DNA of 64,000 nucleotides from the NCBI RefSeq assembly GCF_000025545.1, contig NC_013889.1, forward strand, positions 489,501 to 553,500, read 5' to 3'. This stretch comes from Thioalkalivibrio sp. K90mix. Lineage in GTDB: Bacteria > Pseudomonadota > Gammaproteobacteria > Ectothiorhodospirales > Ectothiorhodospiraceae. Both the position numbers and the translations under genes were made by a program. Below, in pieces: positions 1-64,000 of the stretch (position 1 is its first letter; each line of letters opens with the position of its first letter). Below the pieces are notes generated by a model. The model worked only from the letters and a program-made list of their open reading frames with translations, did no database searches and was not told the origin of the DNA.

Positions 1-177
1 GGGTAGTCGCAGGAGTTCCACTATCCCGGGCTGTACCCCGATCCGGTCGGCAGTGCCGTCCTGCGAGCCGTCGTCGACCACGATCACCCGGTCGACATGA
101 GGTTGCGTGGCCGCGACGACGGCGGCGATCGTGGGGGCCTCGTTATGGGCCGGTATCAGCGCGTGGACGACCGCCAT
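1..177 (-). CDS. Glycosyltransferase family 2, N-terminal fragment
   Basis: The gene is cut by the left window edge; only the first 59 codons are visible, starting with ATG at 177. The peptide opens MAVVHALIPAHNEAPTIAAV and continues with RVIVVDDGSQDGTAD, the P-A-H-N-E and V-D-D-G-S signatures of GT-A fold family 2 glycosyltransferases. The start lies 9 nt after the ketoreductase stop, so it is probably the next gene of the pigment operon. Aryl-polyene loci usually encode a glycosyltransferase thought to help attach the polyene to a lipid or sugar carrier. The acceptor cannot be judged from this fragment. Confidence 0.85.
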   Translation of the reverse strand, partial: MAVVHALIPAHNEAPTIAAVVAATQPHVDRVIVVDDGSQDGTADRIGVQPGIVELLRLP

Positions 178-186
178 CGGTTCGGG

Positions 187-909
187 TCAGGCCAGTGCGC
201 CATTGATGCCGATCACCTGGCCGGAGACATAGCCGGCCTGCTCGGAGGCCAGATACGCCACCAGCCCGGCGACCTCTTCGGGGCGTCCGGCGCGCTGCGC
301 GGGCACCATGCGCCTGATCGTCTCGGCATCGAAGCTCGACTCGCTCATCGCGGTCTCGATGATTCCCGGCGCGACCGCGTTGGCCGTGATGCCGCGCGAC
401 CCGACCTCCTGGGCCAGCGAGCGGATGGCCCCGTGCAGTCCGGACTTGGCCGCGGCGTAGTTGGCCTGGCCGCGGTTGCCGACCACGCCGGCCACCGAGG
501 AGATCGCAATCACGCGCCCCCAGCGGGTTGTAATCATGGGCAACAGCAGCGGCTGGGCGACGTTGTAGAACCCGTTGAGCGCGACATCGATCGGCCGGGC
601 CCATTGTTCCGGGCTCATGCCGGCCAGCGGCGCGTCATCGTGCACGCCTGCGTTGTGCACCAGGATCTGCACCGGCTGCGCAGCCGCAACGGGCTCCAGC
701 TGTGCCCGCGCGGCAGCGGCGTCGGTGATGTCGAAGACCAGGACATCCGCCTGCCCCCCCTCGGAGTGGATCTGTTCGGCCAGGTCCCAGGCGGGGCCCG
801 GGTTGCGGTGTGCATGCAGCAGGACCTCGCAGCCGCTATCGGCCAGCGCCCGCGCGATGGCCTGGCCGATGGCGCCGCTGGCGCCGGTGATCAGTGCGCG
901 ATGGCTCAT
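187..909 (-). CDS. 3-oxoacyl-ACP reductase (SDR), aryl-polyene type ketoreductase
   Basis: A 240-residue classical short-chain dehydrogenase. The NADPH-binding loop TGASGAIG is at residues 8-15, the NAG motif near 86-88, the catalytic serine at about 137-138 and YxxxK at Y151/K155. In a type II system it would reduce the beta-keto group formed at each polyene extension step. Its ATG overlaps the upstream dehydratase stop by four bases (906-909), indicating translational coupling. It corresponds to the FabG-like ketoreductase (ApeQ-type) of aryl-polyene clusters. A housekeeping fatty-acid FabG is less likely because of the cluster context. Confidence 0.88.
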   Translation of the reverse strand: MSHRALITGASGAIGQAIARALADSGCEVLLHAHRNPGPAWDLAEQIHSEGGQADVLVFDITDAAAARAQLEPVAAAQPVQILVHNAGVHDDAPLAGMSPEQWARPIDVALNGFYNVAQPLLLPMITTRWGRVIAISSVAGVVGNRGQANYAAAKSGLHGAIRSLAQEVGSRGITANAVAPGIIETAMSESSFDAETIRRMVPAQRAGRPEEVAGLVAYLASEQAGYVSGQVIGINGALA

Positions 910-1361
910 GTCGGATCATCCTCGGTTTGCAGGATCACGGTCGCGCGCGCGGACAGGACGGGCTCACCCTCGGCCGATACCTCGAGATCATAGATGGAGC
1001 TGTTGCGATCTGACATCACGCTGCGGGCCGTGATGTCGAGGTCCGCGTTCAGGTCGTCCAGCTCCGTCCGGTGCACGCGCAGGTTGCGGACCGCGGCCAG
1101 GAAACCGGCCCTGGGTGGTCCGGCGTCGGCCAGCAGGGCGCCATGCACGGCCATCGCCTGGGCGCCGTACTCCAGCGCCGACAGGGCCGGGAGCCCGGTG
1201 GTGTTGCGCAAGGGGTTATCAGGGGCGCGGTGGCTGATGGCGCGGCAACGGATCGCCTGTTCGTCCCATTCGACCACCGCCTCCAGCAGGCACATTGCGC
1301 CTGCATGCGGCAGCAGGCGGCAGATCGCCTCGTGGTTCAGTTGGGGGCTGGCGGCCTTCAT
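906..1361 (-). CDS. 3-hydroxyacyl-ACP dehydratase, ApeP-like hotdog protein
   Basis: A 151-residue hotdog-fold protein. The N-terminal LPHAGAMCLLEAV stretch (residues 17-29) matches the LPH-x-G-x-M-x-L-L signature of the FabZ-like dehydratases in aryl-polyene and xanthomonadin loci. The ALEYGAQAMAVHGAL helix is also typical. It would dehydrate the beta-hydroxyacyl-ACP to the trans-enoyl form, leaving the double bond in place so that conjugation builds up. It is 51 nt downstream of the chain-length factor gene and overlaps the ketoreductase start. This operon encodes a second, FabA/FabZ-like dehydratase at 7295-7621. Confidence 0.82.
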   Translation of the reverse strand: MKAASPQLNHEAICRLLPHAGAMCLLEAVVEWDEQAIRCRAISHRAPDNPLRNTTGLPALSALEYGAQAMAVHGALLADAGPPRAGFLAAVRNLRVHRTELDDLNADLDITARSVMSDRNSSIYDLEVSAEGEPVLSARATVILQTEDDPT

Positions 1362-1412
1362 GTGTGGGATCGTCCTGATCCGTCGCAGAGAGTGAGGCGA
1401 ACCGCGGAAAGA

Positions 1413-2189
1413 TCAGGGCGTGACGCGGATCTCCAGCGATCGCCCCAGCGGCGCGGCAAGCGTAACATGACCGCCTTCGCCGCGCGCGAGGACCTCCAGC
1501 AGGGGCAGGGCACGGGCTGCGGGGTTGGTGCCGCGCAGGGCCTCCAGCGAATCCTGGCGGCAGGGGGTTGGATCGCCTCCTTCGCCCAAGGCCAGTTCGA
1601 GGGTGGGCCGCCCGGCAACGGCGGGGCCCAGGCGCAGGCCGACGGCGAACGGCTCGGTGATGGGCCGTACACGCCGGAACGTGGCCATGGAAGCGACGTC
1701 GTAAGCAGCCAGCAGGACTTCGCCACCGTCAGCCTGCAGTAGCGTGGCGGCCTCCAGCAGTCCTGCCGCCAGCGTCGCATCGAAACCGGAGATGGCCGTT
1801 GCCGGGGCTGGATTTCCCGTCGCGATCGACCAGTTGCCGGCCGGTGCGTTGTGTACCGAATTGTGGAACTGCACCGGCGAGACCATGGGCTCCGCCTGTG
1901 TCAGCGCCTCGCAGATGCGGTCGATGATGTCCATGTCCCCGGAGGACGAGGCGAACACCGAGCGCAGCTGGCTGCGGTCGCAGTCGGCTGTGGCCTCCTC
2001 TGCGGCCTTCAGCGCCAGGCGAATCGTGTCCGTCGTGCGGCGGCGCTCGTTGGCCGGCAGCAGGGTGGTCGGCGGGATGGTCACCGGCGCCCGCTCATAG
2101 GGCTCCTGTCCGGCGAGGACGGGGCGCGCCGAGGCGAAATCGGCCAGGCCCGGGCCCAGCAGGCCAACGCCCGCAATACCAACCTTCAT
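1413..2189 (-). CDS. Beta-ketoacyl synthase chain-length-factor homologue
   Basis: A 258-residue protein of the short ketoacyl-synthase-like family (Ketoacyl-synt_2 type). It keeps thiolase-fold landmarks such as FASSSGDMD and VQFHNSVHNAPAGNWSIATG. Where a ketosynthase nucleophile would stand it reads ATAISGFDAT with no cysteine, and it lacks the C-terminal histidines. This is the usual state of a chain-length factor, which pairs with an active ketosynthase to set polyene length. Its start overlaps the KS stop by four bases (2186-2189), supporting a KS-CLF heterodimer as in ApeO/ApeC. Confidence 0.82.
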   Translation of the reverse strand: MKVGIAGVGLLGPGLADFASARPVLAGQEPYERAPVTIPPTTLLPANERRRTTDTIRLALKAAEEATADCDRSQLRSVFASSSGDMDIIDRICEALTQAEPMVSPVQFHNSVHNAPAGNWSIATGNPAPATAISGFDATLAAGLLEAATLLQADGGEVLLAAYDVASMATFRRVRPITEPFAVGLRLGPAVAGRPTLELALGEGGDPTPCRQDSLEALRGTNPAARALPLLEVLARGEGGHVTLAAPLGRSLEIRVTP

Positions 2190-3370
2190 GCGGCCTCCAG
2201 CAGCAGGCTGCAGTTGTTGCCGCCGAAGCCGAAGGCATTTACGAGTACATGGCGGATCTCGCGTTCCTCGGCGACCCCTCGGGCGTCCAGTTCAAGCTCG
2301 GGGTCCGGATGGTCCAGTCCTGCCGTGGCGGGTACGAAGCCCCGCTCCAGGCTGGCCAGTGCCTGCGCGACCCCGACGGCCCCGGCCGCCCCGAGGGTGT
2401 GGCCGGTCAGGCCCTTGGTGCCGGTGGCGCGGCTGTCTGCACCAAACAGGCGCGCCAGGGCGCGTGCCTCGGAGCGGTCGTTGGCCGGGGTCGCGGTGGC
2501 ATGCATGAGCACATAGTCGATGGCCCCGGCGGACCGCTGTGCCCGCGTGAGGGCCTGCTCCATGGCGCTCGCGGCGCCGAGTCCCTCCGGATGCGGGGCC
2601 GACATGTGGTGGGCATCGCTGGATTCGCCGTGGCCGATCAGCCGGGGACCGGCCGCACCGCTGTCGGGCCTCTCCAGCAGGAAGAAACCGGCGGCCTCGC
2701 CGATGGAGATGCCGGCGCGCTCGGCATGCAGCGGGCGGCAGGGTTCCGGTGCCACGAGTTGCAGCGCATTGAAGCCGTGCAGGGTCATCCCGCAGAGGCT
2801 GTCCACACCGCCGACCACCGCCGCATCGCAGAGCCCCGCCGCAATAAAGCGTTCGGCATCGGCAAAGACCTTGGCGCTGGACGAGCACGCCGTGGAGACC
2901 ACCATCGCCGGGCCCCGCAGGCCGAGCCGGGTACTGACGAAATCGGCCAGCGAGAACATGTTCTGGGTGTGCTGGTAGTCGTAGTCCGGTGGCAGGTCCC
3001 CGGTAGCCGGTTCGCGGCGGCGGTAGGCCTGCTCCGTTGCGGCGATCCCCGAGGTGCTGGTGCCCATCAGGACTGCGATACGTCCGGCACCGTAACGTTC
3101 GCGCGCGGTCTCGACGGCCTCGATGAAGCCATCCTGGCGCAGCCCCAGCTCGGCCAACTGGTGGTTGCGGCACTGGAACGTGGCCAGGTGATCCGTCAGC
3201 ACGATCTCCTCCACACCCGTCACACGCCCGATGTGGGTGTCCAGCTGCACGGAGTCCAGGTCGCAGGCGCGCAGCCCGCTATGCGCTTTGTGCAGGGCGT
3301 CGGCATTGGCCTGGCGGCCGGTTCCGGTGGCGGAGGTCAGGGTGTGGGCGGAGATGACCAGTGGATTCAT
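2186..3370 (-). CDS. Beta-ketoacyl-ACP synthase (KAS II-like) of the pigment operon
   Basis: A 394-residue ketosynthase. The nucleophile is C162 in VSTACSSSAK, and the catalytic histidines are H290 in MHATATPAND and H324 in GLTGHTLGAAG. The glycine-rich GFGGNN loop sits near residue 381. The usual H-G-T-G-T motif reads HATAT here. It would condense malonyl-ACP with the growing aryl polyene. It sits 39 nt after the MMPL gene and is coupled to the chain-length factor. No aromatic ammonia-lyase or hydroxybenzoate synthase is visible in the window, so the starter unit is unknown. Confidence 0.9.
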   Translation of the reverse strand: MNPLVISAHTLTSATGTGRQANADALHKAHSGLRACDLDSVQLDTHIGRVTGVEEIVLTDHLATFQCRNHQLAELGLRQDGFIEAVETARERYGAGRIAVLMGTSTSGIAATEQAYRRREPATGDLPPDYDYQHTQNMFSLADFVSTRLGLRGPAMVVSTACSSSAKVFADAERFIAAGLCDAAVVGGVDSLCGMTLHGFNALQLVAPEPCRPLHAERAGISIGEAAGFFLLERPDSGAAGPRLIGHGESSDAHHMSAPHPEGLGAASAMEQALTRAQRSAGAIDYVLMHATATPANDRSEARALARLFGADSRATGTKGLTGHTLGAAGAVGVAQALASLERGFVPATAGLDHPDPELELDARGVAEEREIRHVLVNAFGFGGNNCSLLLEAA

Positions 3371-3409
3371 TCGGCGGGCTGCGGTTGGCGGGACTTGTAG
3401 CGGCTGGGC

Positions 3410-5797
3410 TCAGTGATTTGCGGGTACTGTACGTCGCGACTGGGGGGGCTGCGCCAGAAGCGCGGCTGCGAGAAAGGAAAATACCACGCCCAGCACTACC
3501 GTGAGCCCCATGGCCCGCAGCACCGGCAGACTGGAAAGGGCCAGCAGGCCAAACACGGCCACGGTGGACAACGCGCAGATGCTGACCGAAGTGGCCGTGT
3601 CCTGCCGCGCCTGCAGGTCTCTCAGCGGACGACTGAAAAACACCGCGTAGTCCAGACACAGTCCGACGATCAGCAGCAGCGCAATCAGATGGAAAAGCGA
3701 CAGGGAAACCCCGAGCAGGATCAGCGCAGCCACGGTCAGGACCAGCCCGCTCCCTACCGCGGTCAGGATGCGCAGGCTGCGCCCGGGCGCGCGCGTGACC
3801 AGCAGCAGTAACAGGGCGACGGCCACCACGCCGAGGGCCAGCCGCTCCAGCGCCTGATCGCGGAATCCGCTGACCAGGTCCTCCGAGGCGCGCAGAAAAT
3901 CCACGTGCTGCACGCCCACATCGGCCAGGCCGGGCAGGTCTGCCAGCGGTTCCCGCTGCAGCCATTGTCTCACCGCGGTTGCATCCTCCACGCCGCTGAG
4001 CCGCACCCAGGCCAGCCAGTCGCCGCGGTCCACGTCCGGCATCAGCAGAGTCCCTGTCGTCTGGCGCAGCGGTCCTTCCGGAAGCGTCTCCGGTGTGAGC
4101 GGCTCCAGGTCGCGGGTCCGGGCCACATCCTCCAGAAAGGGCTCGAAGGCATCCGCGCGGAAACCCAGCCCGTCGACCGCGGTGTCCAGTCGCGCGCGCA
4201 GGGTGTCCGCGGCGGGCAGGGCCTCCTGGCGTATGCGCTGCAAGGTCTGGCTCGGCAGGACCTGGGCCGCATGGTCGTAGTCCGTCAGCGTCCCCTGGTC
4301 GCGCAGATCTTCAAGGCCCGGGTTCAGCGCTTCGATGGCCTGTAGCGCCCGCTCGGGGTCCGGAGCGGTAATCAGCAGGGCATGGCGGATATCTGGCAGT
4401 CCCAGGGCGTGGCGCAGTTCGCGGTCGCGGTCGATGTGCTCCTGCGGGACCGGGTGCAGGGCGCCCAGGTTGCCCTCCCAGGGGAACGGGTCGGTGCTGG
4501 CGATAACCACCAGCGCCCCCAGCACGGAGGCGGCCAGGATCCAGCGCGCCGCCACCGGAGGCTGCGTCAGAGCGGCCGGTACCGGGAGGCGGGCCGGTGG
4601 TACCCCGTCACGCTGCAACGCCTGTGGCATCAGGCGAGGCAGTACCCAGCGCGTGGTGATCGCGGCCACGCCAACTCCGGTCAGCACGAACAGCCCGAGC
4701 TGGGCCATGCCGGAAAACCCCGTGATCGCCATTAGCGCGTAGACCAGTACCGTGCTCCCGGCGCCCAGGCCAATCGCCGGCCACAGCTCGCGTGCCACGC
4801 CGCGCATCCCGTCACGCGGGGGCGGCCGGCTGTGCGCGAACAGGTGCAATGGGTAGTCGAGCGCGATGCCCAGCACGGTAATGCCGAACGCCAGTGCGAT
4901 CCCGTGCAGGTGACCGAATACCATTGTCACCACCGCGGCGCCGGACAGAATGCCGGTCGCCAGTGGAACGGCCGCGAGCCAGACGGGGTGGGGGTGGCGG
5001 AACACGACCAGCAGGAGTGTGGCCAGGGCCAGGCTGGCGGCCAGGCTGAAGGCGGTGATCTCGCCCCGGATGCGCCCGCGCGCTTCGACCGCAATCACGG
5101 CGGGCCCCGCGACGAGCAGACCCAGGTCGTCCGCGTACTCGGCGAAGGCCTCGTCCAGCGCCTTCAGGAGCGCTTCCTGACCGTCCAGATCCATGCCTTC
5201 AGCCGCGCTGTGCAAGACCAGCAGGGCCCGCTCGCGCTCGGGGTCGACCCAGACGCCATGGCGGTCGCGTTCGCCCCCGCCACCAGCCTGTCCCAACTGT
5301 TCGAGCACCACCAGTGATTCGCCCGTGGGGTCGCGGCCGATCAGTTCCCGGGGCATCAGCGGGGCGGCACTACCGAGGTCCTCCCGACGTTCCTCGAGCT
5401 GGTCGCGCAGGGTGTCGACAGAGAAGCGCTCCGGGGTAACCTCGGGGCTCAGGAGATAGCGGTGCTCAAGCAGGAAATCCAGGGCGGGGTCATCCGGGTC
5501 GAGACGCCCGTTACGGATCTCCGCGACCGCGGGGTGGTCGCGCAGCGCCTGGACCAGATGGTCGCTGGCATCCGCGCGTGCCTGGCTGTTCCCGCCCTCG
5601 AGGCCCAGCAGCAGGATCTGTCCGGCCGGGCCGCCCCCGGGGTCCAGCGCCACCCCGGTCTCGGTGACCGGCTCCGGGGTGAAGCCCTGAAGGTCAGTGA
5701 CCAGTTCGCCCCGCCACAGCAGGATGCTGGCTGCCACCAGCAGCCCGATCAGCCAGAGCGCCGGTCCCGGTGACAGGGGGAAGCGATTCGGCACCAA
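3410..5797 (-). CDS. MMPL/RND-family exporter of the aryl-polyene operon
   Basis: A 795-residue inner-membrane protein with RND/MMPL architecture: one N-terminal transmembrane segment (about 13-30), a large periplasmic loop, a block of about five helices, a second periplasmic loop and a final helix block ending near the C terminus. The start is TTG at 5797 or GTG at 5794, directly behind the LolA-like stop with no gap. Aryl-polyene loci carry such an MMPL protein next to a LolA-like carrier. The pair is thought to move the finished lipid-linked pigment towards the outer membrane. Substrate is inferred only from context. Confidence 0.85.
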   Translation of the reverse strand: MVPNRFPLSPGPALWLIGLLVAASILLWRGELVTDLQGFTPEPVTETGVALDPGGGPAGQILLLGLEGGNSQARADASDHLVQALRDHPAVAEIRNGRLDPDDPALDFLLEHRYLLSPEVTPERFSVDTLRDQLEERREDLGSAAPLMPRELIGRDPTGESLVVLEQLGQAGGGGERDRHGVWVDPERERALLVLHSAAEGMDLDGQEALLKALDEAFAEYADDLGLLVAGPAVIAVEARGRIRGEITAFSLAASLALATLLLVVFRHPHPVWLAAVPLATGILSGAAVVTMVFGHLHGIALAFGITVLGIALDYPLHLFAHSRPPPRDGMRGVARELWPAIGLGAGSTVLVYALMAITGFSGMAQLGLFVLTGVGVAAITTRWVLPRLMPQALQRDGVPPARLPVPAALTQPPVAARWILAASVLGALVVIASTDPFPWEGNLGALHPVPQEHIDRDRELRHALGLPDIRHALLITAPDPERALQAIEALNPGLEDLRDQGTLTDYDHAAQVLPSQTLQRIRQEALPAADTLRARLDTAVDGLGFRADAFEPFLEDVARTRDLEPLTPETLPEGPLRQTTGTLLMPDVDRGDWLAWVRLSGVEDATAVRQWLQREPLADLPGLADVGVQHVDFLRASEDLVSGFRDQALERLALGVVAVALLLLLVTRAPGRSLRILTAVGSGLVLTVAALILLGVSLSLFHLIALLLIVGLCLDYAVFFSRPLRDLQARQDTATSVSICALSTVAVFGLLALSSLPVLRAMGLTVVLGVVFSFLAAALLAQPPQSRRTVPANH

Positions 5798-6415
5798 TCA
5801 GTCGCCGTCTTGCGGATCGAGCTGCATGCGGCTGTGGCGACCTCCGGACTCCTCGGTATCCAGCCGCAGGAGGGCACCGCCCTCGCCCTGGAGCTCAAGT
5901 CCGAGGATCATGCGACGAAGGGCGCGGTCACGCGGGGCGAGTTCCAGCTTCCAGGCCTCCAGGTCGCCTTCGGTGTCGACTTCGAAGTGTTCTTCCAGTC
6001 CCTCGCGTTCCCCCTTGGCAAGGGAGCGGAACAAGGCGGCAAACGCGGCCAGGCCCGGCTGCTCGTCCAGGTCCACCTCGCGGCTGGAGCCTCGGCGTTC
6101 CACGATCACCTGGCGTCCCTCGATACGCACGCGTTCGCCGCCGTCGCCATCCATACGGCGCTCCAGGATGTCTGGCGGCTCGAACACCAGCGTGCCGGTC
6201 CGAGTCTCGGGGAATTCGAGCAGGGGGTCCTGGCGGGTTTCGCGAAAGTCGATACGTGATGGCGGATTGTCGGCCAGTGCTTCCAGGATCTGGTCCAGTG
6301 TGTCGCCGGAGGTCTCCGCCTTGGCAAATAGCGGGCAGGCCAGCAGGAGTACCGCCAGGGCCAGCGCCCGGACCCCGAGCAGTTGCCGGCAGCAAGGCTT
6401 AGCGGGACGAGTCAT
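5798..6415 (-). CDS. LolA-like outer-membrane lipoprotein carrier protein
   Basis: A 205-residue exported protein. ATG at 6415 was chosen because it is followed by a basic stretch and the hydrophobic signal LLGVRALALAVLLLACPLF ending AKA. The mature part is a beta-rich LolA-like domain (FRETRQDPLLEFPETRTGTL, then WKLELAPRDRALRRMI). It overlaps the acyltransferase stop by 17 nt and abuts the MMPL start. This protein family is a constant member of aryl-polyene clusters and probably shuttles the pigment conjugate across the periplasm. An upstream ATG at 6427 is an alternative start. Confidence 0.8.
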   Translation of the reverse strand: MTRPAKPCCRQLLGVRALALAVLLLACPLFAKAETSGDTLDQILEALADNPPSRIDFRETRQDPLLEFPETRTGTLVFEPPDILERRMDGDGGERVRIEGRQVIVERRGSSREVDLDEQPGLAAFAALFRSLAKGEREGLEEHFEVDTEGDLEAWKLELAPRDRALRRMILGLELQGEGGALLRLDTEESGGRHSRMQLDPQDGD

Positions 6416-7298
6416 TCCAGAAATCATAGAAGTTGAACCAGTTGTACGGGGCCTCGCGCACGCGCGTCTCGAGGCGATCGGCGTAGCGTTGCACCCATTC
6501 GGCCAGGGCCTCTTCGCGTCGGCCGCGGGGGGCCTCGATGACGTCGGCAAAGCGCTCAAAGACGATATCGTAGCGATTGCCGCCGCGATAGAGGCCGAAG
6601 CACAGAATGACCGGGACCTTGAGCACTGCGGCCAGCAGCAACGGGCCCTGGGGAAAAAAGGCCCGGCCCCCGAGGAAACGGCATTCCACCATCTTGTCAC
6701 TTTCGGCCACGCGATCGGCCAGGGTGGCCACAATCCCCCCCTGTTCCAGACAGTCGCGCGCGTGCAGCAGGGTCTCGGTGTCGCCCAGGGGAATGACCGA
6801 CGCGGCGACCTCGGGGTTGAGCGCCTCCAGCAACTGGGTGATGCGCTGGTTGTGATTGCGGTACATCAGCACGCGAACGGGAAAGTCGTTTTTTCCGACC
6901 GCGAGTACCCGCAGGGCCTCGAAGCTGCCCAGGTGTGCCCCGAGCAGCAGGGCCCCGTGGCCGCTTTCGACGTGCTCAAGGAAGATCTCGCGATTGTGAA
7001 CATGAAGATCCAGGCACGCGTCTTTGCCGGACAGCAGGAAGACGCGGTCCAGGATCACGGCTGCGAAGCTGTGGAAGTGCCGGGCAATCTCGCGCAGGCG
7101 CGGCTCGCGTCCGAGCACGCGGCGCAGGTAGTCCCGGCTGTAACCCCGGGATTTCGGGGCAAACAGAAGAAAGTAGGCGGTTATCGGGTAGAGCAGTGTG
7201 CGACCGGCCGGCCGCCCGAGATGCAAGGCAACCCACAGGATGATGCGCAGCGCCAGGGGGGACCCTCGCTCCCCCTGGCTGAACCACCCCCGGCTCAC
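6399..7298 (-). CDS. LpxL-type lysophospholipid/lipid A acyltransferase family protein
   Basis: A 299-residue acyltransferase of the LpxL/LpxM (HtrB/MsbB) superfamily. The HX4D/E catalytic motif appears as GAHLGSFEALR, and the C-terminal region YNWFNFYDFWND is characteristic. A GTG start overlaps the dehydratase stop (GTGA at 7295-7298). In this operon it is the obvious candidate to transfer the aryl-polyene acyl chain from ACP to a glycolipid acceptor at the inner membrane. The glycosyltransferase is encoded by a separate gene at the operon's far end. Confidence 0.83.
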   Translation of the reverse strand: MSRGWFSQGERGSPLALRIILWVALHLGRPAGRTLLYPITAYFLLFAPKSRGYSRDYLRRVLGREPRLREIARHFHSFAAVILDRVFLLSGKDACLDLHVHNREIFLEHVESGHGALLLGAHLGSFEALRVLAVGKNDFPVRVLMYRNHNQRITQLLEALNPEVAASVIPLGDTETLLHARDCLEQGGIVATLADRVAESDKMVECRFLGGRAFFPQGPLLLAAVLKVPVILCFGLYRGGNRYDIVFERFADVIEAPRGRREEALAEWVQRYADRLETRVREAPYNWFNFYDFWNDSSR

Positions 7299-7621
7299 GC
7301 CGTTTGTCCGGCGTCGTGCAGCTTCAGTTGTCCGCTACACAGGGGTTCGGATGTCTCCGCACCGTCGCGGATAACGCGGAATGCGCGCAGGCCGCTGGTA
7401 CCAGGGGGATCAATCTCCACCCGGAAATCGACCTCCGGAAGCAACGGCGCCAGAAATTTCGCCCGTGGCAGGGCGGCCACCGGCCCCAGGCCGCTTGCGC
7501 GCGCGACGGCGTCCACCGTGTCCAGGATGACCACGCCCGGTACGACCGGCTGACCGGGGAAATGCCCGGGCAGTGAGGGGTGGTTGGCCGGGATGCGGCG
7601 TGTGGCAATGATTGGTGCCAT
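7295..7621 (-). CDS. FabA/FabZ-like hotdog dehydratase, ApeI-like
   Basis: A 108-residue single hotdog domain. The segment NHPSLPGHFPGQPVVPGV (residues 14-31) carries the HFPG..VVPGV active-site histidine region of FabA/FabZ dehydratases. It is small for FabZ but matches the ApeI class of aryl-polyene loci, which works with the ApeP-like dehydratase on polyene intermediates. The start lies 3 nt after the ligase stop and the end overlaps the acyltransferase, so it is tightly coupled in the operon. Confidence 0.8.
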   Translation of the reverse strand: MAPIIATRRIPANHPSLPGHFPGQPVVPGVVILDTVDAVARASGLGPVAALPRAKFLAPLLPEVDFRVEIDPPGTSGLRAFRVIRDGAETSEPLCSGQLKLHDAGQTA

Positions 7622-7624
7622 TGC

Positions 7625-8965
7625 TCAGGCGCACTGCCCGTGCTGGTCCAGCAAGTCCAGCAGGACCTGGCGCGGGAGTTTGCCCGTCGCGCTGCGGGGG
7701 AGGGCTTCCACCATCACCAGGGGACGCGGAAGGAACAGCGGGTCCGTGGTTTCGGCCAGGGCCGCCAGAATCTCGGCCTCGGAGCGCTCCGGGGCGACCA
7801 CGATCGCAGCCAAACGCGCGGTCCCGCTGTCCTGTCCGGAATCGGGCGGGATGAACACGCCGTCCTCTACGCCGGGAATGGCGTTCAGGCGCCGGTTCAG
7901 CTCGGCCAGTGAGGCTCGTTTGCCGGCGATATTGAGCTGATCCGCCAGGCGTCCGCGCATGCGGAAGCGCTGGGCATCTTCCCACTCGATGCGGTCGGGC
8001 AGGGGGACTGGTGCCGGGTGCTGGGGTCCCTGTACCGCCACCCGGTCGCTGCCCTGGGCCGTCAGCGCAATCCCGTCATAGACCGTCCACAGAGGCTCCC
8101 GGGCCGTCTCGCGGCTGGCAATGGCCCCGGCCTCGGTGCAGCCGTAGATCTCGCGGACGGTCGCGCCAAACAGTGTTTCCGCGGCCTGTGCCCGGTCTTG
8201 TTCCAGTGGGGCAGTGGCGCTGAGGATGCGCGCCGCCCTGGGCCAGATCAGGCCCGCCCGCAGGCAGGCGTCCAGGTGAAATGGGGTAGTGACCAGGTTC
8301 GCCGGGGCATGCTCGGCCATGGCCTGGCGGATATCGTCCGGGAAGAACGGGCGTTCGGCCAGCAGTGTGCAGGGGCCGAGCAGGGCATACAGCACCGTGG
8401 ATTCCAGGCCGTACATGTGCTGCGCGGGGACCGTCCCCACCAGTGTTCCTCCGTCGGTATCCAGCCCGAAGCGGCGCAGGGCCTGTGCGGTCACGACATG
8501 AAGGCTGTTCCAGCTCCTGCTGTGAGCGGTGGGCTGTCCGGTGCTGCCCGAGGTATAGGCGTGTACCGCCATCTGATCCGACGGGATCTCCGGGGTCGCG
8601 CCCGCATTGTGGGCGTGCTCTGTCCCGTCCACGGTGACCGGGATGACGGGGAGGGTGATACTGAGGTCCCGCTCGTCCACCAGGGCGTGCGCGCCCGGAT
8701 GACGTTCGGCGATCTCGCTCAGGGTGGTGCGGGCACGGTTCGGGGGAAGGATGCTGGCACCGCCGCGTAGCAGGATCGCGGCAAACGCGACCGCAAAGCG
8801 ATAGCGATCCTCGCAAAGGTTGAAGTGGGCTCCGCCGGCCGGGATTCGTCGGGCGAGGGTGCGGACATCCGCCAGAAATGCAGCCCGCGAGACACGGCGG
8901 CCCGCCACCCAGGCCAGTGGCGTTGGGTGGTCGGCAATCAACGCTAGTGTGTTCGAGTCCCTCAT
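7625..8965 (-). CDS. AMP-dependent acyl/aryl-ACP ligase (adenylation enzyme), ApeH-like
   Basis: A 446-residue ANL-superfamily enzyme. The phosphate loop reads YTSGSTGQPTAHS, followed by a YGCTEAGAIASRE core and a C-terminal half ending in PRSATGKLPRQVL with the catalytic lysine. The protein is shorter than typical acyl-CoA ligases (about 500-550 residues), as for the aryl-polyene adenylation enzymes that load an aromatic acid onto ACP. ATGA overlap with the preceding membrane-protein gene. The aromatic starter is not determinable here; 4-hydroxybenzoate or a cinnamate-type acid are possibilities. Confidence 0.85.
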   Translation of the reverse strand: MRDSNTLALIADHPTPLAWVAGRRVSRAAFLADVRTLARRIPAGGAHFNLCEDRYRFAVAFAAILLRGGASILPPNRARTTLSEIAERHPGAHALVDERDLSITLPVIPVTVDGTEHAHNAGATPEIPSDQMAVHAYTSGSTGQPTAHSRSWNSLHVVTAQALRRFGLDTDGGTLVGTVPAQHMYGLESTVLYALLGPCTLLAERPFFPDDIRQAMAEHAPANLVTTPFHLDACLRAGLIWPRAARILSATAPLEQDRAQAAETLFGATVREIYGCTEAGAIASRETAREPLWTVYDGIALTAQGSDRVAVQGPQHPAPVPLPDRIEWEDAQRFRMRGRLADQLNIAGKRASLAELNRRLNAIPGVEDGVFIPPDSGQDSGTARLAAIVVAPERSEAEILAALAETTDPLFLPRPLVMVEALPRSATGKLPRQVLLDLLDQHGQCA

Positions 8966-9576
8966 CGTTGTCTCAGGATTTGGCGGTGGTCGGCGCGCGC
9001 CAGTGCGGCGAGGTAGGGCAGGAAACCCGCCCGGGGTTCATCGCGCAGGAGCCAGCGCCGTAATGGATATTCCAGCATGAACAGCGCCGCCAGGAACAGA
9101 TAGTTGATCCCATTTGCGAACAAGGCCCAGGTGGTGGTGGGCACCGCCACCGCCAGTATCGCCGACAGCAGGGCGAGTCCACCGCACAGCAGGGCCCAGA
9201 CGGCGGTCAGCCGCCGCGTATAGCGATGCACCGGCGTGCTGTCGGAGGCGCCCATGGCCAGCGCATACCGGGTGATCAGGGGGGTGGAGCCCGGACGCAG
9301 GGAGCGGGCAAACAGCCATGCCAGGGCCCCCTGAATAAGCACCGGTACTGCGTAGATCAGCCATTTCCCGGCCGGCTCGGCACCCAGAAGCAACACTAGC
9401 ACGGCCAGCACCAGGGCCATCACCGCTCGGCCGAGCACGGGCAGGACCGGCCAGGCGAGGACCAGGATGAGCAGCGCCAGCCAGGCCAGCGGCAGTCGCG
9501 GCAGCTCCAGGAAAATGCCCGCGATCACGGCCACCGGGTAGCCCAGGGCTACCGCGGCGGCGAGACGGGTACTCAC
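8962..9576 (-). CDS. COG4648-type integral membrane protein of aryl-polyene loci
   Basis: A 204-residue hydrophobic protein with about six predicted transmembrane segments (for example residues 7-25, 28-45, 50-65, 72-90, 125-148, 150-168). The C terminus is basic and cytoplasmic. It resembles the conserved membrane protein between the ACP and adenylation genes of aryl-polyene clusters. Its biochemical role is not established; membrane anchoring of the pigment machinery is a guess. GTG start overlaps the ACP stop (GTGA). Confidence 0.7.
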   Translation of the reverse strand: MSTRLAAAVALGYPVAVIAGIFLELPRLPLAWLALLILVLAWPVLPVLGRAVMALVLAVLVLLLGAEPAGKWLIYAVPVLIQGALAWLFARSLRPGSTPLITRYALAMGASDSTPVHRYTRRLTAVWALLCGGLALLSAILAVAVPTTTWALFANGINYLFLAALFMLEYPLRRWLLRDEPRAGFLPYLAALARADHRQILRQR

Positions 9577-9845
9577 GACGTGGCTCGGTGCGCCTCGATA
9601 TGGGCGGTCAGGGCCCGCAAGGATGCGAAGATCTGGCGATTGTTCTCGTCATCGGAGCGGATCTGCACGCCATAGGCCCGCGAGATGGCCAGTGCCAGTT
9701 CCAGCGCATCGATCGAGTCCAGCCCAAGGCCCTCGCGGAACAAGGGGGCCTCCGGCTCGATGTCCTCGGGGCTGACCTCTTCGAGATTCAGGCTGTCGAC
9801 GATCAGCCTGGCGACTTCCTGTTCCATTGCGGTTTGTGCTGCCAC
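9573..9845 (-). CDS. Acyl carrier protein, first gene of the pigment operon
   Basis: A 90-residue acyl carrier protein. The phosphopantetheine site is S44 in GLGLDSIDALEL, followed by an acidic recognition helix. GTG at 9845 is chosen because GGGGAG precedes it by about five bases; ATG at 9827 is an alternative. It would carry starter and growing polyene. Aryl-polyene systems normally use two ACPs; only one lies in the visible part, so a second may be past the left edge. The gene heads the operon behind a regulatory region rich in dyads. Confidence 0.88.
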   Translation of the reverse strand: MAAQTAMEQEVARLIVDSLNLEEVSPEDIEPEAPLFREGLGLDSIDALELALAISRAYGVQIRSDDENNRQIFASLRALTAHIEAHRATS

Positions 9846-9876
9846 GTCTCTCCCCTAAATAGCGACGGAATCCGAA

Positions 9877-9897
9877 AGCGTTTCCCGGGGAAACGCT
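9877..9897. promoter_or_regulatory. Perfect 21-bp dyad in the pigment-operon leader
   Basis: Arms AGCGTTTCCC and GGGAAACGCT are exact reverse complements around a single central G. The dyad lies 32 bp upstream of the ACP start. It could be a repressor or activator operator, or an mRNA hairpin near the ribosome-binding site. No adjacent regulator gene is present. Confidence 0.5.
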
Positions 9898-9910
9898 GAT
9901 TGTTCCCCTG

Positions 9911-9940
9911 GGGAGGTGCTGGGCGCGCCGTGCACCTCCC
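9911..9940. promoter_or_regulatory. Second stem-loop/dyad upstream of the pigment operon
   Basis: GGGAGGTGC and GCACCTCCC form perfect 9-bp arms with a 12-base spacer in the intergenic region between the divergent ACP and DUF218 genes (9846-10099). Neither gene ends here, so it is not a terminator for a visible gene. It is more likely regulatory. I see no convincing -35/-10 pair in this stretch. Confidence 0.35.
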
Positions 9941-10099
9941 GGCCCGGGGCCGATGATACGCAACCCCAGGGGGGCGTGGTACCCTCCAAATGCAGGGAAT
10001 ACGCGGTTTTGCGGGCGGGGCGGCAGAGTGGGTGCTCTCACGGGGGGCAGCCAGTCGACCGCCAGCGAATCGCCAGGGGGCAAGTATGGGGGGCGAGTC

Positions 10100-10774
10100 G
10101 TGATCGGCGGTCGGGTAGGACTGCGGCGCGTCGGGCCGGACGGGCTGCTGACCTTCGGGCTGTCCAATCTGGTCATTGTGCTGACGGCGGGACTTAGCTG
10201 GCTCGCGTTGTGGGGGCGTATGCATCTGTGGGTCCGGAGCCTGGACTGTCCGGGCCGAGCACCCTGGGTCATTGTCCTGGGGCAGCAGTTACAAGAGGGT
10301 TGCCCTGGACCGGGTTACCGGCTGCGCCTGTTGCGAACCCTGCGCCTGCTGCGGCGCGACCCGGAGGCCCGCGTTCTGCTGCTGGGCGGATACACATCGC
10401 CCGAAGGCCCCAGCGAGTCGGCCGCGGGTGCGGCCTTTCTGCGTCAGCGCGGCATCCCGGCCTCTCGCATCTTTTGTGAAGAGGACTCGCGGCACACCCT
10501 GGAGAATCTGCAAAACGCCCGCGACCTGCTCGTCCAGCGTACCGGCGGCCGCCTGCCGCGCTGTGTGCTCGTGACCAGTCGCTTTCACCTGCCCCGTGCG
10601 GTGGCCATCGCGCGCGGGGTGGGTCTCGAGGTCTGTCCCTGCCCTGCCGAGCGCTCGCCCCGGGTGCCACAGGTGCGTCTGGCGCGGGAAATCTGGATGC
10701 TGCACTGGTATCACACCGGACGACTGTTTGCCCGGTTAATCCGTCATCAGGGGATGCTCGACCGGATCAGCTAG
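10100..10774 (+). CDS. DUF218 (YdcF/SanA/ElyC-like) family protein
   Basis: A 224-residue protein with GTG start at 10100 behind a G-rich SD about six bases upstream. One N-terminal membrane helix (about residues 17-40) precedes a DUF218 domain: WVIVLGQQL, VLLLGGYTS, ESAAGAAFLRQRGI, EEDSRHTLENLQNA and CVLVTSRFHLPRA. The conserved T-x-E-N and S-x-x-H pattern is typical of this family, whose envelope members affect peptidoglycan or exopolysaccharide; the reaction is unknown. The gene is divergent from the pigment operon and convergent with valS. Confidence 0.75.
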   Translation: MIGGRVGLRRVGPDGLLTFGLSNLVIVLTAGLSWLALWGRMHLWVRSLDCPGRAPWVIVLGQQLQEGCPGPGYRLRLLRTLRLLRRDPEARVLLLGGYTSPEGPSESAAGAAFLRQRGIPASRIFCEEDSRHTLENLQNARDLLVQRTGGRLPRCVLVTSRFHLPRAVAIARGVGLEVCPCPAERSPRVPQVRLAREIWMLHWYHTGRLFARLIRHQGMLDRIS

Positions 10775-10810
10775 GCCTCCAATGCGGTGACCGTGCGGTG
10801 ACCGCCGCCG

Positions 10811-13588
10811 CTACATCGCGCGGATGCGTTCGCGCTGGGCGTCGAGCTGGTCGCGGGTGGCGTGCATCTCGGCGACGCGGTCGCGTTCCTTCTGCACGAC
10901 CTCGGCCGGGGCGCGGTCGACGAAGCTCTCGTTGGACAAGCGCTTTTCGCTCTGTTCGAGGTTCTTGTCGAGTTTGCCGATCTCCTTGTCCAGGCGCGCC
11001 AGCTCGGCGTCCTTGTCGATCAGCCCGGCCAGCGGGATCAGCAGCTGCATGTCGTCGACCAGGGCCATCGCGGATTCCGGGGCCTCGTCGGCGGCATCCA
11101 GCCAGGTGACGCTCTCGGGTTTCGCGAGGAATTCCAGCAGGCCGCGGTGGCGCGTGTAGCGCTCCTGGTCGGCCTCGCTCCAGTTCTTCACCAGCACCGG
11201 CAGCGGCTTGCCCGGGGCGATGTCCATCTCCGCGCGGATGCGGCGCAGCCCGGTGATGAAGTCCTTGACCCAGTCGAGCTCGGCGGTGGCGGTGGCATCA
11301 CGCGGGAAGCCGTCCTGTGCCGGCCAGCGGCACTGCACCAGGAACTCGACGTCGTCGCCGATTCCGGCGTGCGGCTTCACATTGGTCCAGATCGACTCGG
11401 TGATGAACGGCATCACCGGGTGCAGCAGGCGCAGCAGCGCCTCGAGCACGGTAACCAGGGTGTGGCGCGTCGCGCGCTTGACCGCGTCCGGGGTGGCCTC
11501 GTCGTTCAGCACCGGCTTGGTCAGCTCCAGGTACCAGTCGCAGTAGTCGTGCCAGGTGAACTCGTACAGCGTCTGCGCGGCGAGGTCGAAGCGGTAGGCG
11601 TCGAGCTGCTGGGTGGCGGTCGCGGCGGTGGTGGCCAGGCGGTCGAGGATCCAGCGATCGGCCAGGGTGCGGTGCTCCGCGGTGTCGGCGGCGGCCGAAC
11701 AGTCGTGGCCCTCGACGTTCATCAGCACGAAGCGCGAGGCGTTCCACAGCTTGTTGCAGAAGTTGCGGTAGCCCTCGATGCGCCCGAGGTCGAACTTGAT
11801 GTCGCGCCCGGTGGTGGCCAGCGCCGCCAGGGTAAAGCGCAGGGCATCGGTGCCGAAGGCGGGGAAGCCGTCGGGGAAGGCCTTGCGCGTGGACTTCTCG
11901 ATCTTCTTCGCCATCTGCGGCTGCATCAGGCCCTGGGTGCGCTTGGCGACCAGGTCGTCGGCGCTGATGCCGTCGATCAGGTCAATCGGGTCGATCACGT
12001 TGCCCTTGGACTTGGACATCTTCTGGCCTTCCGAGTCGCGGATCAGGCCGGTGACGTAGACCTCGCGGAAGGGCACATCCCCCATGAAGTGCTCGCCCAT
12101 CATGATCATGCGGGCGACCCAGAAGAAGATGATGTCGAAGCCGGTGACCAGCACGCTGGTCGGGTAGAAGTCGCGCAGTTCCGGCGTCTTCTCGGGCCAG
12201 CCGAGGGTGGAGAACGGCCACAGTGCGGAGGAGAACCAGGTGTCCAGCACGTCCTCGTCCTGTTCCAGCGCCACCTCGGCGCCCAGGCCGTGCTTCTCGC
12301 GCACCTCGTCCTCGGAACGCCCGACGTACACGTTGCCATCGGCGTCGTACCAGGCCGGGATGCGGTGGCCCCACCAGATCTGGCGCGAGATGCACCAGTC
12401 CTCGATGTTGCGCATCCACTCGAAGTAGGTCTTGGACCAGTTCTCCGGCACGAAGCGGATGCGGCCGTCCTCCACTGCCTTGATCGCCGGCTCGGCCAGC
12501 GGGCCGGCCTTCACATACCACTGGTCGGTCAGGTAGGGCTCGACCACGGTGCCGGAGCGGTCGCCGCGCGGGACCATCAGCTTGTGGTCGTCGATCTTCT
12601 CCAGCAGGCCTTCGGCCTCGAGGTCCGCGACCACCCGCTTGCGCGCCTCATAGCGGTCCAGGCCCTGATAGGCCTCGGGTACGTTTTCGTTCAGGCAGGC
12701 GTCGATGGTCAGGATGTTGATCACCGGCAGGTCGTGGCGCTGACCCATCGCGTAGTCGTTGAAGTCGTGCGCCGGGGTGATCTTCACGCAGCCGGAGCCG
12801 AACTCGGCCTCGACGTAGTCGTCGGCGATGATCGGGATCTCGCGCCCGACCAGCGGCAGCCGGATCGTCTTGCCGATCAGGTGGCGGTAGCGCTCGTCCT
12901 CCGGGTGCACCGCGACGGCGGTGTCGCCCAGCATGGTCTCCGGGCGCGTGGTGGCCACGGTCAGGTGCCCGGAGCCGTCCGCCAGCGGGTAGCGGAAGTG
13001 CCACAGGTGGCCGGACTCTTCCTCCGACAGGACCTCGAGGTCGGACAGCGCGGTGTGCAGCACCGGATCCCAGTTGACCAGGCGCTTGCCGCGGTAGATC
13101 AGGCCCTCGTCATGCAGGCGCACGAAGACCTCGCGCACCGCCTCGGACAGCCCGTCGTCCATGGTGAAGCGCTCGCGCGACCAGTCCACCGAATCGCCCA
13201 GCCGGCGCATCTGTCGGGTGATGGTGCCGCCGGATTCGTGTTTCCACTCCCATACGGCCTTCAGGAAGTCCTCGCGCCCGAGGTCGTGGCGGCTCTTGCC
13301 CTCCGCGGCCAACTGGCGCTCGACCACCATCTGGGTGGCGATCCCCGCATGGTCGGTGCCGCCCTGCCACAGCGTGCGGTCGCCATGCATGCGCCGGTAG
13401 CGGATCAGGGTGTCCATCAGGGTGTGCTGGAACGCATGCCCCATGTGCAGGGTGCCGGTGACGTTCGGCGGCGGCAGCAGGATGCAGTAGTTGGCCTCGC
13501 CCGACTCCGGCGGCGCGAAGATGTTCGCGGCCTCCCAGCGTTCGTACTGGGTCTGCTCGATGCTCTTGGGGTCGAAGCTCTTGTCCAT
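10811..13588 (-). CDS. valS: Valyl-tRNA synthetase
   Basis: A 925-residue class I aminoacyl-tRNA synthetase that charges tRNA-Val and edits misactivated threonine. The HIGH motif reads [13 protein letters not shown] (about residues 41-53) and KMSKS is in [14 protein letters not shown]. The editing domain and a C-terminal coiled coil ([20 protein letters not shown]) are present. ATG at 13588 gives the standard start [18 protein letters not shown] and the usual length. The open frame continues far upstream into the inverted-repeat block, but that extension has no ValRS similarity. Confidence 0.97.
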
Positions 13589-13680
13589 GATCGCGGGCGC
13601 GCTCGGGTCGGAGTGTAGGGAAAGCCGCGCATTATAACGGCGCGGCGCGCTGGCCGCCCGGCGCATGCAGCGTGGGCCGG

Positions 13681-13996
13681 CTGTCTGCCGTGGAGGCTGG
13701 CCTTGGTTCGGCATCTGGTGTTTACGGTGGCTTCGTCTGGCCGCCTGCCACGCGCTCTTTCGCGAGCGCACCGCGAGGTACTTCTTTGCTCGTGCAAAGA
13801 AGTACCCAAGAAACACGCCCGACTGCCGCGACCCCGGCCCGCTGTGCGGGCCGGGGTTTCCCTCGCTCCGAGGCTTTTCGCGGGCGGCGCTGAACTCGCT
13901 GCGCCTTCGGCGCCGCTCAGACATCCAGCGCCTTTTCTCCCGCGAAAAGCCTCTCCACTCGGCGCGACGACAACGGGGAGGTAGGTCAAAACAACG
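13681..13996 (+). repeat. Left arm of a large imperfect inverted repeat
   Basis: This arm matches, in the same order and in reverse complement, the sequence at 14227-14520. Shared blocks include a 19-bp identity (13717-13735 with 14465-14483), a hairpin flanked by CCGCGAGG, a roughly 57-bp block beginning near 13884 (matching near 14283-14341), and AGGTCAAAAC at 13983-13992 (matching 14231-14240). Apparent ORFs in the arms are by-products of the repeat. The 1,005-bp gap 13589-14593 contains no gene I can support. Confidence 0.85.
13778..13805 (+). repeat. Perfect 11-bp hairpin in left repeat arm
   Basis: GTACTTCTTTG and CAAAGAAGTAC are exact complements around a six-base loop. The other arm has the equivalent hairpin with paired substitutions, so pairing is conserved while sequence differs. 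Confidence 0.75.
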
Positions 13997-14105
13997 GCTA
14001 TCCCAGCGATATAGCTCGTGGATGATGGCTAGATTTTCGGACATCTTCGGCACGCTCGGCCTGCGGCCGTTGCGCCCCGCACCCGCAGAGCGGGTGCCGG
14101 GGGGC

Positions 14106-14137
14106 GTAGGATGCGGATGAGCGGAGCGAATCGCATC
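14106..14137 (+). repeat. REP-like 32-bp element, copy 1
   Basis: A 32-bp sequence opening GTAGGATGCGGATGAG that pairs in inverted orientation with 14162-14193. It resembles short GTAGGGTGCGG-type intergenic repeats that I recall as common in proteobacteria; that family assignment is from memory. Confidence 0.65.
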
Positions 14138-14161
14138 AGGGTTTCGCACGGCGCGGGGAAC

Positions 14162-14193
14162 GGTGCGTTTCGCTGCGCTCAACCGCACCCTAC
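14162..14193 (-). repeat. REP-like 32-bp element, inverted copy 2
   Basis: The reverse complement opens GTAGGGTGCGGTTGAG and aligns base for base with copy 1, differing at about six of 32 positions. The two copies face each other across 24 bp inside the central spacer of the larger inverted repeat. Confidence 0.65.
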
Positions 14194-14226
14194 GGGGTGC
14201 GGGCTGGCTGCTGGTGTCTGGATACC

Positions 14227-14520
14227 GCCTGTTTTGACCTTCTCCTCCCGTATGGAGCCCCTCGCGGAGGGCGTGATGGGCCGGAAGAAGGCGCTGGATG
14301 TCTGAGCGGAGCCGCAGGCGTAGCGAGTTCAGCGCCGCCGGCCCAGCGCGTCCGGAGCGAGGTTCCCGGGCGAAATCCGGGTGCCCTTCTTTGGGTACTT
14401 TCTTGGGCAAGCAAGAAAGTACCTCGCGGCGCGCTGGCGAGTCAGCGCCAGGCAGTATGCGGACCGAAGCCACCGTAAACACCCAACGACGAACCAGGGC
14501 CAGCCACAGCAGGGCAGACG
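14227..14520 (-). repeat. Right arm of the large imperfect inverted repeat
   Basis: Inverted partner of 13681-13996, separated from it by a central spacer of about 230 bp. The arms differ by scattered substitutions and a divergent stretch between the hairpin and the block that begins near 13884. This indicates an old duplication or two insertions of one multicopy intergenic element in opposite orientation. Confidence 0.85.
14395..14422 (+). repeat. Perfect 11-bp hairpin in right repeat arm
   Basis: GTACTTTCTTG and CAAGAAAGTAC pair perfectly around six bases. Relative to the left-arm hairpin, each changed base has a compensating change on the other side of the stem. Confidence 0.75.
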
Positions 14521-14593
14521 GTTAGGCGTAACCACCTAAACATCGGGGCCCGAGCACGCCCAGCCTGAGAGCGTGAGAGCGTGAGAGCGTGGC

Positions 14594-15439
14594 TCAGGTG
14601 GTGGCGAGCTGGTCGAGCAGTGCGCGATAGCCGGTGCGGTAGTCGGGATAGCGCAGGCGATACCCGCTGGCACGCAGCCGCGCGTTGCGGCAGTGCTTGC
14701 CGCAGACCTCGCCGGCCGGCATCGGCGGCGTCCCCGGTGGATCGAGCTCCATCTCCTGCGCCAGCCAGCCGAGCAGTTCGTGGCGAAGGGCCGGTTCGTC
14801 ATCGACGCCCAGATAGAGGGGCTCGGGCTCGTCCAGGTGGAAGAGGTGGGTCAGCAGGCCCACGCAGTCCTCGCGGTGGATGCGGTTGGTCCAGACCGGT
14901 GCCTCGTGCTGACCGCGCACGCCCTCGCGCACCTTGCGCAGGTGGTATTCGCGCCCCGGCCCGTAGATGCCGCCAAAGCGCACGACCACGCCGGCAAACG
15001 GGCTGTCGGCCAGCAATTGCTCGGCCTCCAGCAGGCAACGCCCGGAGAAGCGGGTGGGCTCGGCCGGGCTGGTCTCGTCCACCCAGCGCCCGTCGTCGGC
15101 GCCGAAGACCGAGGTGCTGGAGACGAACACGATGCGGCGCGGGTGCTGGCGGGCCTGTTCCAGCGCGGCCAGGGTGTTGCACAGGCCGTCGACATAGGCG
15201 TGGCGGTACGCGGCCTCGGTGAACTCGCCCGGGGTGGCGATGAAATAGACGGTGTCCAGTGCCGGGGGCAGCGGCGGCAGGGCGTCCGCGCGGGCGAAGT
15301 CGCCGGCCAGCGGCTGGATCGGTTCCGGGATGCGTTCCGGCTGGCGGCGCAGGCCCCAGACCGTGTGGCCGGCTGCGGCGAGCTGTTCTCCGACGCCGCA
15401 GCCGAGATCGCCGCAGCCCAGGATCAGGATGTTGGCCAT
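14594..15439 (-). CDS. NAD-dependent epimerase/dehydratase family protein (extended SDR, YeeZ-like)
   Basis: A 281-residue atypical extended SDR. The N terminus NILILGCGDLGCGVGEQL is a Rossmann nucleotide loop; VFVSSTSVFGADDG and the VRFGGIYGPGR segment are typical of the family. The expected YxxxK is not preserved at the SSTSVFG site (the following SGRCLLEAE replaces it), as in several YeeZ-type proteins whose substrate is unknown. It is isolated: the inverted-repeat block lies downstream and a divergent YchJ gene upstream. No specific pathway can be assigned. Confidence 0.75.
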   Translation of the reverse strand: MANILILGCGDLGCGVGEQLAAAGHTVWGLRRQPERIPEPIQPLAGDFARADALPPLPPALDTVYFIATPGEFTEAAYRHAYVDGLCNTLAALEQARQHPRRIVFVSSTSVFGADDGRWVDETSPAEPTRFSGRCLLEAEQLLADSPFAGVVVRFGGIYGPGREYHLRKVREGVRGQHEAPVWTNRIHREDCVGLLTHLFHLDEPEPLYLGVDDEPALRHELLGWLAQEMELDPPGTPPMPAGEVCGKHCRNARLRASGYRLRYPDYRTGYRALLDQLATT

Positions 15440-15554
15440 GAATCAGCGTTTTGTTGGGTACTTTCGCAACCTAACGTTTCCACAGGTGAAAGACCAGCCC
15501 CGAATTGGGGGTTCGACCCGGGGCGATGGCTCGGGCATGCTGACGGGGGCTTCG

Positions 15555-15977
15555 ATGAGGGGGTATCACTTGGGCAAGGCCGGGCGCAGGAAGGGGGATG
15601 CGTGTGCTTGCGGGTCCGGGCGGAACCGGGCGGTCTGCTGCGGGCCGTATCTGGACGGCGCGGCGGCGGCTCCGACGGCGGAGGCGCTGATGCGCTCGCG
15701 CTATGCCGCCTTCGTGGAGGGGCGCGAGGACTATCTGCTGGCCACCTGGGCCGCCGCGACGCGACCGGAATCCCTGATGCTCGAGCCGGACCAGCGCTGG
15801 CTGGGTCTGGCGATCCGCGCGACCGGGGCCGGCGGGCCGGAGGATCAGGAGGGTTGGGTCGAGTTCGTCGCCCGCTCGCGGGTGCGCGGGCAGGGGGTGC
15901 GCCTGCACGAGCGCAGCCGTTTCCACCGCGAGGACGGGCGCTGGGTCTATGTCGACGGGGAGTTTCCGGGCGCATGA
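15555..15977 (+). CDS. YchJ family (UPF0225) SEC-C zinc-binding protein
   Basis: About 140 residues. The SEC-C motif is near the N terminus (CACGSGRNRAVCCGPYL, three zinc-ligand-type positions plus an adjacent cysteine), followed by the YchJ core LMRSRYAAFVEGREDYLLAT and a C-terminal HERSRFHREDGRWVYVDG beta segment. ATG at 15555 is chosen because GGGGG sits five to six bases upstream; ATG at 15537 is also possible. The function of YchJ proteins is unknown. It overlaps the DnaJ-related gene by ATGA, suggesting a two-gene unit. Confidence 0.8.
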   Translation: MRGYHLGKAGRRKGDACACGSGRNRAVCCGPYLDGAAAAPTAEALMRSRYAAFVEGREDYLLATWAAATRPESLMLEPDQRWLGLAIRATGAGGPEDQEGWVEFVARSRVRGQGVRLHERSRFHREDGRWVYVDGEFPGA

Positions 15978-16579
15978 TCGATGGGAATCGGCCAGCCGGT
16001 TCACCGGTGGATGCGGCATTGCTGGAGCGGGTGTTGGAGGCGGTGCGCGAATATCCGCGCGGATGTACGGAGCACGGGCTGATTGCGCAGCTGCGTGATC
16101 TGGACGTGGAACCGTTCGCGGCGGCGCGCCTGCAGGAGCCGTTGAGCCTGTTCCAGACCCACTTTGTGCTGTTCCACTGCCTGTACCGGCTGCGCGACCA
16201 GCTCGCGGGGCAGGGCGAGTGGCTGCGCATCCATTGTCTGGATATCGGGGTCGAGCCGTTACCGGTGGTGGATGCGGGATCAGGCCTGCCGGCGCGGGGT
16301 GATCCGTTGCGGGCCTACTACCTGGACCTGATGCGGCTGGAGAGGATGGATGCGGCCGCGGTGGAGGCGCTGCTGGGCGAGTTCTGGTCGCATCTGGCGC
16401 GGGATCAGCAGCGCGAACAGGCGCTCGAGGTGCTGGGGCTGGAAGATCCGGTCGATGCGGCGGCGATCCGCCAGCAGTATCGGCGCCTGGCCCAGCGTCA
16501 CCACCCCGACCGGGGCGGTGACACGGCCACCCTGCAGCGGATCAATGCGGCCCGCTGGGTACTGCTGGCGCAGGGGTAG
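15974..16579 (+). CDS. DnaJ-related protein with C-terminal J domain
   Basis: A 201-residue protein whose ATG overlaps the YchJ stop. Residues 1-140 resemble the N-terminal domain of DNA-J related proteins (LLERVLEAVREYP, LFQTHFVLFHCLYRL). Residues about 150-201 form a J domain with the HPD tripeptide in RHHPDRGGD that stimulates Hsp70 ATPase. It lacks G/F and zinc-finger regions, so it would be a specialised DnaK co-chaperone rather than DnaJ itself. Its stop abuts the stop of the convergent reductase gene. Confidence 0.78.
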   Translation: MIDGNRPAGSPVDAALLERVLEAVREYPRGCTEHGLIAQLRDLDVEPFAAARLQEPLSLFQTHFVLFHCLYRLRDQLAGQGEWLRIHCLDIGVEPLPVVDAGSGLPARGDPLRAYYLDLMRLERMDAAAVEALLGEFWSHLARDQQREQALEVLGLEDPVDAAAIRQQYRRLAQRHHPDRGGDTATLQRINAARWVLLAQG

Positions 16580-17371
16580 TCAGTCGTCCGAGTCGGACAT
16601 CGTGGTCACGAAGGCCTGCTCCACGGTGAAGTTGCCGACCCCCTTGTAGTTCGTCTGGGTCCAGCCATGTTCGACCAGCCATTCGCTCATTTCGCGGTTC
16701 ATCGCCGGGTTGCCGCAGAGCATCACGCGGTCGTGCTCCGGATCCGCCGGGGGCAGGTTGAGGATCTGGAACAGTTCGCCGGAGCGGAACATGTCGGCCC
16801 CGCGCTGGTTGTTGTCATACGGCTGCTGCGCGATCGGGCAGGCAAAGTCGTGGTTCTCGCGGGTGACCGTCGGTACGTAGCGCAGCCGGTCGCTGATGCG
16901 TGACTCGATTTCCTGGCGATAGGCCAGCTCCTCGACGGTACGCACGCTGTGCACCAGCACCGCGTTTTCGAAGTGTTCGAACAGTTCCGGGCTGCGGATC
17001 AGCGAGATGAACGGCGCCAGCCCCGTGCCGGTGGCCAGCATGTACAGGGTGCGTCCGGGCTGCACGTAGTCGAAGGTCAGCGAGCCCGTGACCTTGGTGT
17101 TGATCCAGACTGAATCGCCCGGCCCGGCCTGGGCCAGGCGGCTGGTCAACGCGCCGTCGGGCACGTGGATGCTCAGAAACTCCAGTTCCTCGGCCTCGGG
17201 CTCGGAGACGATCGAATAGGCGCGCGGGATCAGCTTGCCCTCGGGGCGCAGCCCCAGCGTCACGAACTGCCCGTTCTTGAACTGCAGGCCTTCCGGGCGC
17301 GTGGTCTTGAAGCTGAAGGTCTTGTCCGACCAGCGATGGGTCGAGGTGATCTGTTCTTCCGAATACGGCAT
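16580..17371 (-). CDS. fpr: Ferredoxin/flavodoxin--NADP+ reductase
   Basis: A 263-residue FNR-family flavoprotein. The FAD-binding RAYSIVSEP motif is near residue 52, the NADPH-binding GTGLAPFISLIRSPE near 115-130, and VMLCGNPAMN follows. The C terminus lacks the single aromatic residue of plant FNR and resembles bacterial Fpr. It would pass electrons between NADPH and ferredoxin or flavodoxin. ATG at 17371 is chosen over an upstream in-frame ATG at 17479 because MPYSEEQITSTHRWSD is the usual family N terminus and GGGAACCC precedes it. Confidence 0.9.
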   Translation of the reverse strand: MPYSEEQITSTHRWSDKTFSFKTTRPEGLQFKNGQFVTLGLRPEGKLIPRAYSIVSEPEAEELEFLSIHVPDGALTSRLAQAGPGDSVWINTKVTGSLTFDYVQPGRTLYMLATGTGLAPFISLIRSPELFEHFENAVLVHSVRTVEELAYRQEIESRISDRLRYVPTVTRENHDFACPIAQQPYDNNQRGADMFRSGELFQILNLPPADPEHDRVMLCGNPAMNREMSEWLVEHGWTQTNYKGVGNFTVEQAFVTTMSDSDD

Positions 17372-17475
17372 GGGTTCCCACGGTTGATCGATTGAGAATG
17401 GCTGCACGCTAACAGCTTGCAACAGGCAAGGCGAAAGCGTTGGATAACAGAAGGGTTGAGGCGTCAGGCCGGGAT

Positions 17476-19929
17476 TCAAGCCTGGTTATCGGTGTTTCCC
17501 TGGCTGGCAAGCGCTGCGAGGTGATCGGTCAAAGGGATCGGCTTTGCCAGGTGGTAGCCCTGGACAAAGTCGAGTCCGATCTCGCGCAGGTGGTGCATCG
17601 TCTCCTCGGATTCCACGCACTCGGCGATGGTGCGCAGCCCGAGCACATGGCCGACGCGGTGGATTGCGGTGACCATCGCCGCGTCGACGGCGTTGGTTGC
17701 GATGTCGCGCACGAAGCTGCCGTCCACCTTGAGGAAGTCGACCGGCAGGTTCTTCAAGTAGCCGAACGAGGACAGCCCGCTGCCGAAGTCGTCCAGGGAG
17801 AAGCGGCAACCCATGTAGCGCAGCGCCCGGATCAGCCCCTGCGCGCGGTCGTGATGGCTGATCGCGGCGGTCTCGGTAACCTCGAAGATGATCTGCTGCG
17901 CCTGAATGCGGAACTGGCTCATGCGGCTGGTGATGAACTCGAGCATCCCGTCCTGCGCCAGCGATTGTCCGGACAGGTTGATCGACACCACGACTGGGGC
18001 ATGATGCGGGTTCCGGTCCCGGTGATCGGCCAGCTGGCGAAACACGAGTTCGACCACATGGCGATCGATCTCGGGCATCAGGTGGTAGCGCTCGGCGGCC
18101 GGGATGAAGGCACCCGGGGTGATCAGGGTTCCGTCTTCCCCGTGCAGACGCAGCAGGATCTCGACATGGTCCAGTGGCAGATCGGCGCCGTTCAGGGGCT
18201 TGACTGGCTGGGCATAGGCGACAAACCGGGCCTCCTCCAGCGCCGCACGCAGACGGCCGACCCATTCCATCTCGCCATGGCGCCGGCGCAGGATCTGGTC
18301 GGAGGGCTTCCAGGTATAGAGGCGGTTGCGCCCGAGATCCTTGGCCACGTAGCAGGCGGAATCCGCCTGGCTGAGGACCTCCGGAAGATTCTGGCCGGGG
18401 CCCTCGATCGGGACCAGGCCGATGCTCATGCCGACATCGAAGCGGCGGCCCTCCCAGGAGAAGCGCAGGCCCTGGGCCGTGGCCAGCAGCTTGTTGCCAA
18501 TCGCCTCCGCGCGTTCCACTGGACAGTGCCTCAGCAGCAGCCCGAATTCGTCGCCGCCGAGCCGCGCAAGGGTGTCGCTGTCGCGGATATGGGCGGGCAG
18601 CAGATCGGCCAGTTCGCGCAGCAGCGCGTCCCCGGCCTGGTGGCCGCAGGTGTCGTTGATGATCTTGAACTGGTCCAGGTCCATGTAGAACAGCGCGTGG
18701 GGTGTGTCGCCCTCCTCCAGGGTGCGCAGGGCCTCGTCCAGGCGGCGTTCGAACTCGCGGCGGTTGCACAGGCCGGTGAGCTCGTCGTGGGTAGCCTGGT
18801 GGTTCAGTTGCTGGGTCATGCGCCACAGCTCGGTGTGGTCGTGCAGCACGACCACGACCCCCTCGCTGTGGTGGTCCGGTCGCCGCAGAGGCGAGACCAG
18901 CAGACGGACCACGCGTGCGGCCCCGTCCGGACGGCGCAGCACGCGCTCCGGCGACTCCAGCGTCATGCCCGTTTCCAGGCACTGCGTGACCGGATTCATA
19001 ACCCGGTGGCCGGTATGCGTGTCCTCGAGCTCCAGCAACTCGTCGAGGCGCTGGCCCTGGACCGCCGTGGCGTCCACGCCCAGCAGGTCGCGCGCCGACG
19101 GGTTGAGATAGGTCAGGCGCCCGGTGGTGTCCGCGGTCAGCACGCCGTCGCTGATGGAGTGCAGCGTGGTCAGGAGCCGGTCGCGTTCCGAGGCGGTGCT
19201 GGCCTCGGCCGCGCGCAGCGATGTGATGTCCCAGGCGACACCGAGCACGCCTGGCTGAAATGACTGGGCGACCTCCATCGGCATCCAGGAGATGGCGAAG
19301 TGGCTGTCGCCGACCTTGACCTCGCTTTGGAATTGTTCTCCCTCGAGCGCGCGGTCGATCGCGGACAGGATGGCCGGATGGTCGGCGTACAACAGGCGTG
19401 CGTCCTGTCCGACGACCTCGCCGGGTTGCAGTCCCAGGCTGTGCAGGGCAGCCCCCTCGGACAGGGTGAAAACGCCATCGGGCCCCAGCCCGAACAGGAG
19501 CAGCGGCGCGTGACGGATCGTGGCCGAGAGCTGGGTTTCCAGTTCGTGCAGGGCCTGCTCGGACTGCTGTTGCCGGGTGATGTCGCGGACCGTGGCCAGG
19601 ACCTCGATATCCTCCCCGGTGTGAATCGCGTTGATATTGATCTCGGCCGGGAATTCCGCCCCGTCGCGGCGGCGGTAGCGCGTTTCAAAGCGGGCCGGCA
19701 GGCGCTCGTCGGGCTGGCCGTGCGCACGGTCGACGTCGGCTTGCGTGGCCTCGAGGTCGATCGTGGTGATGTGGATGCCGCCGGTCAGTTCGTCCTGGGC
19801 GTAGCCGAGCAGGCGTGATGCGGCCTGGTTTGCCGCGACGACATGGCCCGCTCGATTGAGCACCAGCTGCGCCTCCGGTGCCTGTTCAAACAGGCGCTGA
19901 AAGCGGGTGCTGTCCGGGTGATCGGGCAT
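17476..19929 (-). CDS. PAS-PAS-PAS-GGDEF-EAL c-di-GMP turnover protein
   Basis: 817 residues without an obvious signal or membrane helix. Three PAS-like domains (about 10-120, 130-245, 250-370) precede a GGDEF domain with intact motif at 458-462 and an RDSD inhibitory I-site five residues upstream (449-452). The EAL domain (about 560-805) has E-I-L instead of E-A-L at 590-592 but keeps the metal-site residues in SINLSG, FEVTETAA, LDDFGSG and ECVES. It is probably a bifunctional cytosolic cyclase/phosphodiesterase sensing redox or small ligands. ATG at 19929 is the likely start. Confidence 0.9.
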   Translation of the reverse strand: MPDHPDSTRFQRLFEQAPEAQLVLNRAGHVVAANQAASRLLGYAQDELTGGIHITTIDLEATQADVDRAHGQPDERLPARFETRYRRRDGAEFPAEININAIHTGEDIEVLATVRDITRQQQSEQALHELETQLSATIRHAPLLLFGLGPDGVFTLSEGAALHSLGLQPGEVVGQDARLLYADHPAILSAIDRALEGEQFQSEVKVGDSHFAISWMPMEVAQSFQPGVLGVAWDITSLRAAEASTASERDRLLTTLHSISDGVLTADTTGRLTYLNPSARDLLGVDATAVQGQRLDELLELEDTHTGHRVMNPVTQCLETGMTLESPERVLRRPDGAARVVRLLVSPLRRPDHHSEGVVVVLHDHTELWRMTQQLNHQATHDELTGLCNRREFERRLDEALRTLEEGDTPHALFYMDLDQFKIINDTCGHQAGDALLRELADLLPAHIRDSDTLARLGGDEFGLLLRHCPVERAEAIGNKLLATAQGLRFSWEGRRFDVGMSIGLVPIEGPGQNLPEVLSQADSACYVAKDLGRNRLYTWKPSDQILRRRHGEMEWVGRLRAALEEARFVAYAQPVKPLNGADLPLDHVEILLRLHGEDGTLITPGAFIPAAERYHLMPEIDRHVVELVFRQLADHRDRNPHHAPVVVSINLSGQSLAQDGMLEFITSRMSQFRIQAQQIIFEVTETAAISHHDRAQGLIRALRYMGCRFSLDDFGSGLSSFGYLKNLPVDFLKVDGSFVRDIATNAVDAAMVTAIHRVGHVLGLRTIAECVESEETMHHLREIGLDFVQGYHLAKPIPLTDHLAALASQGNTDNQA

Positions 19930-20029
19930 GGCGACAGGATGAATCCTTTCGTAGGGTGCGGGGGTCGCAACATGGATCCGCTCCCGAGTGTCACCTGTCG
20001 CGCGGGTGCTGGCAAGCGTTGGTCGCTGG

Positions 20030-21172
20030 TTATTGTCCGGGCGCCTGGGTGAGGCGGGAGAGGTGATCCACGGCCGGCGATGGCGAGGGGCTGCGCAACC
20101 GTTCGAGTGCCCAGCCGACGTGTTCGCGTACCAGGGGGGAGGGGTGGTCGGCGCGGGCGCGAAGGGCCGCCTCGGCCTCCGCGGAGGGCGGGCCATTGCC
20201 CAGGGCGACCGCCAGGTTGCGCAACCACTGCTCGTGACCGATGCGGCGGATGGCCATGCCCTTGGTACGGTGCAGGAAGATGGTCTCGTCCCAGCCGAAC
20301 AGCTCCACCAGGCTGGCGGCATCCAGCCCGTGGCGGGCGACGAAGTCGGGTTCCGCGGAGACTTCGGCAAAGCGATTCCACGGGCAGACCAGCTGGCAGT
20401 CGTCGCAACCGTAGATGCGGTTGCCGATCAAGGGGCGCAGATCTTCGGGGATCGACCCCTTCAGTTCGATGGTCAGGTAGGAGATGCAGCGCCGGGCGTC
20501 CAGGTCGTAGGGCCCGCGAAAGGCCTGCGTCGGGCAGATGTCGAGGCAGGCGGTACACGCCCCGCAGTGTTCGCCGACCGGGTCGTCCACCGGGAGCGGC
20601 AGGTCCGTGAACAGCTCGCCCAGGAAGAACCAGGAGCCGCTCTCGCGGGCGAGCAGATTGGTGTTCTTGCCGATCCAGCCGAGCCCGGCGCGCGCGGCCA
20701 GGGCCTTTTCCAGGATCGGGGCGCTGTCAGTAAACGCGCGATAGCCGTGCGGTCCTGCCTCGGATTCGATGCGCCGACCGAGCTCGGTCAGGCGCTTGCG
20801 GATCAGCTTGTGGTAGTCGCGGCCGAGGGCGTAACGGGAGACATAGGCGCGGTCCCGTTCGGCCAGCTGGATCGCGGGGCGACGTGTGCGCGGCGGGAAA
20901 TAGTCCATGCGCACGCTGATTACGCGCTGTACACCCGCCATCAGTTGTGCGGGATCGTGGCGCAGTGCGGCGCGTTCGGCCATCCAGCCCATCTCGCCGT
21001 GCGAGCCCTTCTCGAGCCAGCGATCCAGGTGCTGGCGATCTGCCTCCGGGACCGTGGCGGGCGCGATGCGCAGGGCCTGGAAGCCCAGCTCGCGGCCCCA
21101 GGCCCGAATCTGTTCGGCCAGCGCGGCACATTGGCGTGGATCGAGGGGCTCAGGCACGATTTCGGCAATCAT
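20030..21172 (-). CDS. queG: Epoxyqueuosine reductase
   Basis: A 380-residue cobalamin and iron-sulfur enzyme that catalyses the last step of queuosine synthesis, reducing epoxyqueuosine in tRNA. Two 4Fe-4S clusters are supported by CGACTACLDICPTQAF and CDDCQLVCPWN. The catalytic region TDSAPILEKALAARAGLGWIG and a C-terminal HEAT-like helical tail (residues about 310-370) are present. It is divergent from nnr with 19 bp between starts, the same arrangement as in Escherichia coli. A probable queuosine-mannosylating enzyme is encoded at 48476-49558. Confidence 0.96.
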   Translation of the reverse strand: MIAEIVPEPLDPRQCAALAEQIRAWGRELGFQALRIAPATVPEADRQHLDRWLEKGSHGEMGWMAERAALRHDPAQLMAGVQRVISVRMDYFPPRTRRPAIQLAERDRAYVSRYALGRDYHKLIRKRLTELGRRIESEAGPHGYRAFTDSAPILEKALAARAGLGWIGKNTNLLARESGSWFFLGELFTDLPLPVDDPVGEHCGACTACLDICPTQAFRGPYDLDARRCISYLTIELKGSIPEDLRPLIGNRIYGCDDCQLVCPWNRFAEVSAEPDFVARHGLDAASLVELFGWDETIFLHRTKGMAIRRIGHEQWLRNLAVALGNGPPSAEAEAALRARADHPSPLVREHVGWALERLRSPSPSPAVDHLSRLTQAPGQ

Positions 21173-21191
21173 TACGATCGAGGCAAGAAAC

Positions 21192-22706
21192 GTGAATGAT
21201 GGACCCGGGGGGATCCCCCTGACCAGCGCGCTCTACGACAGCGAGGGCATGCGGGCCCTGGATGCGGCCGGCACGGCCCTGCCGGAGATCGCGCCCGGAG
21301 AATTGATGGAGCGGGCCGGTGCCGCTCTGCTGGCGGCCGTCAGGGCTCACTGGCCCGATGTGCGTCGGCTCGGCATCCTCTGCGGCCCCGGCAACAACGG
21401 GGGCGACGGTTATGTGCTGGCGCGCCTGGCGGCGCAGGCCGGCCTGGATGTGCGGCTCCACGGTGGCCCGTCGCGGGCGCGGCCGGAGTCGGATGGACGT
21501 CAGGCATGTCGGCGCTGGGTCGAGCACGGGGGTGTGATGGCGCCGCTCGAGGCCTTCGACCCGCTGGATGCCGAGCTGTGGGTCGACTGTCTGTTCGGTA
21601 TCGGGCTGGAGCGCCCCTTGCATGACGCCTACGGCGAGGTAGTCGAGCGCCTGAATGCCTCGGGGCGGCCCGTGCTGTCCGCGGACATCCCCTCGGGCGT
21701 CAATGCCGACACCGGCGCGGTGCCGGGACCCGCGGTGCGCGCCCGGCATACCGTGACCATGATTGCCGACAAGCTGGGGCTGCACACCGGCGCGGGCGTG
21801 GACTACGCGGGCACCGTGGAGGTGGCGCGGCTGGATCTGCCCGAGCCGATTGCCCGGGGCGTGATGCCGCGGGCCCGGCATTTGGGCCCCGAGGGCTGGC
21901 GGGATCGGCTGCCGGCCCGTCGGCCGGGGGCGCACAAGGGCGACGCCGGACATGTGCTGGTGGTCGGGGGCGCACCGGAGTTCTCCGGGGCGGCCCGGCT
22001 GACAGCGCTGGCGGCCCTGCGGGCCGGGGCCGGACGGGTCACACTGGCCACGCACGAGGATCATGCGGCCTGGGCGAATGCCGACCGGCCCGAGATCATG
22101 GTGAGGGCGGTCCCCGAGCCCTCGGATCTGTTGCGCCTGGCCCGCCAGGTGGATGTGATCGCGGCAGGGCCGGGCTTGGGTACCGGGGAGTGGGGTCGCC
22201 GCCTGTGGCATGCGGTCGCCGACGCCGGGGTGCCCTTGGTGGTGGATGCCGATGCCCTCAATCTGCTGGCCGCGACACCTCGGCAGATGGATTCCTGGGT
22301 CCTGACGCCGCATCCGGGCGAGGCCGGTCGCCTGCTGAATCGCCCGACGACGGAGGTCGAGTCGGATCGACCGGCGGCGGTGCTTGAGCTGGCGCAGCGC
22401 TTCGGCGGAGTGTCGCTGCTCAAGGGGGGTGGGACGCTGGTCGCCGATGGTGGTGGCGAACCACTGACCTGTGTGACCGGAGGCCATGCCGGCATGGCGA
22501 TCCCCGGGAGCGGAGACGTGCTCACGGGGATTATCGTCGCGCTGCGCGCTCAGAGATTGGAGGCGCGTGCCGCGGCCGAGATCGGGGCGGCCTGGCATTG
22601 TGCCGCGGGCCAGGTTCTGCGCGCGCGGCTGGGCAGCTGGCGCGGGCTGCTGGCGGGCGAACTGGCGGATGCGCTGCCCGCCGCCGCCGGGGAGGCGGGG
22701 ACGTGA
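21192..22706 (+). CDS. nnr: Bifunctional NAD(P)H-hydrate epimerase / ADP-dependent dehydratase
   Basis: A 504-residue metabolite-repair enzyme that epimerises and dehydrates damaged NAD(P)H hydrates. The N-terminal YjeF_N epimerase domain (about 1-215) has CGPGNNGGDGYVLAR; the C-terminal ribokinase-like dehydratase (about 225-495) has GSGDVLTGII and NADRPEIMV. The GTG start at 21192 is favoured by GAGG eight bases upstream. The following tsaE gene starts inside the stop codon. First gene of the conserved nnr-tsaE-amiC-mutL-miaA-hfq-hflX series. Confidence 0.95.
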   Translation: MNDGPGGIPLTSALYDSEGMRALDAAGTALPEIAPGELMERAGAALLAAVRAHWPDVRRLGILCGPGNNGGDGYVLARLAAQAGLDVRLHGGPSRARPESDGRQACRRWVEHGGVMAPLEAFDPLDAELWVDCLFGIGLERPLHDAYGEVVERLNASGRPVLSADIPSGVNADTGAVPGPAVRARHTVTMIADKLGLHTGAGVDYAGTVEVARLDLPEPIARGVMPRARHLGPEGWRDRLPARRPGAHKGDAGHVLVVGGAPEFSGAARLTALAALRAGAGRVTLATHEDHAAWANADRPEIMVRAVPEPSDLLRLARQVDVIAAGPGLGTGEWGRRLWHAVADAGVPLVVDADALNLLAATPRQMDSWVLTPHPGEAGRLLNRPTTEVESDRPAAVLELAQRFGGVSLLKGGGTLVADGGGEPLTCVTGGHAGMAIPGSGDVLTGIIVALRAQRLEARAAAEIGAAWHCAAGQVLRARLGSWRGLLAGELADALPAAAGEAGT

Positions 22707-23170
22707 ACGCCGGGATCCGGTTGCCGGACGCCGCGGCCACGGAACGGGCCGGCGCGGTGCTGGCTGGGATGGAAGGCCTGCGGATCGTCTACCTGGAAGG
22801 GGATCTCGGGGCGGGCAAGACCACCTGGGCGCGTGGCCTCCTGCAGGCGCTGGGGCATGCGGGCAACGTGCGCAGCCCCACCTACACGCTGGTGGAGCCC
22901 TACGAACTCCAGGGGCGCGGCGTATTGCACTTCGACCTGTATCGCCTGGCGGATCCGGAGGAGCTGGAGTACCTGGGGGTGCGCGAGGCCTTTGGTGAGC
23001 AGGCGCTCTGGCTGGTGGAGTGGCCGGAGCGCGGGGCCGGCTGGCTGCCGGAGCCGGATCTGCGGGTGCGGCTGGAAGCGCACGAACCGGACGGGCGCAT
23101 GCTGTATGTGTCCGGGCCGGCCGCTGCCGATTATCGGGCGCTCGTTGACAAAGCCTTTCGGGTTTATTAA
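22703..23170 (+). CDS. tsaE: tRNA threonylcarbamoyladenosine ATPase TsaE
   Basis: A 155-residue P-loop ATPase that works with TsaB-TsaD in t6A37 modification of ANN-decoding tRNAs. The Walker A motif is GDLGAGKTTWARG; SPTYTLVEPYE and HFDLYRLADPEELEYLG are characteristic. GTG start at 22703 overlaps the nnr stop (GTGA), with GGAGG seven bases upstream. Length is normal for the family. Confidence 0.95.
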   Translation: MNAGIRLPDAAATERAGAVLAGMEGLRIVYLEGDLGAGKTTWARGLLQALGHAGNVRSPTYTLVEPYELQGRGVLHFDLYRLADPEELEYLGVREAFGEQALWLVEWPERGAGWLPEPDLRVRLEAHEPDGRMLYVSGPAAADYRALVDKAFRVY

Positions 23171-23357
23171 CTCAATGAAAAACCGATAAAAATCCCAATA
23201 TCGAGTGGGGTTCCGGTTCGTGGTGCGCGAAGGATGAGTTGCAATGTCACACGCAAAAACCGCGATATCTCGCTCATAAAGAACGAATTTTGCTATTGCT
23301 TTTCCAGAAAAAGCGTCCACAATGTAGGCAGACCCCCTGAATTAAAAGGGATTCGCC
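23171..23357 (+). promoter_or_regulatory. AT-rich leader with a possible sigma70 promoter before amiC
   Basis: This 187-bp gap is conspicuously richer in A and T than the flanking genes. The best promoter-like pair is TTGCTT at 23296-23301 and CACAAT at 23318-23323 with a 16-bp spacer, a modest match to sigma70. AAGGG at 23346-23350 precedes the GTG start. It may supply a second promoter for amiC-mutL-miaA. Confidence 0.35.
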
Positions 23358-24725
23358 GTGGGCCAAAGCTCGATTCCGGATATGCGCCGCCGCCAGGTGC
23401 TGCGCGCCCTGACTGCCCTGGGGCTGGTCGGGCTGCCGCTGCCCGCGCTCGCGCGCACGGGTGTCGAGCGGGTGCGCATGTCCGTGGATGGCGACACCAC
23501 GCGCCTGGTCTTCGACATGGACGGCGATGTCGAATACTCGATGTTCAAGCTCGAGTCGCCCGATCGTCTGGTGGTGGATATCAAGAACGCCCGCGCGGTG
23601 GACGAGCTGAAGCTCAGTTCCAACCCGCGTTCGGTCGTCGAGTCGATCCGCCACGCCCCGCGCGACGGCGGCGATCTGCGCGTGGTGTTCGACCTGCGCA
23701 AGCCGATCGAGCCGCGCAGCTTCAAGCTGATGCCGGCCCAGGATTCGCCGCATCGTCTGGTGCTCGATCTGACCAGCCGTGAGGGTGCCCCCACGCAGTC
23801 GGCCCGGGAGGAATCCCGCGACAACGGCGAACCTCGCCGTGGCCGCTCGCAGGAGGATCTGCGTGATGTGGTGGTTGCCATCGACGCCGGTCATGGCGGG
23901 CATGACCCGGGCGCGATCGGCCCCGCCGGGACCCGCGAGAAGGACGTGGTCCTGCAAATATCCAAGCGGCTGGCCGAGCGTGTCGACAACGAGCGCGGCA
24001 TGAAGGCGGTGATGATTCGTACCGGCGATTACTTCCTGCCCCTGCGCGAGCGTATCGAGCGTGCGCGCGAGGCGGACGCCGACGTGTTTGTGTCGATTCA
24101 CGCCGACGCCATCGCCAACCGCAACGTGCAGGGTTCCTCGGTATATATGCTCTCCGAACGCGGGGCCTCCAGCGAGGCCGCCCGCTTCCTGGCGCAGCGC
24201 GAGAACCAGGCCGACCTGCGGCTGGGCGGTGTGCCGATCAACGGCAAGGATGACTCCCTGACCAACGTGCTGCTGGATCTGGCTCAGAGCGGCAGTCTCG
24301 AGGCGAGCAACACCCTGGCCGAGCGCATGATTTCCGAGCTGCACCGGGTGGGCAAGGTGCGCAAGCCGGAGGTCGAGCGGGCCAACTTCGCGGTGCTGCG
24401 CTCGCCCGATGTCCCGTCCATCCTGGTCGAGGCCGCGTTCATCTCCAACCCGTCCGAGGAACGCAAGCTGCGCAGCAGCGACTTCCAGAACTCGCTGGCG
24501 GATGCGCTGCTGACCGGGCTGAGGTCCTATTTTTCGACGCATGCCCGCCCGGGCACGCTGATCGCCGATGGCCAGCCGGACCAGCACATCATTCGCCCCG
24601 GCGAGACCCTGTCGGGGATTGCCGACCGCTATAGCCTGTCGCTGGCCGACCTGCGTTCGGCGAATAACGTCAGTGACGATCGCATCTACGCCGGCCAGGT
24701 CCTGCGCATCCCGCGCGATTCCTGA
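23358..24725 (+). CDS. amiC: N-acetylmuramoyl-L-alanine amidase, AmiC type with LysM
   Basis: A 455-residue periplasmic amidase that cleaves septal peptidoglycan during daughter-cell separation. The N terminus has MRRRQVLRALTAL followed by a hydrophobic stretch ending ALA, a possible Tat signal. An AMIN domain (about 35-150) precedes Amidase_3: zinc ligands in DAGHGGHDPGA (H), EKD (E) and SIHADA (H), and catalytic E in LVEAAFISN. A C-terminal LysM (about 408-453) binds glycan. GTG at 23358 or ATG at 23382 may be the start. E. coli carries amiB at this place. Confidence 0.9.
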   Translation: MGQSSIPDMRRRQVLRALTALGLVGLPLPALARTGVERVRMSVDGDTTRLVFDMDGDVEYSMFKLESPDRLVVDIKNARAVDELKLSSNPRSVVESIRHAPRDGGDLRVVFDLRKPIEPRSFKLMPAQDSPHRLVLDLTSREGAPTQSAREESRDNGEPRRGRSQEDLRDVVVAIDAGHGGHDPGAIGPAGTREKDVVLQISKRLAERVDNERGMKAVMIRTGDYFLPLRERIERAREADADVFVSIHADAIANRNVQGSSVYMLSERGASSEAARFLAQRENQADLRLGGVPINGKDDSLTNVLLDLAQSGSLEASNTLAERMISELHRVGKVRKPEVERANFAVLRSPDVPSILVEAAFISNPSEERKLRSSDFQNSLADALLTGLRSYFSTHARPGTLIADGQPDQHIIRPGETLSGIADRYSLSLADLRSANNVSDDRIYAGQVLRIPRDS

Positions 24726-24858
24726 ACCCATCCTGGCAGGCGGTCACGGTTTCAGGCCCCGGCCCGCCACTGGCGAGGCCGGCAGGCCCCGCGAACGTGC
24801 AAATCGGTCCGTGTTTCCCTAGGCTTGTGGGCCCCTGTCCCGGCCCACGGATTTGCGC

Positions 24859-26739
24859 GTGTCCATCGAGAAACTCTCCGAGCAACTGATCAACCAGATC
24901 GCGGCGGGCGAGGTGGTCGAGCGCCCGGCATCGGTGGTCAAGGAGCTGGTGGAGAATGCCCTGGACGCGGGGTCGACCCGTATCGAGGTACGACTGGAGC
25001 AGGGCGGCATCCGCCTGATCCAGATCAGTGACAATGGCTGCGGCATCCATCGCGACGAGCTCCCGCTGGCACTGTCACGCCATGCGACCAGCAAGATCCG
25101 CTCGATGGAGGACCTGGAGGCCTTGCACACCCTCGGCTTTCGCGGCGAGGCGCTGCCGTCGATTGCGTCCGTCTCCCGCCTGTCCATGACCTCGGCGGTG
25201 GAGGGTGAGCGCAATGGCTGGCGCCTGACCGGTGATGGCTCGGATGTCTTTCGCGAGGCGGCGCCGGCTGCGCACCCGGTGGGCACGACGGTCGAGGTGC
25301 GGGACCTGTTCTTCAATGTCCCCGCGCGGCGCAAGTTCGTGCGCACCGAGCGTACCGAGTTCAATCACTGCGAGACCGTCATCCGCACCCAGGCGGCAGC
25401 CTGCCCGGAGGTCGCCTTCACCCTGCGCCACAACGATCGTGTGGTGCTGGACCTGCCCGCCGCAGCGGACCCCGCCCAGCGCGTGCGTGCCCTGCTGGGC
25501 GAGGCCTTTATGGGCGCGGCGACGCCGGTGGGCGAGCAGCGTGCCGGCCTCAAACTCTCGGGCTGGCTGGGCGCGCCGACCCAGTCGCGGGCACAGCCCG
25601 ACCAGCAGTTTTTCTTCGTCAATGGCCGCGCGATTCGCGACCGCGTGCTGGCGGCGGCCGTGCGCAAGGCCTATCAGGATGTGCTCTACCACGGGCGTCA
25701 CCCGATGTTCGTGCTGGAGCTCGAACTGGACCCGGTGCAGGTGGACGTGAACGCCCATCCCACCAAGCAGGAGGTGCGCTTCCGCGAGTCGCGGATGGTG
25801 CACGACTTCATCTTTCATGCCCTGCACAAGGCGCTGGCCGATGTGCGTCCCGGGGACGGCGGGATGCCCGGGTATTTGCCAGCCGATACCGGGTCCGCTC
25901 CGGCGCCGCAGGAGCGGGCGATTCCGGCGTTCCCGCGCGAGCGCGCCCTGAGCGGGCTGGGGGCGCCCGAGTACCGGGCCGAAGCCCGGTCGCCTGCAGC
26001 CGGGTCGGGTGATCGCCGCGAGTATGCCTCTGGCACATCATCGGATTATGCGGCGGCCTGGGCCGAATTCCGCGGGCCAGCCGCGGTCGCCGAGCCCGCA
26101 CCCCGGTCGTTCGAGGCGGCGGGCGGTGCGAGTGAAAGCGATGATGCGGAAGGTATGCCACCGCTGGGTTTTGCGCTGGGGCAGGTCGCGGAGACCTTCA
26201 TCCTGGCGGAGAATGCAAGCGGCCTGATCGTGGTCGACATGCATGCGGCGCACGAGCGCATTACCTACGAGCGCCTCAAGCGCGAATGGGGCTCGCAGGG
26301 TATTACCTCACAGCCTTTGCTGGTGCCGGAAACACTGGACGTGACGCCTGCCGAGGCCGCGCTGGCCGAGGAACATGCCGGTGTGCTGGGTGCCCTGGGG
26401 TTCGAGCTGGATCGCGCGGGGCCCGAGACGCTGGCCTTGCGCGCGGCCCCGGCGCTGCTGCGCGGGCGGGACACGGCTCAGTTGGTGCGTGATGTGCTCG
26501 CGGACCTCGCGGCCGTCGGCTACAGCCACCGCGCCGAGGGCGAGATGAATGCGGTACTCGGCACCATGGCCTGCCACGGTTCGGTGCGCGCCGGGCGCCG
26601 TCTGACACTCCCGGAGATGAACCAGCTGCTGCGCGACATGGAGGCGACTGAACGCTCCGGCCAGTGCAACCACGGTCGCCCGACCTGGGTGGAGCTCGAT
26701 CACCACGCGCTGGATCGCTTGTTTCTTCGAGGGCGTTGA
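24859..26739 (+). CDS. mutL: DNA mismatch repair protein MutL
   Basis: 626 residues from GTG at 24859 (TTG at 24853 is possible but too close to the SD-like CGGA). The N-terminal GHKL ATPase has NQIAAGEVVERP, VENALDAGS, DNGCGI and GFRGEAL. A proline/alanine-rich linker (about 335-430) leads to the dimerisation domain. That domain keeps DMHAAHERITYE (residues 460-471), ACHGSVRAG and CNHGRP (from C603), the signature of nicking-endonuclease MutLs found in bacteria lacking MutH. It overlaps miaA. Confidence 0.95.
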   Translation: MSIEKLSEQLINQIAAGEVVERPASVVKELVENALDAGSTRIEVRLEQGGIRLIQISDNGCGIHRDELPLALSRHATSKIRSMEDLEALHTLGFRGEALPSIASVSRLSMTSAVEGERNGWRLTGDGSDVFREAAPAAHPVGTTVEVRDLFFNVPARRKFVRTERTEFNHCETVIRTQAAACPEVAFTLRHNDRVVLDLPAAADPAQRVRALLGEAFMGAATPVGEQRAGLKLSGWLGAPTQSRAQPDQQFFFVNGRAIRDRVLAAAVRKAYQDVLYHGRHPMFVLELELDPVQVDVNAHPTKQEVRFRESRMVHDFIFHALHKALADVRPGDGGMPGYLPADTGSAPAPQERAIPAFPRERALSGLGAPEYRAEARSPAAGSGDRREYASGTSSDYAAAWAEFRGPAAVAEPAPRSFEAAGGASESDDAEGMPPLGFALGQVAETFILAENASGLIVVDMHAAHERITYERLKREWGSQGITSQPLLVPETLDVTPAEAALAEEHAGVLGALGFELDRAGPETLALRAAPALLRGRDTAQLVRDVLADLAAVGYSHRAEGEMNAVLGTMACHGSVRAGRRLTLPEMNQLLRDMEATERSGQCNHGRPTWVELDHHALDRLFLRGR

Positions 26740-27683
26740 TGGGCACATTCGGACTCGGCCGCCCGCCGGTGGTGATCCTGGCTGGACCGACGGCCTCGGG
26801 CAAGACCGCGTTGTCGCTGGCGCTCGCCGAGGCGCTGGAGGGCGAGATCGTCAGCGTCGACTCCGCGCTGGTCTATCGCGGCATGGATATCGGCACCGCG
26901 AAGCCCACTGCAGAGGAGCGCGCCCGCGTGCCGCATCACCTGCTGGATATCCGTGACCCGGAGGACACCTACAGTGCCGCCGACTTCGCGCGCGACGCCC
27001 GGGAGGCAATCGCCGGGATCCACGCCCGTGGCCGGACGGCTTTGATGGTGGGCGGTACCCTGCTGTACCTGCGTGCCCTGCTGGATGGTTTCGACGAGAT
27101 CCCCGAGGTACCGAATGTAGTGCGTGAACAAGTGCGCGCGCGCCTGGACGTGGAGGGCGGGCAGGCCCTGCATCGCGAACTCGCCGGGGTGGATCCCGAG
27201 GCCGCGGCGCGTATCCACCCGAACGACCCGCAGCGCATCCTGCGGGCGCTGGAGGTCTTCGAGGCGACCGGGCGGCCGCTGTCCAGCTTTCAGCAGGGTG
27301 CGGCGGCCCGCGTGCCGGAGGGCTGGGTGTCACTGGCCTTGTGGCCGGAGGATCGCGACGTCCTGCGCGAACGGATCGCCCGGCGCTTCGACGCGATGCT
27401 GGAGGTCGGGTTCGTCGATGAACTGATGGCCCTGCAGCAGCGTCCCGAGCTGACGGCGGAGCATCCTTCCCAGCGTGCGGTGGGCTACCGTCAGGGCTGG
27501 CAGTGGCTGGCGGGAGAGCTCGACTTCGCGCAGTTCCGCGAGCGGGCGATCGCGGCCACCCGGCAACTGGCCAAGCGCCAGCTGACCGGCCTGCGGCGAT
27601 TCCCCCTGCATGCGCGATTGAACGCGTCCACGGTCGATCGGTCGGAAGTGTTGAACGTGATTCGCCGCGCAGACTTCCAGTAG
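26739..27683 (+). CDS. miaA: tRNA dimethylallyltransferase
   Basis: A 314-residue enzyme that transfers dimethylallyl to N6 of A37 in tRNAs reading UNN codons. The P-loop is GPTASGKTALS; SVDSALVYRGMDIGTAKP and VGGTLLYLRALL follow, then the swinging tRNA-binding region (ATRQLAKRQLTGLR). The ATG at 26739 shares bases with the mutL TGA, with GAGGG 6 bp upstream. Standard length and position before hfq. Confidence 0.96.
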   Translation: MGTFGLGRPPVVILAGPTASGKTALSLALAEALEGEIVSVDSALVYRGMDIGTAKPTAEERARVPHHLLDIRDPEDTYSAADFARDAREAIAGIHARGRTALMVGGTLLYLRALLDGFDEIPEVPNVVREQVRARLDVEGGQALHRELAGVDPEAAARIHPNDPQRILRALEVFEATGRPLSSFQQGAAARVPEGWVSLALWPEDRDVLRERIARRFDAMLEVGFVDELMALQQRPELTAEHPSQRAVGYRQGWQWLAGELDFAQFRERAIAATRQLAKRQLTGLRRFPLHARLNASTVDRSEVLNVIRRADFQ

Positions 27684-27777
27684 CGATGTGCTACTCTCTG
27701 AGAGGGCGCCGCCAGGGCTTGGTGGAGGAGCTTTTGGCGTGTGGCGAGCTGAAGAATAACAACCAAGGAACGCACTG

Positions 27778-28032
27778 ATGGCCAAAGGGCAAATGCTGCA
27801 GGAACCCTTCCTGAACGCGCTGCGTCGGGACCGAGTGCCGGTCTCGATCTATCTGGTCAACGGCATCAAGCTGCAGGGGCAGATCGAGTCCTTCGATCAG
27901 TTCGTGGTGCTGCTGCGAAGCACCGTTTCGCAGATGGTGTACAAGCATGCGATCTCGACCATTGTCCCGTCCCGCCAGGTGCGCATGAATACCGAGGGCG
28001 AAGAGGCCGCCACCGCCGAGGCGGAGGCTTGA
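27778..28032 (+). CDS. hfq: RNA chaperone Hfq
   Basis: An 84-residue Sm-like hexameric RNA-binding protein that matches sRNAs to mRNAs. Sm1 covers [19 protein letters not shown] to FDQFVVLL, and Sm2 is [11 protein letters not shown]. The rim residues RRDR and the K/H of YKH are kept. The C-terminal tail is short and acidic ([12 protein letters not shown]). AAGGAA lies about 7 bases before ATG, and the preceding 94-bp gap may hold a separate promoter, though I see no clear -35/-10. Confidence 0.98.
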
Positions 28033-28056
28033 GCATGCGCGGGAGGTTCGTCTTTT

Positions 28057-29382
28057 TTGTTTGAGCGTCCCGATAGCGCCGGCGATCGCGCCGTGCTGGT
28101 GGCGCTGGCCATCGGCGAAAACCCCGACATCGAGGCCCAGGTCCAGGAATTCGACGAGCTGGTCCGCTCCGCCGGCGCGGATGTGTTGGAACTCGTGCGG
28201 GGTTCACGCGACCGCCCGCATCCCCGCCTATTCGTAGGTGCCGGCAAGGCCGACGAGATTCGTGCTGCGGTCGAGGCCCATGGCGCTGACGTGGTGATCT
28301 TCAACCATGCCCTCTCGCCCAGCCAGGAACGCAACCTCGAACGTCACCTGCAGTGCCGGGTGCTGGACCGTGCGGGGCTGATCCTCGACATCTTCGCCCA
28401 GCGTGCGCGTTCACACGAGGGCAAGCTGCAGGTCGAGCTGGCCCAGTTGCGTCACATGGCCACGCGACTGGTGCGTGGCTGGACTCACCTGGAACGGCAG
28501 AAGGGCGGCATTGGCCTGCGCGGGCCGGGGGAAACCCAGCTCGAAACCGACCGCCGCTTGCTGGCCGCGCGTATCAAGCACATCGAACGGCGCCTGGAGA
28601 AGGTCGAGCGCACCCGCGAGCAGGGCCGTCAGGCGCGCCTGCGCAACGAGATCCCGACCGTGTCCCTGGTGGGCTATACCAACGCCGGCAAGTCCACGCT
28701 GTTCAACCGCCTGACCCACTCCGACGTGTACGAGGCGGATCAGCTGTTCGCGACCCTGGACCCGACCCTGCGGCGGCTGGACCTGGCCCCGCACCAGTCG
28801 TTGATCCTGGCGGACACCGTCGGCTTCGTGCGCGACCTGCCGCACGAACTGGTGGCGGCCTTTAAAGCGACCCTGACCGAGACCCGCGAGGCCGCGCTGC
28901 TGCTGCACGTGATCGACGCCGCCGACCCCGAGCGCGAGGCGCGCATCCGCCAGGTCGAGGCGGTGCTGGAGGAGATCGGTGCGCAGGATGTCCCGTGCTG
29001 GCGGGTCTACAACAAAATTGACCGGCTGGAGTCGACCCCGGATGCCGCCGAGGCCCGCTTCGGTTCCGGCGATGATGTCTTCTGGGTGTCCGCGTATACG
29101 GGCGAGGGTATCGCCACGCTGGAAGAGCACCTGGCCGAGACCTTTACCGAGTCGATGATGCGGGGCTGGGTGGAACTGCCGGCCAGTGCCGGCCGGTTGC
29201 GCGCCCAGCTCTACGAGGAGAAGGCCGTGGAGGCGGAGCAGACCACCGCTGACGGTCAGATCCAGTTGCGCCTGAGCCTGCCGCAACGGCGCTTCCAGCA
29301 ACTGGTGAGTGATGCCGGCCTGAATCCGGAGCAGATCGAGATCGTGTTCGACGAGCCCTCATCGACCGCGGTGGGGCAGTAG
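28057..29382 (+). CDS. hflX: Ribosome-associated GTPase HflX
   Basis: A 441-residue OBG/HflX-superfamily GTPase that splits or rescues stalled ribosomes. The N-terminal HflX domain contains the glycine-rich GGIGLRGPGETQLETDRR; the G domain has G1 GYTNAGKSTLFN, G3 DTVGFVRDLPHE and G4 NKID. TTG at 28057 is taken as start because FERPDSAGDRAVLVAL aligns with the E. coli N terminus and GGGAGG lies about ten bases upstream. The hflK and hflC genes that often follow are absent here. Confidence 0.94.
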   Translation: MFERPDSAGDRAVLVALAIGENPDIEAQVQEFDELVRSAGADVLELVRGSRDRPHPRLFVGAGKADEIRAAVEAHGADVVIFNHALSPSQERNLERHLQCRVLDRAGLILDIFAQRARSHEGKLQVELAQLRHMATRLVRGWTHLERQKGGIGLRGPGETQLETDRRLLAARIKHIERRLEKVERTREQGRQARLRNEIPTVSLVGYTNAGKSTLFNRLTHSDVYEADQLFATLDPTLRRLDLAPHQSLILADTVGFVRDLPHELVAAFKATLTETREAALLLHVIDAADPEREARIRQVEAVLEEIGAQDVPCWRVYNKIDRLESTPDAAEARFGSGDDVFWVSAYTGEGIATLEEHLAETFTESMMRGWVELPASAGRLRAQLYEEKAVEAEQTTADGQIQLRLSLPQRRFQQLVSDAGLNPEQIEIVFDEPSSTAVGQ

Positions 29383-29428
29383 GTACCCGGGCGGGCTCGC
29401 GGCATCAGGGGCCGCGCGCGCCGGCGAG

Positions 29429-31015
29429 TCAGGCGTCGCGGGCCCGCGCAATGGCCTCTTCGTCGGCCTCGGCCACGTAGAGCGTCAGGGTTTCCCCCGC
29501 ACGGATGCCGTCGCCATTGAGCGAGTTCCAGCGGCGCAGGTCACTGACCGAGACCTGGAATTGGCGGGCGATGCTGGACAGGGAATCCCCGGGCTGCACC
29601 TCGTAGGCGACGCTGCGGCCGTTATCCGAAGAACTTCCTGAACCCGCCTGGGTGACCTGCAACGTATCGCCCGGACGCAGGATGGCATCGCGCTCCAGTT
29701 CGTTCGCCGCGCGCAGCTCGCTGATGGTCATGCCCGTACGCTCGCTGATCGTCCACAGGCTGTCGCCTTCCTGGATCTCGTAGGTGTCGAGTTCGCCCGA
29801 CTCGGCCGCGGCCGCGACCTGGATCTCGGCGTCTTCCTGTCCGGTCACCGGCAGTTTCAGTGTCTGTCCGGCGCGGATGTTGTCGCCATTGAGACCGTTC
29901 ATTTCGCGCAGTACGGCCACGCGGGTGCCGGCCCGCTGGGCGATGGAGCCGAGGTTGTCACCCCGGGCCACGGTGTATTCGCGGAAGCGGATCAGCGGAT
30001 CGTCGCCGTGTTCGGCCAGCGCGACTTCCAGGGTCTCGGCCGCATCGTGCGGGATGAACAGGTGCTGGGCATGCGACGGATGGGTGGCGTGGCGCTGATA
30101 GCCCGGATTCAGGCGCTTCAGGTCATCCGCCTCGAGCCCGATCATCTCGGCGATCAAGGCGAGATCGGCCTGGCGACCGGGCTCGATCCGCTCCAGCGCC
30201 GGTTCATTGGCGATCGGGGTAATCTGTGTCCCGTGTTCGTCGGGCTCCAGAAACAGCTCGCGCAGGGCCAGGAGACGGGGCACGTAGGCGGTCGCCTCGG
30301 CCGAGAGCTCGAGGCTCCAGTAGTCGGTCGGCTCCCCACGCGCCGCGTTGCGCTCCATTGCCCGCGTCACGTTGCCCTGGCCGAAGTTGTAGGCGGCCAG
30401 GGCCAGGTACCAGTCATCGAAGCGCTGATACAGGGCCTCCAGGTAGTCCAGCGCGGCGAGGGTGGACTGGTAGACATCGCGGCGCCCGTCGTACCAGTGG
30501 TCGCGCGTCAGGTCGAAATGGTCGCCGGTCGCCGGGATGAACTGCCAGATGCCGGCGGCACGACCGCTGGAGGTCGCTTCGGCGGCAAAGCCACTCTCCA
30601 CGATCGGCAGCAACAGCAGCTCGGTCGGCATGTCGCGCTGTTCGATCTCCGAGAGGATGAAGTACGCAAACGGCTCGGCGCGCTCGGTGGAGAGCTGGAT
30701 GATGCGCGGGTTGGCGCGGTAATGCTCGATGTATTGTTCCACGCGCTCGTGGTGCAGGTCATCGGTAAAGCCGAACCCCAGGCGGGTGCGTTCCCACAGG
30801 TCGTCGGTCTCCGCGGCCTGGTCGGCGGCCTCGCGGGCCTGGCGCTCCATGGCGGCCTGGACGTCGGCCTGGGTCGGCCCCTCCACCACAGGCTTGTCGA
30901 CCTGGGAGGTATCCAGTGCGCGTTCGGAGTCGTGTAGGCTACAGGCAGAGGCCAGCAGGGTCGCCAGGCCCAGGATAATGCCAAGCGGCAGTCGGGAGCG
31001 GGGTCGGATCATCAT
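29429..31015 (-). CDS. mltD: Membrane-bound lytic murein transglycosylase D
   Basis: A 528-residue lipoprotein. Signal with lipobox LASAC (lipidated Cys near residue 25), an SLT domain with catalytic E in LLPIVESGFA plus AAGIWQFIPATG and ALAAYNFGQGNV, and three C-terminal LysM repeats beginning YTVARGDNL, YEIQEGDSL and YEVQPGDSL. It cleaves glycan strands to 1,6-anhydromuropeptides during wall remodelling. ATG at 31015 or 31012; the first overlaps the divergent methyltransferase start codon by two bases. Confidence 0.94.
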   Translation of the reverse strand: MMIRPRSRLPLGIILGLATLLASACSLHDSERALDTSQVDKPVVEGPTQADVQAAMERQAREAADQAAETDDLWERTRLGFGFTDDLHHERVEQYIEHYRANPRIIQLSTERAEPFAYFILSEIEQRDMPTELLLLPIVESGFAAEATSSGRAAGIWQFIPATGDHFDLTRDHWYDGRRDVYQSTLAALDYLEALYQRFDDWYLALAAYNFGQGNVTRAMERNAARGEPTDYWSLELSAEATAYVPRLLALRELFLEPDEHGTQITPIANEPALERIEPGRQADLALIAEMIGLEADDLKRLNPGYQRHATHPSHAQHLFIPHDAAETLEVALAEHGDDPLIRFREYTVARGDNLGSIAQRAGTRVAVLREMNGLNGDNIRAGQTLKLPVTGQEDAEIQVAAAAESGELDTYEIQEGDSLWTISERTGMTISELRAANELERDAILRPGDTLQVTQAGSGSSSDNGRSVAYEVQPGDSLSSIARQFQVSVSDLRRWNSLNGDGIRAGETLTLYVAEADEEAIARARDA

Positions 31016-31775
31016 GGCGCTGAAGGATAAACCACACTCCGAGTATCACCAAGACCCTTTTCTGCGTTGGCTTTCTCACTGGTACGAGAAGCCGCAGGGT
31101 CGGCGGGTTCGCGAGCGGCTTTTGCAACGGATTCGACAGCACGCAGCAGCCACCCCCGGGGAGGTCGCGATCGAGCTCTCCCCGGTCCCGATGCTCGAGG
31201 ATTCCGATACCCTGGGCGGCCCGATCGTGCGCATGGACTCCACGCGGCCGGGCCTGTTGATGGAGCCGGAATTCTGGCCGCTGGAATCGGACTGTGCGCG
31301 CCGCATCGTGCTGGCCCATCCCTGTGCCTACAGTGACCTGCCGGCCGCAGTGGTCGCCGAGGCCGCCCGGGTGCTGGAGCCGGAGGGCATGGTCTTCATG
31401 CTCGAGGGCAACCGCCTGCAGCTGGGCGATCAGGGCGGGGTACGCGTCTCGCCGCTGCCCGAGGGGCTCCGGCGGCGCCAGTACCGCGAGTTCATGGAGT
31501 CCGCCGACCTGGAGGTGCTGGAGCAGTGGAGTCTCAGTCTGCTGCCTCCCGGTCTGTCCGAGGCCTGGCAGCAGCGGCTGGCCCCGGTGGACGCCTGGAC
31601 TCGCCGGGGGCTGCCCCCGCTGGCCAGCGTGATCCTGACCGTTGCCCACAAACGGGTGGATCTACCCTTGCGTCCGACCCCGCAGTACCGCTTCGCCACC
31701 CCCAGTCCCCGGCTGCGTCCGGGACTGGTATCCTCGCGCTCCCCTTATTCCCGAGTGCGCCGGACGTATGACTGA
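31014..31775 (+). CDS. SAM-dependent methyltransferase-like protein (YafS-type context)
   Basis: A 253-residue protein with a class I methyltransferase-like fold: [17 protein letters not shown], the acidic [20 protein letters not shown], then a helix [22 protein letters not shown]. The canonical ExGxGxG SAM loop is not obvious, so activity is uncertain. Position between divergent mltD and rnhA-dnaQ matches yafS in E. coli. It overlaps rnhA by eight bases. Confidence 0.68.
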
Positions 31776-32229
31776 CGAGCGTGTGTACATCTATACCGAC
31801 GGCGCCTGTCGCGGTAACCCGGGCCCCGGTGGCTGGGGGGCGATCCTGCGTTACCGGGGGACCGAGCGCGAGCTGTACGGGGCCGAGGCCGAGACCACCA
31901 ACAATCGTATGGAACTGACGGCCGCGATCCGCGCCCTGGAGACGCTCAAGCGGCCCTGCAAGGTGGAACTGGTCACGGATTCGAAGTACGTCAAGCAGGG
32001 CCTGACCGAATGGCTGCCCGGCTGGAAACGCCGCAACTGGAAATCCGCCAGCGGTTCGCCGGTGAAGAATCGCGACCTGTGGGAGGCGCTGGACGCCGAG
32101 GCCGCGCGCCACGACATCGAGTGGTACTGGGTGCGTGGTCACAGCGGACACCCGGAGAACGAGCGTGCCGACGAGCTGGCGAATGCCGGCATCGACGCCC
32201 TGCTGGCCGGTCAACCCATCGAGAACTGA
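31768..32229 (+). CDS. rnhA: Ribonuclease HI
   Basis: A 153-residue type 1 RNase H that removes RNA from RNA-DNA hybrids. Catalytic carboxylates are visible in [16 protein letters not shown] (D10), RMELTAAI (E48), VTDSKYV (D70) and NERADELAN (D134). The basic handle ([19 protein letters not shown]) is of the E. coli type. The start lies inside the end of the methyltransferase gene. Confidence 0.97.
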
Positions 32230-32239
32230 GGCCGTCATC

Positions 32240-32956
32240 ATGCGACAGATCGTGCTGGACACCGAGACCACCGGCCTGGAGCCGTCCGAGGGGCATCGTG
32301 TCATCGAGATCGGCTGTCTGGAGCTGGACAATCGTCGCCCGACCGGGCGCAAGCTGCACGAGTACCTGCAGCCGGACCGGGAGATCGATGCCGGGGCGAT
32401 CGAGGTCCACGGGATCACCAACGAGTTTCTCGCCGACAAGCCGCGGTTTGCCGATGTCGTCGGTGAGTTCATCGAGTTCGTGCGCGGGGCCGAGCTGATC
32501 ATCCACAACGCGCCGTTCGATGTCGGCTTTATCAATCACGAGCTGCGTCTGCTGGGCGAGGCCGCGCCGGTCACGGAACTGGTGGAGGTCTGCACCGTGC
32601 TGGATTCGCTGGTGATGGCGCGACGTATGCATCCGGGCACGCGCAACTCGCTGGATGCGCTGTGCAAGCGCTACGAGATCGATGCCTCCGGGCGTACGCT
32701 GCATGGTGCGCTGCTGGATGCCGAGCTGCTGGCGGACGTCTACCTGGCGATGACCGGCGGGCAGGTCGCCCTGGGGTTGGACGCCGGGGGGGATGCTGGA
32801 GCCGAGGCCGGTGCCCCGGCGCGGGCGCAGCGCTCCGGCAAGCCGCTGCCCGTGATCGAGCCGGATGCCGACGAACAGGCCGCGCACGAGGCCCTGCTGC
32901 GTACGCTGGACGAAGCGGCGGGCGGCGTCTGCCGCTGGCGTGCGACGACGTCCTGA
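32240..32956 (+). CDS. dnaQ: DNA polymerase III epsilon subunit, 3'-5' exonuclease
   Basis: A 238-residue DEDDh proofreading exonuclease. ExoI is VLDTETTGLEP, ExoII is IIHNAPFDVGFINHE and ExoIII contains TLHGALLDAELLADVYL. The C-terminal tail (after about residue 180) is alanine/acid-rich and would contact the alpha polymerase subunit. It lies 10 bp downstream of rnhA on the same strand; in E. coli the two are divergent, so this is a modest rearrangement. Confidence 0.96.
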   Translation: MRQIVLDTETTGLEPSEGHRVIEIGCLELDNRRPTGRKLHEYLQPDREIDAGAIEVHGITNEFLADKPRFADVVGEFIEFVRGAELIIHNAPFDVGFINHELRLLGEAAPVTELVEVCTVLDSLVMARRMHPGTRNSLDALCKRYEIDASGRTLHGALLDAELLADVYLAMTGGQVALGLDAGGDAGAEAGAPARAQRSGKPLPVIEPDADEQAAHEALLRTLDEAAGGVCRWRATTS

Positions 32957-32988
32957 CGCCCCGGGGCTGGCCGGCTCCTCAGGCTTTC

Positions 32989-34851
32989 CTAAAAAAGCAG
33001 GTTGATGACCACCAGCGAGACGGCCATGAACAGCACGGTCATCAGCGAACCGGCGCGCAGGTAGTCGGCCACGCGGTAGCCACCCGGGTCCATGATCAGG
33101 GCGTTCACCTGGTGGGTGGGCAGCAGGAAGGAATTGGAAGCGGCGATGGCGACGATCAGCGCGAATACCCGAGGGTCGGCGTCGATGCCGGCTCCCTGGG
33201 CGACACTGGCGAAGCTGACGGCCAGCGGGACCAGCAGCACGGTGGCGCCCACGTTCGACATCACCAGCGTGAAGAAGGTGGTCAGCAGAAACACCGCGAT
33301 CTGCAGTACCCAGACCGGCATATCCTCCAGTTGCGCCATGCCATTGGTCGCGATCCACTCGCCGGCCCCGGAATTTTCCACCGCGAGGCCCAGCGGGATC
33401 AGCGAGGCGAGCAGGAATACCGTCTTCCAGCTGATACCGCGGTAGGCCTCGTCCATGGCGATCACGCCGGTGAAGACCATCCCCAGCGCGCCGCCCAGCA
33501 ACGCCAGTGCCAGTGGCAGGTCGGTGAACAGCACCAGTCCCAGACCCAGTGCCAGCGAGCCGAGCGCGGCCAGCGGCCGGTGAGTCGCGGGTTCCTCCCG
33601 CCGCCGGCGCGGGTAGCGGCTGGTGACGACGACGAAGTCGCGGTCGTCCTCCAGCGCCTGCAGGTTCTCCCACGGGGTATGCACCACCAGGGTGTCGCCG
33701 GCCTTGAGCGGGGTGTCCGGGACCTCGTCGATGATCAGGTCGTCTCCGCGCTGGATACGCAATACCGAGATGCCGTAGGTGCGGCGCATGCCCCTGTCGC
33801 GCACGGTCTGTCCGATCAGGTCGGAGCCGGGTGGAATGATCACTTCGGCAATCCCGCCGTGGCGGGCCGACAGGGCGCGGGCGAACACGTCCAGTTCGTC
33901 CTTGAGGATCGTGCCGGTGTGATCACAGGTGTTTTCGATGGTGGTGACCGGGCCGAGGATGGCCAGATGCGCACCGCGCTCCAGCTCGATGTCGCGGTTG
34001 GGCTCGATGCGGGTCTCGTCGCCAGTGGTCACCCCGACCACATGCACCCCGAAGGCGGCCTCGAAGTCGCCGACGCGCATCCCGGTCAGCGCGCTGTCGT
34101 CACCCAGGCGCGCCTCGCGTACACCGAAATCCATGCCGTAGACATCGCGGAACCAGGCCGAGGTGGTCTGCACCCGGCTCTCGTCCGGATCCTCGTCGCG
34201 TGGTACGCGCGCCGGCAGGACCCAGTGCCCGAGGATCGCAAAATAGGCAATCAGGGTCGCCAGCAGGGCCAGCCCGATCGGGGTTACGTCGAACAGCCCG
34301 AAGTCGTCCAGGTGTGCGGGCATCAGGTCGTTGAGCAGGATCAGCGGACTGGAGGCGACCAGCGTCAGGGTGCCGCCGACGATCGCGGCGAAGCCCATCG
34401 GCATCAGCAGGCGCGAGCGCGGGATGCGCGCGGCGGCCCCAATGCGGTTGATCACCGGCATGAACAGTGCGGCCGCGCCGATGTTCTGCATGAAGCTGGT
34501 GACGATGCCCACCGCACCGGAGGTCGTGGCCATCACCCGGCGTTCGGTGCCCCCGCCGAAGCGCAGGATCAGATCCGCCAGGCGGTTCATGATGCCGGAA
34601 CGGTCCAGCCCCGTGCCAATGATCATCACCGCGATGATCGCGATCACCGCATTGGAGGCGAAGCCCGAGAACAGCGCTTCGCCCTCGACGATCGGGGCCA
34701 CACCGGGGATCAGTGCCACCATGCCGAGCAGGAACAGCACGCCGAGCGCCGCGAGGTCGATCCGGACGACCTCGGTGACGAACAGCAGGATCGTCAGCCC
34801 CAGCAGGCCGAACACGATCCCCATCTCCAGGGTAAAGGCGACCTCCTCCAT
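32989..34851 (-). CDS. SLC13/DASS-family permease with two TrkA-C domains
   Basis: A 620-residue inner-membrane transporter. About five N-terminal helices include TSFMQNIGAAALFMP, the hairpin motif of the anion/Na+ symporter family; about six C-terminal helices include VMSNVGATVLLVPLA, the second hairpin. Between them (about 215-400) are two RCK_C/TrkA-C cytosolic domains (e.g. LTGMRVGDFEAAFGVHVVG and PGSDLIGQTVRDRGMRRTYG). Family members move sulfate, dicarboxylates or other anions; the substrate here is unknown. Convergent with dnaQ and 16 bp upstream of proS's stop on the same strand. Confidence 0.83.
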   Translation of the reverse strand: MEEVAFTLEMGIVFGLLGLTILLFVTEVVRIDLAALGVLFLLGMVALIPGVAPIVEGEALFSGFASNAVIAIIAVMIIGTGLDRSGIMNRLADLILRFGGGTERRVMATTSGAVGIVTSFMQNIGAAALFMPVINRIGAAARIPRSRLLMPMGFAAIVGGTLTLVASSPLILLNDLMPAHLDDFGLFDVTPIGLALLATLIAYFAILGHWVLPARVPRDEDPDESRVQTTSAWFRDVYGMDFGVREARLGDDSALTGMRVGDFEAAFGVHVVGVTTGDETRIEPNRDIELERGAHLAILGPVTTIENTCDHTGTILKDELDVFARALSARHGGIAEVIIPPGSDLIGQTVRDRGMRRTYGISVLRIQRGDDLIIDEVPDTPLKAGDTLVVHTPWENLQALEDDRDFVVVTSRYPRRRREEPATHRPLAALGSLALGLGLVLFTDLPLALALLGGALGMVFTGVIAMDEAYRGISWKTVFLLASLIPLGLAVENSGAGEWIATNGMAQLEDMPVWVLQIAVFLLTTFFTLVMSNVGATVLLVPLAVSFASVAQGAGIDADPRVFALIVAIAASNSFLLPTHQVNALIMDPGGYRVADYLRAGSLMTVLFMAVSLVVINLLF

Positions 34852-34867
34852 CTGGGTCGCCCCGGGT

Positions 34868-36580
34868 TCAGCCCTGCAGACGTTCGCGCAGGGCGTCGAG
34901 CAGGCCGTCCATCGGCAGGTGTTCGGCCTCGCTGGCGGTGCGCGCCTGGTACTCGAGTTCGCCGGCGTCCAGACCGCGCTCGCCGATGACCAGGCGGTGC
35001 GGGATGCCGATCAGCTCCATGTCGGCGAACATCACCCCGGGGCGCTGTTCGCGATCGTCCAGCAGGACCTGGAAGCCGGCGGCCTCGAGTTCGTCGTGCA
35101 GTTTTTCCGCGGCCTCGCGCACGCGCTGGGACTTCTTCGCGCCGATCGGGCACAGGGCGATGTCGAAGGGCGCAATGGCGGTGGGCCAGCAGATGCCGCG
35201 CTCGTCGGAGTTCTGTTCGATCGCGGCGGCCACCACGCGCGAGACGCCGATACCGTAGCAGCCCATGGTCACCACCTGTTCGCGGCCGTCCTCGTCCAGT
35301 ACGCGGGCGCCCAGTGCCTGGCTGTACTTGTCGCCGAGCTGGAAGATGTGGCCGACCTCGATGCCGCGGCGAATCTCGATCGGGCCGGAGCCGTCCGGGG
35401 CGGGTTCGCCCTCGGTGATGTTGCGCAGGTCGCTGCTCTCCGGCCGCGGCAGATCACGCTCCCAGTTCACCTGTTTCAGGTGATGGCCGTTCTCGTTGGC
35501 CCCGACCACCATGTCGGACATGCCGAGCACCGAATGGTCGGCCAGGACCGGGATCGGGCTGCCGACCGGCCCCAGCGAACCGGGATCGGCACCGAAGGCC
35601 GCCCGGATTTCGGCCGCCTCGGCCATGCGCAGCGGCTCGGCGATCCACGGATGCTTTTCCGCCTTCACGGCATTGAGTTCATGGTCACCGCGCAGGATGA
35701 GGGCGACCAGGTCGGCATCGACCGCCTCGGAGGCGGCGACCACCAGGGTCTTGACGGTCTGCGCGGTCGGGATGTCGAGGAAGTTCGCCAGGTCCTCGAT
35801 CGTATGCACCCCGGGGGTAGCGATCTTTTCCATTTCACCGCTGGGTGGCGGGGCCTGCGCCGGCTGCGGGCACATGGCCAGCTCGACGTTGGCCGCATAG
35901 CCACCCGGGGAGAAGGCGATGGCGTCTTCGCCGGAACTGGCGAGGACGTGGAACTCGTGCGAGGCATTGCCGCCGATCGCGCCGGTGTCGGCCTCCACCG
36001 CGCGGAAATCGAGGCCGCAGCGCTCGAAGATACGGCAGTAGGCATCGTGCATCTGCTGGTAGGTCCGGCTCAGCGAATCGGCGTCGAGGTGGAAGGAGTA
36101 GGCGTCCTTCATCAGGAATTCGCGGGCGCGCATGATGCCGAAACGCGGGCGGCGCTCGTCCCGGAACTTGGTCTGGATCTGGTAGTAGTTCACCGGTAGC
36201 TGGCGATAGCTGCGGATCTCGCGGCGCACGAGATCGGTGATGACCTCCTCGTGAGTCGGGCCGAAGCAGAAGTCGCGTTCGTGGCGATCCTTCAGGCGCA
36301 GCAGCTCGGCTCCGTAGAAGTCCCAGCGACCGGATTCCTGCCACAGCTCGGCCGGCTGCACGGCCGGCATCAGTACCTCCAGCGCACCGGCCCGGTTCAT
36401 CTCCTCGCGCACAATGTTCTCCACCCGGCGCAGTACGCGCAGCCCCAGTGGAAGCCAGGTGTACAGCCCGGCGGCCAGGCGCCGGACATAGCCGGCGCGC
36501 AGCATCAGCTGGTGGGAGACGATCTCGGCGTCGGCCGGGGTTTCCTTCAGGGTGTTCAGCGGGAATTGCGAGACGCGCAT
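34868..36580 (-). CDS. proS: Prolyl-tRNA synthetase, bacterial type with editing domain
   Basis: A 570-residue class II synthetase. Motif 2 is around [21 protein letters not shown]-type sequence (residues about 137-157), motif 3 is in [17 protein letters not shown], and the INS cis-editing domain (about 225-400) removes misacylated alanine. The anticodon-binding domain (about 470-565) is complete. N terminus [20 protein letters not shown] matches the family start. Upstream of it on the same strand is the MIF-like gene, 58 bp away. Confidence 0.97.
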
Positions 36581-36638
36581 CGGGGCAGTCCGTTATCAAG
36601 TGCGTGAGAGAAGTGACGGCCCACCGGGCCGCGAGAAT

Positions 36639-36980
36639 TCAGAACGTCGTGCTGTTGGTGCCCCAGAAGTGGCGCGGGGCGTCGGCGAATTCGATATAGA
36701 CCCGGGCCGGGTCCAGACCCAGTTCGGCCTGCAGGGCGTCGCAGAGCTTGCGTGACAGCTCGCGGGTCAGCCCCTCGGGCAGGCCGATGCTCTTCAGCTC
36801 GCAGTAGGCGAGCGGGTCGGTGCTGCCGGCGAAGCACATCGCCGGGTTGTGCGTGCAGGCGACCATCACGTACCCCTCGGGCTTGCCCAGCCAGTCGGCC
36901 ACCTGCGCGGACAGGCGTTGGCACAGCCCCGCGGGATCGTCGGGCAGGGCGGCGTTGGTCTCGACTCGCAGAAGCGGCAT
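36639..36980 (-). CDS. MIF-family tautomerase
   Basis: A 113-residue member of the macrophage migration inhibitory factor / phenylpyruvate tautomerase family. The catalytic N-terminal proline follows the initiator Met (MPLLRVETN), and KPEGYVMVACTHNPAMCFAGS with AYCELKSIG is the family core. ATG at 36980 is chosen over 37046 because Pro-2 must be exposed and GGGGAGCC precedes it. The physiological substrate in bacteria is unclear. It is upstream of proS and divergent from the RND pair. Confidence 0.88.
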   Translation of the reverse strand: MPLLRVETNAALPDDPAGLCQRLSAQVADWLGKPEGYVMVACTHNPAMCFAGSTDPLAYCELKSIGLPEGLTRELSRKLCDALQAELGLDPARVYIEFADAPRHFWGTNSTTF

Positions 36981-37124
36981 CTCGGCTCCCCTTCGATTGA
37001 CTGAGGCGCCACATGATACGGCCAGTGGGCGGCTCGTGCAGCGCATTGCGGTCGGCTGATGCGGTGGTGCGGGAGGTGTCTATACTCGCGCTAGGGGATT
37101 TCCGATGCGTCTTATGCGCCGCCG

Positions 37125-37153
37125 TTGCTGTCGGCGCGCAATCGGCGTATAAA
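37125..37153 (+). promoter_or_regulatory. Sigma70-type promoter for the RND efflux operon
   Basis: TTGCTG (37125-37130) and TATAAA (37148-37153) are separated by 17 bp, a good match to the sigma70 consensus, and lie 62 bp upstream of the membrane-fusion gene start. The flanking DNA is locally AT-rich. Confidence 0.6.
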
Positions 37154-37168
37154 TTAGAAAACTCTAAT
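37153..37168. promoter_or_regulatory. Operator-like dyad overlapping the RND promoter start site
   Basis: ATTAGA and TCTAAT are perfect arms around AAAC, beginning at the last base of the -10 box and covering the expected start of transcription. TTAG-N6-CTAA dyads are used by winged-helix repressors of the ArsR/BigR type. Repression by an unlinked regulator is inferred; no regulator gene is adjacent. Confidence 0.5.
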
Positions 37169-37214
37169 ATATGTGGGTCCGGCGGGCCCGACAGCACGCA
37201 AGGAATCGAAGCCG

Positions 37215-38256
37215 ATGACACTCAAGTGGATGCGCCCGGCCCTCTGGGGTCTGTTGCTGTTGCCGTTCTCTGCCCAGGCGGACTTCCCGTTCGAGACCGC
37301 GACTGCGGAACGCCAGACCCTCGCTCAGGAACGCATCCTGGATGGCCGGGTCGAGGCTGTGCAGCGTTCCACGATCTCGGCGCAGACCTCCGGGCGTATC
37401 CGCGAGATCTATGTCGATGTCGATGATTTCGTCGAGGCCGACGAGCTGCTGCTGCGGGTCAGCGACTCCGAGCAGCAGGCGCGGGTGAGTCAGGCCGAAG
37501 GGGATCTGGCCGAGGCGCGCGCCCGCTTCAACGAGGCCCGCTCGGAGTTCAACCGCATCCAGGATGTCTTCGACCGGGGCGTCGTCTCGCGCTCGGAGTT
37601 CGAACGGGCCGAGGCCGAGCTGCAGTCAGCCCGGGCGCGTCTGCGCTCCGCCGAGGGGCGGGTCGAGGAGGCCCGCGAGCAGCTCGGCTATACCGAGGTG
37701 TTTGCCCCGTACTCCGGGATTGTCACTGAACGCCATGTCGAGGTGGGTGAATCGGTCAGCCCGGGCTCGCCCCTGCTGTCCGGTATCAGCCTGGATCGGC
37801 TGCGAGTGGAGGTGGACGTGCCGCAGCGGCTGATCCATGCGGTGCGCGAGCGCCGCGAGGCCGAGGTGCTGCTGAATGACGACCGGCGCCTCGCGGCCGA
37901 GAGCCTGACTATTTTCCCCTATGCCGATCCGGCCAGCTCGACCTTCCGTATCCGCGTGAACCTGCCGGAGCAGGAGGATCTGGGCCTGTTTCCCGGCATG
38001 TTCGTGAAAACCGCGTTCTTCCTGAACGAGGTCGAACGCCTGACCGTGCCGCGCGAGGCCGTCGTGTATCGCAGCGAGGTCACCGCGGTCTACGTGATCG
38101 ATGACGAGGACCGCGTGCGCTTTCGTCAGGTCCGTGTGGGGCGCACATACGACGGCTACATCGAGATCCTCGGTGGCCTGGGCGAGGGCGAGCGCGTGGC
38201 GCTGGACCCGGTACACGCAGCGATCTACCTGAAGGAACACCAGCAGGTGGGCGCCG

Positions 38257-38264
<8 letters not shown>
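37215..38264 (+). CDS. RND efflux membrane-fusion (periplasmic adaptor) protein
   Basis: A 349-residue HlyD/AcrA-family adaptor with a cleavable signal (MTLKWMRPALWGLLLLPFSA ending AQA). A lipoyl/barrel-sandwich half-motif (DGRVEAVQRSTISAQTSGRI) surrounds an alpha-helical hairpin coiled coil (about 95-165), then a beta-barrel (about 195-280) and membrane-proximal domain. It bridges the inner-membrane pump and an outer-membrane channel. Its end overlaps the pump start by 8 bp. No TolC-like gene is nearby. Confidence 0.9.
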
Positions 38265-41565
<3,301 letters not shown>

Positions 41566-41572
41566 CGCCAAA

Positions 41573-41605
41573 CTCGGCATTGCGCCCGCGGGTGCAATGC
41601 CGGAG
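41573..41605 (+). terminator. Stem-loop after the RND operon
   Basis: GGCATTGC and GCAATGCC form an 8-bp stem around a 10-base loop, extended by CTC/GAG across a one-base bulge. It begins 7 bp after the pump stop codon. There is no following T-run, so termination is uncertain. Confidence 0.4.
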
Positions 41606-41619
41606 TCCGGACCCGGCGT

Positions 41620-41649
41620 TTTCGCTGCCGGCGCGCGAGCCGCTACAAT
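41620..41649 (+). promoter_or_regulatory. Possible promoter for the 41679 gene
   Basis: TACAAT at 41644-41649 is a good -10 element; TTTCGC at 41620-41625 is a weak -35 with an 18-bp spacer. It lies 29 bp upstream of the small ORF's start and downstream of the putative terminator. Confidence 0.4.
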
Positions 41650-41678
41650 CGCCGCTTTGACCAAACCGGAGTTACCCG

Positions 41679-41897
41679 ATGGATGTCGAGATGGGAGAAG
41701 AGGGCCTGAACGTCCTCGGGATCAGCCGCGAGCAATGCGCGACGCTGGTCGAAGTGCTAAAGGCCAGCGAAGACCAGCGCTTCATGGACGACCCGGAGCT
41801 GCGCAAGCTGTTCAAGCTGCTGGCCGTGCTGCAGAGCGACCTCTGGGACGACATGACCGCCGGACAGTTCGACTTCGCCCCCTACAAGAAGCAGTAA
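41679..41897 (+). CDS. Small acidic protein of unknown function
   Basis: A 72-residue acidic, helical protein not recognised. It starts MDVEMGEEGLNVLGISREQC and contains two predicted helices (LVEVLKASEDQRFM and LRKLFKLLAVLQSDLWDDM). There is no signal or membrane segment and one cysteine at residue 20. Evidence that it is real: its own promoter-like sequence, coding-like composition and tight spacing (30 bp) to the next small gene on the same strand. Function cannot be inferred. Confidence 0.6.
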   Translation: MDVEMGEEGLNVLGISREQCATLVEVLKASEDQRFMDDPELRKLFKLLAVLQSDLWDDMTAGQFDFAPYKKQ

Positions 41898-41927
41898 TCG
41901 CCTGCCGCGCAGGCCCGGAGCCCCCTG

Positions 41928-42134
41928 ATGTCCGACAACGGATCCCGCCGTCCCTCGAACTTCGTAATCGGCAATATCTTCCTCGGCGCGGCCGCGCTGA
42001 TGCTGTTCTTCTTTGTCACCCTGTGGGAGATCCTGGGCGTGGTGGCCCTGGTCCTGTGGATGGCACTGGCGGCTATCGGCGTCTACTTCATCGTGAAGGA
42101 CAAGGACATCAATCCCGGTGGACCGCCCAACTGA
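41928..42134 (+). CDS. Small two-helix membrane protein
   Basis: A 68-residue protein with a short polar N terminus (MSDNGSRRPSN), two hydrophobic segments (about 12-33 and 35-54) and a polar tail KDKDINPGGPPN. Not recognised as a known family. It follows the small acidic protein and is convergent with the SpmA-SpmB fusion. A role as a small inner-membrane accessory subunit is a guess. Confidence 0.6.
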   Translation: MSDNGSRRPSNFVIGNIFLGAAALMLFFFVTLWEILGVVALVLWMALAAIGVYFIVKDKDINPGGPPN

Positions 42135-42155
42135 CCGCGCCACGCGGGAGACCCG

Positions 42156-43535
42156 TTACAGGTACAGGATGGCCACGATGGTCACGGCTGCGATCACCGC
42201 GACGGCGTCGGCGCTCAGCGCGGCGGCCAGGGTGTGGCGCACGCGCTTGACGCCGATCGCGCCGAAGTAGACGGCGAGCACGTAGAAGGTGGTCTCGGTC
42301 GAGCCCTGCAGGGTCGACACCAGGATGCCCACATGGGTGTCCGGGCCGGTGGCCGGGTCCTGCATGATCCCGGCCATGATGCCGTAGGCGCCGGAGCCGG
42401 ACAGGGGTCGCAGCAGGGCCATCGGCAGGGCCTCGGCCGGCAGGCCGAAAGGCGTGGTCAGCGGCCCGACCAGGCCGACAAACATCCCCAGCGCGCCGCT
42501 CTCGCGCAGCATCCCCACCGCGACCAGGATCGCGACCAGATAGGGAATGATGCGCAGGGCGACGTTGAAACCCTCCTTCGCCCCCTCGACGAACACCTCG
42601 TAGACCGGCACGCCGCGGATCACGCCGTAGGACAGGAAGCCGACCACCAGCCCGGGAATAATCCAGGGGGCAATCGCCTGGCCGTACACGATCGTCAGCG
42701 GGATGATCGCGAGCACCCCCAGCAGGACCAGGACCGAGACCCAGGCCGGGTAGCCCTCGCTGGGGACTTCGATGTTCATCGGCTGCTGCTCGCTCGGACG
42801 GTCATCCTGCGTGCGGCGCTGGGCCGAGGGCTCGGGGGCTCCCTCCTGGCCGTCCTCGCGCATCGTTCCCTCCCGTTCGCTGGTCTCATCGGTGGACGGC
42901 GAGTCGGCGTCGGGCGCGCGGGTGGGTGGCGGGCTGCGGAAATAGCGCTGCAGGATCAGCGCACTGGTGATGCCGGCGATGGTCGCGAACAGGGTCGCGA
43001 ACAGGGTGGTCGGAAGGATCGCGGCCGGCGCCTCGGAGCCGAGCGAGGCACGCAGGGCGATCACCCCGGTCGGCAGCAATGTGATGCTGGAGGTGTTGAT
43101 CGCCAGGAACAGCGCCATCGCGTTGGTCGCAGTGCCCGGATGGGGGTTCAGCTTGTCCAGCTCCTGCATCGCGCGGATGCCGAACGGGGTCGCGGCATTG
43201 CCCAGCCCGAGGATGTTGGCGGAGAAGTTCAGGATCATCGCGCCCATCGCCGGGTGCTCCGGCGGGACCGACGGGAACAGACGCACCATCAGCGGGCGCA
43301 GCAGCCGTGCCAGCACGGTCAGCAGGCCGCCGGCCTCGGCGATCTTCATCAGGCCGAGGAACAGCGCCATCACCCCGACCAGCCCCAGCGCCAGCTCCAC
43401 CGCCGAGCCGGCCGCGTCGATCGCGCCCTCGGACAAAGCCTGCATCGGCTGTTCGTCGGGGTCGGTGGACTGGATCTCGCGGATCGCGGCGGTGGCCACG
43501 GCGATCACGATCAGCGCGAGAAAGATCAGATTCAT
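42156..43535 (-). CDS. SpmA-SpmB fusion, nucleoside-recognition (Gate) domain membrane protein
   Basis: A 459-residue membrane protein with two Gate domains. The N-terminal half (1-205) is SpmA-like (MNLIFLALIVIAVATAAIRE, NFSANILGLGNAATPFGIRAMQELD). A charged, disordered linker (about 210-270, TSEREGTMREDGQEGAPEPS) leads to the SpmB-like half (about 275-459, RPLSGSGAYGIMAGIMQ and STLQGSTETTFYVLAVYFGA). In Bacillus the two are separate spore-maturation proteins; in non-sporulating bacteria the fused form is common and its substrate unknown. ATG at 43535. Confidence 0.85.
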   Translation of the reverse strand: MNLIFLALIVIAVATAAIREIQSTDPDEQPMQALSEGAIDAAGSAVELALGLVGVMALFLGLMKIAEAGGLLTVLARLLRPLMVRLFPSVPPEHPAMGAMILNFSANILGLGNAATPFGIRAMQELDKLNPHPGTATNAMALFLAINTSSITLLPTGVIALRASLGSEAPAAILPTTLFATLFATIAGITSALILQRYFRSPPPTRAPDADSPSTDETSEREGTMREDGQEGAPEPSAQRRTQDDRPSEQQPMNIEVPSEGYPAWVSVLVLLGVLAIIPLTIVYGQAIAPWIIPGLVVGFLSYGVIRGVPVYEVFVEGAKEGFNVALRIIPYLVAILVAVGMLRESGALGMFVGLVGPLTTPFGLPAEALPMALLRPLSGSGAYGIMAGIMQDPATGPDTHVGILVSTLQGSTETTFYVLAVYFGAIGVKRVRHTLAAALSADAVAVIAAVTIVAILYL

Positions 43536-43551
43536 GCGCGGTAGTCTGCCA

Positions 43552-44409
43552 TCATCCGCGGTTCTCCCCGCGTGATACACCGCGCAGCACGGCATCCATC
43601 GCCCGAGCCGGGAGCAGCCACCCGAGGAAGGCGAACAGTTTGGTCGGGAAGGTGATGCGGTAGCGCACGCGCGGGCGGCGGGCCTCCAGGGCATGCACCA
43701 CGCAGCGGGTGACCGCCTCCGGCCCGAGGGTGAATGGCGCGTCGGCCTCGGCGTTGGCCATGCGGGCCTCGGCGGCGCGGTAGGTCTCGGCCCAGGGGCT
43801 GTGTTCGCGGTGGATGTGACGGCGGAAGGCCTTCAGGGCGTTGGCGCGGAAGGCGCTGCGGATCGGGCCGGGCTCGACGAGCGCCACATGGATGCCGGTA
43901 CCGTGCAGCTCCTGGCGCAGGGTGTCGCTCAGGCCCTCGATCGCGAACTTGGAGGTCACGTAGGCTCCGCGCAGGCGCAGCGCGGCGAAGCCGAGCACCG
44001 ACGAGTTCTGGATGATGCGGCCCTCGCCGGCGCGGCGCATCGCCGGCAGCACGGCGTTGGTCAGTTCCAGCCAGCCCAGCACGTTGGTCTCCAGCTGTGC
44101 GCGCAGGGTGGCCCGGTTCAGGTCCTCGACCGCGCCGGGCTGGCCGTAGGCCCCGTTGTTGAACAGGCCGTACAGGTGGCCATCGGTACGATGCAGGATC
44201 TCGTTGACCGCGCTATGAATGCTGGCGGAGTCGTCCAGGTCCAGCTGCAGGGCCTCGAAGCCCTCGTTCTTCAGGCGCGAGACATCCTCGCCGCGGCGGG
44301 CGGTGGCGAAGACGCGATAGCCGCGCGCGCGCAGCGCGCGCGCGGCGTGCAGCCCGATGCCGCTGGAGCAGCCGGTAATCAGTACGGCACGGGGCTGGGA
44401 CTCGCTCAC
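43552..44409 (-). CDS. Short-chain dehydrogenase/reductase, substrate unknown
   Basis: A 285-residue classical SDR. TGCSSGIG (residues 12-19) is the cofactor loop, FNNGAYGQPG replaces the NNAG motif, SSVLGF holds the catalytic serine and YVTSK holds Y/K. The C-terminal region (about 235-275, ALEARRPRVRYRITFPTKL) with hydrophobic patches suggests a lipid-like or sterol-like substrate class, as in 17-beta-HSD-like SDRs, but this is only similarity. It lies 10 bp downstream of the DsrE gene and 16 bp upstream of the SpmA-SpmB fusion. Confidence 0.82.
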   Translation of the reverse strand: MSESQPRAVLITGCSSGIGLHAARALRARGYRVFATARRGEDVSRLKNEGFEALQLDLDDSASIHSAVNEILHRTDGHLYGLFNNGAYGQPGAVEDLNRATLRAQLETNVLGWLELTNAVLPAMRRAGEGRIIQNSSVLGFAALRLRGAYVTSKFAIEGLSDTLRQELHGTGIHVALVEPGPIRSAFRANALKAFRRHIHREHSPWAETYRAAEARMANAEADAPFTLGPEAVTRCVVHALEARRPRVRYRITFPTKLFAFLGWLLPARAMDAVLRGVSRGENRG

Positions 44410-44419
44410 CGATTCCGGC

Positions 44420-44797
44420 TCAGTAGGTCAGTGTGGCCACGTCGTCCTCGACGACCTCGCCGATAAAGGCACCCCCGCCGCGCATGCCGTCCAGCTCGGG
44501 GATCGCGTTGTCCAGGGTCAAGCCGTTTTCGTCCATCGCGCCCGCACAGGCATAGAAGCGGCAACCGGCCTCATGGGCATCCTGCATGAAGCTGTAGACC
44601 GACTTCTCGCGCGCCTCGCCCGGGTAGATCTTCTCCGCTACCCCCTGGCGCAGCAGACGGGTCGTGCCGGCGGCAAAGTACATCTCGACTTCCAGATCCA
44701 TCGCGGCGGCGACGGTGGCCTGGAAGAACGGGGCCCCCAGCGTGCCGGGGCGGTCCAGGTCCAGGTTCAGCAGCATGATCACGATCTTTTCGGCCAT
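44420..44797 (-). CDS. DsrE/DsrF-like family protein
   Basis: A 125-residue protein with the DsrE-like fold: a hydrophobic first strand MAEKIVIMLLNLDL, LGAPFFQATVAAAMDLEVEMYF, and cysteines at 79 and 84 (EAGCRFYACAGAMDENGL). DsrE and TusBCD proteins pass persulfide sulfur between carriers; C84 is placed where a reactive cysteine would be expected. No dsrF/dsrH or tus partners are adjacent, so it is a stand-alone member. Linked to the downstream SDR by a 10-bp gap. Confidence 0.8.
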   Translation of the reverse strand: MAEKIVIMLLNLDLDRPGTLGAPFFQATVAAAMDLEVEMYFAAGTTRLLRQGVAEKIYPGEAREKSVYSFMQDAHEAGCRFYACAGAMDENGLTLDNAIPELDGMRGGGAFIGEVVEDDVATLTY

Positions 44798-44891
44798 GAC
44801 GGGTCCTTGCGGGCAGTGCATTCGGGTATGGGGCGAATGATCGGCGCTGCGCTCGCGCGGCGCAAACACGGATTGTCGCCGGGGAAAGCCT

Positions 44892-44920
44892 TTTATTCGC
44901 GTGAAACGCCCGCATAATAC
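44892..44920 (+). promoter_or_regulatory. Possible promoter for the FmdB-DUF502-aspS genes
   Basis: TTATTC (44893-44898) and TAATAC (44915-44920), spacer 16 bp, in a short AT-rich patch 58 bp before the FmdB start. This is the best candidate in the divergent 44798-44977 interval. Confidence 0.35.
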
Positions 44921-44977
44921 GCCTCGAACCGTTTTGTTGCGGCCGTTGTGCGGACGCGAAGCCTGAGGAATACACGC

Positions 44978-45262
44978 ATGCCCATTTACGAGTATCAGTG
45001 CAAGGATTGTGGCGAGATCTCCGAGATCCTGCAGAAGATATCCGATCCGCCGGCCACCACCTGCCCCGAGTGTGGCGCCGAGGCCCTGACCAAGCAGGTC
45101 TCCGCCGCGGGCTTTCGCCTGGCGGGGGGCGGCTGGTACGAGACCGACTTCAAGAAGGACGGCAAGCGCAACCTGAAGGATGGCGGCGGGGCCGGCAAGA
45201 GCGATTCGGCGGCTTCCGGCAAGTCCGAGGCGACTCCCAAAGCGGCGGCGACCGGCACCTGA
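44978..45262 (+). CDS. FmdB-family zinc-ribbon protein
   Basis: A 94-residue protein with an N-terminal zinc ribbon (C8, C11, C29, C32 in YECQ-like MPIYEYQCKDCG and TTCPECG). A low-complexity tail rich in Gly, Lys, Ser and Ala follows. ATG at 44978 has GAGGAA about 8 bases upstream. The family's role is unknown; named after a formamidase regulator. It commonly precedes DUF502 and aspS in gammaproteobacteria, as here. Confidence 0.88.
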   Translation: MPIYEYQCKDCGEISEILQKISDPPATTCPECGAEALTKQVSAAGFRLAGGGWYETDFKKDGKRNLKDGGGAGKSDSAASGKSEATPKAAATGT

Positions 45263-45265
45263 TCG

Positions 45266-45916
45266 ATGCTGGTCTCCCTGCGCCGCTACCTGATTGCAGG
45301 GCTGCTGGTCTGGCTGCCGCTGATCGTCACTGGCTTCATCATCAAGCTGCTGGTCGACCTGCTGGACTTCACCATCCTCCTCCTGCCGCCGGCCTGGCGG
45401 CCGGAGGCCGTGCTTGGTTTTTCGATCCCTGGTGCCGGGATCGTGATCGCCATCGTGGTCGTGTTTGTGACCGGCGTGATCGTGGCCAATATCGTCGGCC
45501 GCAAGCTGGTCTCGCTGGGCGAGTCCATCGTGCACCGCATCCCGCTGGTGAGCTCGATCTACGGGGCGGTCAAGAAGCTCACCGAGACGGTGCTGGCCGA
45601 TGGCGGACAGGCCTTTCGCAAGGTGGTGTTGATCGAGTACCCGCGACGGGGACTGTGGTCTGTGGGTTTTCTGACCGGCACGGGTGCCGGCGAGGTGCAG
45701 GATCGCACCGAGCGCGACGTGATCACTGTGTTCGTCCCCACCACGCCCAACCCCACCTCGGGCTTTGTGCTGCTGGTCCCGCGCGAGGAGGCGATCGAGC
45801 TCGACATGACGGTGGAAGACGGGCTCAAGTTCGTGATGTCCATGGGCGTGGTCACGCCGCTGTCGAGCCCCACCGAGGCGCCGGCTCCGGTTGCGCGAGA
45901 GCAGGGCAAATCGTAA
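45266..45916 (+). CDS. DUF502 family membrane protein
   Basis: A 216-residue inner-membrane protein with two N-terminal transmembrane helices (about 10-30 and 54-76) and a soluble C-terminal region with IVHRIPLVSSIYGAVKKLTET and FVPTTPNPTSGFVLLVPRE, the hallmark of DUF502. Function unknown. Starts 3 bp after the FmdB stop, and aspS follows after about 100 bp. Confidence 0.9.
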   Translation: MLVSLRRYLIAGLLVWLPLIVTGFIIKLLVDLLDFTILLLPPAWRPEAVLGFSIPGAGIVIAIVVVFVTGVIVANIVGRKLVSLGESIVHRIPLVSSIYGAVKKLTETVLADGGQAFRKVVLIEYPRRGLWSVGFLTGTGAGEVQDRTERDVITVFVPTTPNPTSGFVLLVPREEAIELDMTVEDGLKFVMSMGVVTPLSSPTEAPAPVAREQGKS

Positions 45917-46017
45917 GATTTCCGGCCTTTTCGCGGGCGCAGGCGCGAGGTTTGCCCCGTTTTCCCGACTAACCGTGCAGGCCCTCCGTGGGCGTGCCCT
46001 TCGGCTGGAACAGCGTA

Positions 46018-47802
<1,785 letters not shown>

Positions 47803-47823
47803 GCAACGGGCCGGTCGTTCACC

Positions 47824-48453
47824 ATGGCCGGCATGCGCGCCAGCGTGGTCACGGTCCATGGCTGGCATATGCCGGGCCTGGAGCTGGCGCTGCTGGAACG
47901 CCGGCTGCGCGCGGGCGGGCTGGAGGTCCATCGCTTCCACTACGCCTCGCGCCACCAGACCCCGGAACAGGCGGCACGCGCCCTGGCCGCCTTCGTCGAG
48001 GAAGTCCCCGGCGACCTGGTGCACCTGGTGGCCCACAGCCTCGGCGGCATTATCGTGCGCCATCTGTTCACCGTGGCCCCGGTCCAGCGCCCCGGGCGCA
48101 TCGTGATGCTGGGTTCGCCGCTGGCGGGCAGCCGGGTGGCCGCGCGTCTGGCGCGCAACCGGCTCGGTCGCTGGTGGCTGGGGGCGGCGCTGGACCGCGG
48201 TCTGCTGGGCGGCAGCCCAATCCTGCGCGGGCGCGAGATCGGGATGATCGCGGGCAGCCGTCCGCTGGGGCCGGCGCCGCTGTTCGCGCAGATGCCGCCC
48301 CCGCATGATGGCTTCGTTGCCGTCGACGAGACGCGCGGTCCGGATGTCACGCGTCACCTGACGCTGCCGGTCTCGCATACGGGGATGCTGTTCGATGCCA
48401 CGGTGGCCCGGGAAACGCTGCACTTCCTTGATCGCGGTGACTTCCTTCCCTGA
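47824..48453 (+). CDS. Alpha/beta hydrolase (lipase/esterase-like)
   Basis: A 209-residue alpha/beta hydrolase without a signal peptide. The oxyanion VHGWHMPG lies near residues 11-18 and the nucleophile elbow is AHSLGG with S72. D and H of the triad would lie in the C-terminal third (HDGFVAVDE and VSHTGM). It resembles PGAP1-like/triacylglycerol-lipase-fold cytosolic hydrolases of unknown substrate. It starts 21 bp after aspS. Confidence 0.8.
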   Translation: MAGMRASVVTVHGWHMPGLELALLERRLRAGGLEVHRFHYASRHQTPEQAARALAAFVEEVPGDLVHLVAHSLGGIIVRHLFTVAPVQRPGRIVMLGSPLAGSRVAARLARNRLGRWWLGAALDRGLLGGSPILRGREIGMIAGSRPLGPAPLFAQMPPPHDGFVAVDETRGPDVTRHLTLPVSHTGMLFDATVARETLHFLDRGDFLP

Positions 48454-48475
48454 GCGGCCCCGTTCAGCGTCTCCC

Positions 48476-49558
48476 TCAGTCGACGCCCCGCCGGGTCTCC
48501 AGCAGGTCTTCGATCTGACGCCGCCATTGTGGCTCCAGTCGGCCGGCATGCCAGTCGCCAATATCAGGGACGGGCGGTCGCTCACCGCTCAGCCATGCGC
48601 CCAGGCGGGCGGCCAATGACTCGGTATCACCGGTGGCGTAGCGGCAGCTGGTCGGATACTGCTCGGGGTATACCAGGGCATCGGGCACCAGCGGCAGTAC
48701 GCCCGCGCGGGCGGCCTCCAGTAGCGAAAGGCCCTGAAACTCGTGGCGTGCGGTGCTGACCACGATCCCCGCCCGGCACAGCCACTCTTCGTATTCCTCG
48801 CGCGAGCACTTGGTGTCCACAACGATGCGGTCCGCCAGGTCTGCGCGCAGTCGGGCGAGGGACTCCGGGGGACTGACGGGCCGAGGGCCGAGCAAGGCCA
48901 GTCGGAAATCGATCCCCTTGCGGGCCAGTTGCAGCATGGCTTCGGCGAAGTCGTCCGGTGCCTTGTCGTATTCCCAGCGGTGGTTCCACAGGATCAGGTT
49001 CGGATCACGTTCTGTGTGGTCGGTGCTCGTGATGGCCTGGATGGGTACGGGCAGGATCTCGCCGCGCTCGGCGAGCGTCGTGCGCACACCCGGGGGTACC
49101 TGGTCCGGCATGCGTGCGAGCAGGCGGTCGACGCCATCGAGAAAGGTATCGCGGTTGTAGCGCGAGTTGAACGCGATGCGGTCGGCCGCCAGGGCGCCGT
49201 AGAGCTGCACCATCTGCGGATCCACCGAGGGGTTCTGGCCGGCCTGGGTCGGGTAGGCGAACTGGTTCTCGTGGAAGTAGTACAGCGCGGGCGTTTGCGC
49301 GAGCGCCGGGTGGAGGCCGCGCAGCGTGGCGAGGTCGACCATCGAGGTCGCCATGATGGCATCGGGGTGGGCGTCGCCGAGGGTCTCGAGCCAGGAGATT
49401 GGGTTGCCCCGAATGCGCCAGCGGAAGTGGCGGCCTGGCAGTTCCCGGCGCTCCCAGTCGAACTCGGAGAACTGCCGGGTCAGCCAGTCGGCCCAGGCGG
49501 CATGGCTGTCCGCACGGTAGGCGGACAGCAGCAGGATGCGGGGCGCCGCGGGCTGCAC
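48476..49558 (-). CDS. Probable tRNA-queuosine alpha-mannosyltransferase (QTMAN/GTDC1-like, DUF3524)
   Basis: A 360-residue GT-B glycosyltransferase starting at GTG 49558, just after the upstream gene's TAG. Residues 8-25 (ILLLSAYRADSHAAWADW) and the strongly conserved YFHENQFAYP (94-103) are the hallmark of the DUF3524/GTDC1 family, whose animal member mannosylates queuosine in tRNA-Asp. The C-terminal half has a GT4-like donor site (HEFQGLSLLEAARAGVLPLVPD). queG is present in this window, so the acceptor nucleoside is likely made. Bacterial activity is inferred from homology. Confidence 0.85.
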   Translation of the reverse strand: MQPAAPRILLLSAYRADSHAAWADWLTRQFSEFDWERRELPGRHFRWRIRGNPISWLETLGDAHPDAIMATSMVDLATLRGLHPALAQTPALYYFHENQFAYPTQAGQNPSVDPQMVQLYGALAADRIAFNSRYNRDTFLDGVDRLLARMPDQVPPGVRTTLAERGEILPVPIQAITSTDHTERDPNLILWNHRWEYDKAPDDFAEAMLQLARKGIDFRLALLGPRPVSPPESLARLRADLADRIVVDTKCSREEYEEWLCRAGIVVSTARHEFQGLSLLEAARAGVLPLVPDALVYPEQYPTSCRYATGDTESLAARLGAWLSGERPPVPDIGDWHAGRLEPQWRRQIEDLLETRRGVD

Positions 49559-49560
49559 AC

Positions 49561-52500
49561 CTACGGGGCCCGGTCCGGCGGGAAACCCGGCGAGGGGCGA
49601 TTCAGATGGTAACCCTGGACCATGTCGACCCCCAGGTCGGCCAGCATCGCCAGGGTGTCGCCGTCTTCCACGCACTCGGCCACGGTCCACTTGTCCAGCC
49701 CGCGGGCGACGTCGACCATCGCGCGGATGAACGCCTGGTTGTCGCGGTTGTTCGGCAGATCGCGCACGAACATGCCGTCGATCTTGAGCACCTGGACGCC
49801 CAGGTACTTGAGGTAGGCAAAAGTGGAGAAGCCCGATCCAAAGTCATCCAGGCAGACAAGACAGCCGGCCTGCTGCAACGCCTCGATGAAGCGCTGGGCG
49901 TCCTGCATCTCGGAGACGGCCGCGGTCTCGGTCAGTTCGATGACGAGCCGCCGAGGGTCGACGCCCTGCTGGCTCAGCTCGTTGGTGATGTATTGCGGCA
50001 GCCCGGGTTCGTCAAAACTGCGCCCGGAGATGTTGATCGCGATCCCCGGGAGCTCGGGCTGGCGGGCCAGGTGTGCGATGCTCTCGCGGATCACCCAGCG
50101 GTCGATATCGACGATCTGCCCGGTCTTCTCGGCCACGGGGATGAATTGTCCCGGCATCACCACCTCGCCGGGTGCCAGCGGGTCGCGCATGCGGACCAGC
50201 GCCTCCATGTGATTGAGCGCCCCGCTGTCCAGGTGGTAGATCCCCTGGAAGTGCAACTCGAACTGCCCGCCCTCCAGCGCCTTGCCGATGCGCTGGCTCC
50301 AGCTCATCCGCTCGAGCATGCGTTCGGCGGTGTTGCGGCTGGCGTCGAATACCGCCCAGGTGTTCTTGCCCGAGTCCTTGGCCTGGTACATCGCGGCATC
50401 GGCATGGGCCACCAGGTCTTCGACGTTGTCTCCGTGCTCGGGGTAGCGGGCGATGCCGATGCTCGCGGTCAGGCGGTAATTTTGCCCGCGGAAGCGGAAC
50501 GGGATTGCGGAGATCGCGCGTGCCACCCGCTCGGCCAGTCCTTCAGGTTCCCGTTCGGCTGCGTGGTCGACCAGAATTGCGAACTCGTCGCCGCCCAGGC
50601 GGGCAAAGATCTCCTCTTCGCGCACCAGGCTTGCGATCTCGCCTGCCGCGCGCACCAGCACGGTGTCTCCGGCGCGGTGGCCGAAGGTGTCGTTGATGGT
50701 CTTGAACTCGTCGAGATCGAAATAGATCAGGGCCAGGTGGGTCCCGCGGCGACGGGCGGTGTGGATCGCCTGTTCCAGCTGGCGCTGGAAGCGATGGCGG
50801 TTGTACAGGCCCGTGAGCGGGTCGTGCTCGGCCAGATAGACCAGCTGCTGGGCGGTCTGGCGCTCGTGGGTGACGTCCTCGTACAGCCACAGTCGGCCAA
50901 TGGAGCGCTCGTCGGCATCGTGTACCGGATAGGACAGCTGCGTGAGAATGCGGCCGTCATAGAGGTCCACCTCGAAGCGTTCGCTGATCTCGTGGGTGTC
51001 GAGGACGTGCAGTACATGCCGCGAGGCATGGTCGGGCCGGGCAAAGCGATGGGTGGAATGTTCCAGCACGGCACGTGAGGGCTGTCCGACCAGATCGACC
51101 TCGTCGGCGATCGCCCACATGCGGCGAAATGCGGGGTTCACGTACTCGATGGACCCCTGGCGATCCTCGAACAGGATGCCGATGCTCATGGCCGAGAGCA
51201 GCGAGGCCATGCGCCCCTGCTCGCGCCGTGTGAGTTCCAGCAACCGTGCCTGCTCGTCGCGCGAGGTCTCCAGGCTCTCCAGCGCCTCCAGGAGGGCTTC
51301 TTCATTGCGCTTGCGCTGGCTGATGTCGTGCACGATGGCGACATAGCGCGGGCGCTCGCCCCGGGGGGCGACCAGCTGTAGCGAGATGTGCACCGGGATC
51401 AGGTGTCCGTCGACGTGCTGGTGCGTGGTCTCGAACAGCAACTGGTCGCGCTCCCCTCGCCGCAGGGGCTCCAGCATGCTGCGAAAACGGGTCTCGGGGA
51501 ACTCCGGCTTGATGTCGTACGGGTGCAGCTGCAGCAATTCGTTGCGAGTACGACCGGTCTGGTCCATCGCGCCCTGGTTGACATAGATGAACTGCAGGCT
51601 GTCCACGTCAAACAGGAAGACGCCATCCAGCGTCAGGTCCAGCGTGCTGCGAAAGGCCTCGAGCTCCTCGCTGCGGCGTTCGAGTTCGCGGGAGGTGGTG
51701 ACCAGCTCGTGGGCGTCGATCACGTGACCCTGAAGATAGATGAGGTGCCCATGTGCGTCGTACACGCCGGTCCCGCGTTCGAAGACCCAGCGCACGGAGC
51801 CGTCCCGGTTTACCGCCCGGTACTGGATCTGGTAGTGGCCGTCCTGTTTGAGCCCTTCCTGCACGCCCTCCCAGGTGTAGTCGGAATCGTCCGGGTGGAC
51901 CCAGGCGGCGAAGGTGATGTCACCCCGATAAAAGTCGCGGGCCTCGTAGCCGGTCAGTTCGCGCACCCCGCCGTCGACGAAGATCACGTCCCACTGCGGG
52001 TTGTTGCGGCAGCGGTACACAAAGCCGTTGACCGTTTCCAGCACCCGCAGCAAGTCGTCGCTGTGCTGCGCGCCGATGGTGCGCGCGAGGCTGATCAGCG
52101 CCAGGGTGAAGAGCATCGCGGCTCCGGTGCGCAGGGTCTGGATCGGCACCCCGGTCGCGGCCAGGAAATCCCCCTGCGTAGGAAGCCATGGGGGAAGGCC
52201 GAGATCGACCCGCGCCGGGAAAGGCAGAAATGCGGCATAGGCCAGAAACGCGAGGGCTGCGATCCCCAGTGCCGGAATATGTCGCTGCATCTCCGGCTGT
52301 GCCCCCGGGGAACGAACGTGCAGCAGGAATGCGAGCCCTGCGAGGAGTGCGCCGGGGAACCCGATCAGGTAGCGGGCACCATTGGCGAGCCCGGTTGCCG
52401 GCTCAACGGCGACCAGGAGTATCGCGCTCAGGCCGATGGCGAGACTCCCGTACACGCCCCAGGCCGGCAGGTGCAGGCCGGGGCGTATGTCGAGCAGCGC

Positions 52501-52779
52501 GCGTCGACCGAACTCCAGCAGGGGCAGATAGGAGACCGCCAGCCAGGCCGTCATGGACCAGCGATCGGAGAGTACGCCCAACTCGTGATGCAGGCCGATC
52601 GCGTTGAGGAAACCATAGGTCCCGTGCAGCAGACCGAACGGCACCAGCCACCCGACATGAGCGGCGAAAGGCACAAACCGTTCGCGGCGCGGCAGCATCA
52701 GCGCCACGATGCCGAGGGTGAAGAACGCGAGCCCGTTGAGCGCGTACAGCAGCGTCAGTGGCGTGGATTCCAGGCCCAC
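49561..52779 (-). CDS. Membrane 7TM-PAS-PAS-PAS-GGDEF-EAL c-di-GMP protein
   Basis: 1,072 residues. Seven transmembrane helices (about 8-235) form an N-terminal sensor of unrecognised type. PAS-like domains follow (about 245-360, 375-490, 525-640), the first two with PAC-like ends (YLQGHVIDAHE, YVAIVHDIS). GGDEF is intact at 729-733, but the I-site position reads REEE instead of RxxD, so feedback inhibition may be lost. EAL is intact at 859-861 with NISG, ELTET, DDFGSG and VAECVE. GTG start. A tandem 20-bp repeat lies 144 bp upstream. Confidence 0.92.
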   Translation of the reverse strand: MGLESTPLTLLYALNGLAFFTLGIVALMLPRRERFVPFAAHVGWLVPFGLLHGTYGFLNAIGLHHELGVLSDRWSMTAWLAVSYLPLLEFGRRALLDIRPGLHLPAWGVYGSLAIGLSAILLVAVEPATGLANGARYLIGFPGALLAGLAFLLHVRSPGAQPEMQRHIPALGIAALAFLAYAAFLPFPARVDLGLPPWLPTQGDFLAATGVPIQTLRTGAAMLFTLALISLARTIGAQHSDDLLRVLETVNGFVYRCRNNPQWDVIFVDGGVRELTGYEARDFYRGDITFAAWVHPDDSDYTWEGVQEGLKQDGHYQIQYRAVNRDGSVRWVFERGTGVYDAHGHLIYLQGHVIDAHELVTTSRELERRSEELEAFRSTLDLTLDGVFLFDVDSLQFIYVNQGAMDQTGRTRNELLQLHPYDIKPEFPETRFRSMLEPLRRGERDQLLFETTHQHVDGHLIPVHISLQLVAPRGERPRYVAIVHDISQRKRNEEALLEALESLETSRDEQARLLELTRREQGRMASLLSAMSIGILFEDRQGSIEYVNPAFRRMWAIADEVDLVGQPSRAVLEHSTHRFARPDHASRHVLHVLDTHEISERFEVDLYDGRILTQLSYPVHDADERSIGRLWLYEDVTHERQTAQQLVYLAEHDPLTGLYNRHRFQRQLEQAIHTARRRGTHLALIYFDLDEFKTINDTFGHRAGDTVLVRAAGEIASLVREEEIFARLGGDEFAILVDHAAEREPEGLAERVARAISAIPFRFRGQNYRLTASIGIARYPEHGDNVEDLVAHADAAMYQAKDSGKNTWAVFDASRNTAERMLERMSWSQRIGKALEGGQFELHFQGIYHLDSGALNHMEALVRMRDPLAPGEVVMPGQFIPVAEKTGQIVDIDRWVIRESIAHLARQPELPGIAINISGRSFDEPGLPQYITNELSQQGVDPRRLVIELTETAAVSEMQDAQRFIEALQQAGCLVCLDDFGSGFSTFAYLKYLGVQVLKIDGMFVRDLPNNRDNQAFIRAMVDVARGLDKWTVAECVEDGDTLAMLADLGVDMVQGYHLNRPSPGFPPDRAP

Positions 52780-52922
52780 TAGCTAGATGGAAACTCGGAT
52801 TGGGAGGATGAGGCCTTGCGCGCAGGTGAGGCTGGTATGCGACTGGAGTAAGGCACGTGGTAGTCCTTTAACGGGCAGGCCGTCGTCCGATAACGTCCAG
52901 TTGGCAAGGAAAGTTGAGCGAC

Positions 52923-52962
52923 TTAGGCCCAAGCCTGGCCTGTTAGGCCCAAGCCTGACCTT
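52923..52962 (+). repeat. Two tandem 20-bp repeats upstream of the 7TM-GGDEF-EAL gene
   Basis: The unit TTAGGCCCAAGCCTGGCCTG is followed directly by a copy differing at two positions near its end. It lies between the start of the c-di-GMP gene (52779) and the HiPIP terminator, about two helical turns per unit, and could be a tandem regulator site. Confidence 0.55.
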
Positions 52963-53012
52963 TTTGCGACCCAGTGCGCAAGTCGCGGCCGTCCATCGAC
53001 TGCCCCCCAAAC

Positions 53013-53040
53013 GTGAACACCGCCCGGAGGCGGTGTTCAC
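53013..53040 (-). terminator. Stem-loop terminator after the HiPIP gene
   Basis: A perfect 12-bp stem (GTGAACACCGCC with its complement) around a four-base loop, 24 bp downstream of the HiPIP stop on the minus strand, followed by only GTTT on that strand. It is a strong hairpin with a weak U-tract. Confidence 0.6.
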
Positions 53041-53064
53041 AGGTGCCCTCAGGCGGTGTGGCGA

Positions 53065-53388
53065 TCAGCCGCCTCGGACATGCGCATCGCACCAGCCCTC
53101 AGCGTTGACCAGCACTTCCTGGAAGGCCTGGTGGTGGCAGCCACCCCAGCCGTTTTCCTCTTCGCCCGCCCAGAAGGCGCAGTTTTCGCACACGGCGCCG
53201 TCTTCGTAGGCGTCGTGGTCGGACGCGTCGGAGGCGTTGTTCACGTAGTCATGGGCGTGGCCGTCTTCGGCTTTGGGCTTGGCATAGGCAACGCCGAAGG
53301 TGGTCAGGCTCGCGAGCGGGACGGCCGCTACCGCCATGGAGGCGCGGCGGAGAAAGGCTCGACGGTTCGCGTTCGGTTGATCGGACAT
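53065..53388 (-). CDS. High-potential iron-sulfur protein (HiPIP)
   Basis: A 107-residue periplasmic electron carrier. A Tat-type signal ([20 protein letters not shown]) is suited to export of a folded 4Fe-4S protein. Four cysteine ligands (C67, C70, C84, C100) follow the C-x2-C-x13-C-x15-C HiPIP spacing, in CENCAFW, GGCHH and GWCDAH. ATG at 53388 has GGAGGT nearby and is chosen over 53409. HiPIPs are typical of purple and sulfur-oxidising gammaproteobacteria, donating electrons to terminal oxidases or reaction centres. Gap 53389-53714 (326 bp) upstream holds no gene. Confidence 0.95.
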
Positions 53389-53596
53389 GGAGTGACCTCC
53401 GTAGATCATTTGAATTTTTTGCGCTTAACTTGACCCAAGGCATGGTTGAAGCATGCCGGACGGATCGCATGTTTAGAGCGAGGGAATATCCAGATGTTCC
53501 CGTGGTGGGCAACTTCGGCCCGGTTCAAAGACACGCTCCGCACCCTTCGATGCATCGGGCCGCGAAAAAATTCCGCTCCCTGGTGGCCCGATCCGG

Positions 53597-53625
53597 TTTC
53601 GACGGGGCCGGCGATCCACTAATAT
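53597..53625 (+). promoter_or_regulatory. Sigma70-like promoter for the outer-membrane protein gene
   Basis: TTTCGA (53597-53602) and TAATAT (53620-53625) with a 17-bp spacer, about 90 bp upstream of the start codon. It sits in the otherwise featureless 326-bp divergent gap 53389-53714. Confidence 0.5.
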
Positions 53626-53714
53626 CAGTAGGCGCTGAAGTTCCTGCGGGCGGTGGCGGCTCGACGCGCCAGCGGGGCTTCCGGTTCCTGTCAATGACTC
53701 ATTGGAGGTGTCCC

Positions 53715-54266
53715 ATGTTCAAGCTACGTACGTCCCTTGCGATGTTGGCCGCTGGTACTCTTGCGCTGGCCGGAACAACGGCCCAGGCGCAAGAACGCGT
53801 GGGCATGGAACCCAGTATCGCCGTCATGCTCGGCTCGGTCTCGCCGGATGCATCAGGGACCTCGACGGACTGGGGCTATGGCATCGAACTGGGTGCGAAT
53901 TGCCAGCTGCTCCAGCCGCGCACCGGTGTCCTGCGCCATCAGCTGAGCGTTTCTCGATACTCCGAGAGCCCGCTGCGCATGACCAGCACCGAGTTGAACA
54001 CCCACTGGATGTTCGAGACCGCTCCGAACCTCGAGCTGGGGTTTGGTCCCGGGCTGGGCTATGTACGTGCGGAACTGGGTGATGACACCAATGGCCTGTG
54101 GGCGGCGCAGTTCGGCGGCAGCCTGAAGTACACGATGGACAACAACATGTTTCTGGGCGTCGAGGCCCGCTATCAGTTCACGGAGAGCGATCGCTTTCGT
54201 AGCGGTCGCGGTCGCGAGGACGTCGACAACCTGCGGGTGATGGCCAAGCTGGGCGTGCATTTCTAG
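53715..54266 (+). CDS. Small outer-membrane beta-barrel-like protein
   Basis: A 183-residue exported protein: signal MFKLRTSLAMLAAGTLALAG ending AQA, then alternating hydrophobic strands (YGIELGANCQLL, LELGFGPGLGYVRAEL, NMFLGVEARYQF) and a C-terminal LGVHF with terminal aromatic F, as in OmpW/OmpA-like barrels. It is an outer-membrane or beta-barrel protein of unknown role. ATG at 53715 has GGAGG seven bases upstream; an earlier in-frame start has none. Confidence 0.72.
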   Translation: MFKLRTSLAMLAAGTLALAGTTAQAQERVGMEPSIAVMLGSVSPDASGTSTDWGYGIELGANCQLLQPRTGVLRHQLSVSRYSESPLRMTSTELNTHWMFETAPNLELGFGPGLGYVRAELGDDTNGLWAAQFGGSLKYTMDNNMFLGVEARYQFTESDRFRSGRGREDVDNLRVMAKLGVHF

Positions 54267-54300
54267 TCGGCTACTGGCTGAACGGCGGGTCTGAATCAGG

Positions 54301-54338
54301 CCCCGCGACCTGCCCGTCGAGGCTTGCCGGTCGCGGGG
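54301..54338 (+). terminator. Stem-loop after the outer-membrane protein gene
   Basis: CCCCGCGACC and GGTCGCGGGG form a perfect 10-bp stem with an 18-base loop, 35 bp after the stop codon and followed by TCTTGG. It separates this gene from the P-type ATPase downstream. Confidence 0.45.
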
Positions 54339-54381
54339 TCTTGGTCGAGGATGGGGGTTCATCTCTCGGCACCGGTACCGC

Positions 54382-57132
54382 ATGGACGAATCGCAAAACG
54401 CGCAGGCCCCCAAGAACGAGGCCATCGCCTGGCACGCCCTTGATCCCGATTCCGCCCTGCGCGCGCGCGACAGTCGCCGCGAGGGGCTGTCTGCTGACGT
54501 GGCCCGGGAGCGCCTGGACCAGTACGGCAGGAACCAGCTGCGCCCTCCGGAGCAGGCGGGCCTGATCCGGCGTTTCTTTCGCCACTTCCACAACATCCTG
54601 ATCTATATCCTGCTGGCCGCCGCGGCCGGTACGGCCCTGCTCGGCCACTGGGTCGACACCGGCGTGATCCTGGCCGTGGTGCTGATCAACACGCTGATCG
54701 GCTTCGTCCAGGAAGGCAAGGCGGAGAAGGCACTGGACGCGATCCGCAAGATGCTCTCGCCCCGCGCGCTGGCCCTGCGCGATGGCCACCGGCGCGAGGT
54801 CCCTGCGGAAGAGCTGGTTCCGGGCGACATCGTCTATCTGCAGGCGGGCGATCGTGTGCCGGCGGACCTGCGCCTGCTCGAGGTCAAGAACCTGCGGGTC
54901 GAGGAGGCGGTGCTGACCGGGGAGTCGGTCGCCGTGGACAAGTCCCCCGAAGCCGTCGAGCGCGAGGCGGATCTGGGGGACCGTACCAGCATGGCCTTCT
55001 CCGGCACGCTGGTCGCCTTCGGGCGCGGGCACGGCGTGGTGGTGGCCACCGGCGAACACACCGAAATCGGTCGCATCTCCTCGATGCTGGGAGAGGTTGA
55101 GAGCCTGCAGACGCCGCTGGTCCGCCAGATGGAGCAGTTCGGCCGCTGGCTGGCGGGCGTTGTCGTTGTGATCTCTGCCGCGACCTTTGCCTTTGGTTAC
55201 TGGGTGCGCAGTTATCCGCTGGACGAGATGTTCCTGGCGGCGGCCAGTCTGGCAGTCTCGTCCATCCCCGAGGGCCTGCCGGCAATCATGACGATCGCAC
55301 TGGCGATCGGCGTGCAGAAGATGGCACGACGCAACGCGATCATCCGTCGCCTGCCGGCGGTGGAGACCCTGGGGTCGGTCTCGACGATCTGCTCCGACAA
55401 AACCGGCACGCTGACCCGCAACGAGATGACGGTGCAGACCGTGCGCACGGCGGGCGAAGAATACGGAGTCTCCGGCGTTGGCTATGCCCCGCAGGGCGAT
55501 TTCTCCGTGGACCAGCAGGAGGTGGAGGCCGACGAGCAGCCGGCACTAATGGAAGTGCTGCGTGCGGGCCTTCTGTGCAACGACGCCCAGGTATTCGAGC
55601 GCGAGGGCGAGTGGGTGATGGAGGGCGACCCGACCGAGGGGGCACTGGTGGTGGCCGCGCGCAAGGCGGGGCTCGACCCGCACCTGGAGGCGGAGCGCTT
55701 GCCGCGTACCGATGTGATCCCCTTCGAGTCCGATCATCGCTATATGGCGACCCTGCACCATGATCACGACGGGCATGCACGGATCTTCCTGAAGGGGGCC
55801 CCCGAGCGGGTGCTGGAGCTGTGCGATCAGGTGCGTACGGGCGAGGGTACCGATGACCTCGACCGTGAGGCCTGGCATCAGGTGATGGAGACCATCGCCG
55901 CTCGTGGGCAGCGCGTGCTGGCCATTGCGAGCCGCGAGGTACCGCCCGATCAGCGCGAACTGAACTTCGATCATGTCGAAGAGGGCGGGTTCGCTCTGCT
56001 CGCCCTGGTCGGGATTATCGACCCGCCGCGGGAAGAGGCCATTCAGGCCGTGGCCGAGTGCCGCGAGGCGGGCATTCGCGTGAAGATGATCACTGGCGAT
56101 CATCTGGCGACTGCGCGGGCCATTGGCGAGCAGCTGGGGCTGGGGCGCGATGCCGAGGCGCACGCCGGGCACGAGCTGGATGATGTGGACGACGACCGCC
56201 TGGCGCAGATGGCCGAGGACACCGACGTGTTCGCACGCACATCGCCCGAGCACAAGCTGCGCCTGGTCCAGGCCCTGCAGGGCCGCGGCCGAATCGTCGC
56301 CATGACCGGGGACGGGGTGAATGATGCCCCGGCGCTGAAGCGCGCGGATGTCGGGGTCGCGATGGGCGGCAAGGGAACGGAGGCCGCCAAGGAGGCCTCG
56401 GAGATGGTGCTCGCGGACGACAATTTCGCCTCGATCGCCCATGCGGTCGAGGAGGGGCGCACCGTCTACGACAACATCCGCAAGGCCATCCTGCACATGC
56501 TGCCGACCAATGCCGGGCAGTCGCTGACCATCATGATGGCGATCCTGATGGGGCTGGCCCTGCCGCTGACGCCGGTGCAGGTGCTGTGGGTCAATATGGT
56601 GACCTCGGTGACCCTGGCCATGGCCCTGGCCTTCGAGCGTGCCGAGCCCGGGGTCATGCAGCGTCCACCGCGTGATCCGGATCAGCCGCTGTTGTCCGGG
56701 TTCCTGTTGTGGCGCATCCCGTTTGTTGCGGTCCTGTTGTGGCTCGGGACCTTCGGGCATTTCGTCTACATGGAGACGTTCGTCGGCGTCAGCGACGAGC
56801 TGGCGCGGACCGTCGCAATCAACACCCTGGTGGCCGGGCAGGCCTTCTATCTGCTGAACCTGCGCCTGATCCACCAGCCGGTGCTGCCGGGGTTGGAGCT
56901 GTTTCGCTCGCACAGCATGTGGATTGCAATCGGTGTCCTGATCCTGCTCCAGCTGGCGTTCACGTATGCCCCGGTGATGCACACCCTGTTCGGGACGACC
57001 ACGATCGGCCTGGGCGACTGGCTGCGCATCCTGGCCTTTGGCCTTGCGGTGTTCGTGGTCGTGGAGCTGGAAAAACTGGTTGTGCGACAGGTGCTGGCCC
57101 GCCGTCGGGGGATTGCCCCGACGGCGGTGTAG
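54382..57132 (+). CDS. P2-type (PMR1/PacL-like) cation-transporting ATPase, substrate unassigned
   Basis: A 916-residue P-type ATPase with ten transmembrane helices. TGES (179-182), phosphorylation D339 in DKTGT, KGAPERVL and TGDGVNDAPAL are intact. M4 keeps PEGLP (E297). In M5 NAGQ (N710, Q713) replaces the SERCA N-x-G-E, and in M6 N738-x-x-T741-S742 has Ser where SERCA has the Ca2+-binding Asp. These changes make Ca2+ transport doubtful; Na+, K+, Mn2+ or another ion are possible. It stands alone after the outer-membrane protein gene. Confidence 0.88.
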   Translation: MDESQNAQAPKNEAIAWHALDPDSALRARDSRREGLSADVARERLDQYGRNQLRPPEQAGLIRRFFRHFHNILIYILLAAAAGTALLGHWVDTGVILAVVLINTLIGFVQEGKAEKALDAIRKMLSPRALALRDGHRREVPAEELVPGDIVYLQAGDRVPADLRLLEVKNLRVEEAVLTGESVAVDKSPEAVEREADLGDRTSMAFSGTLVAFGRGHGVVVATGEHTEIGRISSMLGEVESLQTPLVRQMEQFGRWLAGVVVVISAATFAFGYWVRSYPLDEMFLAAASLAVSSIPEGLPAIMTIALAIGVQKMARRNAIIRRLPAVETLGSVSTICSDKTGTLTRNEMTVQTVRTAGEEYGVSGVGYAPQGDFSVDQQEVEADEQPALMEVLRAGLLCNDAQVFEREGEWVMEGDPTEGALVVAARKAGLDPHLEAERLPRTDVIPFESDHRYMATLHHDHDGHARIFLKGAPERVLELCDQVRTGEGTDDLDREAWHQVMETIAARGQRVLAIASREVPPDQRELNFDHVEEGGFALLALVGIIDPPREEAIQAVAECREAGIRVKMITGDHLATARAIGEQLGLGRDAEAHAGHELDDVDDDRLAQMAEDTDVFARTSPEHKLRLVQALQGRGRIVAMTGDGVNDAPALKRADVGVAMGGKGTEAAKEASEMVLADDNFASIAHAVEEGRTVYDNIRKAILHMLPTNAGQSLTIMMAILMGLALPLTPVQVLWVNMVTSVTLAMALAFERAEPGVMQRPPRDPDQPLLSGFLLWRIPFVAVLLWLGTFGHFVYMETFVGVSDELARTVAINTLVAGQAFYLLNLRLIHQPVLPGLELFRSHSMWIAIGVLILLQLAFTYAPVMHTLFGTTTIGLGDWLRILAFGLAVFVVVELEKLVVRQVLARRRGIAPTAV

Positions 57133-57164
57133 CTCCATTCCCCATTCCTGTCCGGGCAGTGACC

Positions 57165-59222
57165 TCAGGCGGTGACCAGCGGGAGCTGGTCGGCGGCCAG
57201 AAGGTCGCCGGCCCGGTCGGCGGGCACCGGGCGGGAATAGTAGTACCCCTGGGCGCGGGTGCACCCCAGTGCGCGCAGGGTGGCCGCATGGGTATTGCTC
57301 TCGACGCCCTCGGCCACCGCCTCCAGCCCGAGGTTGCGCGCCATGTTGATCACGGTCTGCACCAGGCGCTGGCTGTATTCGTCGCGATCCAGCCCGGCCA
57401 CGAAGGCGCGATCGATCTTCAGGATGTCCAGCGGCAGGCGGTGGAGATAGCTGAGCGACGAGTAGCCCGTGCCGAAATCGTCCATTGCCAGACTGACCCC
57501 CAGGGCCTTCAGGCCCTTCAGGGTAGCGATCAGCTCGTCGAGGTTGCCCAGAGTCGCGGTCTCGGTGATTTCCAGGCGCAGCTGCTCCGGCGGGGTGTCG
57601 GTGCCGCACAGGATTGTGGCGACCTCGTCCACCAGCTCGGGGCGGGTGAGCTGCCGTGCGGAGAGGTTGGTGCTGATTGTCAGCGGCGGGCCGCTGCGTT
57701 GTGCATTCCAGGCTTGTAGCTGGGAGCACGCCGTGTACAGCACCTGCATGTCGATCAGGTGGACCAGCCCGGCATCCTCCGCGATCGGGATGAACCGGTC
57801 CGGGGGCAGGAGCTCGCCCTCTCGCTCCCAGCGTACCAGGGCCTCGAACCCGGTAATGCGGTTGTCTGCCAGTGACATGATCGGCTGGTAGTGCACGACA
57901 AAGGCATTGCGCTCGACCGATTCGCGCAGGCTGGTTTCCAGTCGCAGGCTCTCGAGTGCCTGCGACTGCATGCCCGGGTCGCAGAACTCGCAGCGGGCCT
58001 TGCCGAGCGACTTGGCGCGATACATCGCCATGTCCGCCTCGCGCATCAGGTCCTCCGCGCAGGTCGGACCGTCCTGATCGGGGCTGACCACCGGGCAGGC
58101 CTGGCCATAGGGGCGCGTGGCGATGCCGATGCTGACCGTTACATAGACGGTCTGGCCGGCGATCGAGAAGGGTTGGTGCAGGATGGCCTGCAGGCGCTCG
58201 GCGACGCGCAGTGCGTCCACCGGCTCGTGCAGGCCCTCCAGCAGTATGGTGAACTCGTCACCGCCCAGACGGGCCAGCGTGTCGTCCGGTCTTGTGTTCT
58301 GGTTGCCCCCAGGCCGCGAGACGGTGTCGTTCTGGCGCAGGGCGGTCAGCAGGCGCTTGCCGACCTGGGCCAGCAACTCGTCGCCCGCCGTATGGCCGAG
58401 GCTGTCGTTGACGAGCTTGAAGCGGTCGAGGTCGACGAACAGTACGGCGAACAGCGACTCCGGCTCGCGCGCATAGCGCGCGATCGCGTGCTCCAGACGG
58501 TCATGAAAGAGCCGTCGGTTCGGCAGGCCCGTCAGCGGATCATGGGAGGCGTGGTGGATCAGCCGTTCGGCGTGGCGGTTGCGCTCGACCACGCGCCCCA
58601 GTTGCACACCGGCCTGCGCCAGCAGGGCCAGGACCTCCGGCTGCTCGGGCGTGGTCTCGGCGGTGAAGAACTCCAGCACGCAGGCCACCTCCTGGCCGAC
58701 CATGACCGGGAAGGCAAAGCCCGAACACAGGCCGCTCGTGGCTGCCGCCGCGCGCCGGGGGAAATTGAGGTCCTGATCCAGATGCTCGACCCACACCGGG
58801 GCACGCTGTTCGAGGACGCGTCCGGGCAGGCCCTGGCCGGACCGGAAGACCGTGTCCTCCGTGGATTCGCGGAACGCCTCGACGGGGTCGAGGGTCCGCA
58901 GGTGCCAGATGCCCGTGGGACCCAGTTCCAGGTCGCTGCTGGACGTCTTGCGCGCGAGGTAGGCGTGGCCGACTGGCCAGTCGAGGAACTCCCCGATCGC
59001 GTTCAGGGCTGTGCGCAGAACCTCAGCGATGGAGTCGGACTGGTTGGCCGCGGAGGCGATCGTGTTGAGCAGTTCGATCTGCTGCTGCTTCGCGTAGAGG
59101 TCCTGCAGGCGGGTCTCGGCCAGGGATTCGGCACGTTGTCGGGCCTCGCGTTCCTCGTAAATCAGGCCCTCCAGGCGCGCGCGCTCCTCGTCCGGGAGGG
59201 CGTCGCTACGGCGGCGATTCAT
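57165..59222 (-). CDS. GAF-GGDEF-EAL c-di-GMP protein with a split GGDEF loop
   Basis: 685 residues, cytosolic. An N-terminal coiled coil (10-50) and GAF-like domain (about 55-215) precede a GGDEF domain (about 220-415) with intact GGDEF at 320-324 and an RPDD I-site five residues upstream. Directly before this is a segment at 296-310 (RQNDTVSRPGGNQNT) that mirrors 311-325 position by position, a possible tandem duplication of the I-site-GGDEF hairpin. The EAL domain has FEALVRW (460-462), NLSA, EITET, DDFGTG and VAEGVE. Probably bifunctional. Confidence 0.92.
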   Translation of the reverse strand: MNRRRSDALPDEERARLEGLIYEEREARQRAESLAETRLQDLYAKQQQIELLNTIASAANQSDSIAEVLRTALNAIGEFLDWPVGHAYLARKTSSSDLELGPTGIWHLRTLDPVEAFRESTEDTVFRSGQGLPGRVLEQRAPVWVEHLDQDLNFPRRAAAATSGLCSGFAFPVMVGQEVACVLEFFTAETTPEQPEVLALLAQAGVQLGRVVERNRHAERLIHHASHDPLTGLPNRRLFHDRLEHAIARYAREPESLFAVLFVDLDRFKLVNDSLGHTAGDELLAQVGKRLLTALRQNDTVSRPGGNQNTRPDDTLARLGGDEFTILLEGLHEPVDALRVAERLQAILHQPFSIAGQTVYVTVSIGIATRPYGQACPVVSPDQDGPTCAEDLMREADMAMYRAKSLGKARCEFCDPGMQSQALESLRLETSLRESVERNAFVVHYQPIMSLADNRITGFEALVRWEREGELLPPDRFIPIAEDAGLVHLIDMQVLYTACSQLQAWNAQRSGPPLTISTNLSARQLTRPELVDEVATILCGTDTPPEQLRLEITETATLGNLDELIATLKGLKALGVSLAMDDFGTGYSSLSYLHRLPLDILKIDRAFVAGLDRDEYSQRLVQTVINMARNLGLEAVAEGVESNTHAATLRALGCTRAQGYYYSRPVPADRAGDLLAADQLPLVTA

Positions 59223-59426
59223 GGGTGGTTTCCGTGTTCGCGGCGACCACTGGCTGCGTCATGCATGGGCTTCCCCGGTCTTCCATACCCTGGGTGTGAA
59301 CGCGGCGGATCATAACCCGTTTGCGGCTAGTTATCTCGGCAGACGCCGCGACACTCGCAGCTATTCCCGCCTGAGCGCAATTCCCGCGGGGCGGTGCAGG
59401 GAGTGCGCGGTCCGGTTGAGCGCTGG

Positions 59427-59993
59427 TTAATGATGCTCGCGCCCGGTGGAAGGGGTGCGCGGATCGGATGCGTGAGTGACCCAGGGCTCGCCCATCTCTT
59501 CCTCCCAGGCCTCCTGAGTCGGGTGGTTCTGGTCGTAGCGGATCCATGCCTCGAAGATCTCGTCCGGCCACTGCGCCTGGATGAAGGCGATGATCGCCTC
59601 CACGTCGTCGTAGGACAGGGTGTCCTCGAAGCTGGGCATGGCCCCGCCGCGGGCTTCGGCGCCGTAGCGGATCATGTCCTTGAGCTGCCAGTAGGGGTGG
59701 TGCCAGGTGTGGGCGCTGCCATCCAGGGGTGGGGGCGGCATGTAGCCGTCCGCGTCGCGCTGGCGCCAGTTCTCCGCGCCCTCGCGATTCTCGCCGTGGC
59801 ATACCGCACAATGCTGCATGTACATCCGTTCGCCGTATTGCAGGGTTTCGTCGTCCCAGTCGCGCTGGTGGTGTTCTGGGGTGGCGTCCAGGCCTGGCAG
59901 ACCGTCGCAGCCGATCAGGGCCGAGCTGGCGAGCAGCGCGGCCAGGGCCGGAAGGAACATGACGGACCGGCGTCCGTGTCGGTTTGGCTTCAT
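59427..59993 (-). CDS. Class I cytochrome c lipoprotein
   Basis: A 188-residue single-haem cytochrome c. A lipobox-like LIGC (Cys29) follows the signal, so it is probably membrane-anchored on the periplasmic side. CAVCH (62-66) attaches haem with H66 as ligand; GGAMPSF (M119) supplies the distal Met. A C-terminal acidic tail (WEEEMGEPWVTHASDP) ends with HH. It would shuttle electrons in the envelope. It lies downstream of the coiled-coil protein gene on the same strand. Confidence 0.9.
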   Translation of the reverse strand: MKPNRHGRRSVMFLPALAALLASSALIGCDGLPGLDATPEHHQRDWDDETLQYGERMYMQHCAVCHGENREGAENWRQRDADGYMPPPPLDGSAHTWHHPYWQLKDMIRYGAEARGGAMPSFEDTLSYDDVEAIIAFIQAQWPDEIFEAWIRYDQNHPTQEAWEEEMGEPWVTHASDPRTPSTGREHH

Positions 59994-60037
59994 TCAACCC
60001 CCATTGCGACGAATACCATTTCAGTCCGTCTGTCGGT

Positions 60038-60607
60038 TCAATCCGTCTGCACGGCCGGATCGTCCGGGTCTGCCGGATTTTCCTGCGTACCCGGTTCGCC
60101 TTGCTCGGCCGGTGGGCGGTCCCCGCGGACGGCATCGCGAACCGAGCCCCAAGCCTTGCGGGAGCCGTCGCGCACGCCGCCCCAGGCATCGCGGGCGCCT
60201 TCACGTACACCCTGCCAGGCACCGGAGGAGCGCTCACGGGTCTCGGCGGACCATTCGGCCAGGTTGTCACGTTCGCGTACCAGGGCATCAAAGGCCCGTT
60301 CGCGGCGCTCGCGGGTGGCATCGCTCAGGTCGTCCCAGCCCTCGCGCGTGCGCTCGCGCAGGGTGGTGAGCTGCTGGTCCATTGTATCCAGGGTTTCACG
60401 GGTGCGCGAACGGGTCGCCTCGCGGTCGCGTTCGGCGTCGGCCTGAATCTCCTCGCGGGTCTGCGCCCAGTCTTCGCGCAGTTCTTCCATCTCGGTTGCG
60501 GTCTCGTCCTCGGCGGCCTGCTCCTCGGCCAGCACGAGCGGTGCACTCAGTGCGAGCGCGGCCGCGGCCACCAGGGCGAGTCCTGTCGTGCGGATATGGT
60601 CCATCAT
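60038..60607 (-). CDS. Exported coiled-coil protein of unknown function
   Basis: About 189 residues. A signal peptide (TTGLALVAAAALALSAPLVLA) is followed by a long charged, helical region (EEMEELREDWAQTREEIQAD-type, repeats of R/E/D with Ala) predicted to form coiled coils, then an RDAWGGVRDGSRKAWGSVRD segment and a proline-acidic tail. It is not recognised. It may be a periplasmic structural or stress protein. ATG at 60607 (or 60604) behind GGGGG. Divergent from the lipoprotein gene at 60722. Confidence 0.72.
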   Translation of the reverse strand: MMDHIRTTGLALVAAAALALSAPLVLAEEQAAEDETATEMEELREDWAQTREEIQADAERDREATRSRTRETLDTMDQQLTTLRERTREGWDDLSDATRERRERAFDALVRERDNLAEWSAETRERSSGAWQGVREGARDAWGGVRDGSRKAWGSVRDAVRGDRPPAEQGEPGTQENPADPDDPAVQTD

Positions 60608-60721
60608 CGTATCCCCCGTGGGAATGGGCTTGTGGTCATGTGATGATATGACGCTCGACCAGTGCAATTTGTTGCAGTGGATGACGGATTTGCGACGCGA
60701 GACACGCGTGGGGTACCAGCC

Positions 60722-61138
60722 ATGAGAGACACACGATTAATCGGGGCGCTTCTGCTGGGCGGGCTGCTGGCGGGGTGCGCGCCATTCCCCTCGGAGCAGA
60801 AGCGCGCGACGGACGTATTCCAGCCGCAGCCGACCGAGCGCAAGGCGCTCGAAATCCCGCAACTCGAGCCGGCCGGCACGCCGGGCGTCGCGGTGATGGA
60901 CTGGGTGGATGCCAGCGGGTGGCGCGAGGGCCTGGGTACGGACTACTCCAGTCTGGAGATCCACCACCAGCGCCGCGAGCGGGCCGAGGTCTTCGTCAAG
61001 AACCTGCGCGACGATGCCGTCCGCGATTACGAATACCGGCTGACACTTCGTGAACGCGATGATGGCTGGGTGGTGACCGGGCTGGAACGGCGTGTGATCT
61101 GTCGCCGGGGGCTGTCTGGCGACGGGCTTTGTCGCTGA
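60722..61138 (+). CDS. Small lipoprotein of unknown function
   Basis: A 138-residue protein with a clear lipoprotein signal (IGALLLGGLLAGC, Cys19). The mature part has an acidic, beta-rich fold-like region (LEIHHQRRERAEVFVKNLRDD and YEYRLTLRERDDGWVVTGLE), ending with RRVICRRGLSGDGLCR with two cysteines that may form a disulfide. Not recognised. The upstream divergent gene encodes the exported coiled-coil protein, so both may act in the envelope. Confidence 0.7.
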   Translation: MRDTRLIGALLLGGLLAGCAPFPSEQKRATDVFQPQPTERKALEIPQLEPAGTPGVAVMDWVDASGWREGLGTDYSSLEIHHQRRERAEVFVKNLRDDAVRDYEYRLTLRERDDGWVVTGLERRVICRRGLSGDGLCR

Positions 61139-61165
61139 CCCTCGAACGCTTCGCCAGCCGGAGGA

Positions 61166-61831
61166 TCAGCGGCGCCGGGCCAGGGACAGGCCGTCGCCGA
61201 TGGGTACCAGCGAGAGGTCGATGCGCTCGTCGCGATGCAGCGCCTGGTTGAAGTCGCGGATGGCCCGGGTGTCCTCGTCGTCGCAGTGCCGGTCCGCCAC
61301 CCGGCCATGCCAGAGCGTGTTGTCCACCATGATCAGTCCGCCCGGGCGTACCAGTCGCAGGCAGGTCTCGAAGTATTCCGGGTAACCGGTCTTGTCGGCG
61401 TCGATGAACGCAAGATCGAAACGGCCGCTCTGTCCTTCGTCCTCCAGTTGGCGCAGGCTGGCGCGTGCATCACCCAGACGCAGGTCCATGCGCGCAGCCA
61501 GACCGGCCCGGTCCCAGTAGCGTCTGGCGATCGCGGTCCAGGCCTCGCTGTGGTCCAGGCAGACCACCTCGCCGTCGTCGGGGAGGGCCTGCCCCACGGC
61601 CAGCGCGCTGTAGCCGGTAAAGGTGCCCACTTCCAGGTAGCGCCGGGCCCCGACCAGGCGCGCCAGCAGCGCCATGAACTGCCCCTGTTCGGGAGCGATC
61701 TGCATGTTGTGCTCCGGCAGCCCCGCGGTCTCGGCGCGCAACTCCGCAAGCAGGCTGGACTCGCGCAGCGAGCGATCCAGTACATAGGCCTGAAGATGGT
61801 CATCGAGTCCGATCGAGCGGTTGGACATCAC
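61166..61831 (-). CDS. SAM-dependent O-methyltransferase (catechol-type)
   Basis: A 221-residue class I methyltransferase of the O-methyltransferase_3 family. The SAM loop is LEVGTFTGYSALA, LDHSEAW the acidic residue binding ribose, and FDLAFIDADKTGYPEYFE carries the metal-binding D of bivalent-cation-dependent catechol-like enzymes (metal ligands D/D/N in IDADK and VDNTLW). The substrate is unknown. It lies 6 bp downstream of the permease gene, on the same strand. Confidence 0.88.
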   Translation of the reverse strand: MMSNRSIGLDDHLQAYVLDRSLRESSLLAELRAETAGLPEHNMQIAPEQGQFMALLARLVGARRYLEVGTFTGYSALAVGQALPDDGEVVCLDHSEAWTAIARRYWDRAGLAARMDLRLGDARASLRQLEDEGQSGRFDLAFIDADKTGYPEYFETCLRLVRPGGLIMVDNTLWHGRVADRHCDDEDTRAIRDFNQALHRDERIDLSLVPIGDGLSLARRR

Positions 61832-61837
61832 GGTTCC

Positions 61838-62890
61838 TTAAGTGCGGCCAGCGTTCAACCAGCGTAGCGGATGCAGGGCGAGCACCACCAGCACGGCCAG
61901 TGCGACCCATTCGACGGCGGGCGGCATCCATTCGGTGGCCTGGCCCGGGGTGATCGCGGGGCTCAGTCCGCTCAAGCCCAGGCCGGCATCCAGTGTCAGT
62001 CCGAGCGCGACGGTGCTGGCGCCAATGCCTATTAGATAAAGACTCACCGCCGCATTGCCCAGTTCCCGCCGGAACACCCCCAGCGTCGCGAGGCTGGTGA
62101 TCGGGGCGGCCAGCAGGAACACCAGCACGGCACCGGGTGAGACGCCGGCCGCCAGCAGGGCGACCGCGATGGGTGTGGCTGCGGTCGCGCACAGATACAT
62201 CGGGATGCCGATCACGGCGAGCAGCAGCATCGCCGGCAGGCCACTGCCGTACGCTGCCAGTGCAGCCGGTGGCACCAGGGTCAGCAGCGCCCCGGCGACG
62301 ACCAGGCCGGCCACCAGCCACAGGCGGATATCGTCCAGCACGTCGCCGAACGCGTAGCGCTGGCCCTCCAGCAGGCGGGTCCATGGGCCCGGGGGTGCGG
62401 GCGGCACTGTGGCAGGGGTGTCGCAGCAGGCAGAACTCCCGCAGCCACTCCCCGCCCCTTGCGCGCTGCCTGCACTGGTCCGGGATGCGCGGGTTCGCCC
62501 AACCAGCAGGCCGGTGGTGATGGCCGTTACCAGGGCGCCGGCGACGCGGGCGACGGCCATCAGCGGGCCGAGCAGGGCATAGCTGATCGCGACCGAGTCG
62601 ACGCCGACGCCCGGGGTGCCGATCAGGAACGCCGTGGTCGGGCCGCGCCCCGCTCCGCCACGGTGCAGCGCCAGGGCCGTCGGGATCGCCCCGCAGGAGC
62701 AAAGGGGCAGTGGTGCCCCCGCAATAGCGGCGCGCACGGTGGGCGCCAGGCCCGGCCCGCCCAGCCAGCGCTGCAACGCCGCCTCTGGCAGGAACGCCTT
62801 GACCAGTCCGGCCGCGGCCAGCCCCAGAAGCAGCCAGGGAGCCGCCGTCAGGGCCAGTGCCAGAGTCTGCTGGGCGATTTCGAACACCAT
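61838..62890 (-). CDS. SO_0444-like Cu/Zn efflux permease family protein (DUF318)
   Basis: A 350-residue inner-membrane protein with about eight helices. The GAPLPLCSCGAIPTALAL motif (C64, C66) is the hallmark of the permease family often found with copper/zinc tolerance genes. A cytosolic or periplasmic loop at about 135-165 has C150, C155 and C156 (GSGCGSSACCDT), a possible metal-binding site. A second IPMYLCATAATPIAVALL block carries another Cys-Pro region. Metal export is inferred. It is divergent from the CopD-like gene. Confidence 0.82.
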   Translation of the reverse strand: MVFEIAQQTLALALTAAPWLLLGLAAAGLVKAFLPEAALQRWLGGPGLAPTVRAAIAGAPLPLCSCGAIPTALALHRGGAGRGPTTAFLIGTPGVGVDSVAISYALLGPLMAVARVAGALVTAITTGLLVGRTRASRTSAGSAQGAGSGCGSSACCDTPATVPPAPPGPWTRLLEGQRYAFGDVLDDIRLWLVAGLVVAGALLTLVPPAALAAYGSGLPAMLLLAVIGIPMYLCATAATPIAVALLAAGVSPGAVLVFLLAAPITSLATLGVFRRELGNAAVSLYLIGIGASTVALGLTLDAGLGLSGLSPAITPGQATEWMPPAVEWVALAVLVVLALHPLRWLNAGRT

Positions 62891-63047
62891 GGCCCGATGA
62901 TTGGTGACGGGCGGGCGGGGTGTCAAGATGGCGTGGGTGGATGAGCCCTTTGATCCGGAGCGGTTGGCGGTTTGGTTCGCCAGTGCTCCGTCGAGACCGC
63001 TACACTGCACCGCCAGGATCCCTGATGACGAAAAAAAGGAGTTCGCG

Positions 63048-63515
63048 ATGACCGGCTACGCGTTGGCAAACCTGCTGCATCTACTGGCAGTTGTAGTGTG
63101 GGTGGGGGGGATGTTCTTCGCCTACATGTTCCTGCGGCCGGTGGCCGGACAGCAGCTGGACGGCGCAGCGCGCCTCAAGTTGTGGGAGGGCGTGTTCGCG
63201 CGCTTTTTCCCCTGGGTCTGGGCGTCCGTAATCCTCTTGCTGGCGAGCGGACTGTGGATGATCTTTGGCTTCTTCGGCGGGATGGGCAATGTGCATCCCT
63301 CGGTGCATGTGATGCTGCTTCTCGGGCTGGTGATGATGGCGATCTTCGCCCATGTGTTCTTTGCCCCGTATCGCCGCATGCGTCAGGCGATCGCCGCGAA
63401 TGACACCGACGAGGGCCTGCGCCGGCTGTCCCAGATCCGGGTGCTGGTGGGCATCAACACCTTGCTGGGCCTGGTCGTGATCGTGGTGGCCACCGGGGGC
63501 CGTCTGCCCTTCTAG
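63048..63515 (+). CDS. CopD-family membrane protein
   Basis: A 155-residue four-helix membrane protein (helices at about 4-24, 51-72, 77-97, 130-152). The HLLAVVVWVGGMFFAYMFLRP start and FFPWVWASVILLLASGLWM are typical of the CopD/YkkB-like family, which includes copper-resistance and cytochrome-b-like membrane proteins. Histidines H11 and H87 could bind metal or haem. AAGGAG is six bases from ATG. It is divergent from the Cu/Zn-type permease, supporting a metal-related role. Confidence 0.82.
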   Translation: MTGYALANLLHLLAVVVWVGGMFFAYMFLRPVAGQQLDGAARLKLWEGVFARFFPWVWASVILLLASGLWMIFGFFGGMGNVHPSVHVMLLLGLVMMAIFAHVFFAPYRRMRQAIAANDTDEGLRRLSQIRVLVGINTLLGLVVIVVATGGRLPF

Positions 63516-63997
63516 GGAGACACCGGTCGTCTGCTTTCTGGGTGCCAGATCAGGCGAGGGGCTGAGGGTGGCTGGATCAGGACGGCTGCATTCTGGCCGA
63601 ACGCGATCAGCCAGGGATCCAGGTCCGCTTCGCCCATTCCGAGCACGCAATAGCCGGGTTCGTCGGGCCAGTGGCCGGTCGGGTCCCGGTGGATTGTGGG
63701 CCAGCAGGCCCAGCCGGCCTGCTCCAGCTCGTATTTGATGCGGGCGTGACGCTCGCGGTTCTCCTGCTCTGGCACGATACGACTGCGCGGATTCCAGGCG
63801 GTCAGCAGGCTGGCCTGTCGCCAGCTCTGTGCCTGCAGGCAGGCCTCAAGGCCAGGGTCGCGTTCACCGATGCGCAGGACGAACGCCTGCCCCGGGGGCT
63901 CAATCCGGTAGTGCGTGGCGGCGTAGGCCCGGGCCAGTTCCGCACCGGCCTCTGGCACATCGCCCGGTGTCCCGTTACCCCTTGAGTTTGGCGCCAT
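63512..63997 (-). CDS. DUF3293 family protein
   Basis: A 161-residue soluble protein with TAWNPRSRIVPEQENRERH and GEADLDPWLIAFGQNAAVLI, matching the DUF3293 pattern of a nucleotide-related small protein of unknown function. ATG at 63997 is close to the window end and upstream sequence is not visible. Its end overlaps the convergent CopD-like gene by four bases. Confidence 0.8.
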   Translation of the reverse strand: MAPNSRGNGTPGDVPEAGAELARAYAATHYRIEPPGQAFVLRIGERDPGLEACLQAQSWRQASLLTAWNPRSRIVPEQENRERHARIKYELEQAGWACWPTIHRDPTGHWPDEPGYCVLGMGEADLDPWLIAFGQNAAVLIQPPSAPRLIWHPESRRPVSP

Positions 63998-64000
63998 CCC

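Follow-up and report, generated by a model that had tools for sequence, protein, structure and literature searches.

The window, a 64,000-nucleotide stretch of the Thioalkalivibrio sp. K90mix chromosome, begins with twelve minus-strand genes that form an aryl-polyene operon (positions 1–9845; Table 1). Eleven of these genes are complete, and the glycosyltransferase gene is interrupted by the window edge. All components listed in the initial annotation, namely an acyl carrier protein (ACP), a ligase, a ketosynthase (KS), a chain-length factor (CLF), a ketoreductase (KR), two dehydratases, a LolA/MMPL pair, an acyltransferase and a glycosyltransferase, were found. The genes had also been described as mostly joined by ATGA/GTGA overlaps. 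Such overlaps exist, but 4-base overlaps were present at 5 of the 11 junctions, and "mostly" was thus slightly too strong. At the other junctions the genes are 0 to 51 bases apart, and at the LolA gene there is a 17-base overlap, provided that the ATG at 6415 is its start. The gene order from ACP to KR was identical in 13 of the 14 relatives compared, showing that the arrangement is not due to chance; in the 14th relative (G001), the contig ends inside the second dehydratase gene. Leftwards, the glycosyltransferase gene is followed by a small lipoprotein gene, a zapG-like gene, a DUF2459 gene and a dacB-like gene, and homologues of both the glycosyltransferase and the lipoprotein were found within or adjoining clusters of other Proteobacteria. 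On the other flank, a DUF218 gene lies near the ACP gene in all 14 relatives compared and at 3 of the 21 loci examined from other bacteria, and possibly belongs to the cluster.

Table 1. Features of the K90mix pigment locus and of the remote gene pair. Positions are those of the window unless they carry the prefix G000:C1.
Feature	Position	Strand	Evidence or remark
Lipoprotein, 131 aa	G000:C1:488432-488827		next beyond the glycosyltransferase
Family-2 glycosyltransferase, 246 aa in total	1..177, leftward to G000:C1:488937	-	Glycos_transf_2, 79.5 bits; first 177 coding bases in window
3-ketoacyl-ACP reductase (KR), ApeQ-like by context	187..909	-	top NCBIfam model is the FabG equivalog, above cut-off
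Hot-dog dehydratase, ApeP-like	906..1361	-	PF22817, 25.7 bits (slightly below cut-off of 27); top solved chain 6qsr_B, E 0.0007
Short CLF, ApeC-like, N-terminal KS half only	1413..2189	-	Ketoacyl-synt_2; 6qsp_B, 7f28_A
KS, ApeO-like	2186..3370	-	Cys162, His290 and His324 shared by all 12 aligned sequences
MMPL/RND-type exporter, ApeM-like	3410..5797	-	profile matches
LolA-like periplasmic carrier, ApeL-like	5798..6415	-	LolA_3; assumed start ATG 6415
Lipid-A-type acyltransferase	6399..7298	-	Pfam match
FabA/FabZ-like dehydratase, ApeI-like	7295..7621	-	Pfam and NCBIfam
AMP-forming ligase, ApeH-like	7625..8965	-	Pfam and NCBIfam
Small membrane protein, ApeG-like by position only	8962..9576	-	same place in relatives and other bacteria; no Pfam or NCBIfam match
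ACP	9573..9845	-	DSIDAL phosphopantetheine site; top PDB match 9ls6_A (72.6 bits), annotated simply as an acyl carrier protein
Divergent spacer	9846..9952	.	halogenase site in 8 relatives
DUF218 gene	9953..10774	+	conserved neighbour of the ACP gene
Second XanB2-type chorismatase	G000:C1:1115063-1116064		616 kb from the operon, same chromosome
Methyltransferase	G000:C1:1116092-1116883		adjoins the second chorismatase; UbiE family by Pfam

When compared with PDB chains, the KS matched two aryl-polyene chains best (7f28_B, 219 bits; 6qsp_A, 216 bits), with the next chain at 170.5 bits, and for the CLF only 6qsp_B and 7f28_A had E values below 0.01. In a midpoint-rooted tree, the K90mix KS was separate from the four FabF proteins of the genus. 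Both proteins thus grouped with aryl-polyene systems, as first proposed, and not with the fatty-acid synthases that had been looked for as the contrary outcome. Besides a KS and a short CLF of the ApeO–ApeC kind, the locus encodes an ACP, an AMP-ligase, a KR and two dehydratases of its own, as well as a LolA-like carrier with an MMPL/RND exporter, an acyltransferase and a glycosyltransferase, all as in aryl-polyene systems. The sub-threshold PF22817 match of the ApeP-like dehydratase and the FabG top match of the KR were counted against this reading. Flexirubins obtain their starter from a tyrosine ammonia lyase, and K90mix had no match to the corresponding marker, the aromatic ammonia lyase family PF00221. 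The markers of the E. coli-type APE subgroup, ApeR (second KS), ApeF (second ACP) and ApeK (thioesterase), were not recognised in the operon or its flanks, and the cluster was therefore not placed in that subgroup. The initial annotation's description of the second ACP as missing needed revision, since none is expected for this subtype; passages of PMC8253772 describe Xanthomonas clusters without one. When the KS was searched against plasmids, each of the 1158 records obtained was below 60% identity (39–54% among the 10 matches listed). K90mix carries a real, intact pigment-making cluster.

The distribution of the genes was compared across 30 Thioalkalivibrio genomes and 14 control genomes, including E. 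coli. The KS was present in 15 of the 30, giving 15 cluster-positive and 15 cluster-negative genomes, and 6 of the latter were less than 90% complete. A methyltransferase and a second chorismatase, which in K90mix adjoin each other far from the operon, were found in 14 and 12 of the cluster-positive genomes, respectively, and in none of the cluster-negative ones; the second chorismatase, which at 247 bits fell short of the NCBIfam cut-off of 325, was also absent from all 14 controls. The cluster-positive genomes G001 and G010 had the methyltransferase and only the common chorismatase, and the cluster-positive MAG G021 (66% complete) had neither remote gene. By ValS (95% identity), G014 falls inside the cluster-bearing group; the interval from valS to the lipoprotein gene contains no operon in this genome, and neither remote gene is present. 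Because the cluster-positive genomes and G014 form one ValS group, the co-occurrence corresponds to approximately one gain and one loss, and thus to few events.

The KS also led to 21 loci in other bacteria, and the sequence examined there carried methyltransferase homologues at 7 loci, chorismatase homologues at 9 and halogenase homologues at 8. Eight loci, several of them incomplete, lacked all three extra genes; among these eight, L093 had a 25% halogenase match that was left uncounted. In the methyltransferase tree, which like the KS and chorismatase trees was midpoint-rooted, the 7 outside sequences joined those of Thioalkalivibrio, apart from UbiE (100/100), with a long-branch warning where the outside rows meet UbiE. 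The second chorismatase grouped with the first copy from Thioalkalivibrio itself (93/90) and not with the in-cluster chorismatases. At two conserved places, in 34 aligned chorismatase rows that included only 13 first copies, the second copies had Asn and Gly (12/12), likewise the in-cluster chorismatases (9/9), and the first copies had His and Ser (13/13). A Hyg5-type second chorismatase, giving 3-hydroxybenzoate only, was rejected as an assignment: the candidate Gly/Cys marks were shared by all 34 rows, and the Gly common to Hyg5 and FkbO (ATGIG) was Ala in 33 of them, so the subtype is not readable from the residues. According to passages of PMC3949708, XanB2-type enzymes yield both 3- and 4-hydroxybenzoate, and their product is not predictable from sequence. 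Other sources of the starter were ruled out. UbiC was absent from all 15 cluster-positive genomes, while the same model did find E. coli among the 14 controls, and PF00221 matched only a 50-position fragment in G010 among the 30 genomes, compared to 5 of the 14 controls. The suggestion that the starter source and a second ACP might lie beyond the left edge of the window did not hold, as neither was among the flanking genes as far as the dacB-like gene. Judged from these comparisons of sequence, the likely starter enzyme is encoded 616 kb away, and the two remote genes probably help make the pigment.

As far as passages of PMC3949708 describe them, the arcuflavin genes of Azoarcus sp. BH72 resemble those of K90mix in comprising one ACP, a KS with a short CLF-like protein, two dehydratases, a KR, a ligase, a LolA, an exporter, an acyltransferase, a glycosyltransferase, a XanB2-type chorismatase and a methyltransferase, and in occupying two unlinked loci; a 3-hydroxybenzoate starter is supported there by feeding. 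In contrast to K90mix, the split lies elsewhere and divides the core enzymes themselves, the product is coupled to a dialkylresorcinol, and a halogenase is present. The xanthomonadin-like cluster of Lysobacter enzymogenes, in passages of PMC3691225, shares with K90mix a KS with a short CLF-like partner, an ACP, two dehydratases and a KR. Loss of its XanB2 homologue, which is in-cluster and not remote as in K90mix, lowered the pigment by about 90%, and 3-hydroxybenzoate rescued it. This cluster, like that of K90mix, has no halogenase, and a halogenase is therefore not strictly defining for the xanthomonadin-like subgroup; the XanB2-type chorismatase of that subgroup is present in K90mix as the remote second copy. 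The subgroup also has a methyltransferase acting on the ring hydroxyl; the remote K90mix methyltransferase, which groups with in-cluster ones, is at most a candidate for this step. Compared to the APE cluster of E. coli CFT073, as given in passages of PMC8253772, K90mix has counterparts of ApeC, E, G (by position), H, I, L, M, O, P and Q and of the anchoring enzymes. In contrast, the K90mix operon showed no ApeF, ApeR, ApeK or in-cluster methyltransferase (ApeB), and the K90mix genome has no UbiC, from which CFT073 is thought to draw 4-hydroxybenzoate.

The observed gene content and order, best relatives, co-occurrence and remote gene pair are consistent with the following route. The remote chorismatase would convert chorismate to 3- (perhaps also 4-) hydroxybenzoate, with which the operon ligase would charge the operon ACP. 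Elongation of the starter with malonate units by the KS–CLF, the KR and the two dehydratases would then give a fully conjugated aryl polyene, which the methyltransferase encoded beside the chorismatase would methylate. The acyltransferase and glycosyltransferase may join the pigment to an envelope lipid, and its transport to the outer membrane may fall to the MMPL–LolA pair. In the halogenase-bearing relatives, the ring or chain would probably be halogenated. From the remote pair, its co-occurrence with the operon and its relatives within or beside proteobacterial aryl-polyene clusters, we predict a xanthomonadin-like, hydroxybenzoate-primed and methylated pigment.

Two other explanations of the remote genes were weighed. 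The starter could be 4-hydroxybenzoate, the one used for E. coli-type aryl polyenes, with the second chorismatase otherwise employed. This would be compatible with the operon making natronochrome and would fit both G001 and G010, which have the cluster without the second copy, and the dual product of XanB2-type enzymes. We consider it unlikely, given that the second copy is confined to cluster-positive genomes and shares its Asn and Gly with the in-cluster enzymes, whereas the first copy has His and Ser at these places. The pair could instead serve quinone metabolism and co-occur with the operon through shared descent, as suggested by the Pfam assignment of the methyltransferase to UbiE and by a distribution of few events. 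However, the genomes compared carry a second, UbiE-like gene beside the methyltransferase, the relatives of the pair lie within or adjoining aryl-polyene clusters of other bacteria, and G014 lacks the pair as well as the operon, all of which makes a quinone role very improbable.

The K90mix genome paper (2011) reported that the strain makes the yellow pigment natronochrome and left the responsible genes unidentified; a title in its reference list dates the description of natronochrome to 2004. Natronochrome is yellow, membrane-bound and highly unsaturated. A KS search of the K90mix genome at E <= 0.001 gave a single other match, which was FabF-like. No crtI-family match exceeded the cut-off in the 30 Thioalkalivibrio genomes, including K90mix, whereas 4 of the 14 controls passed; weak crtI matches occurred in all 30, those in K90mix spanning the first 35–54 model positions among the matches listed. 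A carotenoid as the source of the yellow colour was thus unsupported. With one other KS match and no crtI above the cut-off, in a reported producer strain, the operon is the best candidate locus, which supports its initial designation as a good candidate. Natronochrome itself is presumably an aryl polyene. Alternatively, the operon could make an aryl-polyene lipid, with natronochrome being a separate compound whose genes lie elsewhere in the genome, and the literature texts examined do name natronochrome, once as "highly unsaturated", without a structure. The KS and crtI searches, together with an appearance that is that of an aryl polyene, nevertheless render a separate origin quite doubtful. 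In the mostly open-access literature searched, no paper linked aryl-polyene genes to Thioalkalivibrio; PMC9768965 mentions both, in passages that draw no link, and the passages searched held nothing on the pigmentation of individual Thioalkalivibrio species. On the evidence of the genomes, we consider it highly probable that the operon makes natronochrome via the hydroxybenzoate-primed, methylated and lipid-anchored route proposed above.

A gene for a 452-aa halogenase adjoins the ACP gene in 8 of the 14 cluster-positive relatives, and K90mix has no orthologue of it. T. versutus AL2 is a halogenase-bearing strain, and T. thiocyanoxidans ARh2, like K90mix, has no halogenase. The Pfam halogenase model was a poor guide, with 19 of the 30 genomes and 5 of the 14 controls, including E. 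coli, above its cut-off; only the 8 genomes (51–62 bits) and G003 (44 bits) scored above 25 bits. According to passages of PMC5345834, the chloronatronochrome producer ALJ15 was moved from T. versutus to T. nitratis. This species most likely falls in the group of K90mix, ALJ21 and G012, in which no halogenase orthologue was found, and ALJ15 thus probably belongs to the halogenase-free group. For these reasons, the halogenase was dropped as the proven source of chloronatronochrome. A wider model, which we advance tentatively and with some doubt, counts both natronochrome and chloronatronochrome among the xanthomonadin-type aryl polyenes; the unlinked pieces of their pathway, the core operon and the remote pair, would be lost together, and a lineage-specific halogenase of the carrier-protein type, encoded beside the ACP gene, would chlorinate the pigment. 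If true, the halogenation of a strain's pigment would be readable from one intergenic site.

These results name a full candidate gene set for natronochrome, for which the 2011 genome paper had left the genes open, including two remote candidates that would escape inspection of the main locus alone. The yellow strains are predicted to be the 15 of the 30 genomes with the cluster, and G014 and G003 are predicted not to be yellow. Gene content also predicts which genomes may make a halogenated form.

By its sequence, the twelve-gene operon is aryl-polyene machinery, and all the gene families named in the initial annotation were found there. The ketosynthase (KS) matched the solved chains 7f28_B (219 bits) and 6qsp_A (216 bits) best, with the next chain at 170.5 bits, and for the short chain-length factor (CLF) 6qsp_B and 7f28_A were the sole matches below an E-value of 0.01. 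The dehydratase at 906-1361 had as its top solved match 6qsr_B (E 0.0007), which we take to be ApeP. 6QSP is the ApeO-ApeC of Xenorhabdus doucetiae (PMC8358021), and 7F28 is mentioned once in that paper, whose subject is the Acinetobacter proteins ApeO-ApeC and ApeR. The KS tree had 40 rows; in it, the 15 sequences from Thioalkalivibrio grouped with 21 KS sequences of other bacteria, and four FabF-like sequences of the genus stood apart. Thus, the solved-chain matches and the tree place these enzymes with aryl-polyene systems and outside the fatty-acid ones; a place among fatty-acid or unrelated polyketide systems would, according to the initial annotation, have spoken against its reading. The operon is classed by gene content as xanthomonadin-like and not as the E. 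coli-type subgroup, since a second KS, a second ACP and a thioesterase were not seen in it; Xanthomonas clusters likewise have no second ACP (PMC8253772). The nearest systems by gene content were arcuflavin of Azoarcus BH72 and a xanthomonadin-like cluster of Lysobacter (PMC3691225). Like those of K90mix, the arcuflavin genes lie at two unlinked loci, and they include a chorismatase, a methyltransferase and a halogenase (PMC3949708).

Positions of the operon and the remote candidate starter genes in K90mix (L121, remote region of the same genome)
Feature	Position	Strand	Remark
Operon	1-9845	minus	eleven genes complete; of the twelfth, only the start is in the window
Extra chorismatase	L121:9564-10565		616 kb from operon
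Methyltransferase	L121:10593-11384		27 bases after chorismatase; 616 kb from operon

The window covers positions 489501-553500 of contig C1 (G000). The K90mix genome comprised 2,985,056 bases in two contigs, and the published genome is a 2.74 Mb chromosome and a 240 kb plasmid (PMC3368412). The same paper describes natronochrome as a yellow membrane-bound pigment present at high concentrations in K90mix, whose gene(s), in its words, 'remains to be identified'. The earlier proposal that the operon makes natronochrome is very probably right.

A KS orthologue (73-100% identity) was found in 15 of the 30 genomes of the genus, and a wider search across the order (47 genomes, E 1e-60) returned only the same 15. 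Nine of the 15 cluster-negative genomes were at least 90% complete. The full order from ACP to glycosyltransferase, followed by a small lipoprotein gene, was present in 12 of the 14 fetched relatives; in T. halophilus HL17 the cluster was interrupted by a contig end, and in G021 ACP to KR were present and no glycosyltransferase was found alongside. The DUF218 gene (9953-10774), which is divergent from the ACP gene and precedes valS, lay near the ACP gene in 14/14 fetched relatives and in 3/21 loci of other bacteria, and it was missing together with the operon in the cluster-negative genome G014, a pattern that may point to a part in the pathway.

ValS was 94-97% identical to that of K90mix in the cluster-positive genomes and in G014, and 81% or less in the other cluster-negative genomes with a match; the search returned no orthologue from G026 and G027. 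With this kinship, the pattern of the cluster and the remote genes amounts to about one gain and one loss. In G014 (L173:5084-5340), valS was followed by the lipoprotein gene within less than 260 bases, with neither DUF218 nor operon between them, and the remote pair was not present in the pyrC region on another contig. The loss is informative because operon and pair are both missing.

The initial annotation had placed the starter source perhaps beyond the left edge, but the glycosyltransferase is followed there by the lipoprotein gene and genes of other kinds, and the candidate pair is remote. UbiC was found in two of the 30 genomes, both cluster-negative, and in 0/15 cluster-positive genomes. 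Chorismatases of the FkbO/Hyg5/XanB2 family occurred in 25/30 genomes, with two copies in 12/15 cluster-positive genomes versus 0/15 cluster-negative ones. The methyltransferase had an orthologue (75-100% identity) in 14/15 versus 0/15, the sole cluster-positive genome without it being a MAG that is 66% complete; the top-scoring matches in cluster-negative genomes were 31-35% identical and mostly UbiE-like. Co-occurrence of the remote genes with the cluster gave Fisher p = 2e-7 and 1e-5, with genomes counted as independent although they are related. By eye, transposase-like genes lay about 3-6 kb from the pair in K90mix (L121:3371-4363) and T. versutus (L123:3874-6382).

Among 21 outside loci collected via KS, with up to 10 kb examined on each side, homologues were found of the methyltransferase in seven, the chorismatase in nine, the halogenase in eight and the lipoprotein in nine; eight loci had none of the first three within this distance. 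The seven outside methyltransferases and 14 from Thioalkalivibrio formed one group against eight UbiE sequences (100/100), with a long-branch warning from the program. The chorismatase tree adds nothing to the case for the pair, as the second copy paired with the genus's own first copy (93/90) and not with the in-cluster enzymes. At two conserved positions, Asn and Gly were found in the second copy (12/12) and the in-cluster enzymes (9/9), as in Hyg5 and FkbO, and His and Ser in the first copy (13/13 aligned); PMC3949708 warns that sequence is no guide to chorismatase product.

A flavin halogenase of 452 aa with a WxWxIP motif was encoded in 8/14 cluster-positive relatives, including T. versutus AL2, between the DUF218 and ACP genes and divergent from the latter. 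Its top solved relatives were 3e1t, 8zop, PltA 5dbj, ChlB4 7fco and CmlS 3i3l, several of which presumably act on carrier-bound substrates. In K90mix, the Pfam halogenase model gave no match and the halogenase protein 29.4 bits at most. K90mix, ALJ21 and G012 share 92-94% DNA identity at the cluster locus, and all three lack the halogenase; this group probably includes T. nitratis or its nearest kin. Chloronatronochrome came from strain ALJ15, then called T. versutus (a title cited in PMC3368412) and since reassigned to T. nitratis (PMC5345834), so a link of the halogenase to chloronatronochrome is tempting and tentative, and the reassignment bears on any pigment-to-genome comparison. G003 carries another kind of cluster (L171, G003:C1:888000-907999, about 8824-18643), with genes for a UbiC and for a halogenase 34-36% identical to the versutus-side one. 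Further genes of this cluster, assigned by eye, encode an adenylation enzyme, a protein resembling acyl-CoA dehydrogenases, a second flavoprotein, a ligase and a carrier protein. Its product could be a halogenated aryl or pyrrole compound.

The kind of system is already known; the analysis adds to the initial annotation the pair of remote genes, a halogenase that some relatives carry and the empty G014 site. G014, if unpigmented, is a natural pigment-negative control, and natronochrome biosynthesis, a standing question, becomes testable.
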